NCBI GenBank assembly: GCA_002753515.1
Contig: PEAK01000003.1
Span: 62,001-126,000 of the forward strand
Length of the DNA: 64,000 nt
Direction: 5' to 3'
Source: Magnetococcales bacterium
GTDB lineage: Bacteria > Pseudomonadota > Magnetococcia > Magnetococcales > UBA8363
Shown: in pieces, positions 1-64,000 of the stretch
Position numbering within the stretch: position 1 is the first letter of the stretch
Layout of the letters: each line of letters opens with the position of its first letter
Made by a program: the position numbers and the translations under genes
Notes under the pieces: generated by a model
Seen by the model: the letters and a program-made list of their open reading frames with translations, nothing else
The model's database searches: none
Told to the model about the DNA's origin: nothing

Positions 1-629
1 GATCGGTGGTACAGGTTCATGTGAAAATTTTTAAGCCGTACCTTTGGGAATTGTTGTTGCACGGCCGTGACTGTGGCGGAAAAACTGCCCAGGTTCCATG
101 GGCTCAAGGTAAATCCAAAAAAAATACGGAATTTGTTTGATTGCAGACCTTCCAGTTCCCGGTATAGCGCCATGGCCGCATTCCAGTTGCCCGGGATACC
201 GCGCAGTCGATCATGAACGGATGGCGGACCATCCAGACTGATGGTCAGCGTGAACAATTCCGGGTTACAATCGATAATCTTGCGCACGCCATTCAGGGTA
301 CGCTGGGGATCGACGGCGTTGGTGGGAACGTGGAAATGGCAACAGTGACGACAGTGAAACAGGGCCATGCGGACGATCTCCAGGGCGTCCTCGCGCAAAA
401 AATATTCCCCGCCGGTAAAATCCAACCATAAAAAACGATTGTTGATCGAAAAAAAATTTTCAATTTCTGCACAATTCAGTTCATCCCTGGTTTGGTGCCG
501 CCAGGTGGCGCAAGTCCGGCATCGGCTGTTACAGCGGTCGGTGCTGGCAAAGGTCAATTTGTAGGGCTGGATCGATTCGCGAAAATGGTCTTGTAGAATG
601 CGTTTGGCCAGGTAAAAACGATTGCGCAT
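1..629 (-). CDS. Radical SAM protein, partial (C-terminus beyond window)
   Basis: Reading leftward from an ATG at 629 gives an open frame that continues past position 1, so only about 209 N-terminal residues are visible. Near residue 36 it has CNSRCRTC, the CxxxCxxC cluster motif that binds the radical-SAM 4Fe-4S centre. This is followed by DFTGGEYFLRED (the SAM-binding GGE motif) and ISLDGPPSVHDRLRG, typical of the SPASM/MoaA-like group. The family cleaves S-adenosylmethionine to start radical chemistry, often for peptide or cofactor maturation. Substrate and any C-terminal SPASM domain cannot be judged. The family call is firm; the role is unknown. Confidence 0.85.
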   Translation of the reverse strand, partial: MRNRFYLAKRILQDHFRESIQPYKLTFASTDRCNSRCRTCATWRHQTRDELNCAEIENFFSINNRFLWLDFTGGEYFLREDALEIVRMALFHCRHCCHFHVPTNAVDPQRTLNGVRKIIDCNPELFTLTISLDGPPSVHDRLRGIPGNWNAAMALYRELEGLQSNKFRIFFGFTLSPWNLGSFSATVTAVQQQFPKVRLKNFHMNLYHR

Positions 630-792
630 GAAAAAAATCCATACTGGTTTCGTGAAAGGGGCGCAACGAGGCTTTGGCGAGTGAGTTCCCTGGACGGCCA
701 AACCATTAACCCGTGCCGACTGTGAGTTCCCATTGAATGAGTTGTTTATAAATTGTTTTATACGCGTTGGTCCACAGTGTGTGGTTTACCGT

Positions 793-1479
793 TTACCAAG
801 CGCGAGGTACGAAAGAGTCGTCGTTGGCCAAACGTACCGAATCGCCTGCTTGTATCAAGACGAATAAGCCATTTTTGATGGCAAAACGCACAACGTGTTC
901 CTCAGCCACCATACCAGCAACCGCACCAACCACCCTTTTGTCGGCATACTCTGGGAAGAACTCCTTGAATTCGGACAGGCGTACCATATGTTCCCGTACA
1001 TCTTCTGTCGTTAATTTGCTTTTTACCTCGACCAATGACACCGTATCGGTATTGACGACAAACAGATCAATCTCCATATGCCGATCATTGGGTAAATCGG
1101 CTTCCATCCGTCGACTCACCTTATGAACCGGGATCCCTCGTTGCATAAAAATGGTTTTGCATGCAGGAGCAACCAATCCCTCAACAAACTCTCCCAATCG
1201 ACCTCCCAATTGCCCGATTTGCCTGGAAACCGCTTTGATTTTTCGGTCTGTTTCCTTCATCTGAAGGTCTGTTTCCTTCATCTGCTGGTTTGTTTCCTTC
1301 ATCTGCTGGTTTGTTTCCTTGATCTGCAGGTGTGTTTCCTTGATCTGCAGGTGTGTTTCCTGGAACTTGCGGTCCAACGCTATATCTCGCTCCCGGTTTT
1401 CCCGAACCATTTCCTGGAATTTACGGTCGGTCTCCTGGAACATCTTCCATACGTCATCAAAGGTTACGGCTTGAGACAT
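793..1479 (-). CDS. Coiled-coil PD-(D/E)XK nuclease-like protein (DUF3782-like), copy A
   Basis: The start is set at the ATG at 1479 because AGGGGA lies 7 bases upstream, giving 228 residues. The N-terminal half is a coiled coil made of seven-residue repeats (KETNQQM type) encoded by 21-bp direct repeats. The C-terminal half has EIDLFVVN...LVEVKSKL, the D-x(n)-ExK arrangement of the PD-(D/E)XK nuclease fold. Family members are mostly uncharacterised; DNA cleavage is possible but unproven. The gene lies directly downstream of a near-identical paralogue that lacks the repeats, so the pair is a recent tandem duplication with repeat-number change. Confidence 0.75.
   Translation of the reverse strand: MSQAVTFDDVWKMFQETDRKFQEMVRENRERDIALDRKFQETHLQIKETHLQIKETNQQMKETNQQMKETDLQMKETDRKIKAVSRQIGQLGGRLGEFVEGLVAPACKTIFMQRGIPVHKVSRRMEADLPNDRHMEIDLFVVNTDTVSLVEVKSKLTTEDVREHMVRLSEFKEFFPEYADKRVVGAVAGMVAEEHVVRFAIKNGLFVLIQAGDSVRLANDDSFVPRAW
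1245..1370 (-). repeat. 21-bp tandem repeat inside copy A
   Basis: Six consecutive 21-bp units, such as ggtttgtttccttcatctgc, each encode one heptad of the coiled coil. The paralogue at 1533-2114 lacks this block, which accounts for the 35-residue length difference. Confidence 0.85.
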
Positions 1480-1532
1480 AGCGATATCCCCTGTCCCCGA
1501 TGTGATAGATAAAAGAATACCCGGTTTACCGT

Positions 1533-2114
1533 TTACCAAGTGCGTGGTACGAAAGAGTCGTCATTGGCCAAACGTACCGAATCGCCTGCTTGTATCAAGA
1601 CGAATAAGCCATTTTTGATGGCAAAACGCACAACGTGTTCCTCAACCACCATACCAGCAACCGCACCAATCACCCTTTTGTTTGCATACTCTGGGAAGAA
1701 CTCCTTGAATTCGGACAGGCGTAGCATATGTTCCCGTACATCTTCTGTCGTTAATTTGCTTTTTACCTCGACCAATGACACCGCATCGGTATTGACGACA
1801 AACAGGTCAATCTCCATATGCCGATCATTGGGTAAATCGGCTTCCATCCGTCGACTCACCTTGTGAACCGGGATTCCTCGTTGCATAAAAATGGTTTTGC
1901 ATGCAGGAGCAACCAATTCCTCAACAAACTCTCCCAATCGACCTCCCAATTGCCCGATTTGCCTGGAAACCTCTTTGATTTTTCGGTCTGTTTCCTGGAA
2001 CTTGCGGTCCAACGCTATATCTCGCTCCCGGTTTTCCCGAACCATTTCCTGGAATTTACGGTCGGTCTCCTGGAACATTATCCATACGTCATCAAAAGTT
2101 ACGGCTTGCGACAT
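1533..2114 (-). CDS. Coiled-coil PD-(D/E)XK nuclease-like protein (DUF3782-like), copy B
   Basis: This 193-residue protein starts at the ATG at 2114 with the same AGGGGA upstream sequence as copy A. The C-terminal PD-(D/E)XK-like domain (EIDLFVVNTDAVSLVEVKSK) is almost identical to copy A. The coiled coil is short because the 21-bp repeats are absent. The flanking sequence around the stop and the leader before the start are also duplicated, so the unit copied was a whole gene plus leader. It is probably a cytoplasmic nuclease-fold protein of unknown target. Confidence 0.75.
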   Translation of the reverse strand: MSQAVTFDDVWIMFQETDRKFQEMVRENRERDIALDRKFQETDRKIKEVSRQIGQLGGRLGEFVEELVAPACKTIFMQRGIPVHKVSRRMEADLPNDRHMEIDLFVVNTDAVSLVEVKSKLTTEDVREHMLRLSEFKEFFPEYANKRVIGAVAGMVVEEHVVRFAIKNGLFVLIQAGDSVRLANDDSFVPRTW

Positions 2115-2244
2115 AGCGATATCCCCTGTCCACGATGTGATAGATAAAAGAATACCCGGTTTGTTCGGCATAGGGAACTCATATTGCATCGTTTCTGACG
2201 GTGAAACGTTCAGCGAGGGCGTGTCCAAGGCGTATTCATAGTGG

Positions 2245-2985
2245 TTATTCCTCAGTGGCCAATTTTTCCAACCAGTCGGAGAGGTAGCGGATTTCCGTGG
2301 GGGAACGGATTTCCTGGTGATAGAGCAGGCCACCAATCAATTGACGGGCGCTTTCCAACTGGCCGGTAGCCTGGAGGAGGCTTAAACGTATCCCCAATAC
2401 CCACTGTGGCAGGCGACCCTGTTGGACTTGTGGCAGGAGTTCATCGAGGTAGCGCAGGGCGAGTTGGGGATCGTTGAGGCGGTGGCGGGCACTGACTGCG
2501 GCCAGGGCAAGCCAGCGCCACCTTTGTTCTGGATGCAAGGGAAATTGCCGGTGGATGAAATCCAGCATGATACGGGTGCGTTGCGGATCGGGTATCCCGG
2601 CATACACATGCAGGGCAGCGAACAGGGGATAGTCGCTTTTAGGGTCCATGGCCAATACAACTTCGAGCCATTGGGCCATTTTGTCATAATCCAGGTGGCG
2701 AAAAGGGATGGAAAGGCCGGGTTGGTTGTCCACGTTTTGCAACCACAACATCAGGATGCGTGCGAACACCACGTGATCTCCGAGTGCTGCGAGTTGCAAC
2801 ACCCCTTGCGATGGTGGCGGGGACAACTCTTCCGCTTTGGCGCTGGGGGAGGGGCGCAGGCTACCCCAAAGCAATTGCCCGGCAAGCCCCAAAGCCAGAA
2901 AGAGGGTGACCCATGCGGGTGGTGTCCGCGGGGAAGGGGTGGCTTTATAAATTTTTCCGATACAGATCAAAAAGTCCCGCTCCAC
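2245..2985 (-). CDS. Membrane-anchored helical-repeat protein, unknown function
   Basis: The longest frame (246 residues, GTG start) overlaps the end of the upstream ABC-2 permease by about 40 bases. A TTG at 2970 behind GGAG is an alternative start. Residues 25-45 form one hydrophobic segment, and the rest is helical with TPR-like spacing (for example LALRYLDELLPQVQQGRLP). It is probably anchored in the inner membrane with a periplasmic or cytoplasmic helical domain. The overlap with the permease and its place at the end of the pilin operon suggest it works with them. I do not recognise a named family. Confidence 0.6.
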   Translation of the reverse strand: MERDFLICIGKIYKATPSPRTPPAWVTLFLALGLAGQLLWGSLRPSPSAKAEELSPPPSQGVLQLAALGDHVVFARILMLWLQNVDNQPGLSIPFRHLDYDKMAQWLEVVLAMDPKSDYPLFAALHVYAGIPDPQRTRIMLDFIHRQFPLHPEQRWRWLALAAVSARHRLNDPQLALRYLDELLPQVQQGRLPQWVLGIRLSLLQATGQLESARQLIGGLLYHQEIRSPTEIRYLSDWLEKLATEE

Positions 2986-3790
2986 AGAGAAAAAACAGGG
3001 TGACGAGGGTTTCCAAGGCTATTGTTGCCAGGTCGCTCCAGCGACCGGTGTGATAGGCCAGCCATTCCCCGGAGGTAAAGCGCCCCAGATCGGGGACCAG
3101 CCAGGAGAGGAACCGGAGTGTTGGTAAAATCAATTTTCCTGGCATGGGGGTGAGATTGGCGAGGGGGCCACTGGCGATGAGTACCATGGTATTGATGGTC
3201 CGGGCCAAGAGGTAGGTGGCCATGGCGGCGGTTAATGCGGGGGTGATGTGGGTCAGGGACAGGACCAGAAGAAAGCCCAGAGCAGCCATCAAAAGCAATT
3301 CGCATCCCAGGGAAAGGCTCCACAGGAGTACTTGGTCCGAAGGGGCGAAGGGGAGCAATCCCAAGCCAAAGATGGCTGCCATGGGAGTTGCGGTCATGGC
3401 GAAGCCGAGTAGTTTGCCGGCGAAATAAACAGAACGCGGGATGGGGAGGGCCAGGGTTAAGGCCACCATGCGGTCGTCAAACTCCCTGGCTACGCCGACG
3501 ATGACCGTGGCGGTCAGCAAAAATACGGCCATGAGTCGATAGAAAGCCCCGGCAATGGCACCCTGAATCCATTCATTTTCGGTGATTGACACCGCATCCA
3601 CAAAGAGGGCCAGCCCCATGCCCACCCCCAGGGCTGTCATGACGGCCCACGGCAGCCGGTTCAAAATATTTTCGCGAAAAGTCATGCGGGCAAGGGTCAG
3701 CAGAATCCTGCCATGGGTGATCCAGGGGGCGCTGGGGGCGACGCTTCGTTTCGTGTCAGATTGGATTCTTATGATTGTTCCGTCCGACAA
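2945..3790 (-). CDS. ABC-2 type transporter permease
   Basis: The start is assigned to a TTG at 3790. GGAGG (complement at 3800-3804) abuts the stop of the upstream pilin gene and sits 9 bases before this codon. The protein is about 281 residues with six or so hydrophobic segments. It begins with ILLTLARMTFRENILNRLPW, the usual entry of ABC-2 permeases that open with a cytoplasmic amphipathic helix. Such permeases pair with an ATPase to export lipids, glycans or drugs. No ABC ATPase gene is visible in the window. Its tight linkage to the long-stalk pilin suggests a role in pilin export or surface modification. Confidence 0.7.
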   Translation of the reverse strand: MSDGTIIRIQSDTKRSVAPSAPWITHGRILLTLARMTFRENILNRLPWAVMTALGVGMGLALFVDAVSITENEWIQGAIAGAFYRLMAVFLLTATVIVGVAREFDDRMVALTLALPIPRSVYFAGKLLGFAMTATPMAAIFGLGLLPFAPSDQVLLWSLSLGCELLLMAALGFLLVLSLTHITPALTAAMATYLLARTINTMVLIASGPLANLTPMPGKLILPTLRFLSWLVPDLGRFTSGEWLAYHTGRWSDLATIALETLVTLFFLCGAGLFDLYRKNL

Positions 3791-3804
3791 ACCAAGTTGC
3801 CTCC

Positions 3805-5595
3805 TTATTGACCGCAAGAGCCGATACACATATTGGGAAAATCGATGGTACTGACACCCAGATCGGTGATCTCAATTTCCAATCTGCTCAAGGCGGACAT
3901 GTTCTTGTTGCCAAAATTAACCTTGATGGTACCGGTACTGCCGGAAGATTTGGTAATGGTGACGGTGTAACCGCTACAGGAGGTTGTCCCGGCACTGGTA
4001 AAGTCAAACTGGCAGTCGATGGAGCCGAATCCCCCTTCGGGGCGGATCCTGATCACGTTTTGGCCGCTCAAGTTGGCTGACGCGGTAAAGTTGGTGAAGA
4101 AGTAGGTCGGATTGCTGGCTGTCAGTGAAAGACAGGGATTGGAAGACCGGGCCCTTTGTCCTTTCGCAAATCGCGAAGCGCCTGTGACAGAGTTCATGAT
4201 CGAGGGCCGATCATCATAGCAATTATAATTGCTGCCAGAGAAGAGCGTTCCCGCAGGGGCTACCGAGGTCGTGGTTGTGGACACGGAAGTCGTTGTTGTC
4301 GGTACGGATGTTGTAGTTGTGGACACAGAGGTCGTTGTTGTTGGCACGGAAGTCGTGGTTGTGGACACGGAAGTCGTTGTAGTCGGCACGGAAGTCGTTG
4401 TTGTGGACACGGAAGTCGTAGTTGTCGGCACGGAAGTCGTTGTTGTGGACACGGAAGTTGTTGTAGTCGGTACGGAAGTCGTGGTTGTGGACACGGAAGT
4501 CGTTGTAGTCGGTACGGAAGTCGTTGTAGTGGACACGGAAGTCGTTGTAGTCGGTACGGAAGTCGTGGTTGTAGACACGGAAGTCGTTGTTGTTGGTGCT
4601 GAAGTCGTACTTGTGGACACGGATGTCGTTGACGTCGAAACCGAAGTCGTTGTAGTCGGTACGGAAGTCGTTGTAGTCGTCGTGGTGGGCACGGAAGTCG
4701 TTGTTGTAGACACCGATGTCGTTGTAGTTGGTGCCGAGGTTGTGGTCGTTGATACGGATGTCGTGGTGGTAACCGATGTTGTGGTGGATGATGTTGACGT
4801 TGTGCTGGTTGAAGGCGCACAGGCCGTCATTGCCATGCCTGCTTGCATCAACTTGGATTTCAACAACATGGGAGAGGCATACAGGACGACATCATCGCCA
4901 GCGCCATGGAGATAGGTCCTGGCCTTGTCGGGATCCGGGTCTTGGGGGTTGGCATTTTCAAGCTCATCACCACTGACGGCAGTTCGGGTGACATAAGCCG
5001 TTGATCCGACAGGGGTTGTCTCGATATGTCCCCTGCCGTTTTTGCCATGGGATACGACGACAAACGGCAGATTATCGGCCAACGTTTTGCCATCCTTGCG
5101 GACTCTCAAAGTGCTGGTGGCATTGCAGGGTATGATTTGGCTGCTGTCGCTGTAGTCTGGGGCGACGTGGTAGGAATAATAGTTGAGCCAATTATCGACG
5201 GGTTTCAAGCTCAGATTTTGCCACGGTACCACCCCGAACGGATTGCGACATGCCGTTCCATTTCTGTCTTCCACGCCATCAAAGCTGGTCATGGCGGTTC
5301 CACCCCCGTCCACGCCAACATCGGGACAGGGGAGGTGGCCATTGGCAACGGCGAATCCGATCAGGGCTTCCTGGATTTTTTCCATGGAATCCTCGGCTTT
5401 GATCCGTTGCTGTTTTTCGCGAACTCCAGAGAAGGTGGCAACGCCGCCACCGACAACGGCGGCGAGGACGACCATGGCCACAGCCATTTCGACCAATGAG
5501 AATCCCGATGCCACGCGACCACCCGACAGTTTTTCAGGTCCGGGTGACCGATGGGGGGCAAAGCTGTGGGAATCTCGATGGGTCATGTTTTCCAT
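3805..5595 (-). CDS. Pilin-like protein with long Thr/Ser stalk and C-terminal head
   Basis: This 596-residue protein has a prepilin peptidase site at residues 31-36 (G before FSLVE) and a following hydrophobic helix. Residues 75-255 form a minor-pilin domain with the marks ANGHLPCPD and GVVPWQNL, shared with three other genes here. Residues 261 to about 447 are a Thr-rich tract built from TTTTSVS and TTTTSVP units. The last 150 residues form a cysteine-bearing beta-rich domain. The layout suggests a tip or minor pilin that displays a head at the end of a rigid, possibly glycosylated stalk. Function is inferred; the pilin signature is clear. Confidence 0.8.
   Translation of the reverse strand: MENMTHRDSHSFAPHRSPGPEKLSGGRVASGFSLVEMAVAMVVLAAVVGGGVATFSGVREKQQRIKAEDSMEKIQEALIGFAVANGHLPCPDVGVDGGGTAMTSFDGVEDRNGTACRNPFGVVPWQNLSLKPVDNWLNYYSYHVAPDYSDSSQIIPCNATSTLRVRKDGKTLADNLPFVVVSHGKNGRGHIETTPVGSTAYVTRTAVSGDELENANPQDPDPDKARTYLHGAGDDVVLYASPMLLKSKLMQAGMAMTACAPSTSTTSTSSTTTSVTTTTSVSTTTTSAPTTTTSVSTTTTSVPTTTTTTTSVPTTTTSVSTSTTSVSTSTTSAPTTTTSVSTTTTSVPTTTTSVSTTTTSVPTTTTSVSTTTTSVPTTTTSVSTTTTSVPTTTTSVSTTTTSVPTTTTSVSTTTTSVPTTTTSVSTTTTSVPTTTTSVSTTTTSVAPAGTLFSGSNYNCYDDRPSIMNSVTGASRFAKGQRARSSNPCLSLTASNPTYFFTNFTASANLSGQNVIRIRPEGGFGSIDCQFDFTSAGTTSCSGYTVTITKSSGSTGTIKVNFGNKNMSALSRLEIEITDLGVSTIDFPNMCIGSCGQ
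4255..4815 (-). repeat. Thr/Ser-stalk minisatellite in pilin gene
   Basis: A near-perfect tandem array with a 42-bp period (two 21-bp half units) encodes alternating TTTTSVS and TTTTSVP. Some units deviate in the 5' third of the array. Such arrays expand and contract by slippage or recombination, so stalk length may vary between strains. Confidence 0.9.
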
Positions 5596-5736
5596 TCGCG
5601 CTTACGCCGTCACGCAATCTTCCCTTGAACACGCCCGCGCCAATGAGGGAAGGGAAAATTGAACCGTATTGCCTTTTACCCCATTGGGAAGGTGATGCTA
5701 CCATGATGGATTGATATAACCCATTAAAGTTAGTTA

Positions 5737-5883
5737 TACTTTGTCACATTTCCAGTTCGGCGTTTGTAGCTTCTGGATCCCCGCTTTCGCGGGGATGACG
5801 GTTGCCCTTTTTCAACGGATTTTCTGCTCTGTCATCCCCGCGAAAGCGGGGATCCAGGGCGTATATTCTAATGTGACAAAGTA
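5737..5883. repeat. 147-bp MITE-like inverted-repeat element
   Basis: The ends are perfect 14-bp inverted repeats (tactttgtcacatt at 5737-5750 and its complement at 5870-5883). Inside are two facing copies of the GTCATCCCCGCGAAAGCGGG palindrome, around 5780-5802 and 5831-5853. It starts three bases after the stop codon of the pilin gene and may act as its transcription terminator. It has no coding capacity. Confidence 0.75.
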
Positions 5884-5886
5884 GAA

Positions 5887-6543
5887 TTAGAAACCGGTAC
5901 AGATGTGGATGGTTTCGCTGGCGGCGTAAGCTTGGGCGGTACCGGGCGTTGCGGCGGTCTCGCCGTTTTGACTGCCGCGAACGTCACCTGTAGTACCGAC
6001 CCCGTCATCCTGCTGCGAATCATAAGCATCGGCATACGCAGAGGGGATGCTACCCATGCAGACGACCTTTTTGGCGATTGCGAGGACCGTTGTAGGAGTG
6101 GGGTCGCGACCATCGGCGATGCCCAAGGTGCCGCCGACAGGATTTCTGGGTAACACGTTGGCAGTTGCGGCGGCAACACACGATCCCTTGACGAGTTCGG
6201 CACAGCGCAAATGGTTCCATGCCAAAGCGGTCTCGTTGGTGGTCAAGTTGGCGGGTTCAAAGAGACCTACGATGACGCCATTGGCGTTACCATTGCCAAC
6301 CCCGGCAAAATGGGCGGAGGCATTGCTATCGTCACCCGGCAACTGCCAATAGCTGTCGATATAGGCGTTGATGGCGGACTGGACCGATTGGGTATCCGTG
6401 GCGATACGTTTGATCTTGCTGTTTTGAACCATGGTCTGCCCTTTCATGACACCGCCTAAAAGAAGGCCGATAATGACAAGGACGATGGCGATTTCGATCA
6501 ACGAAAAACCGGATTGACGGGCACCTTTGGAGTGCATATCCAT
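5887..6543 (-). CDS. Type IV prepilin (probable major pilin, MshA/PilE-like)
   Basis: The start at the ATG at 6543 follows CAGGAG by 11 bases and gives 218 residues. A short basic leader is followed by GFSLIEIAIVLVIIGLLLGG, a textbook prepilin peptidase site with Glu5 and the hydrophobic assembly helix. A C-terminal cysteine pair (CMGS...ICTGF) could form the usual D-loop disulfide. It would be cleaved by a prepilin peptidase and polymerised by the MSHA-like machinery downstream. It is the only classic pilin of the set, so it is the best candidate for the major subunit. A palindromic element follows the stop at once. Confidence 0.85.
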   Translation of the reverse strand: MDMHSKGARQSGFSLIEIAIVLVIIGLLLGGVMKGQTMVQNSKIKRIATDTQSVQSAINAYIDSYWQLPGDDSNASAHFAGVGNGNANGVIVGLFEPANLTTNETALAWNHLRCAELVKGSCVAAATANVLPRNPVGGTLGIADGRDPTPTTVLAIAKKVVCMGSIPSAYADAYDSQQDDGVGTTGDVRGSQNGETAATPGTAQAYAASETIHICTGF

Positions 6544-6659
6544 AACGAAATTTTCTCCTGAGCTATTAGTATGCGAAATGGAAGCGTAGCTACCAGCGAA
6601 TATTTCCACTCAAAACGCTCCACGAATGATACGATTTTCTCCCTCAAATCACCAGTGAA

Positions 6660-7493
6660 TTATTGACACGCAATTTCCGGTTTGGATCTTAAAGTTATTG
6701 GGGATAAATAAGTGAGCAAGTCGTCACCAATGCCTTCAGCGTAACTGTTATTGGCCGTGGGATCACCATTGTAGACATAGTCGGCGTTCCTGGTTTCGTT
6801 ACCGGTCACAGCGGTACGCGTGATATAGGCTGGGGACCCGGCTGGAGTCGTTACCAAGTGTCCTGCACCATTTTTGCCAAAAGAGACGACGACGGCGACA
6901 ATTGCGTTCAGGTTTGAAACAACCCCGAGATGGTTGGTTTCGACGTTTAACAGGGTGGGGCCTGGGGCGGGGTGGTTACAAAGAATGGGTCGATTGACAT
7001 AATTGGGATCGACATGATAAGAGAGGTAGTTTCCATAAAAATCAGTTTTTTGCACGCCCAGATCTTGCCATGGCAATACGCCGTAGACTAGGCGGCAATT
7101 TCCGGTGGCGTCTCGATCTTCTTTACCGTCAAATGCGGATTGTGTCACGTTGCTGCTGTCCACGCCGACATCGGGGCAAGGGAGGTGCCCGTTGGTTACA
7201 GCATAGGCCAGCAGGGCTTTCTGGACGGCTTCCAACAATATTTCCGTTTTTTGGCGTTGTTGTTTGTCGCGCATATTGGAGTAAGTGACAACGCTGCTGC
7301 CGAGAAGGACCCCGACGATTACAAGAATGACCGTCATTTCAATTAATGAAAAACCCGGATATTTCTTTGTACCGGGTTGTAGATTCTGAGTGGGATTCAA
7401 ATTTTGTGTCGATACCAATTTTTGATTACCGTTTTGCGAGTTAAATGTGATAAAGATCAGTACTCGAGAAAATATCGTCCAGTGACTGGGCAT
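6660..7493 (-). CDS. Minor pilin with GHLPCPD/LPWQDLG signature
   Basis: The frame encodes 277 residues. The prepilin site GFSLIEMTVILVIVGVLLGS lies near residue 47, so the true start is probably further in; the first codon overlaps the upstream nuclease gene, and no strong ribosome site decides it. After the helix come NGHLPCPDVGVD and YGVLPWQDLG, matching the pilin domain of the long-stalk protein at 3805-5595 through to its end. It looks like the stalkless version of that protein. It probably acts as a minor pilin in tip or initiation complexes. Confidence 0.8.
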   Translation of the reverse strand: MPSHWTIFSRVLIFITFNSQNGNQKLVSTQNLNPTQNLQPGTKKYPGFSLIEMTVILVIVGVLLGSSVVTYSNMRDKQQRQKTEILLEAVQKALLAYAVTNGHLPCPDVGVDSSNVTQSAFDGKEDRDATGNCRLVYGVLPWQDLGVQKTDFYGNYLSYHVDPNYVNRPILCNHPAPGPTLLNVETNHLGVVSNLNAIVAVVVSFGKNGAGHLVTTPAGSPAYITRTAVTGNETRNADYVYNGDPTANNSYAEGIGDDLLTYLSPITLRSKPEIACQ

Positions 7494-8358
7494 CCAATAC
7501 TCTTTCGCCCCACATTTCCAGGGTGTCTAGATCCGCTGACTGGACTTTTTGAGTGATATCTGAAGTCAGGAATCCGAAACGACGTTGAAGTAAGCGTATA
7601 AGAAAGGAGGACGCTTCTTCCTGGCGTCCTTCCTGGCGTCCTTCCTGGCGTCCTTCCTGGCGTCCTTCCTGGCGTCCTTTTTGCTCACTATCCATCTGCA
7701 TCTGCATGATTATTGGCCGGAATACATCGTTTTCCATCAAATTAAAGGTTAGTGCCATGTCTTCAGCCTCCGTTCTGACTACCGTTTCCAGTCTGCGCAA
7801 CCTGGATAAGATGACCAATTTTGTCAGGGCATCTGCCCTGGCTTTTATTGGCAGATCACTTATTCGATACAAGATTTCCTGGATCACTTCTTTCTGGTTG
7901 TCGATCCGACACAGGATAGCCAGGATATTTTCCTCCAAGGACGGGCTGTCCATCAACTCCCTGCAATCAATGCTGCGGATGTCTACCACTTCGTAGCTGA
8001 AGGATAAATTCTTCTCTTCGATGTCTGATCCGTGATTCCACTCTTTCAGCCCAACGTACAGCACCTTCTGAACCAGAATCCTGCTCGGATAACGCTGACG
8101 TATCAACGAATAATACATCAGCATACGCCAAACCATACCCTCAGACTTGCTTTGTAGTTCCAGATGAAAAATCGAACCATCTTCCAACAGGAACACCAAG
8201 TCGGGAAAGCGTTTTTGGGTGGAAGCGAATTCCACTGTCAGCAGCTCCACAGCTTCCTGTCCGATCAGAATCTGCAACAATCGTTGCGGCGGCTTTTCAA
8301 ACAAATCCTTTAAGGTGGTATCGTACTGAGATCTGCTCTTTTCTTTCGGATCTTCCAT
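7441..8358 (-). CDS. Rpn/PD-(D/E)XK family putative nuclease
   Basis: About 305 residues when started at the ATG at 8358; the frame stays open to 8460, but that extension is unlike the family. It opens with SQYDTTLKDLFEKPP and contains FPDLVFLLEDGSIFHLELQS, the D...ExQ core of Rpn-type recombination-promoting nucleases. A Gln/Glu/Gly/Arg linker (RQEG repeated five times, encoded by 12-bp repeats at about 7619-7679) precedes a short helical C-terminus. Family members cleave DNA and often sit in mobile regions. It interrupts the pilin cluster and may be a later insertion. Confidence 0.75.
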   Translation of the reverse strand: MEDPKEKSRSQYDTTLKDLFEKPPQRLLQILIGQEAVELLTVEFASTQKRFPDLVFLLEDGSIFHLELQSKSEGMVWRMLMYYSLIRQRYPSRILVQKVLYVGLKEWNHGSDIEEKNLSFSYEVVDIRSIDCRELMDSPSLEENILAILCRIDNQKEVIQEILYRISDLPIKARADALTKLVILSRLRRLETVVRTEAEDMALTFNLMENDVFRPIIMQMQMDSEQKGRQEGRQEGRQEGRQEGRQEEASSFLIRLLQRRFGFLTSDITQKVQSADLDTLEMWGERVLDAQSLDDIFSSTDLYHI

Positions 8359-8460
8359 GATTCCTGTTAGCATTAAGTTGCCGCTGCACCACATTTTCCA
8401 CGTCACCAGATCATCCGCAAACACTCTCGTCCGAAACTTGATGACGAGACGTTGGGCCAC

Positions 8461-8802
8461 GGTGAAACAACGCTTCCACGGTTAGATTGTCCAGGATTTT
8501 ACCCTGCCAGTCCACTAAAATTGATCAAATTTAGCTCTCATTTCGTCCAAAACCTGGCCGGATGAAACAATCGGAAGGGTCAGGTGGATTGACTTGCTGG
8601 CATGTGTTCTTTAGAACGATTGCGAGACGGCTTGAGTCCGGGGTAGGTGGGTGATAGCATCATTACCTTGTGTCGGCTGGAGGACATGATCGGGGTGACG
8701 TGTTGCGGAGGGAATTGGATTGCCAAGGGCCGTGACACGCAAACGCACTGTTGTTCATGGTGCGGGGGCGGCCAGTGAAGACCAACAACCAAGGAGAATG
8801 GT
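8461..8802. other. Gene-free divergent intergenic region
   Basis: About 340 bp between the leftward nuclease gene and the rightward DUF1566 gene. I see no convincing gene or repeat. It must hold the promoters of both flanking genes, but no clear -35/-10 pair stands out. Confidence 0.5.
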
Positions 8803-9309
8803 ATGAACGGTAAGGAGATTGGGAAGCACAGGCGCTTTGCTGTTGTTTTTGCCCTGGGAATGGTTTTTATCGGCGCGCAGAATGCGTATTCTGAGAATCG
8901 TTTTGCTGATGCAAAGGAAGGTTCGGTCACGGATTCAAAATCTGGTTTAACGTGGGTGAAGAACGCCAATTGTTGGGGGGCGTTGACCTGGGAGGATGCT
9001 TCCAAAGCTGTCGAAGCCCTGAATTCCGGGCAAAAGTCATGTGACGGTCTGACGGATACGAAGGGTGGCTGGCGTTTGCCCAGCAAGGAGGAGTTGGTGA
9101 CGTTGGCGGGTACCGAAGCCGATGCCGGGTTGATATTGCCCAAAGACCACCCATTTGAAAAGGTTCAACAAGGGCATTATTGGAGTTCAACAGCTGGTGA
9201 ACCGGAGAATACCGCTTGGTATATGAACATGCACAACGGGCATACCGATTTTTACGGTAAGGCCAGCCCTTATTTTGTCTGGCCCGTGCGGGGTAAATTA
9301 ACGAAATGA
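8803..9309 (+). CDS. Secreted DUF1566 (Lcl C-terminal-like) protein
   Basis: The ATG at 8803 follows AAGGAG by 6 bases. The 168-residue product begins with a signal peptide (basic n-region, FAVVFALGMVFIGAQNAYS). The rest has the DUF1566 pattern: TDSKSGLTWVKNANC, a GGWRLPSKEEL core, GHYWSSTAG and a terminal WPVRG. The fold resembles C-type-lectin-like or formylglycine-enzyme-like domains and is common in surface proteins. It stands immediately before two more pilin-like genes, so an adhesive or pilus-associated role is plausible but unproven. Confidence 0.75.
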   Translation: MNGKEIGKHRRFAVVFALGMVFIGAQNAYSENRFADAKEGSVTDSKSGLTWVKNANCWGALTWEDASKAVEALNSGQKSCDGLTDTKGGWRLPSKEELVTLAGTEADAGLILPKDHPFEKVQQGHYWSSTAGEPENTAWYMNMHNGHTDFYGKASPYFVWPVRGKLTK

Positions 9310-9322
9310 TGGCCTTGATGGC

Positions 9323-10114
9323 ATGATGAGCCCGTTGACATACGGGCCTCGTCTAAAATTCAGTATTCCGCGATGGGGGGGGGCGCAACAGGGGGCGGCA
9401 CTCCTGATTATCATGGCCGTCATTCTTCTGGGTGGCATTTCCTTGGCCCTGGATGCGCTGTTGATCAAAAGCAAACGCATGCATGGTGACCAAGTTTCCA
9501 ACCTGACCCTGGCGCGGGCGAAAAAGGCTCTGATCGCCTATGCCGCGATGCAGGCGGGGATCCCCCCCCTTGCGGCAAAGTTGTATGGAAAATTGCCGTG
9601 TCCCTATGAGGGCTTTTTTCGTAACAGCGATCCCAATGATGTGGCGGGGGACTACAGTAACAATGCAACCGAGGGTCCGTGTACCATTAACAGTGGTTTT
9701 TTACCTTGGAGGACCCTTGGTTTGCCACCCCTTGTGGATGGGGAAATGGCTCCCATCTGGTATGCGGTGTCGCCAAGGTTCATGACCGGGGATACCGTCA
9801 AGGGTGATTTTCTCTGTAACCAGGCGGACCTGACCATCGTGGGCGATACGACAGCGTATGCCGCCATTGTATTCGCCCCTGGCCAAACGCTGCCTTTGAT
9901 CGCCCCGAAGAGTGACCAAACCCGTCCCAGTGATATCATCGCTGCCAATTTGCTCCAGGAATTTTTGGAAGAAGGCAATGCCGACGGGGACACCACCTAT
10001 GAAATCAGAAATATAAAGACAGACAGATCGGGTGGTTTGGCCGATCCCCCGTTCAACGACCGCTTGTTGGGCATCACCTGTGCGGAAATTTTGAATGCCC
10101 TGACCAGGTTGTAG
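9323..10114 (+). CDS. Atypical pilin-like protein (PilX/GspK-type N-terminus)
   Basis: A 263-residue protein whose N-terminal helix (QQGAALLIIMAVILLGGI, from about residue 22) resembles PilX/GspK-type minor pilins rather than the G-F-[ST]-L-x-E site. Downstream it carries GKLPCPYEGFF and SGFLPWRTLG, the same paired signature as the other three minor pilins. It lies 14 bp after the DUF1566 gene and just before another pilin gene. It probably caps or initiates the fibre, as GspK does, though the assignment rests on the N-terminus and context only. Confidence 0.7.
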   Translation: MMSPLTYGPRLKFSIPRWGGAQQGAALLIIMAVILLGGISLALDALLIKSKRMHGDQVSNLTLARAKKALIAYAAMQAGIPPLAAKLYGKLPCPYEGFFRNSDPNDVAGDYSNNATEGPCTINSGFLPWRTLGLPPLVDGEMAPIWYAVSPRFMTGDTVKGDFLCNQADLTIVGDTTAYAAIVFAPGQTLPLIAPKSDQTRPSDIIAANLLQEFLEEGNADGDTTYEIRNIKTDRSGGLADPPFNDRLLGITCAEILNALTRL

Positions 10115-10175
10115 ACCGGATCGTTGGATCAGGCATCAGGAATCGACCTTGTTCTTTATTTTTTTTGTGGTGACC

Positions 10176-10952
10176 ATGCGCATCTCCTTTCGCTCCCGGT
10201 TTCGCGTTCCCGTCGCACCCTCTGAAACAGGCGGATTGAGCTGCCGGAGGGGATTTACCCTGATTGAAATGGCTTTGATGCTGGTGGTGGCTGGGACGTT
10301 GATGTTGGGGGCTGTTGCCGCGATTCGCTCGCAGTCGAAAAAAACATTGTTGGAGAAGAACCATCAGGCCATGCGAGAGATTGAAGGGGCTTTGTTGGGT
10401 TTTATGGCGGTCAAAGGCCATTTGCCCTGCCCGGATTGGTTTGACCCCGTGACCAACAAGGCCGATGGTGACGAAGATCGGGATCTATCCGTCAACGACA
10501 ATGGGCCGTGCATCAATTCTCTCGATGGTCAACAGTTGGGGTTGCTGCCCTGGCGTACTTTGGGGATCAGTCCCATGGATAAATGGGGTAATTTTTATAC
10601 GTATCGGGTCAGCAGCGCCTATACCGTGGCAGGTGCTCATACCTTGAGCAGCAACGGGGACATGACCTTCTATTCCGAAAATGGCGTTGCTTTGGTAAAC
10701 GGTATCCCGGTGATGGTGGTTTCGCACGGTCCCAATGGTTTTGGTGCCTACAGGATGAGCCTGGATGCAAAAGTCAAAGTACCATTTGTGAATGCCACGC
10801 TCCGGGAGAAGGAAAATATCATCGATGACGGGGGTGACAATACCGACAATCCCAATCCTGAAAGATTTTACCAGGGGGGGGATGATATTCTTATGTGGAT
10901 TCCCCTGGATGTGATCAAACTACAGGCGGTAGAATCCAATTGGTTGCCCTGA
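10176..10952 (+). CDS. Minor pilin with GHLPCPD/LPWRTLG signature
   Basis: Started at the ATG at 10176 (258 residues); an in-frame TTG at 10149 behind AGGA is an alternative. A basic leader precedes RGFTLIEMALMLVVAGTLML, a canonical prepilin cleavage site with Glu5. The body has KGHLPCPDWFDP, LGLLPWRTLGISP and VVSHGPNGFG, each matched in the pilins at 3805 and 6660. It is therefore a third canonical member of this minor-pilin family, transcribed with the atypical pilin 61 bp upstream. Confidence 0.8.
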   Translation: MRISFRSRFRVPVAPSETGGLSCRRGFTLIEMALMLVVAGTLMLGAVAAIRSQSKKTLLEKNHQAMREIEGALLGFMAVKGHLPCPDWFDPVTNKADGDEDRDLSVNDNGPCINSLDGQQLGLLPWRTLGISPMDKWGNFYTYRVSSAYTVAGAHTLSSNGDMTFYSENGVALVNGIPVMVVSHGPNGFGAYRMSLDAKVKVPFVNATLREKENIIDDGGDNTDNPNPERFYQGGDDILMWIPLDVIKLQAVESNWLP

Positions 10953-11058
10953 GCGATTTTGAAGTGTTTGCTGAAAATTTAAATTGTCAACGTGTTGGTG
11001 GCACCAATGGAAGACACGGGTACCGAATGGTGAGATTCGTTTTCACCGTTTTAAGTTG

Positions 11059-11631
11059 TCATCGCGACAGAGGAACAACAGGCTGCGCGGGTGTCGGCGG
11101 TGTTGGCAACCGCATTTCCTGGACGGGAGGTGTGTAATACCCGGTGGGTTGCAGATTGGGTTGGTTCATCTTCATTACAGCGAACAACGCACCGATAATC
11201 AATGCGGTTTGTGCGACGAACATCCCTGCCGTCCTTTTGATTGTGTCCACCTTGGCGGATTCAATGTCCTTCCGCAATTCAAGTTTGCTTGTTTCAATCT
11301 TGACATCCAATTCTTTGGCCCGGTTTTCGGCTTTGACATCCAGTTCCTTGATGTCGCGCTTCAGGTTGGCTTCAATGGTTGCCATATCCTTGCGAAGGCT
11401 AGATTCTCCATCGGCCAGATCTCGTTTGAGATTGGCTTCAATGGTTACCATCTCCTTGCGAATATCGGCCAAGTCCCGCTTGAGCGCATACATGTCCTGT
11501 TTGGTTGCGAGACGATCTTCAACCATGCTGACAAGAGCTTCTGCCTGGATTTCTGCCTGGCGTTCGTCCACGCCAGCATCACGAAGCTTTTTGACGTAGG
11601 CGTGCGTGTCAAAGGCGATGGTTGTACTCAT
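11059..11631 (-). CDS. DUF1640 coiled-coil membrane protein, copy 1
   Basis: Starts at the ATG at 11631 (190 residues). The N-terminus FDTHAYVKKLRDAGVDERQAE is the hallmark of DUF1640, the bacterial relatives of the mitochondrial CCDC90/MCUR1 proteins. A long coiled coil with ANLKRD and KELDVK repeats follows. One membrane helix (GMFVAQTALIIGALFAVM) and a proline-rich tail close the protein. Function in bacteria is unknown. A longer paralogue with matching flanks lies at 28171-29094, and a C-terminal remnant of a related gene at 62182-62349. Confidence 0.8.
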   Translation of the reverse strand: MSTTIAFDTHAYVKKLRDAGVDERQAEIQAEALVSMVEDRLATKQDMYALKRDLADIRKEMVTIEANLKRDLADGESSLRKDMATIEANLKRDIKELDVKAENRAKELDVKIETSKLELRKDIESAKVDTIKRTAGMFVAQTALIIGALFAVMKMNQPNLQPTGYYTPPVQEMRLPTPPTPAQPVVPLSR

Positions 11632-11673
11632 GGTGGCTTTCTTCCAGGGTGAATCCAACAGTTTTTCACGGAC

Positions 11674-11704
11674 ATGTTATCTTACATCGTCCGGTACCGT
11701 CCAA
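11674..11704 (-). promoter_or_regulatory. Candidate promoter of DUF1640 copy 1
   Basis: On the minus strand TTGGAC is followed after 19 bases by TAACAT. The same boxes with the same spacing precede the second copy (TTGGAC-19-TAATAT). Conservation between duplicates supports function weakly, because the whole unit was copied. Confidence 0.35.
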
Positions 11705-11706
11705 CC

Positions 11707-12510
11707 TTATTGCGTTGGATTGTCCTTATTTGGTTGCTGGATGGCACGGATGGTTTTAAAGGAATTGATGGCGTTTTCAAAACCGGGGGGGAGCTGAATG
11801 CCGGAAAGTTTTTTCATGGGATCGTCGTCATTGGGATTTTTATCGGCGCTGCTGGCCGCTGCGGGTTGATCCCCATCTTTGGCTGGGTTGCTGGTGGGCA
11901 TGGCGGCGGTTGTTTTGTCACCTTTCTCGCCGTTGTTGTTGGCGGCATTCGTTTCTTTCGTTGCTGGGGGTTCTCGGCGGGCCGTGGCGCGTTCCTTTTC
12001 CGGGATCTCCCAGGTGGATCGTACCCGTTTCTCCACAAAATCGATGGTTTGCCCTGGTTTGACCAGGAAAACTTCTGGAGAATCCACGGAGGAAATCGGC
12101 AATCCGTTAAGGGAGGCGGAAGAGATATAGGCGGCATATCCTTCTCCTTGAAAGGTTGCCTCCAAGGGGATGACCTTGCCGTCCAGCCATAACTCTTGCA
12201 GACCCCTTTCCTTCACGACCATTCCGGTAACCGATACATAACGGGGACCTTTTATGACGGGTGGCAGTTTTTCCTCGGTTTGTTCGGCTTCGTTATTTTC
12301 CTTTTCCTTTTCTGTGGGTGGACCGTGCAGACGCAGACGGTCGAGCAGCATCCGATTGATCGGGGTGTTGAACAGGCGACCCAGCAGCGGTGAGGTTGTG
12401 TCGATAATTTGGTCATCGTTGGCAGCGGGTGAATTTTCCGCAAACGCCAGATATCCAAGGAGCGGGAACCAACTGGCCCATAACACCAGCAGGAAAATAC
12501 ATTTTTTCAA
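11707..12510 (-). CDS. mshK: MshK-like pilus biogenesis protein
   Basis: Start is the TTG at 12510: AGGAGG lies 7 bases upstream and the codon overlaps the stop of the mshJ-like gene (TTGA). The 267-residue product has a signal-like hydrophobic N-terminus and then a small beta domain around RYVSVTGMVVKERGLQELWLDG, the pattern of MshK/GspB/PilP-type periplasmic proteins. The C-terminal third is low-complexity and hydrophilic. It is longer than usual MshK. It probably links the inner-membrane MshI-MshJ complex to the secretin. The name rests on position after mshI-mshJ plus this short motif. Confidence 0.6.
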   Translation of the reverse strand: MKKCIFLLVLWASWFPLLGYLAFAENSPAANDDQIIDTTSPLLGRLFNTPINRMLLDRLRLHGPPTEKEKENNEAEQTEEKLPPVIKGPRYVSVTGMVVKERGLQELWLDGKVIPLEATFQGEGYAAYISSASLNGLPISSVDSPEVFLVKPGQTIDFVEKRVRSTWEIPEKERATARREPPATKETNAANNNGEKGDKTTAAMPTSNPAKDGDQPAAASSADKNPNDDDPMKKLSGIQLPPGFENAINSFKTIRAIQQPNKDNPTQ

Positions 12511-13130
12511 CGTGCTTCCTCCTTTCCCCACAGGGTGAACCAGTTGAGTACGCATTCCCCTTCCAGGGAGGTGGTCCACTCGGTTCGACCATTCAAGACA
12601 TAGCGTGTGGATGTTCGTTTGATACTGCAGGAAGGGACGTTGAAAACGCCATGGGCGCGTTGGTCCAGGGCGGCAAAAAAGTTGAACAGATCGCCTTCGT
12701 GCAAGAGGCTCATGTTGAGAGTCATGATGCTGGCGTACAGGGTGAGGCCATTGGGGGGCAGGATGAAAGGGGCATCAAACGGTTTGCGCACTTCCAATTT
12801 GTAACGTACTGGCGCGGTAAATTTAAATTCATGGCTGATCTGGTCGATGATTTCCAACCATTTGAGCCGGGGTTCCTGGTTGACGACCCCTTTGGCCTCG
12901 AACGATTGGTAGATGGGTTGGTAGCTATGGATCAGTGCCAATTGCTGCTTGTGCTGCAACTCTTTGTTTTCTATTGTTTTTAATTGTTGTTGCATCTCCT
13001 GGAGCTGTTGTGAAACGGTATCACGGTAAAGGATGCCACCTGCTGTGGCGGCAACTCCCAAGAGGATGGCGACGAGGAGGATAATCAGGGCTTTCCAGAG
13101 GAGGCGGGATTCTGGGGAACGTTTAGCCAT
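12507..13130 (-). CDS. mshJ: MshJ/PilO-like pilus assembly protein
   Basis: Start ATG at 13130 overlaps the end of the mshI-like gene by 8 bases. The 207-residue protein has one N-terminal membrane helix (ALIILLVAILLGVAATAGGIL), a coiled coil (residues 45-75) and a small alpha/beta domain, the PilO/GspM/MshJ plan. In the family it pairs with the PilN-like part of MshI to form the periplasmic alignment subcomplex. The overlap with both neighbours shows tight translational coupling. Confidence 0.75.
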   Translation of the reverse strand: MAKRSPESRLLWKALIILLVAILLGVAATAGGILYRDTVSQQLQEMQQQLKTIENKELQHKQQLALIHSYQPIYQSFEAKGVVNQEPRLKWLEIIDQISHEFKFTAPVRYKLEVRKPFDAPFILPPNGLTLYASIMTLNMSLLHEGDLFNFFAALDQRAHGVFNVPSCSIKRTSTRYVLNGRTEWTTSLEGECVLNWFTLWGKEEAR

Positions 13131-14727
13131 GATTGTTTTTTCCAAAATTTATCACAATCCTGAGAATGAAAGACGATTGTTTTGTTTTGGCCAGGTTGGA
13201 GCTATCCAGGACGGCATTTTGGTTGGCGTCCATGGGCATTTTTTCGGTTTCCACTGCCAATACTTCCGGCATGGAGCGCAGAAGGTTGATAAACCGTTCA
13301 ATTTTAAGTTGGGCATCATGGGGGGATTCGTTAAACGGATAAATTTGGCCGGTGAGGCGTACCAACTGATTGGGATTGACATATTGGGCCATGGATGGTT
13401 TGACACGAACGGTTTCAAGGGCACGACCTGGTTTGGGAATATTGGGTTTTTTTGTTTTGGCTGGTTGTTGTGGGGATGATATCTCTTTAGGTGGTGACTC
13501 CCAATCGATGCCGTCGATCCACAGATCATCAAAATTGGCCAGGGCCTTACTGATGAAGATCATGGCATGTTGCGGTGTGGATTTGAGTTCGTTAATTTTT
13601 TGCATGATTTGGGCGGAGGCGACCCGGTCCCGACCGCCACCCACCTTTTCAAACTCTTCGATGGCGTATTTACGCAAGGAGAGTTGGGCGGCATCCAGTT
13701 TTTGCAGCAAAGCTGGCAATTGTTCCGAGTTGCGATATCCTTCATAAAATGCGACCAGTCCCAATCCGACGCCACATATCAGCAAGATGATGGCCAACGT
13801 TCTGAGCCAATAGCATATTTCAGCAATGCGGTGGCGCTGAATCAGCTCGTGCTGGGCATAGTGGTTGCTGACGCGGTGTTTCAGGAGAAACTGACCAAAC
13901 AGGATATCGACTTTTTCATCCGGCAACCCGTTTTTCAAACCGTAGTCCAGGGCCAAGGTTTCGGCGTCAATGGGGTGGATTTGGTGCGTGGCCATGGGGT
14001 GGGGATTGTTGACTATATAGGCCAACAATTCTTTGGGGCATAAGATGAAAACATCGAGTTTTTGATCGTTGGCAAGGAGTCGCAAAGTACCGAGATAACC
14101 CATCAGGCGGGAGATCTCACCGTGAATGAACAGCATCACGGTTTCCGGTTCCCGGGAGGGTAAATGGGAGAGGCGGCTGACCTTGATTTTTTTATTTTGT
14201 ACAAAAATTTGCCTGAGTCCGCCCGAGTTGGGGCTGACCAGAAGAACGGAAGTGTCTTTGGGCAGGATGCGGTGAAAGACCTGAAGTGCCAGCAACGGTA
14301 GTGACCAGATGCCGACGATTTGTGCTTGGCGGCGGGTGAGTATTTCCATCCAGGGGGTCACGTTTTCGGGATCGGTCAGTCCGACGAACAGGGCGTGTTC
14401 TTTTTTTTTGTTTCCCTGCACCAATCCTTGGAAGCGATGGTAAACGTAGGGGGTATTGCGAAAAATTCGGCTGGCGCGTTGTTGGAGGATTTTTTGCCGA
14501 TTGCGTCCCATGAGTTTGGGGACGACTTCCTCATGGATTTCCTCTTCGGTGACATCGATGAGCAGGTATACGGGACCGTTCAGTTGGATTTGATCGAGAT
14601 ACTGTTCAAATTTTTGCAACCCATCCTTACTGAGTTCCAGATGGGGTCCTTCAAAAAAAATTCCTGCATGCCATTCATAGGCGGTGACGACGTGGTCCGA
14701 AAGGAAGAAAAAAAATTTACGAACCAT
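13123..14727 (-). CDS. mshI: MshI-like (PilM-PilN fused) pilus assembly protein
   Basis: Started at the ATG at 14727, 11 bases after the mshG stop (534 residues). Roughly the first 300 residues form a cytoplasmic PilM-like domain. A membrane helix (LRTLAIILLICGVGLGLVAF) follows at about 310-330, then a periplasmic coiled-coil/PilN-like region ending in ILRIVINFG. MshI proteins combine PilM and PilN roles and hold the assembly platform together. Residues 80-295 align clearly with residues 100-310 of the fusion protein at 16013-18691 (shared VGLTDPENVTPW/SGLTEPRMVQPW, GIWSLPLL/GLWSIPLL, DILFGQFLLKH/DLLFAQYLLQH). Confidence 0.75.
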   Translation of the reverse strand: MVRKFFFFLSDHVVTAYEWHAGIFFEGPHLELSKDGLQKFEQYLDQIQLNGPVYLLIDVTEEEIHEEVVPKLMGRNRQKILQQRASRIFRNTPYVYHRFQGLVQGNKKKEHALFVGLTDPENVTPWMEILTRRQAQIVGIWSLPLLALQVFHRILPKDTSVLLVSPNSGGLRQIFVQNKKIKVSRLSHLPSREPETVMLFIHGEISRLMGYLGTLRLLANDQKLDVFILCPKELLAYIVNNPHPMATHQIHPIDAETLALDYGLKNGLPDEKVDILFGQFLLKHRVSNHYAQHELIQRHRIAEICYWLRTLAIILLICGVGLGLVAFYEGYRNSEQLPALLQKLDAAQLSLRKYAIEEFEKVGGGRDRVASAQIMQKINELKSTPQHAMIFISKALANFDDLWIDGIDWESPPKEISSPQQPAKTKKPNIPKPGRALETVRVKPSMAQYVNPNQLVRLTGQIYPFNESPHDAQLKIERFINLLRSMPEVLAVETEKMPMDANQNAVLDSSNLAKTKQSSFILRIVINFGKNNHG

Positions 14728-14738
14728 GAAGGGCAATG

Positions 14739-15941
14739 TTAAAGTTTTTCAATCAGTTGATAAATGGGTCCGAGAACCGACATGATGACCCAGCCAATGA
14801 CGCCACCCAGGACCACGGTTAACAGGGGTTCGATAGCGGTTTGCAGACGGGCGATGTTTTCTTTGACATCGCGATCATAAAAGTAGCTGATATTGAGCAA
14901 GGATTGGTCCAACTTGCCGAAGGATTCCCCGACCTGAAGCATGTTGAGGACCAGAGGTGGGAAAAATCCCACGGCCTGGAAGCTTTCGGTGATGCCCTTG
15001 CCTTCCGAAACCATGCGTCGGGCCCGTTCCAAAGCTTCACGAATGACCAGGTTGTCGCTTAACCCTTCACTAATGTTCAAGCTGTCCAGGACCGGGATGC
15101 CCGACTTGTACATGAGTGCGAAGGAGCGGGCGAAGCGTACCAGGATGATTTTGCGAATCAAGGGACCGAACATCCACAATTTCAGTTTGAATTGGTCGAT
15201 ACGGCGTTGCATGGTGACGCTGATTTTGACGGCAAACTTGATGATGATAAAGACAAGCAAGGGTATGGGGAGCAGCAGATGCCACCAGGTTGAAATAAAG
15301 TCGGAGACTGCGATCAGGGCACGGGTGTGAAGTGGGAGGTCGCCGCCCATTTCCAGGATGAACTGCATGAGTTGTGGCACCAGGTAGATCATCAGGAAGA
15401 ACACCAGACCGACGACGGCGGTACCGACGATGGCGGGGTAGGTGATGATTTTTTTGGCTTGGCTGACCAGTTCATCTTCCCATTTCAGGTTTTCGCTCAG
15501 GTCACGGAATATTTCCCCCAGGTTTCCGGTTTGTTCGCCGACGTGGATGAGGCGGATAAAGATGGGGCTGAATGTTTCCGGGTGTGATTCCATCGCTTGG
15601 GACAGGAGCCGTCCGCTGCGAATATCTTCGATCAGTGCGGTGATCAGTTCCTTGAAGGCGACATCTTCCACCCCGGTGCGCAGGCTGACCATCCCTTCGA
15701 TCAGGGGCACCCCTGACAGGGCCATTTGTTCCATGTTGAAGCAAAAGACGATCAGGTTGCGGCGTCCGATACTGCGGCGGCGGGTCAACAGGCTTAAACC
15801 GCTGAAATTTCCTTTTAGGCTGATGAGCATGAGCCCCATTTGATCGAGACGCATCTCCAATTCATCGACATTGGCGGCATCGATGGCCCCTTCGCGGATA
15901 TCGCCATTATTGTCGGTTGCCTTGTAAAAATATTTGGGCAC
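14739..15941 (-). CDS. mshG: MshG inner-membrane platform protein (GspF/PilC family)
   Basis: Start is the GTG at 15941, 9 bases after AGGAGG, giving VPKYFYKATDNNGDIREG, the usual beginning of GspF/PilC proteins. At 400 residues it is full length. It has two T2SSF repeats, each a cytoplasmic helical bundle with membrane segments (YPAIVGTAVVGLVFFLMIYLVP, then LLTVVLGGVIGWVIMSVLGP). The protein forms the rotor-like membrane platform turned by the MshE ATPase. Placement between the ATPase gene and mshI matches known pilus operons. Confidence 0.9.
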   Translation of the reverse strand: MPKYFYKATDNNGDIREGAIDAANVDELEMRLDQMGLMLISLKGNFSGLSLLTRRRSIGRRNLIVFCFNMEQMALSGVPLIEGMVSLRTGVEDVAFKELITALIEDIRSGRLLSQAMESHPETFSPIFIRLIHVGEQTGNLGEIFRDLSENLKWEDELVSQAKKIITYPAIVGTAVVGLVFFLMIYLVPQLMQFILEMGGDLPLHTRALIAVSDFISTWWHLLLPIPLLVFIIIKFAVKISVTMQRRIDQFKLKLWMFGPLIRKIILVRFARSFALMYKSGIPVLDSLNISEGLSDNLVIREALERARRMVSEGKGITESFQAVGFFPPLVLNMLQVGESFGKLDQSLLNISYFYDRDVKENIARLQTAIEPLLTVVLGGVIGWVIMSVLGPIYQLIEKL

Positions 15942-16012
15942 TCTGACTGACCTCCTTTTAATGCGGGACGACAAACCAAGGGGCGGGCTGATCGGATTGT
16001 TCAAATAAAGCT

Positions 16013-18691
16013 TTAGAGTTTCAATCCCAAAACGCGAGTGACCTCATCAATGCTCGTAACCCCATCCAAAACCAGTTTTTTGCCTGAATCAGCCATGATC
16101 GGCAACTGTTTTTCCAAGGCGAGTCTGCGAAAATCGGCCTGGGGGGCGTTGCGTGAAATGAGATCGTTAAAGTCGTCGTCAATGACCAGAGTTTCCATGA
16201 TGCATGTTCTTCCATGGTAACCGGTATTGTCGCAAGCGCGACACCCCTTTGCGCCGTAGATTTTTCCCACTTCGGCGTGGTTATGAAAGAAAGACCCGAT
16301 GAAAGGGTCTGAAGGTATTTCGTGACGGCACTGGGTACAGAGTTTGCGCACCAAGCGCTGGGCCACGATGCCGATAATGTTACCAGCCAACATATCGGAG
16401 CGCAAACCAATGTTGAGCAGGCGGAAGATGGCGGCCATGGCGGAATTGGCGTGCAGGGTGGAGTAGACCTGATGGCCGGTCATGGCGGCACGCAGGGCCA
16501 TTTCCGCTGTTTCCAGGTCACGTATTTCTCCGACCATGATGATGTCAGGGTCCTGACGCAGCATGGAACGGACTCCCGAGGCGAAATCGAGGTCCACCGC
16601 TTTGTTGACCGATGTTTGCAAAATGGAATCCAGTGGAATTTCCAAAGGATCTTCCAGGGTCATGACATTTTTTTCCAAGGTGTTGATGGTGGAAAGCATG
16701 GCATAGAGGGTGGTGGTTTTGCCGCATCCCGTGGGACCGGTGACCAGGATGATGCCTTCGGGTCGGCGCATGAGTCCCCGGAGGGTGGTGATATCGTTTT
16801 GGTTCAGACCCAGGTGTTCCAGATCGACGAGCCTGCGGTTGCGGTCCAGGATGCGCAGGACGATATTTTCGCCATGGTTCGTAGGTTGGATGGAAACGCG
16901 GAAATCGATGCTGGAGTTGGCGATTTCCAGGGAGAAATGGCCATCCTGGGGGGTACGGGTTTCGGAGATGTCCATCCCGGCCATGACTTTGATACGCACT
17001 ACTAGGGCGGGCAAATATTTGCGGTTGAGGATGCGGACCTCGCGCAGGACGCCGTCGATACGATAGCGGATACGAATGAGGCTTGCCATCGGGTTGAGGT
17101 GCAGATCGGATGCGGCCCGTTTGACGGCGTCGGTGAGCAGGGCGTTGACCAGGCGCAGCATGGGGTTGCTGAAATTGCCGTCATCGACGTTCAGACTTTC
17201 GCTGTCCACCTCGCCGGTTTCCAATTCGTTGAGGATGCCGTCCAGCGACAGTTCGATACCGTAGGCGTTGTCGATGGCGGCGGTGAGTTCGCTTTCACCG
17301 GCAAGCTTGGGTTTGACGGAGACATCTTCGGGCAGGAGCGACTGCAATTTGTCGAGTGCCGCCATATTGAAGGTATTGGCTGTGGCAACGGTCAATGTTT
17401 GTGTCGTCGGGTTCCAGTCCAGGGGGAGGATGTTGTGTCGTTTGGCGAAATGTTTGGGTATGAAATGCAATGCCTGATAATCGAGTGTTCCCAGGTTCAG
17501 GTTGACGATTTCCTGTTCCAGAGTGGCTCCCAGGAGGTCGCGCATCCGTTCTTCGGAGATGAATCCCAGGGTGATCAGCACCTTGCCGATGGGATATCCC
17601 AGGCGTTGTTGTTCCGCCAGGGCAATTTCCAGTTGGTGGCTGGTGATGGCTTTCATTTCGACCAGGGCATCGCCCACCCGGTTTTTGTATTGCGGCGCTG
17701 GTTTTTCCGTTTCCGGGGTGACGCTTGTTTCGAAAGGGCGGACAGGGGTGGGGATGCCTGGATTGTAGTGGCTTCCAGGGAGATGTTGCAGCAGGTATTG
17801 GGCAAACAGCAGATCCATGCGCTGTTGGGGGGGTGTTCCCGATGATTCGAGATGTTTCAGCCACGCTTCCAGGGGGAGGTGGGTGAATTCTTTATGGGCA
17901 TACCATTGGTATCGCTGTGCCGCAGGGGTGAACATTTCATGGTGAAACGGCAGGTAAACGTCGAGACGGGCATCCCGACTGGGGAGGCGACGCAGACCGA
18001 TGAGGTAGCGACGGGTGCGCTCGATTTCAGCGGTGAGGGCTGTGGCCAGATCCTGGGTTTGTCGGCGCGGGGCCAGGCGGCTGATGATCAACCGGCCCGC
18101 CGTGAACAGGCTGTGACGTTGTCCAGCGGCGTGAAGGCTGACGAGAAGAATGTTTTCCGAGGTATTGGGTATGGTATTAAAAATTTTTTGACTCAAAAGG
18201 GGGATTGACCACAGGCCGGCAATGGGTCTGCCCTCTTCTTGCAGTATGGAGATCCAGGGTTGCACCATGCGGGGTTCGGTGAGTCCGGAAAAGAGGATTT
18301 GTTCTTTTCCCGATGGTAATCGGCCTTGGGGTGTGGCGCGACGATAAGGGGTATGGCGGAACAGCCGTTCCAGGCGTTTTTTCAAGGCGCCGTGGCGATT
18401 ATAGAATTGCAGGCTGGGGATGGTTTGATGGTGCAGGGCGTCGTCGATCAAATCGGCCAGCAGGATAATGCTGCCTTGGGGCAAATATTCCTGACGAAAA
18501 AATGTACGAAATTTTTGTTGGCCCTCGGGGGATTGACTGAAAATTTCTTCGGTATCGGCCTGGCTGTTGCCGACAGGTCGCAGGCGCACTTCCCGGTCTT
18601 GGAGAAGGAGCAACCAGCCCGGGTTTGAGAAACGGACGGGGAGAAGGGTCTGCAAAGTGTGGATCAAAGGTTTGAAAAAATTGTTATCCAT
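16013..18691 (-). CDS. MshI-like domain fused to MshE-type assembly ATPase
   Basis: An 892-residue protein from the ATG at 18691. Residues 100-310 match the cytoplasmic PilM-like part of the separate MshI (GLTEPRMVQPW, GLWSIPLL, DLLFAQYLLQHLPGSHY). The match ends where MshI begins its membrane helix. Residues 335-500 are a GspE N1-type domain. Residues 505-892 are a full type II/IV secretion ATPase: Walker A GPTGCGKTTT (652), Asp box TLEDPLE, Walker B QDPDIIMVGEIRD (713), His box, and zinc cysteines 785/788/817/820. The ATPase looks active. A second unfused MshE lies at 24646, so this may be a paralogue for a distinct step. Confidence 0.85.
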   Translation of the reverse strand: MDNNFFKPLIHTLQTLLPVRFSNPGWLLLLQDREVRLRPVGNSQADTEEIFSQSPEGQQKFRTFFRQEYLPQGSIILLADLIDDALHHQTIPSLQFYNRHGALKKRLERLFRHTPYRRATPQGRLPSGKEQILFSGLTEPRMVQPWISILQEEGRPIAGLWSIPLLSQKIFNTIPNTSENILLVSLHAAGQRHSLFTAGRLIISRLAPRRQTQDLATALTAEIERTRRYLIGLRRLPSRDARLDVYLPFHHEMFTPAAQRYQWYAHKEFTHLPLEAWLKHLESSGTPPQQRMDLLFAQYLLQHLPGSHYNPGIPTPVRPFETSVTPETEKPAPQYKNRVGDALVEMKAITSHQLEIALAEQQRLGYPIGKVLITLGFISEERMRDLLGATLEQEIVNLNLGTLDYQALHFIPKHFAKRHNILPLDWNPTTQTLTVATANTFNMAALDKLQSLLPEDVSVKPKLAGESELTAAIDNAYGIELSLDGILNELETGEVDSESLNVDDGNFSNPMLRLVNALLTDAVKRAASDLHLNPMASLIRIRYRIDGVLREVRILNRKYLPALVVRIKVMAGMDISETRTPQDGHFSLEIANSSIDFRVSIQPTNHGENIVLRILDRNRRLVDLEHLGLNQNDITTLRGLMRRPEGIILVTGPTGCGKTTTLYAMLSTINTLEKNVMTLEDPLEIPLDSILQTSVNKAVDLDFASGVRSMLRQDPDIIMVGEIRDLETAEMALRAAMTGHQVYSTLHANSAMAAIFRLLNIGLRSDMLAGNIIGIVAQRLVRKLCTQCRHEIPSDPFIGSFFHNHAEVGKIYGAKGCRACDNTGYHGRTCIMETLVIDDDFNDLISRNAPQADFRRLALEKQLPIMADSGKKLVLDGVTSIDEVTRVLGLKL

Positions 18692-19050
18692 GATTTCGTT
18701 ACCATGTGTTTCAGTCGATGAAATACAAAATCCACCCCCTGCTTACGTAACCATACCACGGTCCTGATTATTGATCATCCGTTGATGGTGTCCAACGGTC
18801 GGATTGACGAGTCACTTTTTTTCTGGCCAGTGCGACAAGGCATCTTTGGACTGGTTGAATTTCAAGCGAAAGTTTGGCTCTAAATTTGCTGGTCCAAGTC
18901 GGGTGCCCCCTGTCTCAAGGCATGTTTCCCGGTAACGAATGTCAGGGCGAATCCAAGGATTACCGGGATATCGCCCAACGTGGCCAGGGTTGCCCTGTAT
19001 CTCCTGCGAGGGGGGACAACGTTGTTTCATGGTGGACTAAAGTGGATACT
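18692..19050. other. Divergent control region between the two msh operons
   Basis: About 360 bp separate the fusion ATPase gene (leftward) and mshM (rightward). An interrupted inverted repeat (CCGGTAA near 18930 and TTACCGG near 18960) is the only structure I see. The region must contain the promoters of both operons, but no strong consensus boxes stand out. Confidence 0.45.
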
Positions 19051-20328
19051 ATGTACAGGAAACACTTCGGACTTGACCGGTTACCGTTTGCCAACCCGCT
19101 TGACGAAGATTTTTTTTATCCCGGGAGTTCGCATCTGGGACTCCTGGATGCCATGGAACAGGCTATTTTGGATGGCGAAGGGGTGATCAAGGTGATCGGC
19201 AAGGTGGGGACGGGCAAAACCACCTTATGCCGTCTTTTGTGCCAACGTATGCCGGAGCGGGTTCATACCGCTCTGATTCTCGATGCCAGAATTGCCCCTG
19301 GGGAGCTGTGCAACGCCCTGTTGGAGGAGTTTCAGCAATGTCCAACGTCGGTCCATGACGCGCATGGCAGCCGCCGGCAATTACAGGATTATCTCATTCA
19401 ATTGTACGCTGCGAGGGAACAGGCGGTACTGATGGTGGATGAGGCCCAGTCCATGGCGCCGGAAACGTACCGGGAATTGCTGTTTCTCAGCAATGTTGGG
19501 ACGGGATATCACCCGATATTGCAAATGGTTTTTTTTGGCCGACCGGAATTGGATCAGGTGTTGGCGGAACCTTCCTTGCGTCCGCTTCATGATCGTGTAA
19601 CCCGGAGCTTGACGGTACCATTTCTTTCCCTGGAGGAGACGGGGAACTTTATCCAAGCCCGTCTGAATCGTGCCAGCGATAAGGGGATCGGGGAACTGTT
19701 CACACCCGGAGCGGTGGCAAAAATACATCAGATGGCTTGTGGAAGTTTGCGGCGCGTCAACGTTCTGGCACATGACGCCATGGTTTACGCCTTTCAGGCT
19801 GGGGTAGCGCGTGTGGAAAAGAGACATGTTCGCCTGTGCCAACCGGGGAGGAATGGGATTGTTTTCCGGCTTCATCGGCTGTTTGCCGGCATGTTGGATT
19901 CAAGAGGTTTCCGGGGTTCTTTGTCCCGGGTGCCTGTGGCGGTGTTTGTGACCGCAGGTTTGATGCTGGTCTTGGGGACGCTATCGTTACGCTGGGGTGT
20001 GCCGTTTGTGAAGGAAAGAGTGGCCAAAACCAAGGCGGTCTCGCCGGTTCCGATGAAAGTCAAAGTGGGCTATGTACCCACACGGGCGCTGCCCGGGACT
20101 TTGGATTTGGAAGCCCAAATGAACAAGGTGGTGGATGGATCTTTATCCACGGTGGGAAATGTTGATGTGCCTATTTTCAGTCTTGTATCGCAAAGGGTAC
20201 CCCGTTTGCCCAAGCGGGAAATCGTCCAGAAAAGGGTACCACAGACCGGGTTTCCAGCTATGGGTGCGTTGCAACCCGGTCGCGACGAGACAAAAGCGGC
20301 CCATCTCACTGCCAAGGTCATCAATTAA
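19051..20328 (+). CDS. mshM: MshM-like AAA ATPase (ExeA/GspA family)
   Basis: Started at the ATG at 19051 (425 residues); a GTG three codons upstream is possible. The opening MYRKHFGLDRLPFANPLDED is typical of ExeA/MshM. Walker A is GKVGTGKTT and Walker B is AVLMVDEAQSM, within an AAA_22 domain up to about residue 270. A membrane helix follows (VPVAVFVTAGLMLVLGTL) and then a roughly 110-residue tail. Family members help place or assemble the secretin through peptidoglycan. The tail is longer than in many MshM proteins. It overlaps the mshL start by one base. Confidence 0.85.
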   Translation: MYRKHFGLDRLPFANPLDEDFFYPGSSHLGLLDAMEQAILDGEGVIKVIGKVGTGKTTLCRLLCQRMPERVHTALILDARIAPGELCNALLEEFQQCPTSVHDAHGSRRQLQDYLIQLYAAREQAVLMVDEAQSMAPETYRELLFLSNVGTGYHPILQMVFFGRPELDQVLAEPSLRPLHDRVTRSLTVPFLSLEETGNFIQARLNRASDKGIGELFTPGAVAKIHQMACGSLRRVNVLAHDAMVYAFQAGVARVEKRHVRLCQPGRNGIVFRLHRLFAGMLDSRGFRGSLSRVPVAVFVTAGLMLVLGTLSLRWGVPFVKERVAKTKAVSPVPMKVKVGYVPTRALPGTLDLEAQMNKVVDGSLSTVGNVDVPIFSLVSQRVPRLPKREIVQKRVPQTGFPAMGALQPGRDETKAAHLTAKVIN

Positions 20329-22127
20329 TGTGCGCCGAATGGAACGCGTCCGTTTGTTTGCCCCGTAAAGGAGGTCCTTTGGCCCTCTTTTTGGTGGCGG
20401 TGTTCTCTCTGATGGCGTGTTCTGGTTGTCGCTCGACTGCGGCCGGGGAGGAGGCCGGGGATGCGAACGGTTCTTCAGCCGCAGTGACCGGTGTCCCGCA
20501 TATTTCCAGAGGCAAATCCCCCCCGGTTCGTGCCCAATCCGCTGTGAAGCGGGATGAATTAACTGAAAGCGATTGGCTTTCGATGCTTCCTGCCCCTCCG
20601 GGCTTGCCGGCGGTGGACAATGCCATTCCCGATCTGGCCACAACAACTACTTTTCTCATGCCGCAGGTCAATGCCGCCCCGCATGCCACCTATTCGGTGA
20701 CCGTGACCGATGCCCCCTTGCGGGATGTCCTTTTCGCCCTGGCCCGGGATGCCAACCTGGACATTGATATCTACCCGGGCATTGATGGAAAGATTACGAT
20801 TAACGCCATCGATCAAACCTTGCCGACCATTTTGAATCGCATCTCCGAGTACGCGGGATTAAAATATCGAATAGGTCGCGAGGCGATTACCATTGCCCCC
20901 GATGCGCCGTTTCGCCGCAACTATAAATTAGACTATATTTTAAACAGCCGTAAACTTGAAACCAAGATGGAGGTTACCACCAACGTCTCTTCGACGGGTA
21001 CCGGCAACAACAATTCATCGATCAACCTGTCGACAAACAGCGCCGTGGATTTTTGGACCGATATTGTCGCCAACCTGGAAGCCATGCTTGGTCCTTCGGT
21101 TAAGGAACAACCACAGCGTGTGATACTGAACCGCACCGCCGGTATTTTCAGTATCTTGGCAACCAGCCGTCAGCATGAGGAAATCCAAAACTTTTTTGAT
21201 CAAATCGCCCGTGATTCCCAACGTCAGGTGTTTATTGAGGCGGCTATCGTCGAGGTTAATCTTTCCGATCAGTATCAAGGCGGGGTTGATTGGAGCATGG
21301 TCCGCTCCAATATCAATCCGGATATGACCAATAACCAGAACATGCTGGCCAGTCGGATTAAGAGTGGTCCCGAGCTGACGACTCCTGGTCTTTCCATTGT
21401 GACGCATGGGGTGTTGGGACATACCGACCTGACGGCGACGGTACGCATGCTTTCGCACTTTGGCAACTCCAAGGTTCTTTCCAGTCCCAGGCTTACGGTC
21501 ATGAATAATCAGGCGGCTGTGTTGCGGGTGACGGAAAATAAAGTTTATTTTGAAATTCAGGTGACTCCGAAGCAGGAAACAACGAATGTTAATGGTACTA
21601 CAGCAACCCATTCCGTTACCGATGAAAAAACTGCGGTTACTATTCGGACCGTTCCGATTGGCATCATCCTGCAGGTGATTCCGCAGATCAGCGAAGGGGA
21701 TGTGATTTCTCTCAATATTCGTCCCACCATCCAGCGTGTTTCCTCTTCGGTGAAAAATCCCGACCCGAATTTTTATAAAGCGGATTCCAAGGTTGAGGTT
21801 CCCGAAGTCCCGGTGGTTCAAGTGCAGGAAATGGATTCCACATTGCGGGTGAACAGCGGGCAATTGGCGGTTATGGGTGGATTGATGGAAAACAGCTTTG
21901 AAAAGGATATGGACGCTGTTCCATTTCTCGGCAAGCTGCCGATCGTGGGGTCGCTGTTCAGTTTCCGCAATGATCAGCAAACCAAGAAAGAATTGATCAT
22001 CTTTTTGCGTCCGACCATCATTCACGAGGCCAGGGACATGGAACAGCTGGGTGGCCGGGAACTGTACGAATCCAGCAACAGGGGGATAGAAAAAGATTGG
22101 GATAAACTGGGTGTTGGTCCTCCATGA
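20328..22127 (+). CDS. mshL: MshL outer-membrane secretin
   Basis: The ATG at 20328 shares a base with the mshM stop; a TTG at 20379 behind AAAGGAGG is an alternative start. The N-terminus ends in the lipobox LMAC, so it is probably a lipoprotein. Next come an STN-like domain (DAPLRDVLFALARDANLDID), an N-domain and the secretin core (QVFIEAAIVEVNLSDQYQGG, VLSSPRLTVMNNQAAVLRVT, VNSGQLAVMGGLM, LIIFLRPTII). It forms the multimeric outer-membrane channel for the fibre. Length and domain order match MshL. Confidence 0.9.
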   Translation: MCAEWNASVCLPRKGGPLALFLVAVFSLMACSGCRSTAAGEEAGDANGSSAAVTGVPHISRGKSPPVRAQSAVKRDELTESDWLSMLPAPPGLPAVDNAIPDLATTTTFLMPQVNAAPHATYSVTVTDAPLRDVLFALARDANLDIDIYPGIDGKITINAIDQTLPTILNRISEYAGLKYRIGREAITIAPDAPFRRNYKLDYILNSRKLETKMEVTTNVSSTGTGNNNSSINLSTNSAVDFWTDIVANLEAMLGPSVKEQPQRVILNRTAGIFSILATSRQHEEIQNFFDQIARDSQRQVFIEAAIVEVNLSDQYQGGVDWSMVRSNINPDMTNNQNMLASRIKSGPELTTPGLSIVTHGVLGHTDLTATVRMLSHFGNSKVLSSPRLTVMNNQAAVLRVTENKVYFEIQVTPKQETTNVNGTTATHSVTDEKTAVTIRTVPIGIILQVIPQISEGDVISLNIRPTIQRVSSSVKNPDPNFYKADSKVEVPEVPVVQVQEMDSTLRVNSGQLAVMGGLMENSFEKDMDAVPFLGKLPIVGSLFSFRNDQQTKKELIIFLRPTIIHEARDMEQLGGRELYESSNRGIEKDWDKLGVGPP

Positions 22128-24634
22128 GCCTATTGCTTGAAACACTGAAGAATGCCGAGAATCTCCGTCGCGCAAAGCCATCTTCGACGGTGGGGGGTGT
22201 TGTTCGTGTTGCAGGGGACGATCACAACAAAGGGGAAGAGCCTGCGGTTGTTTCTGAGCCGTCCCGTTCCGAGCTTGTGCTGGATTTACCGGATGTCGTG
22301 GACAAGGAAGCCCGGGCATCTGAAAAAAACGATGTCAATCTGGAAAAGGCGTCGCTTGGCGCGGCTGGTGAGACGACCGGGTTTGAACTCACCTTTGAGT
22401 CGGAACCCGCCAAAGGGGAATTGCCTGCTGGTGAACCCGTTCCCATTCCGTCGGAGCGTACGGCACCTCCTCTGAAATCGGCATCTATGGAATTGGAGGA
22501 ATGGGATTTTCATTCCTCCTGGGACGATGGTTTTCCCGACGCCATTGCGATGGAAGAAAAAATTCCCGAGTCCCGGAAAGATGGAAAAACTGTTGCCGAA
22601 CATGGGGAAGCAGCTTCCCATGTGGACCGGGAGATGGATGCCCTATTCGGGGAAATATCCGTTGAATCTTCCAATCAGGAAGGGTTGCGGCAGGAGGAAT
22701 TGCAACTTTTGTCTGATACCCCTCCCGAGAAGGCGTGGGTGGGATTTCAGGCAATAGATGATAATTCAGGCGATGTTGGGGACGGTAAGGGGAAGGAAAC
22801 TCCGCTGACGGTTGCTGACCCTGTTTCGTCCCCGCCATTGGAAGGGGGAAACAACGCGGTCAGTACGGCAACCGTTTCATTGACGAATGAGGAGACGTCA
22901 TCTCCCCCCTTGGCGTCCAACCGTGAACCCGTCCCCGGGTTGGCGGTGGAGTCCGTTGCAGCGCCTCCCCTGGCTTCACAGCCAATTTCCTTGAAAAAAG
23001 TGGATCCGGCATTATCCCAGGGGGGTGATGAAGAGCCGCCGCCGACATCCCCGCCGATACCCCCGGTGAACAAGGCGCATCGCAGTATGGGCGGTGGCGC
23101 GTTGCTTGTCCGGTTGTCCTTCTGGGGCAAAATGGGGCGTTGGTGGGGATCCTGGCGCCCTGCTGGTGGGTTGGCATCGTCAGGGGGGGGGGTATCCGCA
23201 CCGGCACCGGTTCTCCCGAAACCGTCCGGCACGGTGAAAGCGAGTGGCATGGCATGGTCAGAAGCTGCAAAATTAATGAATGCCCGCCGGTTGCATGAAG
23301 AAAATGTAAAGAGACGTAAATTGTTGTATGCATCGGGTGCGGTGTTGGCGGTGATTGTCATGGTTGTCATAGGTTATGTGACCAATTATTTTTTGGCCCC
23401 CCTCGAAGAGGAGACGGTACTCAACAAAAAGGTGACCACCCAGCCGCAAATGGGGTTGGGGGCATCGGTCAGACCTGGGACGGGTGGCGGAGTCCCTGGC
23501 AATCAGGGAGGGGTGATTGCCGTCCGGGGTCCGGGTCATCAACCGGGCTCCAATCAGGGAAACATGGCCAACATGCCCATGGAAACAATCCCTGCCACCC
23601 CGGTATCGACTCAGGAATCAGGGTCAATACCAGGAAAGGATGCCAATCTTGGAAAAGCTTCGGTTGCCACGGGGGCGATGTCGACCGAGGCAAGGCCGGA
23701 AATGTCTGTGGTTCCTCCGGCTGGTACGTCTCTGCAAGGGGGAATTGCATTACCCCCGGGGAATGGGCAAAAGGAGGGAATGGGGCAAAAACGGCGGGGA
23801 CGTCCCGTAGGACCGCGGATGGATAATGCGATGTCGGTGGCTTCCACACCGGCTAAGGAATCGGAACCAACATCGGTCAAGTCGACAGGTGCGCACCGTC
23901 CCAAATCAACATTGGATGATCGTGCGGCAATGCCCTTGTTTCGACAGGGATCGGCGCCGCCGCCCGTTACCGAAGGGGTGCCGGCGGCTGTGGGATCATT
24001 GGCCGAAGGCAGGGGGAATGTACCGGGCCAGCGGGTCAAGCGGAAGGATATCGAACTGCGTAATGAGGAGATCATCCAGGGATCCGTTGCGTTCAAGCGA
24101 GGGGATTTGGACGAGGCGGAGAGATTGTTTTTATTGGTTTATACGGCTGACAAACGGGATTCCCGTGCCATGATCGGACTGGCATCGGTGGCGCTGCGTC
24201 GCGGTGATACGCGCAGTGCGGAGACTTATTATCGCAAAATATTGCAATCCGACCCGAAGAATTCCATAGCCATGGTTGGTTTGTCGGGGATTCAGGGGAG
24301 TGCCCGGGTGGAAGGGGAAGAGGGGCGTTTGCGGCAACAATTGCGGGAGACCCCCGATGCGACGCATGTGCATTTTACACTGGGCAACATGATGGCGGCT
24401 CAAAGGCGTTGGTCCGAGGCTTGGGTCTCTTTTGAAAACGCCAGCCGTCTGGATCGCGACAACCCGGAAATAACCTTGAACCTGGCTGTTTCCCTGGATC
24501 ACCTTCGGCGCATTCCCGAGGCGATCAAGACCTATCAGCGGGCATTGGATGCCGCAGGCCGTTTCAACAAGGTCAATTTTAGTGTCGATGCGGTCCGCCG
24601 CCGTATTGCCGTGTTGCAGTCGGGAAAACTTTAA
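22124..24634 (+). CDS. mshN: MshN-like TPR protein
   Basis: The ATG at 22124 overlaps the mshL stop (ATGA). Of 836 residues, the first twenty (MSLLLETLKNAENLRRAK) match the short cytoplasmic start of MshN-type proteins. A long acidic low-complexity region follows, one membrane helix near residue 405 (LLYASGAVLAVIVMVVIGYV), a Gly/Pro-rich linker, and C-terminal TPR repeats from about residue 645 (GSVAFKRGDLDEAERLF onwards). MshN is a periplasmic TPR scaffold of the MSHA machine. This one is much longer than usual because of its disordered segments. Confidence 0.7.
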   Translation: MSLLLETLKNAENLRRAKPSSTVGGVVRVAGDDHNKGEEPAVVSEPSRSELVLDLPDVVDKEARASEKNDVNLEKASLGAAGETTGFELTFESEPAKGELPAGEPVPIPSERTAPPLKSASMELEEWDFHSSWDDGFPDAIAMEEKIPESRKDGKTVAEHGEAASHVDREMDALFGEISVESSNQEGLRQEELQLLSDTPPEKAWVGFQAIDDNSGDVGDGKGKETPLTVADPVSSPPLEGGNNAVSTATVSLTNEETSSPPLASNREPVPGLAVESVAAPPLASQPISLKKVDPALSQGGDEEPPPTSPPIPPVNKAHRSMGGGALLVRLSFWGKMGRWWGSWRPAGGLASSGGGVSAPAPVLPKPSGTVKASGMAWSEAAKLMNARRLHEENVKRRKLLYASGAVLAVIVMVVIGYVTNYFLAPLEEETVLNKKVTTQPQMGLGASVRPGTGGGVPGNQGGVIAVRGPGHQPGSNQGNMANMPMETIPATPVSTQESGSIPGKDANLGKASVATGAMSTEARPEMSVVPPAGTSLQGGIALPPGNGQKEGMGQKRRGRPVGPRMDNAMSVASTPAKESEPTSVKSTGAHRPKSTLDDRAAMPLFRQGSAPPPVTEGVPAAVGSLAEGRGNVPGQRVKRKDIELRNEEIIQGSVAFKRGDLDEAERLFLLVYTADKRDSRAMIGLASVALRRGDTRSAETYYRKILQSDPKNSIAMVGLSGIQGSARVEGEEGRLRQQLRETPDATHVHFTLGNMMAAQRRWSEAWVSFENASRLDRDNPEITLNLAVSLDHLRRIPEAIKTYQRALDAAGRFNKVNFSVDAVRRRIAVLQSGKL

Positions 24635-24645
24635 GATATTGAACC

Positions 24646-26400
24646 ATGATCCCATCCCCTCCACCTGCCGAGCCTCCTAAAGCGGCTTCTTCGACTTCCG
24701 AGAACAAACCCCGTCGGCTGGGTGAATTGTTGCTGGCGGGAATGATCATCACCCCCGATCAGTTGCGCATTGCCCTTCACGAACAGAAAAAGACCAAGGA
24801 ACAGTTGGGACGCATTCTGGTCAAGCTGGATCTGGTGCCCGAAGCGCTGATGCGCGACCTTTTGGGGGCGGCCCTGGGCAAGGGCAGCATTGATCTGAGT
24901 CAAAGCGACATCAATCCGGAAGCGGTGAAGATGATCCCGAAAAAGTTGGTTGAACGTTTTCGGATCATGCCGGTGGATTGGGACGAACAAAAATTGGTAT
25001 TGACGGTGGCGATGCCCAATACCCTGGATGTGGGCATATTGGATAAAATTCAGGCGCGCCTGAAGCCGGGGACCACGATCAAGCCTGTGTTGGCGGGGGA
25101 GTCGGAAATTGGTCATGCCATAGATAAATATTATGGATTTGAACTTTCCCTCGATGGGATCATGCGGGAAATTGAAACGGGTGAGGTGGATTTGGACAGT
25201 TTGGCCTCGGCGGAGGCGGGTGAGTTCAGCCATCCCATGGTGCGTCTGGTGGATTCGCTGTTGGCGGATGCCGTACGCCGGGATGCTTCTGACATTCACA
25301 TTGAACCGGAGGCGGGATTTGTGCGCATTCGTTACCGCATTGACGGGGTGATGGCGGAGATGCGCTCTTTGCATCGGGATTATCTTTCTGGATTGGTGGT
25401 GCGTTTGAAAGTGTTGAGCAAGATGAACATTGCCGAAACCCGGGCTCCCCAGGATGGACGGTTCACCTTGAGGGTGTCCAAGCGTGAGATTGATTTTCGC
25501 GTGGCTTCGCAACCCACTACGCATGGTGAAAACATTGTGTTGCGCATTCTGGATCGCAACAAGGGCATTTTACGTATGGAATATTTGGGTTTGGGTGAGC
25601 ATACCATGCTGACCCTGAAAATGATGATGGCTCAGCCCGTGGGGATTATTTTGGTGACGGGTCCGACCGGAAGTGGTAAGACGACGACGCTCTATGCGAT
25701 GCTTAATTTTTTGAACACGCCTGAAATTAATATTATGACCTTGGAAGATCCCGTAGAGTATCCCATTCAAATGATTCGGCAGACCTCGGTCAATGCAGCG
25801 GCCAATCTGGGTTTTTCCGAGGGGATTCGCTCCATATTGCGGCAGGATCCCGATGTTATCCTGGTGGGTGAAATTCGCGACTTGGATACGGCGCAGATGG
25901 CATTACGGGCGGCGATGACCGGGCACAAGGTATTTTCCACGTTGCATACCAACTCAGCATTGGGTGCCTTTCCCAGGTTGTTTGATATCGGCATCACGCC
26001 GGACACCCTTTCGGGTAATGTGACCGGGATATTGGCGCAACGGTTGGTGCGTAAACTGTGTCCGCAATGCAAGCGCCCCAGCGAACCCACATCGTTGGAA
26101 CGGTCGTTGTTGGGTGTTGGTGACCATGAAGATGTGGTCATATACCATGCCATCGGTTGCAGTGCCTGTTATGAGGTGGGATATAAAGGGCGTATTACGG
26201 TGATGGAAGCCATCCCGATTGACGATGATTTTGATAATTTGATTTCTCATCGCGCTACAAAAAGCGATTTTTCCCGAGTGGCTCACGAGAAAGGCTTGCC
26301 GTCCATGGCCGATAATGGCATGCGTCTTGTTTTGAAGGGAATCGTCAGCCTGGATGAAATCAGCCGTGTGTTGGATCTTTCATATCGTATTCAACACTGA
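24646..26400 (+). CDS. mshE: MshE assembly ATPase (GspE/PilB family)
   Basis: A 584-residue ATPase. Residues 25-180 form the N1 domain that binds the platform and, in MshE, c-di-GMP. Residues 195-584 form the ATPase core with Walker A GPTGSGKTTT (339), TLEDPVEYP, Walker B RQDPDVILVGEIRD, the His box TGHKVFSTLHTNS and a CPQC...CSAC zinc site. It powers pilin polymerisation through MshG. It ends the rightward mshM-L-N-E operon. It is close to the ATPase half of the fusion at 16013-18691, clearly a paralogue. Confidence 0.9.
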   Translation: MIPSPPPAEPPKAASSTSENKPRRLGELLLAGMIITPDQLRIALHEQKKTKEQLGRILVKLDLVPEALMRDLLGAALGKGSIDLSQSDINPEAVKMIPKKLVERFRIMPVDWDEQKLVLTVAMPNTLDVGILDKIQARLKPGTTIKPVLAGESEIGHAIDKYYGFELSLDGIMREIETGEVDLDSLASAEAGEFSHPMVRLVDSLLADAVRRDASDIHIEPEAGFVRIRYRIDGVMAEMRSLHRDYLSGLVVRLKVLSKMNIAETRAPQDGRFTLRVSKREIDFRVASQPTTHGENIVLRILDRNKGILRMEYLGLGEHTMLTLKMMMAQPVGIILVTGPTGSGKTTTLYAMLNFLNTPEINIMTLEDPVEYPIQMIRQTSVNAAANLGFSEGIRSILRQDPDVILVGEIRDLDTAQMALRAAMTGHKVFSTLHTNSALGAFPRLFDIGITPDTLSGNVTGILAQRLVRKLCPQCKRPSEPTSLERSLLGVGDHEDVVIYHAIGCSACYEVGYKGRITVMEAIPIDDDFDNLISHRATKSDFSRVAHEKGLPSMADNGMRLVLKGIVSLDEISRVLDLSYRIQH

Positions 26401-26429
26401 GTGTTGGCCGTGGCGATATGGGTCACTAT

Positions 26430-26627
26430 TAAACCGCAGCTATCTTGGAATGTGCAGTTATTGTCATCCCCGCGAATGCGGGGATCCAGAGAACCTTCCT
26501 ACTTTCCCTAACTTTCTGGATTCCCGCTTTCGCGGGAATGACACGGGAAAACTACGTATCCCGCGTTGGTTGCGGTTTAATTCAATGACGCTAGAAAACT
26601 ACGTTTCCCGTGTTGGTTGCGGTTTAA
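26430..26627. repeat. Dispersed palindromic repeat cluster
   Basis: Contains facing GTCATCCCCGCGAATGCGGGG and CCCGCTTTCGCGGGAATGAC blocks bounded by taaaccgca at 26430 and its complement tgcggttta at 26571. A 35-bp block (gaaaactacgt...ggtttaat) is then repeated at 26594-26628. A related cluster is at 56921-57140, and the same palindrome core occurs in the element at 5737-5883. It may terminate transcription downstream of mshE. Confidence 0.75.
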
Positions 26628-26641
26628 TGTAAAAAAAAGAT

Positions 26642-28150
26642 CTATTTCTTTATTGTCTGATCCGCCAACCATTGCCAATATTTTTGTAGCTGGCGTCGCC
26701 CTTTGGAATGGCGGTGGCGGGAATAAATATTGTGTTGACGATCCGTTTGCAGGCGCCAGAGAAGCCATGTGCCCAAAGTCAGGGCGATCACCGTGCTGGC
26801 CACTACCAAAATCCATAGAAAGATGGTTACGCGATTGAGGGCCTGAAAGGCAAAATTGATTTGGTATTCGCCAAGGCCGGTATTTTCCAATGGTTGCGCC
26901 AAAAAAGGCGCCATCATGTCGCAAAGGGTGTCTGCTTCCTGGTCAAAGGTTGCCATGAGCGGGTTGCCCAGTTCGGCACCACCACGGATATAGGCATCCG
27001 CCATGTGCAAGCCGAGGGAATAATACAGGTCAATGCGACGTTCCAAGGTCTTTATCAAGGGAAGTCCTTGGGAAGGGAGCGACCGGGCCGCCAAGAGTTG
27101 GCGAAAGTTGGTCAAAGAGGCATGAAATTCATCAAGATATTTTTTGGCCACACCGTAGCCGCTATCCATGCCATCCCGGGCTCGGGCGACTGAAACGGAA
27201 GTCAACCCATTTTGAATTCTTAAGATGGCACCGCGCAGTTTTTGCGCCTGATGGGCGAGCCGCGCCGGTGATGTCTTTTGGATGTGGACAAAAATCGTGT
27301 TTCTCGACTGGACAAAATTGAGATAGGATTCACGACCCATGAGGAGTTTCCACATTTTTGCCAGTGGCAGCCCGGAGAGGGAAACATGGGTCGGAAGGAA
27401 ATCGGCATCGGCACGCATCATTTCGGGGGTGGGGATGTAGGTCGCCAGTTTGTTGTCGATTGTTTCTCCCTGTTGGACAAATGAGTGCATGAGGGCATTG
27501 CCATGGAGGGGGCCTGAATTGATAAATACCTTGGCCATTTCCTGCCCTGCCTGGTAATACGCCGTGAATTCCTCACCCAGTTGGGAAAGTCTGGTATCGA
27601 TCTCTTTGCGTATGCGGTAGATATGACAGACCCTTTCCAACTGACTGGAAGCCCAGGTGAACGGCGTGGCCCTAAGTTCGTCTGCCATATTTAAAGGTTG
27701 GCTGGCGTTTTTGCCATCATTGGGGTCGAAGTGCGAATCGTTGCAGAATGAACCCAGGGATGATTCAGCGATATAATAATATTTATTAAAAATTTCTGTA
27801 ATTACAGGCAGTGCCTGTTGAAACAGAAAAGCACCTTTGTGGGCCTCTCTGAAGCCACTATCCAGGTTATTCAGGCTGCGGGTTGCGGCGATGTCGACCA
27901 GCCATTGTTCCACCTGGATGACTTGTTCCCGCATGGCCTGGGCCTGCAAGGAAAGTTCCAGATCCAGCTTGGTGGAATAGGCTTGGGTGAAATTAAGTTT
28001 TTCGCTGTTGATCTGCACCAGGTTGAGGTACGCGAGAATACCCAAAAACACGTTCAAGGCGATGGCCGTGGCGAGAACCATCCAGGGCCAGTGACCTTTC
28101 AAATTGGGATGAATGATGCTTTCGTCAGGTAATATTTTTTTATCGTGCAT
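26642..28150 (-). CDS. Two-helix membrane sensor protein without output domain
   Basis: Starts at the ATG at 28150 (502 residues). An N-terminal membrane helix (MVLATAIALNVFLGILAYL) and a C-terminal one (VTIFLWILVVASTVIALTLG) bracket a roughly 400-residue helical extracytoplasmic domain. That domain contains two related motifs, GQEMAKVFINSG...GNALM and GLHMADAYIRGG...GNPLM, so it is an internal duplication of a four-helix sensor unit of the kind seen in chemoreceptors. Only about 45 basic residues follow the second helix, so no HAMP, kinase or MCP domain is present. It might act by partner contact. Confidence 0.6.
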   Translation of the reverse strand: MHDKKILPDESIIHPNLKGHWPWMVLATAIALNVFLGILAYLNLVQINSEKLNFTQAYSTKLDLELSLQAQAMREQVIQVEQWLVDIAATRSLNNLDSGFREAHKGAFLFQQALPVITEIFNKYYYIAESSLGSFCNDSHFDPNDGKNASQPLNMADELRATPFTWASSQLERVCHIYRIRKEIDTRLSQLGEEFTAYYQAGQEMAKVFINSGPLHGNALMHSFVQQGETIDNKLATYIPTPEMMRADADFLPTHVSLSGLPLAKMWKLLMGRESYLNFVQSRNTIFVHIQKTSPARLAHQAQKLRGAILRIQNGLTSVSVARARDGMDSGYGVAKKYLDEFHASLTNFRQLLAARSLPSQGLPLIKTLERRIDLYYSLGLHMADAYIRGGAELGNPLMATFDQEADTLCDMMAPFLAQPLENTGLGEYQINFAFQALNRVTIFLWILVVASTVIALTLGTWLLWRLQTDRQHNIYSRHRHSKGRRQLQKYWQWLADQTIKK

Positions 28151-28170
28151 GGAATAAAAGTCTTCAGTTG

Positions 28171-29094
28171 TCACCGCGACTGTGGGACAACAGGTTGTGC
28201 GGGTACTGATGGCGCAGGCAATCGCATTTCCTGGATGGTGGGGGTGTGATTGCCAGTGGGTTGCAGGTTTGGTTGGTTCATCTTCATCGCAGCAAACAAC
28301 GCACCGATAACCAATGCGGTTTGTGCGACGAACATCCCTGCTGTCCATTGAATGGTGTTCATCTTGGCGGATTCAATCCTGGCGTCCATCTTTGCCAGGA
28401 TTTCAATCTTCGTGGTTTCAATTTTTCCGTCCAGTTCCTTGAAGCGGGTTTCGGCTTTGACATCCAATTCCTTAATGTCGCGCTTGATTTCGGTTTTTGT
28501 GACTTCGACTTTGGCATCCAGTTCCTTGAAGCGGGTTTCAAATTTGACATCCAGTTCTTTAATATCCCGCTTGATTTCAGCTTTTGTGACTTCGATTTTG
28601 GCATCCAGTTCTTTAATATCCCGCTTGATTTCAGCCTTTGTGACTTCGACTTTGGCATCCAGTTCCTTGAAGCGGGTTTCGGATTTGGCATCCAGTTCCT
28701 TGAAACGGGTTTCGGCTTTGACATCCAATTCCTTGAAGCGGGTTTCGGCTTTGACATCCAATTCCTTGAGGCGGGTTTCGGCTTTGACATCCAATTCCTT
28801 GAGGCGGGTTTCGGCTTTGACATCCAATTCCTTGGTGTCTCGCTTCAGGTTGGCTTCCACACTGGCCAAGTCTCGCTTCAGGTTGGCTTCCACATTGGCC
28901 AAGTCTCGCTTCAGGTTGGCTTCTATATCGGCCAAATCCCGTTTGAGCGTAACCATGTCCTGTTTGGTTGCCAGACGTTCTTCAACCAGGGCAAGAATAG
29001 CTTCAGCCTGGATTTCTGCTTGGCGTTCGTCAACACCAGCATCTCGGAGCTTTTTAACATAGGCGTGCGTGTCAAAGGCGATAGTTGTACTCAT
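28171..29094 (-). CDS. DUF1640 coiled-coil membrane protein, copy 2 (expanded)
   Basis: Starts at the ATG at 29094 (307 residues). It shares with copy 1 the DUF1640 opening (FDTHAYVKKLRDAGVDERQAE), the membrane helix (GMFVAQTALVIGALFAAM) and the proline-rich end. The coiled coil is extended by many KAETRFKELDV units encoded by 33-bp repeats. Upstream and downstream flanks match those of copy 1, so the duplication covered the whole transcription unit. It may form a long membrane-tethered rod. Function is unknown. Confidence 0.8.
   Translation of the reverse strand: MSTTIAFDTHAYVKKLRDAGVDERQAEIQAEAILALVEERLATKQDMVTLKRDLADIEANLKRDLANVEANLKRDLASVEANLKRDTKELDVKAETRLKELDVKAETRLKELDVKAETRFKELDVKAETRFKELDAKSETRFKELDAKVEVTKAEIKRDIKELDAKIEVTKAEIKRDIKELDVKFETRFKELDAKVEVTKTEIKRDIKELDVKAETRFKELDGKIETTKIEILAKMDARIESAKMNTIQWTAGMFVAQTALVIGALFAAMKMNQPNLQPTGNHTPTIQEMRLPAPSVPAQPVVPQSR
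28429..28840 (-). repeat. 33-bp coiled-coil minisatellite
   Basis: Tandem 33-bp units around gacatccaattccttgaagc encode the 11-residue repeat KAETRFKELDV. Units in the middle are more diverged (alternating with VEVTKAEIKRD-type 11-mers). An 11-residue period suits right-handed coiled coils. Confidence 0.85.
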
Positions 29095-29136
29095 GATGGC
29101 TTTTTTCCAGGCTGAATCCAACCAATTTTTACGGAT

Positions 29137-29167
29137 ATATTACCCTATATCGTCCGACACCGTCCAA
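29137..29167 (-). promoter_or_regulatory. Candidate promoter of DUF1640 copy 2
   Basis: On the minus strand TTGGAC, a 19-base spacer, then TAATAT, matching the boxes upstream of copy 1 at 11674-11704. The spacer is longer than the usual 17, so support is modest. Confidence 0.35.
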
Positions 29168-29398
29168 CCTTATTGCGATCCGGGGACCCTTGCTCTGGCT
29201 TTCTGGATGTCTGCTTGCACACGGGTTCATTGTCACGATTCTGACAGGGATGGGATCTTTTGCGGGTGATGTGGATGATGGCGTAAGGTAAGAAAAGATC
29301 AATAGACATGAAATAACAGGATACTATGCGATCACCGCCAGGATGGTTCGGCTTATGCATTATGGCAGGCATCCCAAGTGTGTCTATAGGAGCCAAAA

Positions 29399-29566
29399 AT
29401 GCCTGTGCTGAAGCTTCACAAGGATCGGGATCGTTTCCTGCTCAAGGATGGCGATACGGTTTTGATGGAGGGGATTAGTCGTCAACAGTTGTTGAAATTG
29501 TTGCCACGGCTTAAATCCAGAGGATTTATTATTGATAACGTAGCGTTTTTACTGGGAAAATTATAA
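29399..29566 (+). CDS. Small protein of 55 residues, unknown
   Basis: An ATG at 29399 preceded by AGGAG at 6 bases opens a 55-codon frame ending in TAA at 29564-29566. The product is a charged small protein with two halves: a Lys/Asp-rich start (LKLHKDRDRFLLKDGDT) and a more hydrophobic end (GFIIDNVAFLLGKL). A second ATG overlaps the stop (TAATG), but the frame that follows runs mostly antisense to rlmI and I do not trust it. The ribosome site and codon pattern make this a likely real gene; I do not recognise the family. Confidence 0.55.
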   Translation: MPVLKLHKDRDRFLLKDGDTVLMEGISRQQLLKLLPRLKSRGFIIDNVAFLLGKL

Positions 29567-29658
29567 TGAACACCGAGGCTATCCTGAACAATGGACAGAT
29601 GTTGCGTGTGAGCGAACCCAAGGGGGAGATCGGGAAACCATCACTGTTTTTTCCCAGA

Positions 29659-30855
29659 TCAATCGACAACGCACAGCAACCCTTTGAGGTAGCGTCCTTC
29701 AGGAAAGGCCAGGGCAACGGGATGATCCGCCGGTGGTCCCAGGTGACGTTGGATCATGGCGTTGCGACCGGCGTCAATGGCTGCATCGGCAACCACCTTG
29801 GCAAACAGGTCTGCCGCTACACGACCGGAGCAGGAAAAGGTCAACAGGCGACCGCCGGGAGCTAGCAGGCGAAAGGCCAGCCAATTCAGATCCTTATAGG
29901 CGCGTGCGGCCCGCATCAATCCCGCCTGGGAGTCGGCGAGCCGAGGTGGATCCAGGATGATGCAGTCGAAGGTTCGGTTTTGGTCGCGCCACTCCCGAAG
30001 TTTGTGAAAGGCATTGCCCTTGCAGTAGTCGAAGCGATCCTCCGGCAGGTGGTTCAAACGGGCATTGGCTGCGGCCTGGGACAGGAGGGTGGTGGAGGAG
30101 TCGAGGTGGGTTACGTGGCCGGCTCCTGCTGCCATGGCGTTGAGACCGAAACCACCGGAATAGGCAAAGGTGTTGAGTACCCGCTTTCCCTGACACCCTT
30201 CCCGGGCGATCAAGCGGTTGTCTTTTTGGTCCAGATAAAATCCAGTTTTGTGCCCCTGCCAGGGATCGACGGCATAGTCGAGCCCGTGTTCTCGTAATGG
30301 AATGGTCTCCGGTGGGGGGATGCCCAGGAGAGGGGCGCGAATTTCCGGCAAGCCTTCCTGGGAGCAGGCATCGCCTTCCGTGCGCTCCAACAATCCTTGG
30401 GCACCGGTCATCTCCATGAGAACGGTTGCCAGATCATGTTTCCAGGCCTGCGCCCCGGCACTGGTGAACTGTCCTACCAGCCAGTCGCCATATCGATCCA
30501 CCACCACGCCGGGCAATCCGTCCGATTCGGCGTTGATGAGACGCAGACCGGTGCATTCATTGCAGTTGTTGCCAAAGATTGCGCGGCGTTGCAGGGAAGC
30601 CTCGACCCGCTTGCGAAAAAACGACGCGTCGATGGTTTCATCGGCATGGAAACTCCATATGCGGCAGACGATTTGTGAACGATCCGCATAGGCACCATGT
30701 GCCAGGATGTTTCCCTTGGCATTAAGAATGGTAATGGTTTCCCCGGGTTGGGGTGTTCCCTCAAGGCGGGCCACAGCCCCGGAAAAAACCCACGGGTGCC
30801 GCCGCAGCAAAGATTTTTCCCGCCCCGCCTTCAAGGTTAACGTTGCTGTACTCAC
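29659..30855 (-). CDS. rlmI: 23S rRNA m5C1962 methyltransferase RlmI-like
   Basis: A 398-residue protein with a GTG start overlapping the HIT gene stop (GTGA). It has an N-terminal PUA-like domain (KSLLRRHPWVFSGAVARLEG) and a Rossmann methyltransferase domain with VLNTFAYSGGFGLNAMAAG (SAM-binding), IILDPPRLADSQ (the DPP motif) and LLTFSCSGRV with the catalytic Cys. This matches RlmI, which methylates cytosine 1962 of 23S rRNA. It is last in the murA-his operon. Confidence 0.85.
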   Translation of the reverse strand: MSTATLTLKAGREKSLLRRHPWVFSGAVARLEGTPQPGETITILNAKGNILAHGAYADRSQIVCRIWSFHADETIDASFFRKRVEASLQRRAIFGNNCNECTGLRLINAESDGLPGVVVDRYGDWLVGQFTSAGAQAWKHDLATVLMEMTGAQGLLERTEGDACSQEGLPEIRAPLLGIPPPETIPLREHGLDYAVDPWQGHKTGFYLDQKDNRLIAREGCQGKRVLNTFAYSGGFGLNAMAAGAGHVTHLDSSTTLLSQAAANARLNHLPEDRFDYCKGNAFHKLREWRDQNRTFDCIILDPPRLADSQAGLMRAARAYKDLNWLAFRLLAPGGRLLTFSCSGRVAADLFAKVVADAAIDAGRNAMIQRHLGPPADHPVALAFPEGRYLKGLLCVVD

Positions 30856-31202
30856 GCAGAAACCATACGCCCCAGGGGCTTGCCAGCTAAAATGTGGACA
30901 TGGATATGAAACACTTCCTGCCCGGCATGGGCATGGGTATTGATGATGGTGCGATAGCCGGTGTTGGCGACCCCTAATTCACGGGCACAGTGGGCGGTAC
31001 GTTCCAACAGGTGGCCGAGAATCTCCCGATCTTCCGGTTGGACCGCATCCAAACTTTCCCAGTGGTGTTTCGGTATGACCAATACATGGACCGGGGCCTG
31101 GGGATGGATATCGTGGAAAGCGAGGCAATGGTCGTCCTCGTAGACTTTCTTGGCGGGTATCTGACCGGCGATCATTTTACAAAACAGGCACGATGAGTTC
31201 AT
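30852..31202 (-). CDS. Histidine triad (HIT) family nucleotide hydrolase
   Basis: A 116-residue HinT-like protein. The opening CLFCKMIAGQIPAKKVYEDD and the catalytic triad motif HIHVHILAG near the end are diagnostic. Members hydrolyse purine nucleoside phosphoramidates. It sits between hisI and rlmI; HIT genes are often found next to hisI/hisE, where they are co-transcribed without a known biosynthetic role. Confidence 0.9.
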   Translation of the reverse strand: MNSSCLFCKMIAGQIPAKKVYEDDHCLAFHDIHPQAPVHVLVIPKHHWESLDAVQPEDREILGHLLERTAHCARELGVANTGYRTIINTHAHAGQEVFHIHVHILAGKPLGRMVSA

Positions 31203-31224
31203 GGTTACTTATTCCTTGGTGATG

Positions 31225-31617
31225 TCAGGAACGGCCATAGATTTCGTCTGGATTTTTCAATGGTTCGGCGATTTCCACCCAATTGCCGCCCTGTGCTTCA
31301 AGATAAAAGCAATTTTTTCGACCGGTGTGGCAGGCCACCCCCACCTGATCGACCAACAACAGCAAGGTATCCCGATCACAATCGGTGCGAATGGCCTTGA
31401 TTTTTTGGATATGGCCTGAAGTTTCCCCTTTTTTCCAGAACTGCCCCCGGCTGCGCGACCAATAACAGGCGACGCCGCTTAAGAGGGTCTCCTGTAACGA
31501 GGCCCGGTTCATCCAGGCCATCATCAGGATTTCACCGGTATCGTGTTGTTGCGAAATGGCGGGAATCAAACCATCCTTGTTAAATTTAAGGGTTTCCAGA
31601 TCGGGTATGGCGTTCAT
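31225..31617 (-). CDS. hisI: Phosphoribosyl-AMP cyclohydrolase
   Basis: The 130-residue HisI opens the adenine ring of phosphoribosyl-AMP in histidine synthesis. It has the signature MMAWMNRASLQETL and YWSRSRGQFWKKGETSGH, plus metal-binding cysteines in TDCDRDTLLLLVDQVGVACHTG. A GAGG site lies 6 bases before the ATG at 31617. There is no fused HisE domain, so phosphoribosyl-ATP pyrophosphatase must be encoded elsewhere. Confidence 0.95.
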   Translation of the reverse strand: MNAIPDLETLKFNKDGLIPAISQQHDTGEILMMAWMNRASLQETLLSGVACYWSRSRGQFWKKGETSGHIQKIKAIRTDCDRDTLLLLVDQVGVACHTGRKNCFYLEAQGGNWVEIAEPLKNPDEIYGRS

Positions 31618-31625
31618 GATATCCT

Positions 31626-32402
31626 CTAAAGGCGGACTTCGATACCCCGGTTTTGCAGAAACTGTTTACACTCCGGGATGGTATGTTGGCGAAAATGGAA
31701 AATGGAGGCGGCCAGGACGGCATCGGCGCCGCCCTGCTGCAAACCTTCCAGCATGTGTTGCAAGGTTCCGACCCCGCCCGAGGCGATGACGGGAATGGTG
31801 GTGGCCTGGGCAATGGCACGGGTCAAGGCGAGGTCATAGCCAATTTTGGTGCCATCCCGGTCCATGGAGGTGAGCAATATTTCCCCGGCGCCGTAGGTTT
31901 CCATGCGCTGTGCCCAATCGACGGCATCCAGTCCCGTAAGCTTTCGTCCACCATGGGTGAAGATTTGCCAGCGGATGGGTTGGCCATGGGCATCTTTTTC
32001 GACGCATTTGGCATCGATGGCGACGACGATGCACTGGGAGCCGAAGCGGCTGGAGGCTTCCTGGACGAATTCGGGGCGGAACACGGCGGCGGTGTTGATA
32101 CCCACTTTATCGGCACCGGCGTTCAACAACCGACGAATATCCTCGTTGGTGCGGATACCACCGCCGACGGTCAGGGGGATGAACACGGCTTCGGCGGTGC
32201 GGCGGACCACGTCCAGAATGGTATCCCGATTTTCGTGGGAGGCGGTGATATCGAGGAACGTCAGCTCGTCAGCTCCCTCCTGATCGTAGCGGCTGGCGGC
32301 TTCGACGGGATCGCCGGCATCGATGAGGTCTTCGAATTGTACCCCTTTGACGACGCGTCCTTCGCGGACATCGAGGCAAGGGATGATCCTTTTGGCAAGC
32401 AT
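31626..32402 (-). CDS. hisF: Imidazole glycerol phosphate synthase cyclase subunit
   Basis: Starts at the ATG at 32402 (258 residues): [20 protein letters not shown] is the standard HisF beginning. The barrel retains the catalytic aspartates in [12 protein letters not shown] and [14 protein letters not shown]. HisF joins ammonia from HisH to PRFAR, giving imidazole glycerol phosphate and AICAR. It is co-transcribed with hisA and hisH upstream. Confidence 0.95.
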
Positions 32403-32448
32403 GATTCCAGGTTTCCTCCCGTTGAGGGTTTCGACCGTTGGGTGAGTG

Positions 32449-33198
32449 TTAGCGGGATTTGTGTTTGGTGATCCGCACGGCCTCGCGAAAGTCGAGCCGA
32501 CCGTCATAAATGGCCTTGCCGGTGATGACGCCGGAGATCATGCCGCCATTGGGGAAGGGTCCATGGTTGGCCAAGGCATTTTGGATATCGGTGATGCTGG
32601 CCACTCCGCCCGACAGGATGATGGGTAGTGAGACCGCCTGGGCCATGGCCACGGTTGCTGCCAGATTGCTTCCGGTGAGGGCACCATCGCGGGAGATGTC
32701 GGTGAAAATGATTTCCGCCACGCCGGCATCTTCGAACATGCGTGCCAGGGAGACGGCATCCAGGCTGGTGAGTTCCGACCATCCCTGGATAGCGACTTTG
32801 CCGTCGCGGGCGTCGATGCCAACGGAAATGCGGTTGGGAAATTGGCGGCATGCTTCATGAACCAACATGGGATTGCGACAGCTCACCGTGCCGAGGATGA
32901 CGCGAAAGATGCCCGAATCCAAAGCGGATGCGATGGTTTTTAAATCGCGGATACCACCGCCGAGTTGTACGGGGATGCTGATGGATTCGAGGATGGCACC
33001 GACGGCGACATCGTTGACACGTTCCCCGGCGAAGGCCCCATCCAGATCGACCACATGCAGGCGTTCCGCCCCCTCGCTTTGCCAACGCCGGGCCATGGCC
33101 GCAGGGTCATCGGAATAGACGGTATCTTGTTGCATATCCCCCTGAAACAGGCGGACACAGCGACCCTCTTTAAGGTCGATGGCAGGGATGACAATCAT
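32449..33198 (-). CDS. hisA: ProFAR isomerase
   Basis: A 249-residue (beta/alpha)8 enzyme with [20 protein letters not shown] and [16 protein letters not shown], which carry the two catalytic aspartates of HisA. It isomerises the ribose of ProFAR by an Amadori rearrangement. It lies 4 bp downstream of hisH. The stop is followed by a 46-bp gap before hisF, the largest gap within the his genes apart from murA-hisD. Confidence 0.95.
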
Positions 33199-33202
33199 GA
33201 TC

Positions 33203-33838
33203 TTAAGGGCTCCAGGATAAGAAATTTTCCAAAATTTTCAGGCCGAGGTTTTGGCTTTTTTCGGGATGGAACTGGGTGGCGAACAGGTTGTCGCGGGCGA
33301 TGGCGGCGCAAAAGGGGATGCCGTAAACGCTGGTTCCAACGGTGCATTCCGAGTGATCGGGCAGGCCATGATAGGAATGGACGAAGTAGAAGAACGATTC
33401 CTGGGGAATTCCGGCCCACAGGGGATGCGGACGGTTTTGTCGCACCCGATTCCAACCCATGTGGGGTACCTTGAGCGTCATGGCGGAGTTGTGGGGATCG
33501 GGCATGGTTTTATCGAAGGTGACGACCTTGCCGGGAAACAGGTTCAATCCCGGGTGGATACCGAATTCATGTCCTTCGCCAAACAGGAGTTGCATGCCGA
33601 CGCAAATACCCAAAAATGGTTTGCCCGCCTGGATGTGTTGCAAGACGGGTTCGATCAGTTGCGCTTTTTCCAGGTTGTGACGGCAATCGCCAAAGGCGCC
33701 CACGCCGGGCAGGAGGATGCGGTCGGCCTGGCGGATATCTTCCGGGCGTTGGCTGACCAGCACCCGACCCCCCGATTTTTCCAGGGCTTTGGCGACCGAA
33801 CGCAGATTGCCCGATCCATAGTCAATCACGGTGATCAT
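33203..33838 (-). CDS. hisH: Imidazole glycerol phosphate synthase glutaminase subunit
   Basis: Starts at the ATG at 33838, overlapping the hisB stop by 4 bases (211 residues). The beginning [20 protein letters not shown] is typical. The class I glutaminase triad is visible as Cys in [10 protein letters not shown] and His/Glu in [12 protein letters not shown]. It provides ammonia to HisF. Confidence 0.95.
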
Positions 33839-34431
33839 AGCGACAGGGTCCCTTTGGTGCTGGGTATTTCGCTGGCCCGTTTGGCATCGAGGGCGCAGCC
33901 GTGACGCAGGGCCAACGCCAACGCCTTGAAGCAGGATTCGATGATGTGGTGGCTGTTGGCACCGTACAAATTTTCCACATGCAGGGTGATATTGGCGTTG
34001 CTGGCGAAGGCGTTGAACCATTCTTTGAAGAGTTCGGTGTCAAAATGGCCCAATTTTTGTGTTGGGAAGGCGACCCGCCAAGTCAATCCCGGGCGATTGG
34101 ACAGATCGACCACCACCCGTGACAACGATTCATCGAGGGGGGCATAGGCGACGCCAAAACGGTTGATTCCGCGGCGATCTCCCAAGGCCTGGTGGAAAGC
34201 CTGCCCCAGGGCGATGCCGACATCTTCCACGGTGTGGTGGTCATCGATGTCGGTATCGCCTTGGGCGCGGATTTCCATGTCAAACTGCCCATGGCGCGCC
34301 AGTTGGTCCAGCATATGGTTGAGAAAACCGATACCGGTATCGATGCGTGCCGCCCCGGTGCCGTCCAGGTTCAGGGTCAGGGCAATGGTTGTTTCGGAGG
34401 TTTGGCGTTGGATGGTGGCCTGACGTTTCAT
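33835..34431 (-). CDS. hisB: Imidazoleglycerol-phosphate dehydratase
   Basis: A 198-residue single-function HisB. Metal-binding histidine motifs [19 protein letters not shown] and [20 protein letters not shown] are both intact. It removes water from imidazole glycerol phosphate. The start overlaps the hisD stop by 4 bases. The N-terminal phosphatase domain found in enteric HisB is absent, as is usual outside that group. Confidence 0.95.
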
Positions 34432-35744
34432 GAGAGGGATGCCAATCGCAGATCAATACTGAGTTTGTGGGCGGTCAAACCTTCGGACCGGGCCAGTCGT
34501 GCGGCAGCGGGGCCGATGGCTTGCAGGGCGTCCCGGGTGCAACCGATGAGGCTGGAACGTTTGATGAAATCGGTAACTCCCAGGGGGCCGGAAAAACGGG
34601 CGGTACGGGATGTGGGAAGGACATGATTGGGTCCGGCGATATAATCCCCGATGGGTTCGGGTGTGAATTTGCCGAGGAATATGGCACCGGCGTTGTCGAT
34701 CCGGTCCAGGTAGGACTCGGGATTGGCAACGGCCAGTTCCAGATGTTCCGGGGCGAGTTGTGTGGCGAGTTGACAGGCTTCGTCGAGGGAACGGGTGACG
34801 ATGATGGCGCCGTGTTGCGCCAGGGCTTGCCGACAGATGTCACGGCGTTGCAGGGCGTCTAAATGTTTGGTTAAGGCCTGGACGACCTGGTTGGCCAGTG
34901 GGGGGTGATCGGTCAGGAGTATGGCGCGGGCGGAGGCATCGTGTTCCGCCTGGGAGAGCAGGTCGGCGGCGAGCCATTCGGGATTGTTCCCCTGATCGGC
35001 GATGATGACGATTTCCGAAGGACCGGCGATCATGTCGATGCCCACGTGGCCGAAGACCTGGCGTTTGGCGGTGGCAACGTAGATATTGCCCGGTCCACAA
35101 ATTTTATCGACCGAGCGGATGGTTTGGGTACCGAAAGCGAGTGCCGCGATCGCCTGGGCACCGCCGATGCGGTAGATTTCATCGACTTCGGCAATTTTGG
35201 CGGCGGCCAGGAGCAGGGGATTGAACACGCCATCGGGTGTGGGGACGGTCATCACCAACTCTTTGACGCCGGCGACTTTGGCGGGAAGGGCGTTCATGAG
35301 TACCGATGAGGGATAGCTGGCCAATCCCCCGGGAACGTAGAGTCCAACCCGATGCATGGGGCGCAGGCGTTGCCCCAGGGTTGTCATTTGCCCATCGATG
35401 AAGGTATGGGTGCCCATTTGCGGGAGTTGCCAAGTGTGGTAGGCGCGGATGCGATCGGCGGCAAGCCTCAGGGCGTCGATGTCTGCGGTGGCGCATTCCC
35501 GGCAGGCGGCATCGATTTCATCGCTGCTGAAACGCATCGTTGCCGCAGTGAGGGTATTGCGGTCCAATTCGTTGGTTCGTGCGACGAGGGCAGCATCGCC
35601 GTCGGTTTTAATTTCGTGGATGATTTTGGCGACGATGGTTTCGACTTGGGACGATGTCTCTTCGTCCTGCTGTTTAAGGCGGGAAAAATCATCGGTGAAA
35701 TGGGGATTGGTAGTACCCAATATCCGAATGGGTGCGTTGTTCAT
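34428..35744 (-). CDS. hisD: Histidinol dehydrogenase
   Basis: Started at the ATG at 35744 (438 residues); a TTG at 35789 would overlap the murA stop. It contains [38 protein letters not shown], the zinc/catalytic region [17 protein letters not shown] and LAPEHLELA, all standard. It carries out the last two steps of histidine synthesis. It follows murA directly, an order also seen in other proteobacteria, though hisG, usual between them, is missing here. Confidence 0.95.
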
Positions 35745-35785
35745 CGTCTGGTTTGCCAATGTCGGGGTGGTCCATGGAGCGTTGT

Positions 35786-37045
35786 TCAACCACTGATCCG
35801 TTGAATATCGGCATCCAGGGCGCGCAACTTTTCCTCGATTCTCTCATATCCACGATCAATATGGTAGACCCGGGAGATGAGTGTTTCACCTTCGGCGGCC
35901 AGTCCGGCCAGGACCAGGGAGGCGGAGGCGCGCAGGTCGGTGGCCATGACCGGGGCGCCAACAAGTTTTGGGGAACCACGCACGATGGCGGTATTGCCGC
36001 GAACGCGAATGTTGGCCCCCATGCGTTGCAGTTCGGAGACATGCATGAAACGGTTTTCGAATACGGTTTCCGTAACGGCACCGGTCCCTTTGGCCAAGCT
36101 GTTGAGAACGAGCATCTGCGCTTGCAGATCGGTGGGGAAGCCGGGATAGGGGCTGGTTTCCAGGTCGATGGCATCGATGGTGTCATTTCCCTGGACGCGC
36201 AGGGTATTGTTGTCGATTTCTTCGATACGTGCCCCCATGGCGATGAGTTTATCGATGGGGGCGCGCAGGGTATCGACGTTGACCTTGGTCAAGAGGACAT
36301 TACCCCGGGTCAGCACGGCGGCGATCATGAAGGTGGCGGCTTCGATACGATCCGAGATGATGTCGTGACGGCAGCCTGTGAGTTCATCGACGCCGTCGAT
36401 GATGAGGGTGCTGGTACCGACCCCGTGGATTTTGGCCCCCATGGCGATCAGGCAATGGGCCAGATCAACGACTTCCGGTTCGCGGGCGGCATTTTCCAGG
36501 ATGGTTTGTCCTTGGGCCAGGGTGGCGGCCATCAGCAGATTTTCGGTACCGGTAACGGTGACGGGATCGAAGATGAAGCGGGCACCCCGGAGGCGTTTGG
36601 TGCGGGCGCGAATGTAGCCGGCGGTCAAGTCGATTTCCGCCCCCATGGCTTTGAGGCCGTCCAAGTGCATATTGACGGGTCGCGAACCAATGGCACAGCC
36701 GCCGGGTAGTGAGATTTCGGTTTGCCCGTAGCGCGCCAGGAGCGGTCCCATGACGAGGATGGAGGCCCGCATGGTGCTGACGAGTTCGTAGGGGGCGGTA
36801 AAATTGGTGATTTGGCTATTGTCGATTTCCACACCGAGCTTTTCGTCGATGGTGATTGCCGAGCCGTGTTGGCCCATCAGCTCCACCATGGTGGTGACGT
36901 CTCTCAGGTGGGGAATATTGGACAGGTGCAGACGACCCGTTGTCAGCAGGCTGGCTGCCAGGACGGGGAGGGTGGCGTTTTTGGCGCCACTGATGGAAAT
37001 CGACCCGGTTAAGGGTCGGCCACCTCGGACCAATATCTTATCCAT
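35786..37045 (-). CDS. murA: UDP-GlcNAc 1-carboxyvinyltransferase
   Basis: A 419-residue enzyme with AAAGGAA about 8 bases before the ATG at 37045. [18 protein letters not shown] and the catalytic-cysteine loop [18 protein letters not shown] are intact, so it would be fosfomycin-sensitive in principle. It catalyses the first committed step of peptidoglycan synthesis. It leads the operon that continues into hisD. Confidence 0.95.
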
Positions 37046-37448
37046 GGGGCATTCCTTTACATGAATCGGGACTCAAAGGCAAGCTTTATGGAGCGTTAAA
37101 ATTGTAAGGGGTGTTGAGGAATTGCAGAAGTGATGAATAATCCAGGTGCGGAAAAAGGACGAAATGAAAGCTGAAAACTTGGAAATATAAATATTAAATT
37201 GACGTAAAGAGTGGAAAATGGAATGTTAAAAAAAATTGCCGATGATGGATTTTTCATTTTCTTTTGCGTCCATCTTTCGTAGGATTCACAGCGAATCTGC
37301 GAAGGGGTGCTGAAAGAGGGTGACACGAGAGAGTGCCACCAATAAGGATGAATGGCGCTGCCGGACCGGAAGCATGAGCAGGATAAACCGTTATTGTAAA
37401 CTCGCACAGAGGGGCCGTTTCGGCCTGGCCCAACAAGGATCACAGGAT
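37046..37448. other. Divergent intergenic region murA / carboxyltransferase
   Basis: About 400 bp. The part nearest murA is AT-rich (37130-37260) and probably holds promoters for both sides. I see no gene, and no unambiguous promoter boxes or repeats. Confidence 0.4.
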
Positions 37449-39002
37449 ATGGCTATACCAAGCAAAGCCCTTGAAACGTTGCAAAAGCGCCGTAAGGCGG
37501 CCATGGAGTCGGGCGACGAGGCAAAAATCAAGAAACGCCATGAAAAGGGGTTGCTGACGGCCAGGGAGCGTCTGGACCACCTGTTTCAGGAGGGGACTTT
37601 CCAGGAGTTGGGCACACACATGCAACATCGTTGCAACTTCTTTGGCCTGGAAGGCAAAGAGATCCCGTCTGATGGCGTTGTTGTCGGCACCGGCTTCGTT
37701 GATGGTCGGCAAGTGGCCGCCGCCAGCCAGGATTTCCTCGCCATGGCCGGTACCCTCGGCAAAATGCACGCGACCAAGATTGTCGCCGGGATGGAAATCG
37801 CCAAGAAAACGGGTATTCCCCTGGTGACTTTTAAAGATTCAGGCGGTGCGCGTATCCAGGAAGCGGTGGACGCCCTCTCCGGCTACGGTGAAGTGTTCTA
37901 TCAGAACGTCATTCTGTCCGGTGTCGTGCCGCAGATCGCGGTCATTCTCGGACCGTGCGCCGGTGGTGCCTCCTATTCGCCGGCATTGATGGATTTTATC
38001 ATCATGACCCGGCAGAACGCCCAGATGTTCATCACCGGCCCGCAGGTCATCAAGGCCGTGAGCGGTCGGGAATGCACCATGGATGAGGTGGGTGGTGCGT
38101 TGATGCATGCCACGGTCAGCGGTAACGTTCATTTCATTGCGGATGACGATACCCAAGCCATTGAAATTTGCAAAAAACTTCTCAGCTATATCCCCAATAA
38201 CAACACTCAGGATCCGCCGCACCAACCCTATCCCGAGCTGGATATGAGTGAAGATCTTGAGATGGCTGACATCGTTCCTGAAGAACCCAAGGAAGCCATG
38301 GATGTCACCAAGGTGATCGAAAGATTGGTGGACGATGGGGATTATCTGCAGGTTCACGAGCTGTTTGCCCAAAACCTGATCTGCTGTTTCGCACGGATCC
38401 AGGGGATTATCGTCGGGATCCTGGCCAACCAATCCAAGGTTAAGGCGGGATGTCTGGACATTGATGCCTCGGACAAGGGTGCGCGCTTTATCCGTTTTTG
38501 CAACGCTTTCAACATTCCTTTGGTCAACCTAGTGGATGTGCCCGGTTTCTTGCCCGGCATTGAACAAGAACGGGGTGGTATCATTCGCCACGGTGCCAAA
38601 TTGCTGTTTGCCTACTCCTCAGCAACTGTTCCCAAAATCACCATCATCTTGAGAAAGGCCTACGGTGGATCTTACTTGGCCATGTGCAGCCAGGAACTGG
38701 GTGCGGATGTGGTTCTGGCGTGGCCAACGGCTGAAATCGCCGTGATGGGTGCCGAAGGGGCCATCAATATCCTCTACCGCAAGGAAATGGACGAAGCGGA
38801 AGATAAAAAGGCCAAGGCCAAGGAGTTGGTCGAGGAATATCGCGACAAATTTGCTTCGCCCTATCTGGCAGCCGGTCGTGGCTACATCACCGATGTTATC
38901 GAACCGGGTCAGACCCGTGGTCAAGTCGCCCTGTCGTTGCGTAAATTGCTGAACAAGCGCGAACTGCGTCCCATGAAAAAACATGGTAACATTCCGCTCT
39001 AG
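37449..39002 (+). CDS. Biotin-dependent carboxyltransferase (MmdA/PccB family)
   Basis: Starts at the ATG at 37449 (517 residues). It has the two crotonase-like halves of carboxyltransferases: FKDSGGARIQEAVDALSGYG with LGPCAGGASYSPALMDF in the first, NLVDVPGFLPGIEQERGGII with KAYGGSYLAMCSQELGAD in the second. The family includes the alpha subunit of methylmalonyl-CoA decarboxylase and the beta subunit of propionyl-CoA carboxylase. The next two genes (OadG-like and biotin carrier) favour a decarboxylase-type complex. No biotin carboxylase gene is nearby. Confidence 0.85.
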   Translation: MAIPSKALETLQKRRKAAMESGDEAKIKKRHEKGLLTARERLDHLFQEGTFQELGTHMQHRCNFFGLEGKEIPSDGVVVGTGFVDGRQVAAASQDFLAMAGTLGKMHATKIVAGMEIAKKTGIPLVTFKDSGGARIQEAVDALSGYGEVFYQNVILSGVVPQIAVILGPCAGGASYSPALMDFIIMTRQNAQMFITGPQVIKAVSGRECTMDEVGGALMHATVSGNVHFIADDDTQAIEICKKLLSYIPNNNTQDPPHQPYPELDMSEDLEMADIVPEEPKEAMDVTKVIERLVDDGDYLQVHELFAQNLICCFARIQGIIVGILANQSKVKAGCLDIDASDKGARFIRFCNAFNIPLVNLVDVPGFLPGIEQERGGIIRHGAKLLFAYSSATVPKITIILRKAYGGSYLAMCSQELGADVVLAWPTAEIAVMGAEGAINILYRKEMDEAEDKKAKAKELVEEYRDKFASPYLAAGRGYITDVIEPGQTRGQVALSLRKLLNKRELRPMKKHGNIPL

Positions 39003-39052
39003 GATTGTTATAAAAAAGGTATCCATGCCTGTTTGTTGAAAGGAATGAAACT

Positions 39053-39382
39053 ATGTTGGCCAGTATGACTCCGGGGACCTGGATTTTTATCCTGATCGTT
39101 GCGCTGATTGTGATCAAGGTGAATTGGGATTCCCACCTTCTCAGGAAAAGGGCGCTGGGAGCAGCGGTAGCCGGACCTGGAGAACAGGCCATTGCTGAGC
39201 TTGAGGAGGAGGTGCCACTGGCATTTCAAGGCATTCCTCATCATCATCTGATTGCCGTATTTGCCGCTGCACAAAGCGTGATCACCGGACGGGTTGTGCG
39301 CATTGATGAAGCATCCATGGACAAGAATTGGACAGCGATAGGACGTTCGTTGCATCAAACGTCGCATGATACGCGTCGCTGA
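39053..39382 (+). CDS. OadG/MmdC-like small membrane subunit
   Basis: AAGGA lies 8 bases before the ATG. The 109-residue product has one N-terminal membrane helix (WIFILIVALIVIKV), a charged linker and a short alanine-rich helix near HHHLIAVFAAAQSVITG, resembling the gamma/delta subunits of Na+-pumping decarboxylases that tether the soluble part to the membrane pump. Similarity is in layout more than in sequence, but its place between carboxyltransferase and biotin carrier supports it. Confidence 0.55.
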   Translation: MLASMTPGTWIFILIVALIVIKVNWDSHLLRKRALGAAVAGPGEQAIAELEEEVPLAFQGIPHHHLIAVFAAAQSVITGRVVRIDEASMDKNWTAIGRSLHQTSHDTRR

Positions 39383-39423
39383 TCCGTGTGCTGGTGAAAC
39401 CACTCAATTGTTGAGGTAACGTT

Positions 39424-39810
39424 GTGAAGCAGAGAAAATTAAGAGTCATCGTTGAGGGCACTCAATACGAAGTGCTGGTTGAGGATATCACGGAAGGTGG
39501 TGTATCCCATGAGCCGGTGCGACCGGTTGCCCATGCCCAAGCGCCTGTGGCGGCCCCTCCACCTCCCCCCAGCAGGCCCGCTGCCGGTCCCGTGGGTCAG
39601 GAAGGTCGGGTTGCACCCCTTGCCGGAATCGTGACCACGGTCTACGTCAAGGAAGGATCCACTGTTAATGCGGGCGACAAGGTGATTGAAATCGAGGCCA
39701 TGAAGCAAAAGAATGATGTGGTCGCGCATCGGGCGGGGACGGTGAGGGATATCAAGGTCAAGTCTGGCGATGCCGTGGAGTCGGGCCAGCTCCTTATGAA
39801 TATCTCCTGA
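39424..39810 (+). CDS. Biotin carboxyl carrier subunit
   Basis: GTG start at 39424 with GAGG seven bases upstream (128 residues). A proline/alanine-rich linker (APPPPPSRPAAGP) leads to a C-terminal biotinyl domain: VAPLAGIVTTVYVKEGSTVNAGD and IEIEAMKQKNDV. The lysine of EAMK is the biotin site; the usual next Met is Gln here. It would shuttle carboxyl groups between the carboxyltransferase and its partner. Confidence 0.85.
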   Translation: MKQRKLRVIVEGTQYEVLVEDITEGGVSHEPVRPVAHAQAPVAAPPPPPSRPAAGPVGQEGRVAPLAGIVTTVYVKEGSTVNAGDKVIEIEAMKQKNDVVAHRAGTVRDIKVKSGDAVESGQLLMNIS

Positions 39811-39833
39811 TACTCAGGACTGTTTATAGACAT

Positions 39834-39868
39834 GAGATGCCTGCTGGATTGTGTCCGGCGGGCATCTC
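39834..39868 (+). terminator. Strong hairpin downstream of the carboxylase genes
   Basis: A 14-bp stem (39834-39847 pairing with 39855-39868, two G-T pairs) closes a 7-base loop, attgtgt, starting 24 bases after the biotin carrier stop. No T-tract follows, so it may protect the mRNA 3' end rather than terminate on its own. Confidence 0.55.
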
Positions 39869-40090
39869 GTTGCCTGAATGATATGTTTGTCCTGCGTGCA
39901 GAACGCCAGATTTTGATAGATCATAACCAGCTGTCAGATCAGTTGGACCGTTATTACTTTATAAGGTGTTTTTTCTCCGCAACGAGCCACTCCTGGTTGC
40001 ATGGGCTGCTGGCTGTTTGTTGATCGGTCTTGTTTTTTGCCTCAGACTTGTTTCACGTGTCCCCGGGTGGCTAGAGTTTGTTCTTGCAGG

Positions 40091-41320
40091 TCAAGTCATG
40101 ACCGCTATTCCAGATAATTGGCGATAAAGTGACCGCATGTGTTCCAGGCGTTCTTCCTGGGATGGCAGTTGCAAGAAAGACCCGTGGTTTTGCCCGTTGC
40201 GTCGGGTGGCCTGCATGAGAGCCCGGGCCAGGGCGAGTACATCTCTGGGTGGCAGCACGGTCAGGTGGGGGGCGTCTGGCGCTAGAATTTCCCGCCATTC
40301 CGGAATGGCAGTGGTTATCACGGGACATCCCACACTATCGGCCTCCAGCAACAAACTGGGAAACAACGTTGTCGTCATGGCTGCGCGATAGGGCAATACC
40401 AGGACATCCAATCGTTCCAGCAGACGTTGCGTCGGTACCAACCCCAGGATGGCTACCTTGTCGCCCATATGACAATGCTGGATTGCCTTTCGTATCCGGG
40501 TTGCGTTGCCATCGCCAGAGAGGGCCAGAAGCAGACGCAGATGGCTGGTCTGATTGGCGGCCCTGGCAAATGCGGCCAGCAGATCATCGACCCCTTTCAC
40601 GGCAAAACAATGTCCGATATAGCCTACCAACGTGATGGTTTCGTTGTCAAAGTCAACGGGCAGTTCCAGTTGGGGGGCATGGTCTTCGGGGGCGAAAAGG
40701 GTCAGGTTGGTGGCTGTTGATACTTTGTCATATCCCAGGGATTTCAGGGCTGTTGCTGCATGGGAACCAATGGCCAGGTGGGAAGCTGCCAGCCATCTTC
40801 CGGCCAGTGACCAAGAGTGATGGTTGATGATCATCCGTGGGGCCAGCATACCTGGATCATCCCAAAAGGCTTGCCGGTGGGCTTGATCCCAACGGGTAAC
40901 CGCCCCTTCGTATTGGATGAGGATGCGTTCCTGAGGGAAGTCAACCAACCAGACCAGCCAACTGAAGGCGGGCGAGGGGAGAACCAGGTGTAAAACGGAA
41001 TCGGGTCTTTGCATCTTGAGGCGGATGTTGCGCAACAAATGCCATGTTTCTTTGAGTCGGACCCAAAATGGCAAGGTGATGTAGGCATCCAAGGCTGTCT
41101 TATCGGCTGAGGTAACGCCGATGGGCAACAACAGGGTCGCCTCCACTCCCTTTTGCTTCAGCAGGGTGATGAGGGCATTGATAGCCGTGACCTGGCCACC
41201 CATACGCAAATTAAGGACTATAAAGACGATGGCCGGGTCGTAGTTTTCACGGGTCAAATTGGATATCTTTCCTGGGCAGTGTTTCGGAGGGTGTTCGACA
41301 ATGTTCCGAACGCTTTCCAA
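40091..41320 (-). CDS. Glycosyltransferase, GT4-like
   Basis: Start is uncertain: TTG at 41320 (AGGG five bases upstream) gives 409 residues, and TTG at 41257 is an alternative closer to the first beta strand. The sequence has the GT-B plan: N-terminal IVFIVLNLRMGGQVTAINAL (glycine-rich loop), a linker, and a C-terminal domain with TLVGYIGHCFAVKGVDDLLAAF, LLLALSGDGNATRI and FPSLLLEADSVGCPVITTA, the E-x7-E-like donor-binding region. It probably adds a sugar to a cell-surface glycan. A structured RNA with a terminator immediately precedes it. Confidence 0.8.
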   Translation of the reverse strand: MESVRNIVEHPPKHCPGKISNLTRENYDPAIVFIVLNLRMGGQVTAINALITLLKQKGVEATLLLPIGVTSADKTALDAYITLPFWVRLKETWHLLRNIRLKMQRPDSVLHLVLPSPAFSWLVWLVDFPQERILIQYEGAVTRWDQAHRQAFWDDPGMLAPRMIINHHSWSLAGRWLAASHLAIGSHAATALKSLGYDKVSTATNLTLFAPEDHAPQLELPVDFDNETITLVGYIGHCFAVKGVDDLLAAFARAANQTSHLRLLLALSGDGNATRIRKAIQHCHMGDKVAILGLVPTQRLLERLDVLVLPYRAAMTTTLFPSLLLEADSVGCPVITTAIPEWREILAPDAPHLTVLPPRDVLALARALMQATRRNGQNHGSFLQLPSQEERLEHMRSLYRQLSGIAVMT

Positions 41321-41333
41321 TTTTACCCTGGAT

Positions 41334-41388
41334 AAAAAAAAAGCCAAGGGTCGGTAGAGGGGGGGGGAGAGGGGAACCGACCCTTGGC
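41334..41388 (-). terminator. Intrinsic terminator upstream of the glycosyltransferase
   Basis: On the minus strand a perfect 13-bp stem (GCCAAGGGTCGGT pairing with its complement, outer limits 41343-41388) is followed by nine T residues (41342-41334). It ends only about 14 bases before the TTG start at 41320, so it could end an independent RNA or attenuate the glycosyltransferase mRNA. Confidence 0.85.
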
Positions 41389-41612
41389 CATAGGTGTGTA
41401 AACACAACCTATGTCAAAAGCTCACAAGGAGCTTGGACCAGGGACAGATGAAGGGGGGTACGCCTATCCCTGGTAAGGGCTAAGGAGTAATCCTTCCGCC
41501 CTTGCATTAGCCGAGGAATGGCTCCGTCGGCTAAGTTGATGTCCTGCTAGAACCTGAAGGCCGGTACGTGTTGCCTTGGCCTTGATCTCTATATATCAAG
41601 GAGTGTACCAAG
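41334..41612 (-). ncRNA. Multi-hairpin structured RNA, unknown family
   Basis: Leftward from about 41612 there are seven successive inverted repeats: CCTTGAT/ATCAAGG, GCCGA/TCGGC, AAGGGC/GCCCTT with inner AAGGA/TCCTT, ACCAGGGA/TCCCTGGT, AAGCTC/GAGCTT, CATAGGT/ACCTATG, and the terminator stem. There is no coding frame of note. A TTGATC-17-TATTCA pair just upstream could be its promoter. Such density of stems with a terminal U-tract marks a non-coding RNA or a leader. I could not match it to 6S, tmRNA, RNase P, SRP or common riboswitches. Confidence 0.6.
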
Positions 41613-41914
41613 ATTGAATAATCAATAATAACAATTGGATCAATCCTATCTCGTCAGGAGTGGGCATGGGGGTGTTAAAAAATTTTCCACATTCATGAAA
41701 GAATTACCGGTTCGTTGGTTGATAAATGTATAAAAATTTTATATTAATCAATATATTATAAAAAAAACGTAAAAAAAATTTCCATAGACGAGGGGGGGTG
41801 TGCAAAATTAGACAAATATCGTGAAGAGGAGCGGGCAATGACTGGGGAGATCAGGGGTGCTGTTAAGATAACGAGTTGTAAAAGCGAAATTTTATGAGAT
41901 AGCATTGACGATAT
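41613..41914. other. AT-rich gene-free stretch
   Basis: About 300 bp between the TAXI gene and the structured RNA, with an AT-rich block (41715-41785). I see no gene here. It probably contains the promoter for the leftward RNA. Confidence 0.4.
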
Positions 41915-43174
41915 TTATCGCATCTTGTTTGTTGCTGATGATCTTTCCGAGGCGACCAGCCAATGGATGGCACCACCAGCACTGGTGATCGCCGCCTGGG
42001 GATGGGAGAGTACCAAGCCGTGAATCGGATCGGTTGGATGAACATATCCGACTTCTACGTTTGCCAGGTGCAGGGGGGCGGCGGGATCGAGTTGCCAGTG
42101 GGATGTTGGCTCACCTTCCAGGACGGGGACGGATTTCAGCAATTCTTTGGGATCGGGTCGGCCTGCCTTGATTTCGAAGAGGCGCATCTCTTGGAAGTAT
42201 TTGAAGGCACCAATATGCAGGGGGGCGACCAATCCCTCAAAAAGGGATCGGGGATCCGGAACCTTGAAAGATGGGTCCAACTTGCTGAAGCGATAGAGCT
42301 TTTCCACAATGCTCCGGGTGATTTGATAGACGGCATCTTCGTTCATGTCGGAGGTGGTCACCAGGGTCGCCTGGACGGCGATGGAGGGAATATTGTCGGT
42401 AATTTTGGGGTATAACCCGGCAGGAATGCTGGTTTTGACAAAATAGGGGTGGGTAGCGACTAGGCGCTCCTGGCAGTCACTGGGGAGTGGCAGGATTCGG
42501 GTATCGGCAGTCGTCAGGGCGTTCCAAAGGTTTTCGTTGGGATGTCCGATGACGACGAAATAGGCATCAATGGATTTGCTGCGCAGGGCGGATACCGCTT
42601 TTTCGGGCGTCAGTTCCTGACTTTCATCCAATAGTTTTGGTTTCAAGTTACAGGTGGCGAGGATATCGTTGGCGGTTCTCCTGCTGCCGGATCCTTTGGA
42701 GCCAATACTGATGGTGCGTCCTTGTAACTCATTGATATTTTTTATGTCAGAACGAACGACGATGGTCACCACTTCGCTATAAAGGGCGATGACGGAGCGT
42801 AAGTGGTTCAGTTTTGTGGTAAAGGGGGAGGTGCCGTTCCAGGCATTGGCGACGACGTCGGATTGGGCGATACCCAGTTGAATGGTGCCATTTTGTAAGG
42901 ATTGAATATTATCCACGGAACCTTCGGTGGGTTCCACGGCACAGTGGGGGTTGTTGGCAGCGGTGGTATGGACGTGAAGATTGACTTCACGGCAGATGGC
43001 CCCGGCGGCAGGGAAATAGAGACCCGAAACGCTGCCGGAGCCGATAATCATGGGGTTGGTTTTTGGGGAGGCGATTTCTTCTGCCCGAGACGAAGTGGAG
43101 AAGGCCAGGGGAATGGCCAGGAACAAGGCTTGAATGAGACGAGCGGATCGGCGCGGCAAAAGGTTGATTCCCAT
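41915..43174 (-). CDS. TAXI family TRAP-type solute-binding protein
   Basis: Starts at the ATG at 43174 with GGGGAG 8 bases upstream (419 residues). A signal peptide (LIQALFLAIPLAFSTSSRAEE) is followed by the TAXI pattern: IIGSGSVSGLYFPAAGAICREVN, LQNGTIQLGIAQSDVVANAW and ISIGSKGSGSRRTANDIL. Such periplasmic proteins feed substrates (often glutamate or other organic acids) to TRAP permeases. No permease gene is adjacent, so it may be an orphan sensor or serve a distant transporter. A 100-bp copy of its 3' region is at 49414-49513. Confidence 0.85.
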   Translation of the reverse strand: MGINLLPRRSARLIQALFLAIPLAFSTSSRAEEIASPKTNPMIIGSGSVSGLYFPAAGAICREVNLHVHTTAANNPHCAVEPTEGSVDNIQSLQNGTIQLGIAQSDVVANAWNGTSPFTTKLNHLRSVIALYSEVVTIVVRSDIKNINELQGRTISIGSKGSGSRRTANDILATCNLKPKLLDESQELTPEKAVSALRSKSIDAYFVVIGHPNENLWNALTTADTRILPLPSDCQERLVATHPYFVKTSIPAGLYPKITDNIPSIAVQATLVTTSDMNEDAVYQITRSIVEKLYRFSKLDPSFKVPDPRSLFEGLVAPLHIGAFKYFQEMRLFEIKAGRPDPKELLKSVPVLEGEPTSHWQLDPAAPLHLANVEVGYVHPTDPIHGLVLSHPQAAITSAGGAIHWLVASERSSATNKMR

Positions 43175-43240
43175 AAAACTCTCCCCGTGGTTTGCGACTG
43201 TAATCCCGGTCTGGCGCCCGCCAAGCCGGTACCTCAAAGA

Positions 43241-44902
43241 TTATTGAATCTGCGTGCCATGGTTCCAGTTGGTACGCACCTGTTTGCCATCGGTAAAAAT
43301 GACCAGGCCTGAGCCGTGTTTTTGATCGTTCAGCCAGCCGCCACTGTACTGTTGGCCGCTGGCGAAGGTGTAGGTTCCCTGCCCATGTTTTTGATCGTTC
43401 AGCCAGTCGCCGACATAATGGCCACCTTTGGCGAACACGTACTTGCCTTGCCCATTTTTACTACCGTTTTTCCAGGTGCCAACGTAATAATCGCGATTGG
43501 GATAGAGGTAGGTTCCTTGTCCGTCTTCGCAATTTCCGATAACGCAGCCGGTTGTTCCCTGGCTGAGCATGCCCTGAAGTTTATGTTGTTGTTTGGCCAA
43601 CTCTTGCTCCTGAGCTTCTTTCTTACGCTGGTTGGCCAATAACTCCTGCTGTTGCGCCAACAGTCGCGCCTGGCGTTGGGCCTCCTGAGCTTTGTATTCG
43701 GCAAAAGCCAAGTGGCGATGACCCGTGCCCATGCGTTTGTCTTCGCTCCATTGGCCACTCCATTGGTCACCATCGGCTTCAATCAGGGTTCCCTCACCCG
43801 AGCGCTGACCATTGATCCATTGCCCTTCATAGCGTTCGCCATTTTCGTATGTGTAAACCCCATAGCCGTTTTCGCAATTACCCCGGCATCGGCTCTGTTT
43901 GGCTTCCAGGGCTGCTTGTTGCCTGCGTTTCTCCTCCTGCAATTCAAGAAGAGTCCGTTTCTCTTGTTGTTGCAGTTCTTCTTGAGCCCGCTGTCGTTCC
44001 TCTTGTGCCTGCTGCCGTTCATGCACTGTCCGTTCGATTTCCAGGTCAGCTTGGGCCTGCAATTCCTGGCGTCTTTGTATTTCCTGGATGACTTTTTCCT
44101 GGAGGCGTTTTTTCTCAGCTTGGGACAGGATGAGGCGCCGCCGTTCTTCGGCCTGGATGTAGGCTTCTTCCGCCAAACGTAATATTTCTTCGACCGATTT
44201 TACTTTTTTGCCGACACTGTGATCCTCAGTGGGGCGTTCTGCCTGCTGTTCACGTAAAGCCTGCATTTCACGTAATAATTGTTCTTGTTTTTGCTTCTGC
44301 AAGATGTAGCTGCCGATACCGGCTATCGCCATGATTATGGCCAGAGCAAAGAGGTAATGTCGGTGCCGGCCCGCCTTGGCGGTGAAGGGTGGGGTATCCT
44401 GAGGCGATTGGGTTCCGGGAATTTCTGAATCATCCACCCTTTCCAAATGTTGCGACAGATCGGTTGCTTCCTGATCTGGGCAGGGATGCCCGGAGCGGAT
44501 CCCTTCCCGAGCCAATATGTCAAAAAAGGAATTCAGAATCAGGTGAATGGCATCTGCTTCTGCGGTGCCGCCAAGTGTACCAACCTGGGAACAATATTCT
44601 TGCAGAAGGGTGTCCGGGGCCAGGATAAGGGATGTGTTGCGCGTTTTGAGCCAAGACTCCAGGGCTTCGATTTGCTTGAGTTCTTGGCCTATGTTGGGGG
44701 TGTGTCCCTGGCGTTTTTTATCGAGGATGAACAGGGCGTACTCACGTGGATAGCGATCAAGATACCAGGGATCGGGATGCCACATGGTAAAACTGGAACT
44801 GCAATTGGGACATATCGATGGATGGCCCAAATCGGGGATATTCTTTTCCGCAATTCGGAACTTGGCGTGACACTGTTGGCAGCCAACCAGTACCTTGCTC
44901 AT
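43241..44902 (-). CDS. Zinc-ribbon, coiled-coil and MORN-repeat membrane protein
   Basis: The 553-residue protein begins with an MJ0042-type zinc ribbon (CQQCHAKFRIAEK...CPNCSSSF). A membrane helix lies near residue 190 (HYLFALAIIMAIAGIGSYIL), then a long Glu/Gln/Arg-rich coiled coil, a MORN block (GYGVYTYENGERYEGQWING), more coiled coil, and three further MORN repeats (DYYVGTWKNGSKNGQGKYVF and so on). MORN repeats commonly bind membranes or act as protein scaffolds. The cytoplasmic zinc ribbon plus exported MORN layout suggests envelope scaffolding. Function is unknown. Confidence 0.75.
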   Translation of the reverse strand: MSKVLVGCQQCHAKFRIAEKNIPDLGHPSICPNCSSSFTMWHPDPWYLDRYPREYALFILDKKRQGHTPNIGQELKQIEALESWLKTRNTSLILAPDTLLQEYCSQVGTLGGTAEADAIHLILNSFFDILAREGIRSGHPCPDQEATDLSQHLERVDDSEIPGTQSPQDTPPFTAKAGRHRHYLFALAIIMAIAGIGSYILQKQKQEQLLREMQALREQQAERPTEDHSVGKKVKSVEEILRLAEEAYIQAEERRRLILSQAEKKRLQEKVIQEIQRRQELQAQADLEIERTVHERQQAQEERQRAQEELQQQEKRTLLELQEEKRRQQAALEAKQSRCRGNCENGYGVYTYENGERYEGQWINGQRSGEGTLIEADGDQWSGQWSEDKRMGTGHRHLAFAEYKAQEAQRQARLLAQQQELLANQRKKEAQEQELAKQQHKLQGMLSQGTTGCVIGNCEDGQGTYLYPNRDYYVGTWKNGSKNGQGKYVFAKGGHYVGDWLNDQKHGQGTYTFASGQQYSGGWLNDQKHGSGLVIFTDGKQVRTNWNHGTQIQ

Positions 44903-44948
44903 GGGTTACATCCGCATTGGATTGAAAATTTCAGGATAGCGTTCCAGT

Positions 44949-46337
44949 CTAAAGTCTATCCTGTTGGGAAATCCACTCCATGACTTTTCTACGAATGGAT
45001 TCCCGATTGTTGCGCGTGAAGTCTTCGGAGATCCAGTGAAGCAGAACGGTTTGCAATTCTCCCAGCCAAGGGCCGGAGCGGCGGCGCACGATATCGCGAA
45101 TATCGCCACCGCTCATGGCCAGATCGTGGGGACTCAAGGTGATTCCGGTCTGACGCAGGATGCGGCAACGATCCAACATTCGGACGTAGTCTTTGGCACC
45201 ATCAGGGTTTGGATCGGAGGTTTGTTGCGGCAGTGGGTTCTGCCAATGATAAATGAGGGCAACCAATCCTTCGATGGGGATGGATTCTTTCAGCAGACGT
45301 TTGAGAATCCGGTCGCCAAAGGGAAATTTATGGTTAAGATTGCTGAGAATATTGATAATTTTTTTTTGCCGACGTCTGGAAAACCCGTAGTGACCGAGGA
45401 TGACGGTAATTTGGTTCAGGGCTTTTTCCTGACATCCTTTTTCTTCCATTTGTTTCAGGGTGCGCAAGTCGCGGGCGTACAGCACCAGTCCGGCCAACAG
45501 GACGGTCCAGCGCAGGTCCAATAGGGAAATATCTTCTTCCCGAGGGGATTGGGAGAGGGAGAGGATGGTCCGAAGTGCGTGTTGCCAGGCGCTGGTTCCC
45601 TGGAACGAGCCCGTCATGGGGATATCCCGCAGTTGTTGTAGTTCGGGGAGCATGGCTTTCCCGAGATTGGAATCAAACAGGTCGTAAAGCAATGTGCGAC
45701 CGGCAGGGGTATCCAGGGGAAAGGAGAAGATCCGGTCCAATTCGACACGAATCCGTTCGGGGGGGACCTGTACCAGGGAGACCCGGGTGCATAGTTGCAA
45801 ATCTTCGGGATCGGGTTCGGCCAGGAGTTGCAGTGCGAAACGAAACACTCGCACAGCGCGCAGGGGATCCCCTTTCAAGGTTTCGTCGCCGTTGATCAGA
45901 TGGATGCGCCCCAGAGCCAGGTCTTTATGACCATGGAATGGGTCGATCAGGGGGCCATCGGGCCAGGGATAGGCCATGGCGTTGACGGTGATATCGCGGT
46001 GCAGCAGGTCTTCCTCGATGGTTGGTGTTTGGGCGGGGCGATGCCGATATCTGGAAATTTCGATGGTTTTGGGTTTTTCCCACCCTTTGAGGGGAACGAA
46101 AACCGATTTATCCCCGATGCCGCCGCCGACGGCATCATGACCTGCGGTGCGTAATGCTTTCAGGCATTGTTCCAAGGGCTGTTGGGTGAGTATATTCAGG
46201 TCGTTACTGAGCGGACATCCCTGCAGAACGTTACGTACCGCGCTGCCCACCACATGGATCGGCCCAATCAGCTGATTGAGTTGATCCAGAAGGTTGGCGA
46301 TGAAGGGGGGAAATCCGTTTCGCAGAATGGGAAGCAT
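44949..46337 (-). CDS. tRNA nucleotidyltransferase / poly(A) polymerase family, degenerate
   Basis: Started at the ATG at 46337 (462 residues); a GTG at 46355 is possible. Overall it follows the class II CCA-adding/PcnB plan: HRDITVNAMAY and GDPLRAVRVFRFALQL match the RRDFTiNA and EDPLRiLRa motifs. The nucleotidyltransferase signature, normally GGxVRD plus DxD, reads GSAVRN and DLN. The loss of one metal-binding Asp suggests weak or no catalysis. It may be a diverged paralogue with an RNA-binding role. Confidence 0.75.
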   Translation of the reverse strand: MLPILRNGFPPFIANLLDQLNQLIGPIHVVGSAVRNVLQGCPLSNDLNILTQQPLEQCLKALRTAGHDAVGGGIGDKSVFVPLKGWEKPKTIEISRYRHRPAQTPTIEEDLLHRDITVNAMAYPWPDGPLIDPFHGHKDLALGRIHLINGDETLKGDPLRAVRVFRFALQLLAEPDPEDLQLCTRVSLVQVPPERIRVELDRIFSFPLDTPAGRTLLYDLFDSNLGKAMLPELQQLRDIPMTGSFQGTSAWQHALRTILSLSQSPREEDISLLDLRWTVLLAGLVLYARDLRTLKQMEEKGCQEKALNQITVILGHYGFSRRRQKKIINILSNLNHKFPFGDRILKRLLKESIPIEGLVALIYHWQNPLPQQTSDPNPDGAKDYVRMLDRCRILRQTGITLSPHDLAMSGGDIRDIVRRRSGPWLGELQTVLLHWISEDFTRNNRESIRRKVMEWISQQDRL

Positions 46338-46388
46338 GTGCGTTGATCCAGTCACCCCTGGGAGAGGGTTTGCTTGGTTGGAAATCCC

Positions 46389-47780
46389 ATGAAAGACAAG
46401 AATACCATGCCATCAATGACACTCCTTACCATGGGTTGTCGCGTTAATCAATTTGAAACCGATACAATCCTTAAAATGGGAAAGGAACGTGGCTTGCGGG
46501 TCGCTTCCACTCTGGAAGAGGCGGATGTGATTGTGGTCAATACTTGCTCGGTCACATTGGAAAGCGAGCGTCAGGCGCGCAAATTGATCCGCAGGTTGGG
46601 GCGGGACTATCCTCATGCGCGGGTCGTGGTAACGGGTTGTTATGCCGAGAGGTCCCCGGAATCTTTTTCGCAATACCCGCAGGTGGACCTGGTTGTTGGC
46701 AATGGTAATAAACACCAGTTATGGGACAGATGGTTGGCCTGTCATCCCGAGGCGGGGAATCGGAGCCATAGGGAGGATCGGGTTGTCCAGGATTCCTCTG
46801 ATTCCCATAGATCTCCCAGCAAATCTAGCAAATTTTCTAGCAAATTTCGCGCCAGGGCTTCTTTACATATTCAAAACGGTTGTGATCGGAGCTGTACCTA
46901 TTGTTTGATTCCCCAGGTGCGGGGGCCGAGCGTCAGCCTTTCCGTCGCAGAGGTATTGGATCAGGCGGAAAGCCTCCTGCAATCGGGTAGTCGGGAGCTG
47001 GTTTTGCTGGGCATTGACATTGGGTCGTATGGTCGGGATTTGTCACCGCTGACTTCGTTGGCGGCACTCCTGCGCGAGCTGGTGGCTCTGGTACGGGGCA
47101 GGGGGCGCCTGCGTCTATCATCGGTGGATCCCATGGATATCGACGACTCCTTGATACGGTTGTTTCATCCCGGTTCGCCATTGTGTCCCCACCTGCATCT
47201 TTCGATTCAGAGTGGCGACGACCTGATCCGCAAGCGCATGGGGCGCCAGGGTGGTCGTCGGGATCTTTTGGAGCGCATCCAACATTTGCGCCGGGTACAT
47301 CCCCATGTGGTCCTGGGTGCTGATTTGATTGCCGGTTTTCCCACCGAATCGGCAGAGGCTTTTGCCAATACGCTCTCCCTGGTGGAACAGGCGGATTTGT
47401 CGTTTTTGCACGTGTTTCCCTATTCCCCACGTCCTGGTACCGCAGCGGCTCGTTTTCCCGAGCAGTTCCATCTCCCTGATTCCGTTATCCGCGAGCGTGC
47501 CCGACTGCTGCGCGAGGCCGGATCGCGGCAGTTTGGGAGATTGGCTCGGGAACGTTTGTTGCGACCGGCGGATGTCCTGATTGAAAAGTTGGACCATCCC
47601 TGGGCGGAAGGGACAACAGAGGATTATCTGACCGTCCGTTTTCCCAACCAGTGCAACGATGCGCATGGTGCCATTCGCCGTGTGAACCTGGTTGGTTATG
47701 ATCCCATTGAAAAATTTTTTTCCGGGATTATTCCACAGTTATCCACAGAGTTATCCACAGGATCTGTGGATAACTTGTAA
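46389..47780 (+). CDS. mtaB: tRNA t6A37 methylthiotransferase (MtaB-like)
   Basis: Started at the ATG at 46389 (463 residues); TTG 46374 and ATG 46407 are alternatives. The UPF0004 domain has the three cluster cysteines (GCRVNQFETD, NTCSVT, VTGCYAERSP), the radical SAM domain has IQNGCDRSCTYCLIPQVRG, and a TRAM-like end follows. This is the MiaB family; GCRVNQ-type starts are typical of MtaB, which thiomethylates t6A37 in tRNA. The last 15 residues (PQLSTELSTGSVDNL) are a by-product of DnaA boxes in the DNA. Confidence 0.85.
   Translation: MKDKNTMPSMTLLTMGCRVNQFETDTILKMGKERGLRVASTLEEADVIVVNTCSVTLESERQARKLIRRLGRDYPHARVVVTGCYAERSPESFSQYPQVDLVVGNGNKHQLWDRWLACHPEAGNRSHREDRVVQDSSDSHRSPSKSSKFSSKFRARASLHIQNGCDRSCTYCLIPQVRGPSVSLSVAEVLDQAESLLQSGSRELVLLGIDIGSYGRDLSPLTSLAALLRELVALVRGRGRLRLSSVDPMDIDDSLIRLFHPGSPLCPHLHLSIQSGDDLIRKRMGRQGGRRDLLERIQHLRRVHPHVVLGADLIAGFPTESAEAFANTLSLVEQADLSFLHVFPYSPRPGTAAARFPEQFHLPDSVIRERARLLREAGSRQFGRLARERLLRPADVLIEKLDHPWAEGTTEDYLTVRFPNQCNDAHGAIRRVNLVGYDPIEKFFSGIIPQLSTELSTGSVDNL
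47739..47773. promoter_or_regulatory. Cluster of three perfect DnaA boxes
   Basis: TTATCCACA occurs at 47739-47747 and 47751-47759, and the complement TGTGGATAA at 47765-47773. A near copy, ttattccaca, starts at 47728. They lie inside the last codons of mtaB, next to an AT-rich run at 47710-47722. They could be part of a replication origin, a DnaA titration site, or a DnaA-controlled regulatory site. Confidence 0.8.
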
Positions 47781-47925
47781 AAGGGCCTGCTTTTAATACG
47801 CATTAACGGAAATAAATGTGAGGAGGGGGGCTCAAGTCAGGATAACCAGAGCGTCCAGCGAATGTTGGTCTGTGCAACCAAGTCAGGTTTCCTTGCGATG
47901 AAAGGCAAAGAGACTTCTTTTTGCA

Positions 47926-47954
47926 TTGAACATACCGACCAGTAGGTATATATG
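47926..47954 (+). promoter_or_regulatory. Promoter of the AhpD-like gene
   Basis: TTGAAC (47926-47931), a 17-base spacer and TATATG (47949-47954) form a good sigma-70-type promoter pointing at the gene at 48083. The spacer is occupied by the first palindrome, as expected for a repressed promoter. Confidence 0.6.
47932..47949. promoter_or_regulatory. TetR-type operator 1
   Basis: The 18-bp palindrome ATACCGACCAGTAGGTAT fits the ACCGACC-type operators bound by many TetR regulators. It fills the spacer between -35 and -10. A TetR gene lies one gene downstream. Confidence 0.6.
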
Positions 47955-47955
47955 G

Positions 47956-47973
47956 ATACAGACTGATTGGTAT
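47956..47973. promoter_or_regulatory. TetR-type operator 2
   Basis: ATACAGACTGATTGGTAT is a second 18-bp palindrome with the same ATAC-N10-GTAT frame, centred 24 bp after operator 1. It covers the likely transcription start. Confidence 0.5.
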
Positions 47974-48082
47974 GTTGTGGTTGTCGACACCTTCGTGGGC
48001 TATTGCGGAACCAAGGTCCACAGGATTTATTGTCAACGGCTGCTTCAAACATTCGATACAATCCAAGTCTAAGGAGATGATC

Positions 48083-48613
48083 ATGCTTATTACCCCCAAG
48101 CCTCCCGCAGGTGAAGAACACCGTGTTGCAAAGGTATTGGATTCCATCCATGCTCTATTTGGATCCGTACCGGAAGGCATGCAACTATATTCCATAAGCC
48201 CGGAAGTTTTGGAACATCGCTGGGCAGGTATGCAGTACTATATTCACCATCCCCGTCTTGGCATGAGTTTACTTGCCTTTATAAGGCTCTTGGTGTCTGA
48301 CCGTATGGGAGCCCCCTTTTGTATTGGCTTGAATCGGACTATTCTAATAAGTAAGGGAATTACTGAAGAGGCGATTGACGTTGCTCGGAAAAATCCGGCT
48401 CAAGCACCTTTGTCCAAAGCCGAAGTGGGACTCCTGCAACTGGTTTTGAAGGCGGTTACAGAGCCTTTGGCGGTGACAGCTCAAGATTTTGATGTGGTTC
48501 GGCAATTGGGATGGCAAGAGGGAGATATACTGGATGGTATTTTGCATGGAGCCAACAATGTAGCTGCCGATATCGTGTTCAACACCTATAAGGTGGGTAT
48601 TGAGTCCTGTTGA
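48083..48613 (+). CDS. AhpD/carboxymuconolactone decarboxylase-like protein
   Basis: Started at the ATG at 48083, six bases after AAGGAG (176 residues). The pattern VPEGMQLYSISPEVLEHRW...LLAFIRLLVSDRMGAPFCIGLN resembles the AhpD/CMD helical fold. Only the second cysteine of the usual CxxC and no following His are present, so peroxidase chemistry as in AhpD is doubtful. It is preceded by a promoter with two TetR-type palindromes and followed 205 bp later by a TetR gene, so it is probably the regulator's target. Confidence 0.6.
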   Translation: MLITPKPPAGEEHRVAKVLDSIHALFGSVPEGMQLYSISPEVLEHRWAGMQYYIHHPRLGMSLLAFIRLLVSDRMGAPFCIGLNRTILISKGITEEAIDVARKNPAQAPLSKAEVGLLQLVLKAVTEPLAVTAQDFDVVRQLGWQEGDILDGILHGANNVAADIVFNTYKVGIESC

Positions 48614-48818
48614 CTGTCGCTTACCCATACTGTTACCAGGATGTTGGTCATTCTGGTTCCACGGATGGTTGCCTTGTTCAACGGTTTCGGTGCTATGATG
48701 AGGCGTTTGGCTTCGCCCGGGACTTTCATGATGTGCCGTCCCGGGTTTTCCATGGGGGTAACTCAGATTCCGTATTGTCTCACATTCCCGGACCATTGCC
48801 AGGGCTTCTTGAAGGTTC

Positions 48819-49415
48819 ATGACGCGCAATCCTGATAAAACCAGAGAACGGCTGTTGCTGGCTGCCTTTGCGGAAATGCATCACCACGGTTTCCAGGCGG
48901 CCAGTCTCAGTCGCATTCTGGCCAGGGCCGAAATGACCAAGGGAGCGATGTACCATTATTTCAAGAGCAAACATGAGTTGGGCTATGCTGTGGTGGATGA
49001 AATACTGCCGTTGCGACTGGAAGAGGTTTTTTTTCGCCATATGGGAGAACAGGATTCATTCCTTGACGGTTTGCTTCGTGCTTTGAATAACGCCATTTCC
49101 GAGAGGAGCGACACCCTTATCATGCTTGGATGTCCCCTGAATAATTTAGCCCAGGAGATGTCGCCGGTAGACGAGGAATTTCGTGTACGTGTTGATAAAA
49201 TTTTTGCTTGGTGGCGTGGTCGTTTGATGGAAGGAATACGTCAGGCACAGGCTCAAGGCCAAGTACGACACGATGTTGATCCTGAAGAAGTCGCCTTGTT
49301 CCTGCTAGCCGCCCTTGAGGGATGTATTGGGATGGCCAAAAATGCTCAGAGTATTGAAACATTTGCAAAATGCGTGCATGCATTGGCTGGGTATGTGGAA
49401 ACGTTGCGTGCCTGA
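48819..49415 (+). CDS. TetR family transcriptional regulator
   Basis: A 198-residue regulator. The N-terminal HTH is clear (TRERLLLAAFAEMHHHGFQAAS...MTKGAMYHYFKSKHELGYAVV). The C-terminal ligand domain has GCPLNNLAQEMSPVDEEFR, as in the TetR_C subgroup that includes regulators of electrophile-responsive genes. It is likely to repress the AhpD-like gene upstream through the palindromes at 47932 and 47956. Its own upstream region shows no matching palindrome. Confidence 0.85.
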   Translation: MTRNPDKTRERLLLAAFAEMHHHGFQAASLSRILARAEMTKGAMYHYFKSKHELGYAVVDEILPLRLEEVFFRHMGEQDSFLDGLLRALNNAISERSDTLIMLGCPLNNLAQEMSPVDEEFRVRVDKIFAWWRGRLMEGIRQAQAQGQVRHDVDPEEVALFLLAALEGCIGMAKNAQSIETFAKCVHALAGYVETLRA

Positions 49416-49513
49416 TCCGGGTCGGTTTGATGGACATATCCGACTTCTACGGATGCCAAGAGCAGGGGTGCGGCGGGGTCGAGTTGCCAGTGGGAAGTTG
49501 GTTCACCTTCCAG
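49414..49513 (-). pseudogene. Remnant of a TAXI solute-binding protein gene
   Basis: About 100 bp aligns closely to 42022-42121 inside the TAXI gene. Read leftward it still encodes LEGEPTSHWQLDPAAPLLLA and VEVGYVHQTDPDQ, with only a few changes from the intact gene. Nothing of the rest of the gene remains, so this is a partial duplicate or deletion scar directly abutting the TetR stop. Confidence 0.8.
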
Positions 49514-49580
49514 TATTGACAATTTTTATCCGCAGCTCAGCTCAATCTGGGGACGCCTTACTGATTTCCCTGAAGGCTAT

Positions 49581-49655
49581 AAATTTAATTGGAACGGTGT
49601 CCCCGCATTTCTTATTTCCGGAAAAATTTAATTGGAATGGTGCCCCCGTATTTCT
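49581..49655. repeat. Two direct copies of a 32-bp repeat
   Basis: aaatttaattggaacggtgt at 49581 and its near copy at 49624 each continue into ccccgcatttct / cccccgtatttct. Such sequences often border IS200-like/RAYT elements; no transposase is visible here. The stretch 49514-49770 otherwise shows no gene. Confidence 0.6.
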
Positions 49656-49770
49656 GCGGTTGGATTTCAGGCCATTTTCTGGCTGCACCGAATCCGGAAG
49701 TATCAAAACAGTAGGAAGGTTTTCGGGCAGGAGAAGATTGAGAAGGGGGGGGCCAGTTGACACGTATATT

Positions 49771-50595
49771 TCAAAGAAGTGTTTTGATTCCCACGGCGAA
49801 TAACACCAATGCCAAAGCGATGCGGAGACAGCGACTGTCCAATTGAAGGGAGAACAAGGATCCCAAAATAACCGCTGGTATGGAACCGGCAAGCAGGTTG
49901 AGTAATATCGGAGTATCGACCAACCCGGCCAGAAGATAACCCGAACCCGCCACCATAGCCAAGGGGAGGGCATGGACAATATCGGTGGCCACAAGGCGCT
50001 GTGGCGTCAGGCGTTGCGGATAGAGGTAGAGCAAAAGAACGCTCCCTAACGCTCCTGCTCCCACTGAAGTCAACGCCACGCAAACCCCGAGCAGGGCTCC
50101 GGCCATCATAGTCAAAAAAGGCTGAATGGCCAAAAAATTGTCCGGATTTCCTACGCGCCGCTTGAGCGCCTGGTTCTGCAGGGAGGGTGCAAACAACAAG
50201 CCCATCGCCGTCACGGCCACCACGACGCCAATCATCTGTGATAATCCGTGTACCCTTGGAATTTTTTCCCCATGATGTACCAAGAGTACTACCAGCAAAG
50301 AAACTGGCAGGGATCCTGCCCATAATCTTATCACCACCGGCCAATCGACACGCCCGGTTTTTCCATGAAGAGCGGTTGCAACCAGTTTGGTTACAACGGC
50401 AAACCATAGATCGGTGGCAACGGCGGTCACCGGTGCGACATCAAAGAACAAGAGCAGGATGGGGGTCATCAAGGCACCACCACCGACACCTGTCAAGCCA
50501 ACGATAAAGCCGGTCAGCGCACCGGCAACGGCATAGGATCCATCCCATAGGAACGTGGCAGCCAAAGTTTTGTTCCGAATCTTGAGCGTAATCAA
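49771..50595 (-). CDS. TauE/SafE family sulfite/anion exporter
   Basis: Eight or so membrane helices in 274 residues (TTG start; a TTG at 50571 is an alternative). The N-terminal repeat AGALTGFIVGLTGVGGGALMTPIL and the C-terminal repeat GALLGVCVALTSVGAGALGSVLL are the paired signatures of TauE/SafE (DUF81). Members export sulfite, sulfoacetate or related anions. No sulfur genes lie nearby, so the substrate is open. Confidence 0.85.
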   Translation of the reverse strand: MITLKIRNKTLAATFLWDGSYAVAGALTGFIVGLTGVGGGALMTPILLLFFDVAPVTAVATDLWFAVVTKLVATALHGKTGRVDWPVVIRLWAGSLPVSLLVVLLVHHGEKIPRVHGLSQMIGVVVAVTAMGLLFAPSLQNQALKRRVGNPDNFLAIQPFLTMMAGALLGVCVALTSVGAGALGSVLLLYLYPQRLTPQRLVATDIVHALPLAMVAGSGYLLAGLVDTPILLNLLAGSIPAVILGSLFSLQLDSRCLRIALALVLFAVGIKTLL

Positions 50596-50704
50596 CGAGG
50601 AGAGGTACTGGCGTTGCGTTGAATTTCAACTAAACGGTCATGTGTTTCCGATTTATGAACATTTATAAATAAGGTAGAGGGCACCATAAGTGCTAATAAA
50701 AGAT

Positions 50705-50791
50705 TGGTGCCGGGAGAGGGAATCGAACCCACACGGGGTTGCCCCCGCCAGATTTTGAGTCTGGTGCGTCTACCAGTTCCGCCATCCCGGC
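50705..50791 (-). tRNA. tRNA-Leu(CAA)
   Basis: On the minus strand the acceptor stem GCCGGGA pairs with TCCCGGC, and the anticodon arm is CCAGA-CTCAAAA-TCTGG, giving anticodon CAA. The long variable arm (GGGGGCAACCCCG region) and T-arm TTCGATT are typical class II leucine features. CCA is encoded. Length is 87 nt. Confidence 0.95.
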
Positions 50792-50881
50792 CCATACGTT
50801 GAGACTAACAAAATTGCGCCCAAGGGTCAACATGTTTTCGTAAACTGTGTTGACTGCCAATCATCAATTTGTTTTTGCACA

Positions 50882-51640
50882 CTATTTTGAATGGATCGTT
50901 TCCAGGGGGTCAGCAGTGCGACTCGCAACGGCGTGTGGTAAACGTTGCAAAACAGCATTGACCCAAGCCTCCTTGGCCTTTTGCATCATGGGACTGGGAT
51001 GGGCATACAATCCGGGATACCCGGGAATTTCAAGGCCCACGATTCGGTTGGTCACCAGAGTTGCCAAACATTGGCGGGCCAGGGGTAGCAGTCCTGGATG
51101 CCGTCCCCAACCCACCAGGAGGGGGATGGATGCATCCCCCCCCATGCGTATCCGGCGCTCCTCGGTCCGCAAGGGGGAAAACAAGGAGTGTGCGGATCCT
51201 TCGGGGTGATGCCCCTCCAACGATTGAAAGCGCTGAATGAAAACCGGGCTTTTGGTTTCCCGGAGATCAGACAGATTGAGTACCCGGGCATGTCCCAAAT
51301 CCCGAGCCAGCAGGATTCGCATGATTTGATACTGCGTATTGTCCGGGCGGGTTGGTGTCAGTTGACCCAGCGGGTCGATATCCCGGGCTTTGGCGACAGT
51401 CTGCGATCGGTAGTGGCGGTCCAGGGGGCGGGAAGAACCGGGATTCATCATGATGACCAATAAATCCGGAAGCATGCGTCCGATATGGTCCGGGGATGCG
51501 GGAACGCGATCCTTGCGTATCAATTCCAAAACCGGGCGCAACTCGGTCACTTTTCCCGCCAACGGCAGGGTAATGAACTGACCAAAGACAGAAAAAATTT
51601 TTTTGATTGCCTCCGCTTTGATACGGTTCACATCAGACAT
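50882..51640 (-). CDS. DUF1643-like protein
   Basis: Started at the ATG at 51640 with GGGAG 9 bases upstream (252 residues). The core LLVIMMNPGSSRP, DNTQYQIMRILLARDLGHARVLNLSDLRET and LLVGWGRHPGLLPLARQ match DUF1643, which has the pattern N-P-S...D-x-T...V-x-N-L. The family is uncharacterised; its fold is suspected to resemble uracil-DNA glycosylases. The gene is followed by tRNA-Leu and preceded by the J-domain gene. Confidence 0.65.
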   Translation of the reverse strand: MSDVNRIKAEAIKKIFSVFGQFITLPLAGKVTELRPVLELIRKDRVPASPDHIGRMLPDLLVIMMNPGSSRPLDRHYRSQTVAKARDIDPLGQLTPTRPDNTQYQIMRILLARDLGHARVLNLSDLRETKSPVFIQRFQSLEGHHPEGSAHSLFSPLRTEERRIRMGGDASIPLLVGWGRHPGLLPLARQCLATLVTNRIVGLEIPGYPGLYAHPSPMMQKAKEAWVNAVLQRLPHAVASRTADPLETIHSK

Positions 51641-51712
51641 CGTTTGGATCTCCCGTCCCGCCAGCGCCCACAACGCCATAACACGATTTTTTGCGATCCC
51701 TCTCCCTCTCTA

Positions 51713-52054
51713 TTACGACGCATCCCCAAAGCGTTTGAGCAACCATTCCCGGGGGGGCAGATGGTCGTCAATATCCTTTTCCAGAAAGGAAAAGCGATAA
51801 TTTTCAAGATAATCGTTGATAATATCCCTGGCCTGAATAATTTTTTGCGTCACTTCCCCCCGAATGATATCTGGACAGGTGGCATGATCGGGGTGCCATA
51901 TTTGTAACAAATACCGTACGCGCCCCTTGAACTCGGCGCGGGTCACGCTGGTACCCAACCCCAAAACTTGCCGTGCCCATTGCAGGCGCACGTGTAATCC
52001 TTGAGTTTCGTTGGGGGGATCTCCCGCCTGCACGATGTTTTTTCCATCGAACAT
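51713..52054 (-). CDS. Short J-domain protein
   Basis: Started at the ATG at 52054, close behind GAGGGG (113 residues). It contains a J-domain with the HPD motif in LLQIWHPDHATCPDIIRG, followed by helix IV-like QKIIQARDIINDYLENYRFS. There is no Gly/Phe-rich or zinc-finger part, so it is a type III/IV J-protein that would stimulate an Hsp70 for one client or location. The region before helix II is short, so folding of the whole J-domain is inferred. Confidence 0.65.
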   Translation of the reverse strand: MFDGKNIVQAGDPPNETQGLHVRLQWARQVLGLGTSVTRAEFKGRVRYLLQIWHPDHATCPDIIRGEVTQKIIQARDIINDYLENYRFSFLEKDIDDHLPPREWLLKRFGDAS

Positions 52055-52204
52055 GATGCCCCTCGATTGCGGCGACCACCAGGTTGTCCATGGCATTTCC
52101 ATGATTTCGTACCCGGTTGTTACACACTACTTCATTCCGGCAGGACAACGAGGTCGGGAAATGGTTGGTCCAGGATGGTCAGGATGGGATGGTGCGTGCA
52201 GAGA

Positions 52205-52423
52205 CTATTTATGCCGGTAGGAAATTCTACCTTTGGAAAGGTCGTAGGGGGTCAGCTGGACCGTCACTTTGTCACCCGGGAGGATACGGATATAATGCTT
52301 GCGCATGCGTCCCGAGATATGACACAAAAGTTTGTGCTGATTTTCAAGCTCCACACGAAACATGGCGTTGGGAAGGTTTTCCAAAACCGTCCCCTCCATT
52401 TCGATGACATCTTCCTTACTCAA
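52205..52423 (-). CDS. infA: Translation initiation factor IF-1
   Basis: A 72-residue S1/OB-fold protein: [38 protein letters not shown] and [17 protein letters not shown] are canonical. The start codon is TTG with AGGAG seven bases upstream. This is unusual for a highly expressed essential factor and may limit its synthesis. Confidence 0.97.
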
Positions 52424-52707
52424 GGGCTTCTCCTGAAAAACGGGTGTGGCTGACGGTCTCCGCGACCATGCCCCCCAAGTTAAAAGCGACAGACTAACTT
52501 GTTTTCACGCTTGAAGCAATGGGTAGTGACGGCACATGGTTCGGGATTTTTTCCAGGCCATTGCGAGGGGGAATGGGGGGATCTGAGTCAAAATCGTGCC
52601 GATATTGCACCAGGGATTTGATTTAAGAATGGCATCGTGTATAGTTTGAAAGGGGATGGCGATCCCATGATCGTCTGCACGATTCAATACAACCGAGGGG
52701 CAGGACA

Positions 52708-53211
52708 ATGAGTGTGGATGGAATTACCGAACCGACCCAATTTTTGACCTTTCATCTGGGCAGTGAGGTCTTCGCCGTGGAAATCGCCCGGGTTCGGGAG
52801 GTCTTGGAATACACGAAGGTCACCAAAGTTCCAAGGACACCCGATTTCATGCTTGGCGTCATCAACTTGCGGGGCAGTGTTGTTCCCCTGGTCGATATGC
52901 GGGCCAAGTTTTCCATGCCCCAGACGCAGCCTACCGTCAATACGTGCTTCATCATCATGGAGGTGATGACCGAAGATGGTACCCAGACCGTGGTGGGTGC
53001 CATGGCGGATTCGGTGCGGGAAGTCTTTGAGCTGCAACCGGACAATGTGGAAAAGCCACCCAAAATTGGTACGAAGTTGCGTGCCGACTACCTCCGGGGC
53101 ATGGGAAAACATGAGGGAAAGTTCATCATGATCCTGGATACCGATAAGATTTTTTCTGCCCAGGAGTTGCGTGCTGTCCGGCAAGGGGCTGCTGCTGGCG
53201 AGGCGGGCTGA
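52708..53211 (+). CDS. cheW: Chemotaxis adaptor CheW
   Basis: A 167-residue CheW: FLTFHLGSEVFAVEIARVREV, the receptor/kinase-binding loop MLGVINLRGSVVPLVDMRAKF, and KFIMILDTDKIFS. It couples chemoreceptors to CheA. It stands alone, with no cheA or receptor gene nearby, so it may be an extra adaptor of an MCP array. GGGGCAGGA precedes the ATG. Confidence 0.95.
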   Translation: MSVDGITEPTQFLTFHLGSEVFAVEIARVREVLEYTKVTKVPRTPDFMLGVINLRGSVVPLVDMRAKFSMPQTQPTVNTCFIIMEVMTEDGTQTVVGAMADSVREVFELQPDNVEKPPKIGTKLRADYLRGMGKHEGKFIMILDTDKIFSAQELRAVRQGAAAGEAG

Positions 53212-53220
53212 TGTGATCAA

Positions 53221-53258
53221 GGGGGACGGACTTCAAGACTTTCAGCCGACCGTCCCCC
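53221..53258. terminator. Convergent hairpin between cheW and hydrolase
   Basis: GGGGGACGG at 53221-53229 pairs perfectly with CCGTCCCCC at 53250-53258 over a 20-base loop, followed by an A-rich run. Its position between two convergent stop codons fits a bidirectional terminator. Confidence 0.6.
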
Positions 53259-53267
53259 AAAACAACG

Positions 53268-54098
53268 TCAAGATTTTATCGATACGGTAGATTTGCTGTC
53301 CGGGAACTGTGTCTGTAGCCAGCCGAGCAGGCTATCTGCCGATTCCTGCCAACGAGGCTCCAGCATCATGGCATGCGGGGTATTTTTCAGAATCACCGCT
53401 TCGATACCGTAATACAAAGCGGTCCAGCGCACATCGGTTTCGGGGACGAACATATCGGCATCCCCTCCCAGCACCATCACCTTGTAGCGACTTTTTTTCC
53501 CTGGCATGGGTGCCAATGGCGGCACTCCCATGAGTTCCAAACTGGCCAGAACGGGGGGTTCTCCCACGCGAGCCAGGAAGTCAACGAATTCGTGTCCGGG
53601 AAGGGCATCGGAAAACACCATTTTACGAATCACATTGGGGTCCATGGTGGCCACGCCCCAGGTCATGATTGCCGCCAGCTTACCCCAGAGTAACGGATTC
53701 ATGATCATGGTGCGCCAGGAGGCCAACCCCAGGCCATAAGGTGGGACCGAGGCCAACAATACCATCCCTTCCCCCAGTCCCCCGGTCTGGAAATATTTTT
53801 GCACCACCCCACCACCAAACGAATGGCCGATCAACACCGTTGGTTCTTTGATGGTGGCATAAGCCTGGCGGACATCTTCGACATATTCGCTCAGGGTATT
53901 CATGCGCACCAACTTGGACGATTCGCTTTTACCGTGACCTCGCAAGCTTACCGCATGACAGCGATATCCCTGTTTGGCGAAATAAGGGAGATAATGCCGT
54001 TCCCACACCCAGGCCCCCACACATATTCCATGAACGAACAATAAATTGACCGGTTTTTTCGGTCCTGTCGGTTCATGCGTGATCAATTCCAAATTCAT
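53268..54098 (-). CDS. Alpha/beta hydrolase
   Basis: Started at the ATG at 54098 behind GGAG (276 residues). The fold markers are LLFVHGICVGAWVWERHYLP (oxyanion HG), the nucleophile elbow LIGHSFGGGVVQKYF, the acid in GGDADMFVPETDV and the His in KNTPHAMMLEP, so the Ser-Asp-His triad is intact. Substrate is unknown; esterase or lipase-like activity is likely. It has no signal peptide, so it is cytoplasmic. Confidence 0.85.
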   Translation of the reverse strand: MNLELITHEPTGPKKPVNLLFVHGICVGAWVWERHYLPYFAKQGYRCHAVSLRGHGKSESSKLVRMNTLSEYVEDVRQAYATIKEPTVLIGHSFGGGVVQKYFQTGGLGEGMVLLASVPPYGLGLASWRTMIMNPLLWGKLAAIMTWGVATMDPNVIRKMVFSDALPGHEFVDFLARVGEPPVLASLELMGVPPLAPMPGKKSRYKVMVLGGDADMFVPETDVRWTALYYGIEAVILKNTPHAMMLEPRWQESADSLLGWLQTQFPDSKSTVSIKS

Positions 54099-54216
54099 GG
54101 CATCCACTCCCCAATCATCCACTGGTCACGACCATCACTCCCAAGGGAGTGGGGCCAAAAAGTAAACAACAAACACTCTTACGCATACCGAAGTGTACAC
54201 CCTAAGCGCACCTTGG

Positions 54217-55116
54217 TCAGTGCGAAGGCAGCAAAAAACGGTAGGACATGATTTTGTAGGCGAGCCGGGCAACCAAAAAATCGCAGGCATGCAGGCCGGG
54301 AATGGGTGCCAGTTCGGTAATATCGGCACCCAACACTTCGGAGTGTTGCATGAGCATTTTAAGGATGGGCATGACATCATCCCAGAACAATCCCCCGGGT
54401 TCTGGCGTGCCAGTAGCCGGCATCAGGCTGGCATCAAAGGCATCTACGTCAAAAGAAAGATAGACCTTCTTGCCCGAGATCAGGTGTCGGAGCGATTCCA
54501 GGGACCAGTTCGGTTTATCATGTGCCCAAAAGATATGCACTCTTTCCCCGGCATTTTCAAGCCAGTTCGCCTCCTGGCGGGACAGGTTGCGAATTCCCAG
54601 ACTAACCAGTTCCACCTGGGGATGATCCAAACAACGGCGCATTGCCGAAGCATGGGAATAATGTTGTCCCAGATAGCCGTCGCGCAAGTCGGCATGGGCA
54701 TCAAAATGGACCAGACACACGTTGGGGTAACGTGCGACAAAGGGTCGGATCGCCCCGGGTGTCAACCCATGCTCCCCTCCTAATATCAAGGGGAAATACC
54801 CGGCAATCAAAGCCTCTTCCACACGGTTTTGCAACAGTGTCAACGCCTCGGTCACATTGTCGGGCACGGGATCGGGAATCCGGGTGTCAATTCTAAAGTG
54901 ATCGCACGGTTCGGTCCAAAGTTCGCAATCAAAGGTTTCCACTTCTTTGGAGGCGGCCAAGATGGCCCGGGGTCCTTGGGCGGTGCCATGGCCGTAGGTT
55001 ACGCTGGCCTCCAAACCGAAGGGAATGACCAGGACACGGTTATTGGTGTCGGCCCCTCTTTTCAGGTGTTCCTGGTCTAGTCCGAGAAAGCCCTCCAGGG
55101 GTGGTAAACAATCCAT
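54217..55116 (-). CDS. Agmatinase/ureohydrolase family enzyme
   Basis: A 299-residue arginase-fold protein. The binuclear manganese motifs are all present: GGEHGLTPG, VHFDAHADLRD and SFDVDAFDASLMPATGTPEPG. Family members split agmatine to putrescine and urea, or act on related guanidino compounds. No speA (arginine decarboxylase) is adjacent, so the exact substrate is unproven; the shape is nearest SpeB. Confidence 0.85.
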   Translation of the reverse strand: MDCLPPLEGFLGLDQEHLKRGADTNNRVLVIPFGLEASVTYGHGTAQGPRAILAASKEVETFDCELWTEPCDHFRIDTRIPDPVPDNVTEALTLLQNRVEEALIAGYFPLILGGEHGLTPGAIRPFVARYPNVCLVHFDAHADLRDGYLGQHYSHASAMRRCLDHPQVELVSLGIRNLSRQEANWLENAGERVHIFWAHDKPNWSLESLRHLISGKKVYLSFDVDAFDASLMPATGTPEPGGLFWDDVMPILKMLMQHSEVLGADITELAPIPGLHACDFLVARLAYKIMSYRFLLPSH

Positions 55117-55136
55117 CGTGCAATTCCGTGGCAGTG

Positions 55137-56861
55137 TCAGGTAAAAGAAAAAATCTTTTCAATGATTTCAGAGAACTCCGTAGCAACGAGTGGCTTGGAA
55201 AACAGATACCCTTGGGCCATGGGACAGCCGCGTTCGATTAAGAAATCGGCCTGACGAGAGCTTTCCACCCCTTCGCCGATCACCATTCTTTTGAGGCTCC
55301 GCGCCAACGACATGATTGCCTCAACCAATACGACCGTTTCCGGATCGGAGTTATTGTCCGCCACGAAAGCCCGATCAATCTTGATGCCATTGACTGGCAG
55401 ACGTTTGAGAACGCTCAAGGATGAAGATCCGGTGCCGAAATCATCGAGCCAAATATTGACGCCTATGTCCACCAATCTTTTCAGCATGGCCATGGCACGC
55501 GCTTCATCTTCGGACAAGATGTTTTCCGTGATTTCCAACACCAGGGCCGTGGGTGGCAAACCGGTCTGCCGGAGGATTTCAGGAATTTTATCGTCTGTGG
55601 AGAGTTCCCGGCAGCGGGTGCAGGACAGGTTGACGGTAATGAAGAAATCGGCCAGGCCATAATGATGACGCCATGTCTGGGCCTGGGTACAGGCGGTACG
55701 GATGGCCCATTCGGTGAATACGGCGATCATGCCGATTTCTTCTGCCAAGGGGACGAACACGGCTGGGGATATGTTACCGCGCCGGGGATGAATCCAGCGT
55801 AAGAAGCTTTCGGCTCCGACAATTCGACCTGTGTTCAGATCGACGATGGGCTGGTAGTGGATTTGCAGTTCTCCCCGATCCAGGGCGCGATGCAAATCTT
55901 TTTCGAGTTCCATCCTTTCGAGAGCTTGGGCATGCATGTCCGGGGTAAAGAAACGGTAGGCATTGCGACCGGATGTTTTGGCGCGGTACATGGCGGTATC
56001 GGCATTTTTCAACAGGGTATCCAACTCATCGGCATCGTCGGGATAGACGCTGATACCTACGGAACCTGAGATGAATGTTTCTTGACCTTCGAGGATAAAG
56101 GGTTCGGCCAGTTGGCGAATAATTTCTGCGGCCACCCTTTCGGCATGGGGGCCCCGGGCCATATCGGGCAGGATGGCGGTAAACTCGTCTCCGCCCATAC
56201 GCGCCACCGTATCGGATTGACGCAAGGAATCTTTCAAACGTTTGGCCACATCGCGCAACAGTTGATCACCAGCCGCATGTCCCATGGTATCATTGACCCA
56301 CTTGAAGCGATCCAGATCGATGAACATCAGTGCCACGCGGCTTTTGGCGCGCTTGGCCCGTATCAGTTCCCGGTTCAGACGATCCATGAACAGGGTGCGG
56401 TTGGGTAATTTAGTCAGGTTGTCGTAGTTGGCCTGATGACGAATCCGTTCTTCCGACTCTTTCCTTTGGGAAATATCGCGAAACAGGGTACATAAGGCTT
56501 TGGTTTCGCCAAAGGTCATCCCGGTTGTCAATGATTCGATGATGAGCTTCCGGCCGTCCAGGCGCAGGAGTTCCATTTCTGCGGGCCAACCGGTCATCAG
56601 ATGTTTTTCATCGGTTGTAGCGGCTATGGATTCCTGGATACGCTGCCAGGAGTCCGGGGGGAAAAAGGAGGATAAGGGTTGATCAAGCAACTCCAGACGA
56701 CCGGCGGCACCGATCATTTTGGCGGCGACTTCGTTGGCGTAGAATATTTTTCCATCGGCATGGACAAAGATCCCTTCGGGGAAATTGTCCACCAAGGCCT
56801 GGAAAAATGCTTTCTGGCGGATGAGTTCCTTTGACTTTTCGGGTTCTTGATGACACGGCAT
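55137..56861 (-). CDS. PAS-GGDEF-EAL cyclic-di-GMP protein
   Basis: A 574-residue cytoplasmic protein. A PAS domain (residues 15-130) is followed by GGDEF (residues 145-305; active site MGGDEF intact, so diguanylate cyclase activity is possible). The EAL domain (315-570) has ESF in place of EAL but keeps the lead Glu, VNLS, EITEN, DDFGTG and KIDRAF; the usual AEGVE reads GEGVE. Phosphodiesterase activity is therefore uncertain. MshE-type ATPases bind c-di-GMP, so the protein could influence the pilus here. No membrane helix is seen. Confidence 0.9.
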   Translation of the reverse strand: MPCHQEPEKSKELIRQKAFFQALVDNFPEGIFVHADGKIFYANEVAAKMIGAAGRLELLDQPLSSFFPPDSWQRIQESIAATTDEKHLMTGWPAEMELLRLDGRKLIIESLTTGMTFGETKALCTLFRDISQRKESEERIRHQANYDNLTKLPNRTLFMDRLNRELIRAKRAKSRVALMFIDLDRFKWVNDTMGHAAGDQLLRDVAKRLKDSLRQSDTVARMGGDEFTAILPDMARGPHAERVAAEIIRQLAEPFILEGQETFISGSVGISVYPDDADELDTLLKNADTAMYRAKTSGRNAYRFFTPDMHAQALERMELEKDLHRALDRGELQIHYQPIVDLNTGRIVGAESFLRWIHPRRGNISPAVFVPLAEEIGMIAVFTEWAIRTACTQAQTWRHHYGLADFFITVNLSCTRCRELSTDDKIPEILRQTGLPPTALVLEITENILSEDEARAMAMLKRLVDIGVNIWLDDFGTGSSSLSVLKRLPVNGIKIDRAFVADNNSDPETVVLVEAIMSLARSLKRMVIGEGVESSRQADFLIERGCPMAQGYLFSKPLVATEFSEIIEKIFSFT

Positions 56862-56920
56862 TCCCCGGTCGTCCTCCTGATATTGGGCTCTTTTAAGGGA
56901 ATCAAGTTTTTTATTATACC

Positions 56921-57140
56921 GAAACCAACTCGGGATACGTAATTTTCCAGCGTCATTCCCGCGAAAGCGGGAATCCAGAAAGTCATGGGAGATAGGAAGA
57001 TCTCCCCCGATTCAGGCATTCGGGCGCAGGCTCTGGATCCCCGCTGAAGCCTCGTCATTCCCGCAAAAGCGGGAACCCCGAATGTCTGAATCGGGGGCGG
57101 GGATGACAAAAACTACGCATCCCAAAATAGCTGCGGTTTA
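56921..57140. repeat. Composite palindromic repeat
   Basis: Contains the GTCATTCCCGCGAAAGCGGGAATCC palindrome family (56952 and 57053), ended by ctgcggttta at 57131, as in the cluster at 26430. A separate inverted repeat, CCCCCGATTCAG..CATTCGGG at 57004 and its complement near 57075-57096, is nested inside. No gene is present. Confidence 0.75.
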
Positions 57141-57270
57141 AGGCGTTGCCTGGATCAGTCATTTTCTATATTAATAGATCCCAGGCTTGCTACACCAGGG
57201 CTGTCGCCAGGGTAGCAGATTCCGCCGCAAGCCACAAACATTTGGCAAAGACTTGGTCAGGACATCGGAT

Positions 57271-57789
57271 ATGATCGCCCTAATATTATTGAATGTCATC
57301 CTTGCTATTGCCTCGATTTTTATCCCGATCCTGGGGGGGTATCTGACCATTATCTCGGGAATTCTTACTTTGTTTTTTCCGGGACGCCATTACATTTTGG
57401 CCCTGTTCATCTCTGGGCTCAACTTGGCTAACATTTTGTTCATGTCCCCTTTCCTGCGAACCAATGCCGCCATTGCGATGCAATACCACGATGGTAAATG
57501 GGTGCTGGCCTATGTGGGCATTGCGGTATTTCATGGCATCGTTGCCCTGTTCATTTATTTTAAATATTTACGGCTGCGCAAAAAGAAAGGGCACGTTACA
57601 AAAAACATCTTTATAAAGACAAAATCAAGGGGACGCAAATCCATTTCTCCCGGAGAGGTTCCACCTGGTTTTCATCTGGATGATCCTGATGGCGTCTTTG
57701 TGACTCCCGTGGATCTGCCCGAGCCCGAGGAGGTTATGCCGAGACCCAAGGCAAAACCTGGAGCCGATAAGCCCATGAAACAAGCCTAG
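57271..57789 (+). CDS. Small multi-pass membrane protein, unknown
   Basis: Started at the ATG at 57271 (172 residues). About four hydrophobic segments lie in the first 110 residues (IALILLNVILAIASIFIPIL, GGYLTIISGILTLFF, YILALFISGLNLANILF, VLAYVGIAVFHGIVALFIYF). A basic stretch (RLRKKKGHVTK) follows and then a Pro-rich cytoplasmic tail ending PRPKAKPGADKPMKQA. I do not recognise the family. It has its own upstream region after the repeat cluster. Confidence 0.6.
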   Translation: MIALILLNVILAIASIFIPILGGYLTIISGILTLFFPGRHYILALFISGLNLANILFMSPFLRTNAAIAMQYHDGKWVLAYVGIAVFHGIVALFIYFKYLRLRKKKGHVTKNIFIKTKSRGRKSISPGEVPPGFHLDDPDGVFVTPVDLPEPEEVMPRPKAKPGADKPMKQA

Positions 57790-57843
57790 GCTGGGGTTTG
57801 CTGCCGGCAAATGTTCCTTATTGTCTTGATGTGGTTTAGCCAT

Positions 57844-57877
57844 CCGTTTAAACTAGTTGTCAGACTGGTCTAAACGG
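57844..57877. promoter_or_regulatory. Inverted repeat before the toxin-antitoxin operon
   Basis: CCGTTTA at 57844-57850 and TAAACGG at 57871-57877 form a 7-bp inverted repeat ending 23 bases before the antitoxin start. Antitoxins of this type repress their own promoter, so this is a candidate operator. Confidence 0.4.
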
Positions 57878-57900
57878 GTTGGTAGCGTGGAGGATGAATC

Positions 57901-58140
57901 ATGGAAACTATCGGTGCGTTTGCGGCAAAAACTCACCTTTCAGCACTCCTGGATCGTGTTGTCCAGGGGGAGCAGATTACCATAACCAGGCATGGCGTAC
58001 CGGTGGCGGTGATGCTGCCATCCGATTCACAGCCAAAACAAACTTGCCGTGAGAGTGTTCAAGCGTTAAAGGAATTCAGGGCCAGACATAGTCTTGGGAC
58101 AGTTTCACTCCGGTCTCTGATTGTGGAAGGGAGGGATTAG
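57901..58140 (+). CDS. Phd/YefM-type antitoxin
   Basis: A 79-residue protein with GGAGG 7 bases before the ATG. METIGAFAAKTHLSALLDRV and GEQITITRHGVPVAVMLPSD are the Phd/YefM DNA-binding fold. The flexible C-terminus would wrap the toxin. It overlaps the region just before the PIN-domain gene, as in Phd-VapC pairs. Confidence 0.9.
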   Translation: METIGAFAAKTHLSALLDRVVQGEQITITRHGVPVAVMLPSDSQPKQTCRESVQALKEFRARHSLGTVSLRSLIVEGRD

Positions 58141-58141
58141 G

Positions 58142-58558
58142 GTGGTTTTAAGTTTTGTATTGGATAATTCGGTCTCCATGTCTTGGTTCTTCAAGGATCA
58201 GGGTGGGGATTATGGGGATAGGGTTCTTGATGCCCTTGTTTGTGGGAAGGCTTGGGTTCCAGGAATATGGCCATTGGAGATGGCCAATGTTTTATCCCGA
58301 GCAGAAAAAAAGAAGATCGTGGCCAGGAGTGATATTGTCCGCTTCCTTAACCTTGTGAAAGGATTATCCATTCAGGTTGCAGAGGATTCAACCCAACGTA
58401 TTTTTGGGGAGATTTTGTCGCTGGCCACAGCACAAAACTTATCCGCCTACGATGCCACCTACTTGGATTTGGCCATGCGGGAAGGTATTCCGATAGCAAC
58501 GCTGGACGATGATCTTCGTACAGCGGCGCGAAGAGTGGGTGTGGTCATTTTTGAATGA
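58142..58558 (+). CDS. VapC-type PIN-domain ribonuclease toxin
   Basis: GTG start at 58142 behind GAGG (138 residues), right after the antitoxin stop. The PIN-domain acidic residues are visible: Asp in FVLDNSVSMSW, Glu in PLEMANVLSRAE, Asp in LSAYDATYLDLA and Asp in ATLDDDLRTAA. VapC toxins cut tRNA or rRNA when freed from antitoxin. All key residues are present, so the pair is probably active. Confidence 0.9.
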   Translation: MVLSFVLDNSVSMSWFFKDQGGDYGDRVLDALVCGKAWVPGIWPLEMANVLSRAEKKKIVARSDIVRFLNLVKGLSIQVAEDSTQRIFGEILSLATAQNLSAYDATYLDLAMREGIPIATLDDDLRTAARRVGVVIFE

Positions 58559-58697
58559 CGTCTCTTTTTATTGCAAAAAAGTAGAACACGAAAGCCTGCA
58601 CACCTCCCCAAGCGCACTCCCCGCCCAGAAATGAGTCACTTTTTTTTCCCTTATAGCCCCATGGCGTGGAATCCTGCCCAAAAAATTAGCATATGTA

Positions 58698-58714
58698 TGC
58701 AAGTCATGCCTGCA
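58698..58714. promoter_or_regulatory. Candidate NtrC-like site upstream of glnK
   Basis: TGCAAGTCATGCCTGCA is a 17-bp TGCA-N9-TGCA repeat, the frame of NtrC binding sites. Its centre lies about 80 bp upstream of the sigma-54 -24 element, a normal enhancer distance. The inner bases match the consensus poorly. Confidence 0.4.
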
Positions 58715-58786
58715 TATTAAGCATTTATGGGGCTATTAGCTGGAATAGATAAGGAAATAATGATATATATCAAAATTTTATCTCTA

Positions 58787-58801
58787 TGGCACGCCAGTTG
58801 C
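58787..58801 (+). promoter_or_regulatory. Sigma-54 promoter of glnK-amtB
   Basis: TGGCACGCCAGTTGC matches the -24/-12 consensus TGGCAC-N5-TTGC exactly and lies 71 bp before the glnK ATG. This indicates nitrogen-limited expression through RpoN and an NtrC-type activator. Confidence 0.85.
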
Positions 58802-58872
58802 GGACCTCTACTTGCGTAGACTTGGCAACCGCCACACACTGAACAATTTTCAGGCAGGCTCAGGAGAGGTAT

Positions 58873-59211
58873 ATGAAATGGGTAATCGCAATCATCAAGC
58901 CGTTTAAACAGGACGATGTCCGGGAAGCACTCATGGCGGTTGGCGTTACGGGGATGACCGTCTCCGAAGTGCGCGGATTCGGGCGGCAGAAAGGGCATAC
59001 GGAATTGTACCGTGGCGCGGAGTACCAGGTTGATTTCCTGCCGAAAATCAAGGTGGAGGTGGCTGTCAATGATGATCTTCTCGACCAGGTTATTCAGGCG
59101 ATTCGTACCTCGGCTGGTACTGGCAAGATTGGTGATGGCAAAGTGTTTGTTTTGAATATTGAGCATGCGGTCCGCCTGAGAACCGGCGAGACCGGCCCAA
59201 GCGTCCTATAA
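58873..59211 (+). CDS. glnK: Nitrogen regulatory protein PII (GlnK)
   Basis: A 112-residue PII protein: MKWVIAIIKPFKQDDVREAL, the T-loop with uridylylated Tyr51 in YRGAEYQVDFLPKIK, and the C-loop TGKIGDGKVFVLNIE. It reports nitrogen and energy status and blocks AmtB when nitrogen is ample. The sigma-54 promoter and the amtB gene 20 bp downstream mark it as GlnK rather than GlnB. Confidence 0.95.
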   Translation: MKWVIAIIKPFKQDDVREALMAVGVTGMTVSEVRGFGRQKGHTELYRGAEYQVDFLPKIKVEVAVNDDLLDQVIQAIRTSAGTGKIGDGKVFVLNIEHAVRLRTGETGPSVL

Positions 59212-59231
59212 TCTGGCAAGGAGATACCCAA

Positions 59232-60557
59232 ATGATCAATCTGAGAAAACAGCTTTGGCTGTCACTGGCGGCTATGCCGATACTTGCTTTGCCTGCCGTT
59301 GCCCTTGCCGATGCAGCGCCAACACCACCCCCGACCTTGAATTCGGGGGATACCGCCTGGATGATGACCTCGACGGCCCTGGTGCTGTTCATGACCATTC
59401 CCGGTTTGTCTCTATTTTATGGTGGTATGGTGCGTTCCAAAAACGTCCTTTCCGTTCTCATGCAGTGTTTTGCCATTACGGCTCTGGTGTCGGTGTTATG
59501 GACCATTTACGGTTTTTCCATGGCATTTACCTCAGGAGGTGGGGCCAACGATTGGATTGGTGGCTTGGAAAACCTGTTCCTGATGGGTATCGGGGTGAGT
59601 ACCCTGAAGGGAACCATACCCACTACGGTTTTTGTCATCTTTCAAATGACTTTCGCTATCATTACCCCGGCTCTGATTATCGGGGCCTTTGCCGAAAGGA
59701 TGAAATTTTCTTCACTTCTGACGTTTATTGTCCTTTGGTTCAGCTTGGTTTACGTGCCCGTATGTCATTGGGTCTGGGGTGATGGCTGGCTGCAAAGCAA
59801 AGGGGTACTTGACTTTGCCGGTGGTACGGTTGTCCACATTAACGCCGGCATTGCAGGTTTGGTTGCCGCCCTGGTGATGGGTAAACGCAAAGGGTATCCC
59901 ACCACGCATATGCCGCCGCATAATCTGCCCTTGACGGTTACCGGTGCCGGCATGCTTTGGGTTGGCTGGTTTGGTTTTAACGCGGGTTCTCAACTCATGG
60001 CCGATGGTACTGCCGGGATGGCCATGGCTGTAACCCAAATCGCGACTGCCATGGCGGCGATCGCCTGGATGACCATGGAGTGGATGCGGCATGGCAAACC
60101 CAGTGCCCTGGGTATTGTCACGGGTGCTGTGGGCGGATTGGTTGCCATTACCCCGGCCTCTGGATTTGTTGGCCCGGTGGGCGCGTTGGCCATCGGTGCG
60201 GCGGCTGGTTCCATCTGCTTCTTCGGTGCAACGACTATGAAACGCTCTTTCGGCTATGACGATTCCCTCGATGCCTTCGGCGTCCATGGTATCGGCGGCA
60301 TCATCGGCGCTGTATTGACCGGGGTCTTTGCAGCCACCAATTTGGGGGGGGTGGGTTTTGCCAAAGGGATCGAGTCCATGGGGCAACAAGTCATGGTACA
60401 ATTGATCGGTATTGGCGTCACGATTGTCTACTGTGCCCTGGTTACTTTCATCATCCTCAAAATTATTGGTGCCATCATGGGGCTGCGGGTGGACGAGGAG
60501 GAGGAAACCATGGGTCTGGATATCGCACTGCACGATGAACGGGGGTACAGTATCTGA
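59232..60557 (+). CDS. amtB: Ammonium transporter AmtB
   Basis: A 441-residue protein with a signal peptide (LWLSLAAMPILALPAVALADA) and eleven membrane helices. Signature stretches include LFYGGMVRSKNVLSVLMQCF, DFAGGTVVHINAGIAGLVAA and FGVHGIGGIIGAVLTGVFAA with the twin pore histidines. It conducts ammonium and is gated by GlnK. A strong terminator follows. Confidence 0.97.
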   Translation: MINLRKQLWLSLAAMPILALPAVALADAAPTPPPTLNSGDTAWMMTSTALVLFMTIPGLSLFYGGMVRSKNVLSVLMQCFAITALVSVLWTIYGFSMAFTSGGGANDWIGGLENLFLMGIGVSTLKGTIPTTVFVIFQMTFAIITPALIIGAFAERMKFSSLLTFIVLWFSLVYVPVCHWVWGDGWLQSKGVLDFAGGTVVHINAGIAGLVAALVMGKRKGYPTTHMPPHNLPLTVTGAGMLWVGWFGFNAGSQLMADGTAGMAMAVTQIATAMAAIAWMTMEWMRHGKPSALGIVTGAVGGLVAITPASGFVGPVGALAIGAAAGSICFFGATTMKRSFGYDDSLDAFGVHGIGGIIGAVLTGVFAATNLGGVGFAKGIESMGQQVMVQLIGIGVTIVYCALVTFIILKIIGAIMGLRVDEEEETMGLDIALHDERGYSI

Positions 60558-60582
60558 TCTTTGTAGTCCCTCGCCAGTTTCC

Positions 60583-60617
60583 AAGCCGGGAGTTTCCAGT
60601 CCTCCCGGCTTTTTTTT
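60583..60617 (+). terminator. Intrinsic terminator of glnK-amtB
   Basis: A 10-bp stem AAGCCGGGAG / CTCCCGGCTT with a 9-base loop followed by T8. It starts 26 bases after the amtB stop. Confidence 0.92.
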
Positions 60618-60741
60618 ATGGCAAAAGCGGGAGGGGCCAGCAGAGGAACGTTTCATTTCTTTGCTGAGTTGGTTTAAGATGGATTTTTTCGCTATTTTGG
60701 CAATTCAAATCTTCCAATGGTATCGAAGACTGGGCTCCCAT

Positions 60742-62034
60742 ATGAACTGGCGTAGAATGAATCCCAAAATCAACGAATTCATAGTGGTATTGGCGCTGAC
60801 CGTGTTCTTCACGATCGGATCCGGCAGTACGGGGGCTGAGACGGTACATCGATACAAATTTACTCTGGTCACCGATCCCGTTAATGCTCAGGTTAAAATA
60901 CATGAACTGAGTGACCTCTATACGGCGCCCCTGACCCTTCCCGAAGGCCGTTACCATATCTCTGTCACCGCCCCGGATTACCAGGCTGAGCATGGCACGG
61001 TCGATATCAAGGGGAAGGATTGGTCTGGCCTGGTCCGATTGATTCCCATCCACGGCGCGGTCACGCAACCAGAAGGGACACCTGTTCAGGAACAATGCTC
61101 GGAAAAATTGCTCAAGGAGCAGGAAAAACTGAATGAGGAGCGGTTGCAGCTGGATGAAAGGGAGAAACGTCTGGAAAAGGAAGAGGCAAAACTGGATGAA
61201 GCCCTGAAAAAATTGAATAAAGATTCCAATTCTCTGGCAGCCAAGTGGAAAAAGGTGCGCAAACAGCATGCCCCTTGTGAGCAAGTCGCAGCCGTCACTG
61301 CCAAGCCTGAGGGTTCCGCCAAACCTGAGGGTTCCGCCAAACCTGAGGGTTCTGCCAAGCCTGAGGTTTCTGCCAAGCCTGAGGGTTCTGCCAAGCCTGA
61401 GGGTTCTGCCAAACCTGAGAGTCCTGCCAAACCTGAGAGTCCTGCCAAGCGTGAGAGTACCGCCAAACCTGAGAGTCCCACCAAGCCTGAGAGTCCCGCC
61501 AAGCCCGAAGTAACTGTCAAGTCGGAAGAGGTTAGCAAACCGGAAGAATCGAGTAAATCGGAGACCCCTGCTCCAGTCGCAGGGGCGTCCAATACGACCT
61601 CGGGGTTGGCATCCGCAGCGGCGGACTCAGCAATCGAAGAGGTTCAATCGGGGGTCAAACGCCTGCTGTCGCATCTCCAGGATGCGGTTGCCCAGCAAAA
61701 AACCAATGCAGCGGCCATGAATACCCTTCTCGAACGGTTGCTGGTTCTGGCACCCGACAACCCGGAGGTCCAAAAGATCAAGCAACTCTTTGACGAGCGT
61801 TACGTCATCTACGTAGGAACTTTTTCTTCGGACGCCAAAGCCAGGGAGATTGAAACCAGCTTGCAATCCAAGTCCATTCCCGTATTTCGGCAACACTTCG
61901 TCATTCAGGGCCAGAAAATGTTGCGTGTCTGTGCTGGTTTGTTTGGCAAACGCCAGGAGGCCACGGACGCATTGGCTGTGATTCAGAGTGAAGTCAACGT
62001 CCAGGATGCCATTATTCGTAAATTTACCCGTTAA
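60742..62034 (+). CDS. SPOR-domain envelope protein with KPEGSA repeats
   Basis: Started at the ATG at 60742 (430 residues); ATG at 60757 or an upstream ATG at 60679 are options. A signal/anchor helix (FIVVLALTVFFTIGSGSTGAE) precedes a PEGA-like beta domain (TAPLTLPEGRYHISVTAPDY), a coiled coil, and about twelve AKPEGS/AKPESP units encoded by 18-bp repeats (about 61300-61505). A helical stretch and a C-terminal SPOR domain follow (YVIYVGTFSSDAKAREIETS...VCAGLFGKRQEA). SPOR domains bind denuded septal peptidoglycan, so it may act at division sites. Confidence 0.75.
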   Translation: MNWRRMNPKINEFIVVLALTVFFTIGSGSTGAETVHRYKFTLVTDPVNAQVKIHELSDLYTAPLTLPEGRYHISVTAPDYQAEHGTVDIKGKDWSGLVRLIPIHGAVTQPEGTPVQEQCSEKLLKEQEKLNEERLQLDEREKRLEKEEAKLDEALKKLNKDSNSLAAKWKKVRKQHAPCEQVAAVTAKPEGSAKPEGSAKPEGSAKPEVSAKPEGSAKPEGSAKPESPAKPESPAKRESTAKPESPTKPESPAKPEVTVKSEEVSKPEESSKSETPAPVAGASNTTSGLASAAADSAIEEVQSGVKRLLSHLQDAVAQQKTNAAAMNTLLERLLVLAPDNPEVQKIKQLFDERYVIYVGTFSSDAKAREIETSLQSKSIPVFRQHFVIQGQKMLRVCAGLFGKRQEATDALAVIQSEVNVQDAIIRKFTR

Positions 62035-62181
62035 TTAATTGCAATTGAAGAGATATTGAAAGAAAAAAGGGGCCTGGGGGATTGCCCCCAGGGTTTGGTT
62101 CCAATAGGCATGATTGACCTTCGACATGGCGCACCTTTTGTAGAGTCTGCAACATGTTGTAAGGATAGCAGGATTGATTAA

Positions 62182-62349
62182 CGAAAACTACGAAAGCGCG
62201 ATTTGGCCATTCTCGAAGCCAATCTCAAGCGGGACATTGAGTTTATCCGGCGTGATATGAAGGAGATGGAACAGCGTTTGGTGATCAAGCTTGGCGGCAT
62301 ATTGTTGGTGGCCGTTGGCGTCATTTTCACCTTGATCAAGATTCTTTGA
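62182..62349 (+). pseudogene. C-terminal remnant of a DUF1640-like gene
   Basis: After an in-frame stop at 62179 the frame reads AILEANLKRDIEFIRRD, then a membrane helix LGGILLVAVGVIFTLIKIL and a stop at 62347. This is the usual coiled-coil plus membrane-helix end of DUF1640-type proteins. No N-terminal domain or good start codon exists (a TTG at 62203 is the only option), so it looks like a truncated gene. It overlaps the end of the convergent TPR gene by 14 bp. The rest of 62035-62181 shows nothing I can identify. Confidence 0.55.
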
Positions 62350-64000
62350 TCTGGTGTTCAGGTTCTTCCGGTTGAAGGCCGGGTTGCGGGGGAGTTATTC
62401 GCCAAAGCGGAAAACGATTCAACGATGCGGGATCCTCTCCATCGCTGATGACCGCAGCCAATTGCGCCAGCAGTTCCGCCCGTGGATCGTTTTGTTCACG
62501 GGCAATGGCCACATGTCCCGATAAATCCCATCCGGGTGAACGGACACCGTCAAGAATCAACCGTTTCAAGGTCGAGAGTGCTTCCGGGTAGCGATCTGGG
62601 TCATGGGTCGTGGCATAATAATACAGTTCCAGCTGGAGTGGAGGTTGCTGCAGTAATCGATCAAACGCAGCCTGCAACTGTTCCAACCCTTCTTCTTTCC
62701 GCTTCTGCGTCAACAGGAAACTCGCGAAATTGCCAAGAGCGTTCGCATCATTCGGGTCAGCTTTGATGGCGCGTTGGTAAAGTTGTTCCGCCCGGTCATG
62801 ATCTTTCCGAATATCGGTCATGAAAGTGGCGAAATTGCCAAGAATGTTCGGATGATTCGGGTCAGCATTGATGGCGCGTTGGTAAAGTTGTTCCGCCCGG
62901 TCATGATCTTTCCGAATATCGGTCATGAAAGTGGCGAAATTGCCAAGAATGTTCGGATGATTCGGGTCAGCATTGATGGCGCGTTGGTAAAGTTGTTCTG
63001 CCCGGTCATGGTCTTTCCGAATATCGGTCATGAAAACGGCGAAATTGCCAAGATTTTTCGCATTATTCGGGTCAGCGTCGATGGCGCGTTGGTAAAGTTG
63101 TTCTGCCCGGTCATAATCTTTCCGAATATCGGTCATGAAAACGGCGAAATTGCCAAGATTTTTCGCATTATTCGGGTCAGCGTCGATGGCGCGTTGGTAA
63201 AGTTGTTCCGCCCGGTCATAATCTTTCCGAATATCGGTCATGAAATTGGCGAAATTGCCAAGATTTTTCGCATTATTCGGGTCAGCGTCGATGGCGCGTT
63301 GGTAAAGTTGTTCCGCCCGGTCATAATCTTTCCGAATATCGGTCATGAAATTGGCGAAATTGCCAAGAGCGTTCGGATGATTCGGGTCAGCATTGATGGC
63401 GCGTTGGTAAAGTTGTTCCGTCCGGTCATGATCTTTCCGAATATCGGTCATGAACTTGGCGAAATTGCCAAGAGCGGTCACATGATTCGGGTCAGCATTG
63501 ATGGCGCGTTGGTAAAGTTGTTCCGCCCGGTCATGATCTTTCCGAATATCGGTCATGAAAACGGCGAAATTGCCAAGAGCGTTCGGATGATTCGGGTCAG
63601 CATTGATGGCGCGTTGGTAAAGTTGTTCCGCCCGGTCATGGTCTTTCCGAATATCGGTCATGAAATTGGCGAAATTGCCAAGATTGTTCGCATGATTCGG
63701 GTCAGCATTGATGGCGCGTTGGTAAAGTTGTTCCGCCCGGTCATGATCTTTCCGAATAACGGTCATGAAAGTGGCGAAATCGCCAAGATTGTTCGCATCA
63801 TTCGGGGCAGTGTCGATGGCGCGTTGATAAGCGCTTTCAGCTTGTTCAGGATCCTTCTTGGATAATGCTTCGGCGATGTTGATCCAGTATCCAGGCCACA
63901 CTTCCCACGAAGGGTGCAGGCTTTCCCCCGTGAGAGGGGCGGTCAGAAACCGTTCGACCCCTTCGGCACCATTCACAATCATGGCCCAGTTTCTTTGATG
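62336..64000 (-). CDS. TPR-array protein, partial (N-terminus beyond window)
   Basis: The frame is open through the right edge (HQRNWA precedes the ATG at 63982), so the true start probably lies outside. At least 554 residues are visible. A short N-terminal region precedes eleven tandem 35-residue TPR units (YQRAINADPNHPN.LGNFA.F type), then a roughly 110-residue helical end and a Pro/Glu-rich tail (RITPPQPGLQPEEPEHQIKES). TPR arrays scaffold protein contacts. The near-identity of the units at DNA level points to recent expansion. No partner can be named. Confidence 0.85.
   Translation of the reverse strand, partial: HQRNWAMIVNGAEGVERFLTAPLTGESLHPSWEVWPGYWINIAEALSKKDPEQAESAYQRAIDTAPNDANNLGDFATFMTVIRKDHDRAEQLYQRAINADPNHANNLGNFANFMTDIRKDHDRAEQLYQRAINADPNHPNALGNFAVFMTDIRKDHDRAEQLYQRAINADPNHVTALGNFAKFMTDIRKDHDRTEQLYQRAINADPNHPNALGNFANFMTDIRKDYDRAEQLYQRAIDADPNNAKNLGNFANFMTDIRKDYDRAEQLYQRAIDADPNNAKNLGNFAVFMTDIRKDYDRAEQLYQRAIDADPNNAKNLGNFAVFMTDIRKDHDRAEQLYQRAINADPNHPNILGNFATFMTDIRKDHDRAEQLYQRAINADPNHPNILGNFATFMTDIRKDHDRAEQLYQRAIKADPNDANALGNFASFLLTQKRKEEGLEQLQAAFDRLLQQPPLQLELYYYATTHDPDRYPEALSTLKRLILDGVRSPGWDLSGHVAIAREQNDPRAELLAQLAAVISDGEDPASLNRFPLWRITPPQPGLQPEEPEHQIKES
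62675..63829 (-). repeat. Eleven 105-bp TPR-coding repeats
   Basis: Direct repeats with an exact 105-bp period, for example gcgttggtaaagttgttccg recurring every 105 bases, code for 35-residue TPR units. The last unit (about 62675-62779) is the most diverged. Adjacent units differ by only a few bases. Confidence 0.95.

Follow-up and report, generated by a model that had tools for sequence, protein, structure and literature searches.

A predicted adaptor domain of MshI type fused to an MshE-like motor ATPase in Magnetococcales

Introduction

Can the adaptor that couples a pilus motor to its machine become part of the motor itself? In Thermus, the motor PilF is bound by PilM, which couples it to PilMNO, and PilMN stimulates the ATPase activity of PilF (PMC6325625). 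The PilM interface of PilB has been placed on the ND1 domain (PMC8389850), and N1E of GspE and the cytoplasmic part of GspL bind 1:1 (PMC6882859). Competition for the PilM stator occurs between extension and retraction ATPases (PMC11656802). The gene described here bears on how PilM, GspL and MshI adaptors grip pilus motors, at what ratio, and whether motors are rivals for such adaptors. An earlier note, made from the letters alone, had read positions 16013-18691 of the window (the whole 64,000-nucleotide stretch analysed here, from the Magnetococcales, a group of magnetotactic-type bacteria) as an MshI-like cytoplasmic domain joined to a complete MshE-type ATPase. In this study, we analysed the architecture, predicted fold, distribution and origin of this fusion.

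Results

Architecture of the fusion

The coordinates in the earlier note were right, and the strand, which it had left unstated, is minus. The gene is a single frame of 892 codons without an internal stop, and its parts are as follows.

16013-18691, minus strand: fusion gene, 892 aa, MshI-type cytoplasmic (PilM/GspL-like) domain followed by MshEN and a GspE/MshE ATPase
17747-18628, minus strand: fused adaptor domain, residues about 22-315, predicted actin-like PilM/GspL fold
17681-17746, minus strand: linker, residues 316-337, pLDDT below 50, length and sequence variable among relatives
17246-17680, minus strand: MshEN domain, residues 338-482
16034-17167, minus strand: T2SSE ATPase domain, residues 509-886

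The C-terminal part, residues 338-892, is a complete GspE/MshE-type ATPase. Pfam placed T2SSE at residues 509-886 (E 1.6e-126) and MshEN at 394-482 (E 2.5e-13), and it gave no match, including PilM_2 and T2SSL, for residues 1-334. The window protein has Walker A (GPTGCGKTT) and Walker B (GEIRD) motifs, together with the Asp and His boxes and both CxxC pairs. The earlier claim of an intact ATPase part is borne out by the Pfam domains and by all of these catalytic motifs. Hydropathy of the fusion nowhere exceeds 1.27, compared with a peak of 2.45 at residue 313 of MshI, and the fusion has no membrane helix.

The ATPase part is 54% identical to the unfused neighbour MshE. Because it fell below the NCBIfam equivalog cut-offs for both GspE (506 vs 630 bits) and PilB (490 vs 676 bits), as the unfused MshE also did, we filed it as MshE-like. 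It also grouped with MshE in the tree, not with the other GspE/PilB-type ATPases of the genome. The window genome also has a 761-aa ATPase of GAF-MshEN-T2SSE architecture (L006:1492-3774).

The c-di-GMP receptor motif of MshEN consists of two 24-residue RLGxx..Q motifs in tandem (PMC5013675). The first half is kept in the fusion (R338, L354, L358 and Q361), and R338, L354 and Q361 are invariant across the fusions. The Arg and Gln of the second half are absent in the fusions and mostly also in the neighbouring MshE; despite this, the fusion scored 53.5 bits with the NCBIfam MshEN motif model against a cut-off of 38. Judged from these residues, control of the fusion by c-di-GMP is uncertain.

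Gene order in the window

The genes around the fusion are those of an MSHA-type pilus cluster.

9323-10952, plus strand: two prepilin-like genes, 9323-10114 and 10149-10952
11707-12579, minus strand: MshK-like (PilP position), no Pfam match, assigned by gene order and relatives
12507-13145, minus strand: MshJ-like (PilO position), one N-terminal membrane helix
13123-14736, minus strand: unfused MshI-like, with a PilM-like cytoplasmic half, a membrane helix and a PilN-like periplasmic half
14739-16004, minus strand: MshG/PilC/GspF-like platform protein
18874-20328, plus strand: MshM-like AAA ATPase, first in the divergent operon
20328-22127, plus strand: MshL-like secretin
22124-24634, plus strand: MshN-like TPR protein
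24646-26400, plus strand: unfused MshE ATPase

The fusion heads an operon of the order fusion-MshG-MshI-MshJ-MshK, in which it is tightly spaced with MshG; the true MshG start is likely the GTG near 15941, behind AGGAGG. The divergent operon, MshM-L-N-E, ends with the unfused MshE and has no MshG of its own, so that the two motors of window-type clusters appear to share one platform protein. The unfused MshI (13123-14736, minus) and MshE (24646-26400, plus), which the earlier note had listed beside the fusion, are both present in the window.

Several other genes accompany the cluster. Prepilin-like genes also lie downstream of MshK in related clusters. The MSHA region is flanked by two CCDC90-like coiled-coil proteins (11059-11658 and 28171-29121), the second of which carries many repeats of the type KAETRFKELDV. 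A 568-aa protein at 26642-28348 has no Pfam match, and its relatives lie near MshE/MshM genes in several related clusters.

Homology and predicted fold of the N-terminal domain

When the whole genome was searched with the fusion, the only strong non-ATPase match was the MshI-like frame at 13123-14736 (minus strand), which aligned with fusion residues 54-309 at 33% identity (123.7 bits, E 6.3e-36). Family profiles built from 27 fused and 22 MshI sequences were then compared by hhalign. Columns 26-330 of the fused profile aligned on columns 6-312 of the MshI profile with a probability of 100 and an E-value of 2.1e-78 over 305 columns. The conserved residues of the two families largely coincide, and chance similarity of motifs is ruled out by E-values of 6e-36 for the sequences and 2e-78 for the profiles. 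The shared domain ends at a juxtamembrane NHYA/SHY motif, about 20 residues before the membrane helix of MshI. Thus the N-terminal part is MshI-like and the match stops just short of the helix, both as the earlier note had it.

Sequence searches of solved structures with the fused-domain and MshI profiles gave no match, and a fold search was therefore needed. Residues 1-499 of the fusion were modelled with AlphaFold2 together with 26 relatives. The mean pLDDT was 78.9, with a disordered linker at 316-337. The best fold match of the adaptor part in the PDB was PilM of P. aeruginosa (5eou, E 1.9e-8), followed by GspL bound to GspE (4pht, E 7.5e-7) and EpsL (1yf5, E 2.4e-6); FtsA and the c-di-GMP domain of MshE (5htl) were also matched. 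TM-scores of the adaptor part, normalised by target length, were moderate (about 0.4-0.56), so that in this model the fold class is secure and the fold details are not. The model of the window MshI (pLDDT 78.5) gave a similar list with PilM on top. The case that would have undone the fusion reading of the earlier note, an N-terminal part unlike PilM/MshI in fold, is excluded by the PilM/GspL fold found.

These models indicate that the fused domain and the cytoplasmic half of MshI are PilM/GspL-type actin-like domains, of a branch missed by the Pfam PilM and GspL models. The unfused MshI likewise had no Pfam PilM_2 or T2SSL match. By sequence, the fused domain is best assigned to the MshI type rather than to PilM or GspL proper, because PilM_2 and T2SSL do not match it and the window genome has ordinary PilM and GspL genes elsewhere. 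The window MshI is a GspL-like PilM+PilN protein, and the fused piece therefore corresponds to its PilM-like half without the membrane anchor. The nucleotide-binding signature of true PilM was not apparent, when read by eye, in either the fused domain or MshI.

Distribution and selection

The phylum sample comprised 399 genomes, 48 in the class and about 350 outside it; a scan of genome contigs used a ten-sequence alignment. Within the class, 27 of the 48 genomes, drawn from 7 families, have full-length or near full-length fusions, and six of these 27 carry two copies. The fusions are 43-98% identical single open frames with the same junction in the alignments. Outside the class, none of the roughly 350 genomes sampled from the phylum contained a fusion; a related domain occurs in only 6 of them, always in frames of 484-609 aa. 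Loci L171-L175 have the canonical order MshM-L-N-E-G-I(-J) with MshE and MshI separate. At this sampling, the fusion looks specific to Magnetococcales. A 968-aa frame in G039 was rejected as a fusion; it is homologous to MshE only (query residues 322-890) and falls among MshE in the tree.

The dN/dS of the fused domain was 0.13 between G000 and G001 (0.05 for the ATPase part, with few changes underlying both values) and 0.15 between G005 and G002 (0.07 for the ATPase part). With values of 0.13-0.15, the domain is kept by purifying selection.

The fusions occur in two types of setting. Type A, that of the window, heads a fusion-MshG-MshI-MshJ-MshK operon. Type B is a free-standing fusion-MshG pair elsewhere in the genome, with its own MshG, beside or instead of a canonical cluster L-N-E-G-I-J. 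Type B fusions (loci L026-L028, L030-L034 and L116) have LWQDPD for LRQDPD and GE[IV]HD for GEIRD, which makes the ATPase activity of this branch uncertain on sequence grounds. The fusion sits between MshE and MshG in G039, G040 and G042. The 99% complete genome G019 has a canonical MSHA cluster and lacks the fusion, indicating that the fusion is not essential to such machines.

Three fusion-bearing genomes, G014, G015 and G037 (93, 99 and 96% complete), yielded no MshI, no MshJ and no stand-alone PilN-like partner corresponding to the membrane/periplasmic half of MshI. As these are draft genomes, the absence of MshI and MshJ is likely rather than certain. MshM, MshL and MshN are present in G014, and no unfused MshE, MshI or MshJ was found in that genome.

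Other features of these three genomes were observed. In G014, three consecutive MshM-like AAA genes lie beside MshL and MshN (L167:11840-17052). In G037, a GspE-type ATPase carries an FHA domain at its N-terminus (L168:13474-16128), and its gene lies beside genes for an MshG-like protein, a secretin and a protein-kinase-like protein. The type B pair of G015 is adjoined (L135:12751-16091) by genes for an ABC transporter ATPase, a prepilin-like protein, an unknown protein and an ABC-2 permease. Near other MSHA clusters, parts of this set recur, and we take the set to be reminiscent of PilGHI of Myxococcus.

Origin of the fusion

Trees of the ATPase and adaptor parts were made by quick searches with SH-aLRT support alone. 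The ATPase tree places all fusions in a single clade (98), and fusions and window-type MshE are united at 100, apart from MshE of the second type of cluster and of other classes. The fused domains also came together in the adaptor tree (88, with the G014 row unplaced), apart from both kinds of MshI. These trees support a single fusion event followed by a split into types A and B as a probable history. The position of the fusion between MshE and MshG in G039, G040 and G042 points to a tandem duplication of mshE, after which the 5' part of an MshI gene would have been captured. The earlier suggestion of possibly two motor types is strengthened, in that fusion and MshE form separate clades and some relatives have a second fused paralogue.

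Discussion

The physical joining of an adaptor-type domain to the motor, put forward in the earlier note, follows from the covalent fusion. In the fusion, this domain stands at the N-terminus, just before MshEN, and in the ratio at which such partners bind. We propose, with a probability of roughly 60%, that the fusion is a second dedicated extension motor of the MSHA-type pilus with a built-in docking adaptor. The part of an MshI-type gene that encodes the cytoplasmic domain would have been joined to the 5' end of a duplicated mshE, and each motor subunit would then carry its own adaptor at 1:1. Such a motor could seat itself on the MshG encoded directly downstream without waiting for MshI, would not be a rival of MshE (or PilT) for MshI, and may still be tunable through MshEN. 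Two extension motors are known to serve one pilus in A. baylyi (PMC8213720). All of this presumes that the fused domain works as an adaptor in the motor, as we infer. If the built-in domain can serve alone, fusions without MshI and MshJ are expected, as in G014, G015 and G037. Tentatively, the fusion-MshG pair might even be a self-docking motor that no longer needs an alignment complex of MshI/MshJ type and is the sole MSHA-type motor in these three genomes; we hold this further step to be less likely than not.

The fused domain could instead pair with the cytoplasmic domains of membrane-anchored MshI, so that fusion and MshE form a composite or alternating motor on one mixed MshI ring. PilM/GspL domains pair likewise, conserved residues are largely common to the fused domain and MshI, and in window-type clusters the fusion, MshG, MshI, MshJ and MshK share an operon and there is one MshG for both MshE and the fusion. 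This reading is weakened by the three genomes, 93-99% complete, that have the fusion without MshI halves or MshJ, and by the free-standing type B pairs with their own MshG, and we regard it as rather doubtful. Placement directly before MshEN behind a disordered linker would also suit a regulatory decoy, in which the fused domain covers, in cis, the face where MshEN binds MshI, and the motor is autoinhibited until a signal arrives. Other GspE-type ATPases of these genomes do have N-terminal signalling domains (GAF at L006, FHA at L168). However, the fused domain keeps the conserved core of its family and is not degenerate, and no signal-sensing addition was seen in the fusion, which leaves a decoy unlikely.

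It is also conceivable that type B fusions are used in a different machine. They lie apart from MSHA clusters, their Walker regions are changed, and at the G015 locus genes for an ABC transporter (ATPase and permease) and for prepilin-like proteins are also present. That the fusion as such no longer serves pilus extension and, with a platform protein of its own, powers a secretion machine or pseudopilus is nevertheless very improbable, since the window fusion is of type A, lies inside an MSHA cluster and has canonical motifs. The draft state of the window genome (134 contigs) might suggest that assembly or a frameshift joined two genes, a case the earlier note had raised against itself. The junction recurs in independent assemblies, in single frames 43-98% identical from 27 genomes of 7 families, and the fused domain is under purifying selection; the chance of an artefact is negligible, and assembly error is ruled out.

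As a natural covalent adaptor-motor, the fusion fixes the ratio at 1:1, and its contact should be stable enough for structure work. An old fusion maintained by selection, it allows the docking of pilus motors to be tested directly. It is also an example in nature of a machine with one platform gene and two likely extension motors, only one of them self-docked. Within the type IV filament superfamily it is, further, an instance of duplication combined with domain capture.

A literature search of open-licence papers returned no description of such a fusion. The parts and their contact are known already; the papers searched did not describe the covalent joining, its class-wide conservation or the presence of unfused partners alongside it. 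MshI and MshE of MSHA pili resemble the fusion in both domains and in the neighbourhood MshM-L-N-E-G-I-J-K, whereas in the fusion the cytoplasmic part of MshI is covalently on the motor, without the membrane helix, and separate MshI and MshE remain. In the type II secretion system, the cytoplasmic domain of GspL and GspE N1 (PDB 2BH1, 4PHT) are partners of the same kinds, bound 1:1, but they belong to two proteins and GspL is membrane-anchored. PilM of type IVa pili, the best fold match of the fused domain, is an actin-like adaptor that couples PilB/PilF to the platform; unlike the fused domain, it is a separate protein and has an ATP-binding lysine (K26 in Thermus, PMC6325625) that is not apparent here. 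PilB and TfpB of A. baylyi are two extension ATPases on one pilus, as proposed here, and no adaptor domain is described for TfpB in that work (PMC8213720). The GAF- and FHA-T2SSE ATPases of these genomes carry an extra N-terminal domain as the fusion does, but theirs are sensory domains, not a component of the machine.

Follow-up and report, generated by a model that had tools for sequence, protein, structure and literature searches.

A predicted small RNA family with C-rich hairpin loops and a putative sigma-54-type promoter in Magnetococcales

In the window, i.e. the whole stretch of 64,000 nucleotides analysed here, the minus strand upstream of a glycosyltransferase gene carries a string of inverted repeats that no annotated gene accounts for. 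Is this string part of the neighbouring gene, or is it an RNA in its own right, and if so, how might it be controlled and what could it do? The sequence-only reading had offered two answers, a free RNA of about 280 nt or a leader acting in cis to attenuate the glycosyltransferase gene. Its central observation, a perfect 13-bp stem followed by T9, was confirmed: the stem (41343-41355/41376-41388) is 100% complementary and the T9 run at 41342-41334 follows it directly on the minus strand. The minus-strand fold of 41325-41660 reaches -128.7 kcal/mol, compared with -93.9 +/- 5.4 kcal/mol for shuffled sequences (z -6.46); the plus strand over the hairpin region gives a z of -4.2. The run of seven consecutive inverted repeats is thus real, except that the 5'-most repeat, CCTTGATATATAGAGATCAAGG, belongs to a promoter. 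As it overlaps the -12 part of a sigma-54-type site, the RNA should start near 41584, not 41612, and would be about 251 nt long rather than 280. The locus is made up of the following elements:

41334-41584, minus strand: predicted small RNA of about 251 nt, from the fold and the homologues, its start placed by promoter spacing
41557-41583, minus strand: 5' hairpin 1, from the fold, variable among genomes
41507-41534, minus strand: hairpin 2, TTAGCCGA...TCGGCTAA, from the fold
41475-41503, minus strand: hairpin 3, AAGGGC...GCCCTT, with compensatory changes within the genus
41437-41474, minus strand: C-loop hairpin A, CCAGGGAUAGGcguaCCCCCCuucaucUGUCCCUGG, loop invariant in 7 genomes, stem covarying
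41418-41434, minus strand: short hairpin AAGCTC/GAGCTT, from the fold, 86% of cells paired in the genus
41389-41413, minus strand: hairpin CATAGGTTGTG...CACACCTATG, 100% of genus cells paired, nearly invariant
41334-41388, minus strand: C-loop hairpin B and intrinsic terminator (13-bp perfect stem, C/U-rich loop, U9), three compensatory pairs; the terminator hairpin itself spans 41388-41343
40091-41257, minus strand: downstream glycosyltransferase (family 1; Pfam Glyco_trans_1_4), likely start TTG 41257

Several members of the genus have a hairpin of different sequence at the position of hairpin 2. It had also been held that no coding frame explains the hairpins. This is borne out by the homologues: although the longest glycosyltransferase ORF (TTG 41407) stays open through the terminator, loop lengths differ from one homologue to the next, which argues against coding across the terminator, and protein coding at the hairpins was rejected on this ground. 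All in all, we are nearly certain that the hairpin string represents a stand-alone structured RNA.

The RNA belongs to no family that we could name. An Rfam 15 search, which had been proposed as a check, returned nothing at or above the curated gathering threshold at the locus and no match at seven homologous loci either; identity with a known RNA family was therefore rejected. The Qrr model (RF00378), whose gathering score is 50, reached 18.8 bits at the locus (E 0.96), so that membership in this family does not apply. ARAGORN detected no tRNA or tmRNA at the locus, and only a tRNA-Leu elsewhere. Neither Rfam nor a literature search yielded a regulatory RNA family from Magnetococcales, and we know of none that has been described. 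Judged from sequence alone, the locus would represent a new family in this order, without a name so far.

A DNA search recovered the RNA from six further members of the genus, with 84-96% identity over at least the 3' core. A 29-base match at a contig edge in G003, with a C-rich stretch, CCCGACCCTTGGCC and TTTT, reads as a truncated terminator half. For more distant members we used two covariance models, R1 for the RNA core and R2, with 39 positions, for a single C-loop hairpin; R2 matches C-loop hairpin A at 41438-41473 and the terminator hairpin at 41344-41387. R1 added the genus g7 (family f7) and G015 (family f9), and R2 added G046 and G019. The copies in G032 and G028, together with another C-loop RNA of G015, came to light on inspection downstream of the regulator gene described below. 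Homologues are thus present in 21 of the 48 Magnetococcales genomes, G003 being partial, and 20 copies are intact. In a 299-genome sample of the phylum, R2 matched only the same 18 Magnetococcales and none outside the order. Among the genomes searched, the family is restricted to the magnetotactic cocci of the order Magnetococcales. With the models, each genome that carries the RNA yields a single locus, and the window locus is the only copy in its genome. In G015 a second locus (L047:8311-8538 on G015:C84) has two C-loop hairpins between hemerythrin-like and PMSR (msrA-type) genes, with no recognisable sigma-54 promoter.

Compensatory base changes among homologues had been named beforehand as a test of the structure, and the structure passed it in the genus, core and module alignments. 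Within the genus, 11 of 51 pairs show a compensatory change. In the core alignment 97% of cells pair and six pairs are compensatory, a covariation score that none of 500 shuffles reached. When 26 hairpin modules from three families were aligned, 93% of cells paired and 6 of 11 pairs were compensatory, counts that are inflated by relatedness, module duplication included; sliding the partner destroys the signal. By sequence comparison, a stronger point than these counts is that the C run is kept on unrelated stems. The f9 stems (GCCUGGCGGC...GCUGCCAGGU, CCAGAGGCUUAGCGGC...GCUGCUAAGCCUCUGG) are unlike those of f1 and g7, and the C run in the loop is retained. In the window, the two C-rich loops read CCCCCC and CCCCUCUCCCCCCCCC. 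The number of C-loop hairpins per member ranges from 1 to about 7, with two in the window's genus as well as in G032 and G028, 3-4 in most g7 members and at least five in G023 and G039. In g7 the hairpin module is duplicated in tandem, and in a few g7 loops the C runs are shorter or interrupted. The C-rich loop looks like the exposed element common to the family. One member, L127 (G028:C324), has an unusually long 5' part, in the roughly 460 nt that follow the promoter at 4045 (minus strand); it contains imperfect direct repeats (GAATTAAGCAGTATCGTAGTTGAAG...) ahead of the C-loop hairpins.

Upstream of the predicted start, three conserved elements could account for the expression of the RNA:

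41595-41610, minus strand: sigma-54-type promoter TGGTACACTCCTTGAT (-24 GG, -12 GA); TGG-N9-TG with the same spacing in 20/20 intact copies
41668-41690, minus strand: proximal enhancer-like site GTGGAAAATTTTTTAACACCCCC, at about -100; similar sites near -100 in G001, G006 and G007
41797-41813, minus strand: distal enhancer-like site GTCTAATTTTGCACACC, at about -220; motif shared by the seven genus copies, where it lies at -218 to -224

The GG and the 10-base spacing typical of sigma-54 promoters occur in all 20 copies, and the -12 dinucleotide is GA (GG in G019); the sigma-54 consensus has GC at this position. Elsewhere the promoter takes the form TGGCGCGCATCTTGAT in g7, TGGTACGATTCCTGAT in f9 and TGGCACGAATCCTGGA in G019. 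The pattern TGGY-N8-TGA occurs once per 300 bases in 11 representatives, where 0.005-0.06 would be expected; because the 300-base stretches were centred on the site, this figure expresses rarity and is not the outcome of an unbiased search. Most intact copies have enhancer-like sites of this kind around -110 and -210, A/T-rich and with CAC or CACC at their end. Those of the proximal type lie at -111 to -116 in g7, G028, G015 and G019, and counterparts of the distal one between about -200 and -235 in g7, G028 and G019. In G032 the pattern used revealed no enhancer-like site, though similar sequences (GGAAAAATATTTTCC) are visible. The window genome possesses rpoN. A sigma-70-like site (TGGAAA-18-TATAAT, 41784-41755) was dropped as the main promoter, since the sigma-54-type site is present in every intact copy, but it may be used too. 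Control by sigma-54 is well supported at the sequence level.

A candidate for the cognate activator emerged from the gene neighbourhood. In g7 the RNA is preceded by a response regulator gene, whose product combines receiver, sigma-54 activation and Fis-type HTH domains; this gene in turn follows one for a PAS/GAF histidine kinase. In 11 genomes from three families, such a pair of histidine kinase and NtrC-type regulator genes stands directly before the RNA (f7: G013, G033, G027, G038, G039, G023 and G046; f9: G032, G028 and G015; f13: G019). In G044 it lies about 3.8 kb downstream of the regulator gene, in G035 elsewhere, and in the window's genus it is not adjacent. As bit score alone did not separate the regulator orthologues, we built trees. 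They group the RNA-adjacent regulators with seven from the window's genus, including G000:C115:43680-45056, the one clade regulator of the window genome, encoded on another contig than the RNA. All 20 members of this clade come from RNA-bearing genomes, that of the window included. When the best matches of most RNA-lacking genomes were added, still none fell inside the clade (support 94/89; the row for G045 was disregarded owing to a wrong reading frame). In G004, a MAG that is 78% complete, the RNA is present and a clade regulator was not found. Regulators of this general kind are common, and so it is linkage and co-occurrence, not homology alone, that carry the connection. Probably, the adjacent sensor-regulator pair switches the RNA on, and combined sigma-54/two-component control appears very likely from the arrangement of these sequences. 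Genes for NMT1-like binding proteins were seen at two places: one at 41915-43237 of the window, upstream of the RNA, and another (L116:9067-10236) adjoining the candidate histidine kinase gene on C115.

From a functional perspective, we consider it slightly better than even, at roughly 55%, that the RNA is a trans-acting small RNA of about 251 nt that is switched by the two-component system and pairs through its C-rich loops with G-rich ribosome-binding sites. The histidine kinase would control the NtrC-type response regulator (C115:43680-45056 in the window genome), which would drive sigma-54 RNA polymerase from TGGTACACTCCTTGAT when bound to the A/T-rich pair of sites at about -220 and -100. 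Transcription would stop at the C-loop terminator, leaving an RNA with two stable hairpins (1-7 in relatives) on which C-rich sequence is predicted to be exposed. We infer that the loops serve as redundant seeds for G-rich ribosome-binding sites, so that translation of a set of mRNAs would be blocked as long as the two-component system is active. By analogy with known small RNAs, this pairing with start sites is about as probable as the reading as a whole. Possible targets are present: most Magnetococcales genomes contain more G7-N4-10-ATG than its reversed control, in many of them about 2-7 times as much (177 to 71 in G000; 212 to 38 in G006), each long G run entering the count repeatedly. 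The same holds for the RNA-lacking G022 (185 to 26), and the RNA-bearing G032 has no excess (15 to 13). G-rich start sites, being equally common in RNA-lacking genomes, were thus discarded as a signature of RNA-bearing ones; a pool of targets exists with or without the RNA, and nothing ties this pool to it. The complement of the first loop revealed no evident shared target in 8 genomes (about 41 non-self matches versus about a dozen for the reversed sequence).

Other explanations have to be weighed against this reading. The idea of a leader attenuating the glycosyltransferase gene draws on the position of the terminator just upstream of this gene on the same strand, an arrangement that is met in the window and G001 only. 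The distance of about 14 bases given earlier relies on a TTG near 41319, and G001 has an indel just past it; from the sequence context, the TTG at 41257 after GGAAAG is the likelier start. Above all, the RNA is conserved without the glycosyltransferase gene. Downstream of it, G002, G004, G005 and G006 have a convergent OAD beta gene, g7 has a convergent rnhB, and f9/f13 have a gene for a CheB-like methylesterase (L125:1666-2835, L126:4179-5231, L128:2198-3250), with a receiver domain in G019. Since the downstream genes differ among the families and are often convergent, the RNA behaves as an independent unit, and the leader is rejected on synteny as highly improbable. The same neighbourhoods bear on the idea that the RNA acts on the gene converging with it (that of the OAD beta subunit in the genus) as a regulated antisense or 3' overlap partner. 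RNA and oadB do converge in four genus genomes, but in other families the neighbouring genes, convergent or co-directional, are different ones, and oadB is not adjacent to the RNA in the window, so that we hold this option to be equally improbable. In other genus genomes the OAD beta gene follows a biotin carrier gene; the window and G001 lack this adjacency, and at 39810-41407 the window has sugar-related genes in its place. A repeat element, mobile or palindromic, that serves no regulatory function would agree with the tandem duplication of the hairpin module in g7. Such elements, however, would be dispersed and lack a conserved promoter and regulator linkage, whereas the models find a single locus per genome and a second C-loop locus is known in G015 only; together with the covariation, this largely refutes the idea, which we rate lowest of all. 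With its own promoter, its own terminator and a conservation independent of its neighbours, the status of a free small RNA is well supported by the sequence comparisons, as the first of the two original options had it.

The main rival is a protein sponge in the manner of CsrB or CrcZ, which would share the sigma-54 control and use its repeated hairpins to titrate an RNA-binding protein, either CsrA via GGA motifs in the 5' part or a poly(C)-binding protein via the loops. The 5' parts contain 34 ANGGA motifs where 12.9 are expected (at most 23 in 300 shuffles), CsrA is encoded in 46 of 48 genomes, and the hairpin number varies, as it does in sponges. On the other hand, ANGGA is absent in G032, G028, G015, G004, G005 and G007, what is conserved is the C run and not GGA, and we know of no poly(C)-binding protein in Magnetococcales. 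We thus consider a sponge unlikely, at odds of about one in four. In the 5' parts of L028, L032 and L125 there are GGA-loop hairpins (GAGAC-AAGGAT-GTCTC, TTGCAA-AAGGATTC-TTGCAA), found in g7 and f13, that resemble CsrA sites. A more speculative proposal, which we regard as more doubtful still than the sponge, is a dual-function family. In part of the order, CsrA would be bound by 5' GGA hairpins; the C-run hairpins, variable in number, would titrate either a poly(C)-binding protein or a large set of G-rich mRNAs simultaneously, and their number would set the dose under one two-component system. For the trans-acting RNA that we favour, the promoter is at hand together with candidate enhancer sites, a candidate for the regulator and an exposed motif that is conserved, and so its control and targets are directly testable.

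Vibrio Qrr small RNAs are sigma-54-driven and controlled by the NtrC-type regulator LuxO. This type of control is probable for the present family as well; the score of RF00378 stays below threshold. Unlike CsrB/RsmZ with their many GGA loops, its members have 0-5 ANGGA per 5' part, none in f9, and their repeated hairpins have C-rich loops. In Pseudomonadaceae, CrcZ/CrcY are small RNAs encoded downstream of the gene for the NtrC-type CbrB, which activates their sigma-54 promoter; CrcZ sequesters Hfq-Crc (PMC6292655). This arrangement, a small RNA after an NtrC-type regulator and with a sigma-54-type promoter, recurs in the 11 genomes mentioned above, not in the window's genus. However, the repeated C-run hairpin loop is a different motif from the CA motifs of CrcZ, and CbrB and the RNA-linked regulator are related by domain make-up only. 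LhrC1-5 of Listeria have redundant UCCC sites in a loop, a single strand and the terminator loop, which bind a G-rich sequence before the start codon, and are under two-component control by LisRK (PMC4132741). Redundant C-rich sites are common to both, and two-component control is probable here too, but LhrC1-5 are multicopy, Gram-positive, without sigma-54 and of different structure. The C/U-rich terminator loop has a parallel in RepG of Helicobacter pylori, where such a loop base-pairs with a homopolymeric stretch of G in the leader of an mRNA (PMC8295292); RepG, however, has a single C/U loop, a known target and no tandem C-loop hairpins. CcsR1-4 of Rhodobacter, encoded with CcaF1, are likewise tandem related RNAs in one locus, yet they share a transcript with a DUF1127 gene, driven by an RpoHI/RpoHII promoter, and RNase E processes them (PMC10253847). 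A resemblance in form exists to NfeR1/alpha-r14 of alphaproteobacteria, in which three hairpins with differing stems expose the same C-rich seed CCUCCUCCC, the C-rich loops pair with G-rich translation starts, and a sigma-70 promoter works with LsrB and is repressed by NtrC (PMC10746234). Repeated C-rich loops on differing stems are a shared feature, and NtrC-type regulation is probable here as well. In contrast, the C run is uninterrupted here, CCUCCUCCC does not occur in the window loops, the promoter is of the sigma-54 type, and there is no Rfam match. By analogy, the control would resemble that of CbrAB-CrcZ and the loop logic that of NfeR1, while the defining motifs differ. The family resembles NfeR1 in form, yet motif and promoter differ, which hints that redundant C-rich loops and NtrC-type control may have come together in small RNAs on more than one occasion.
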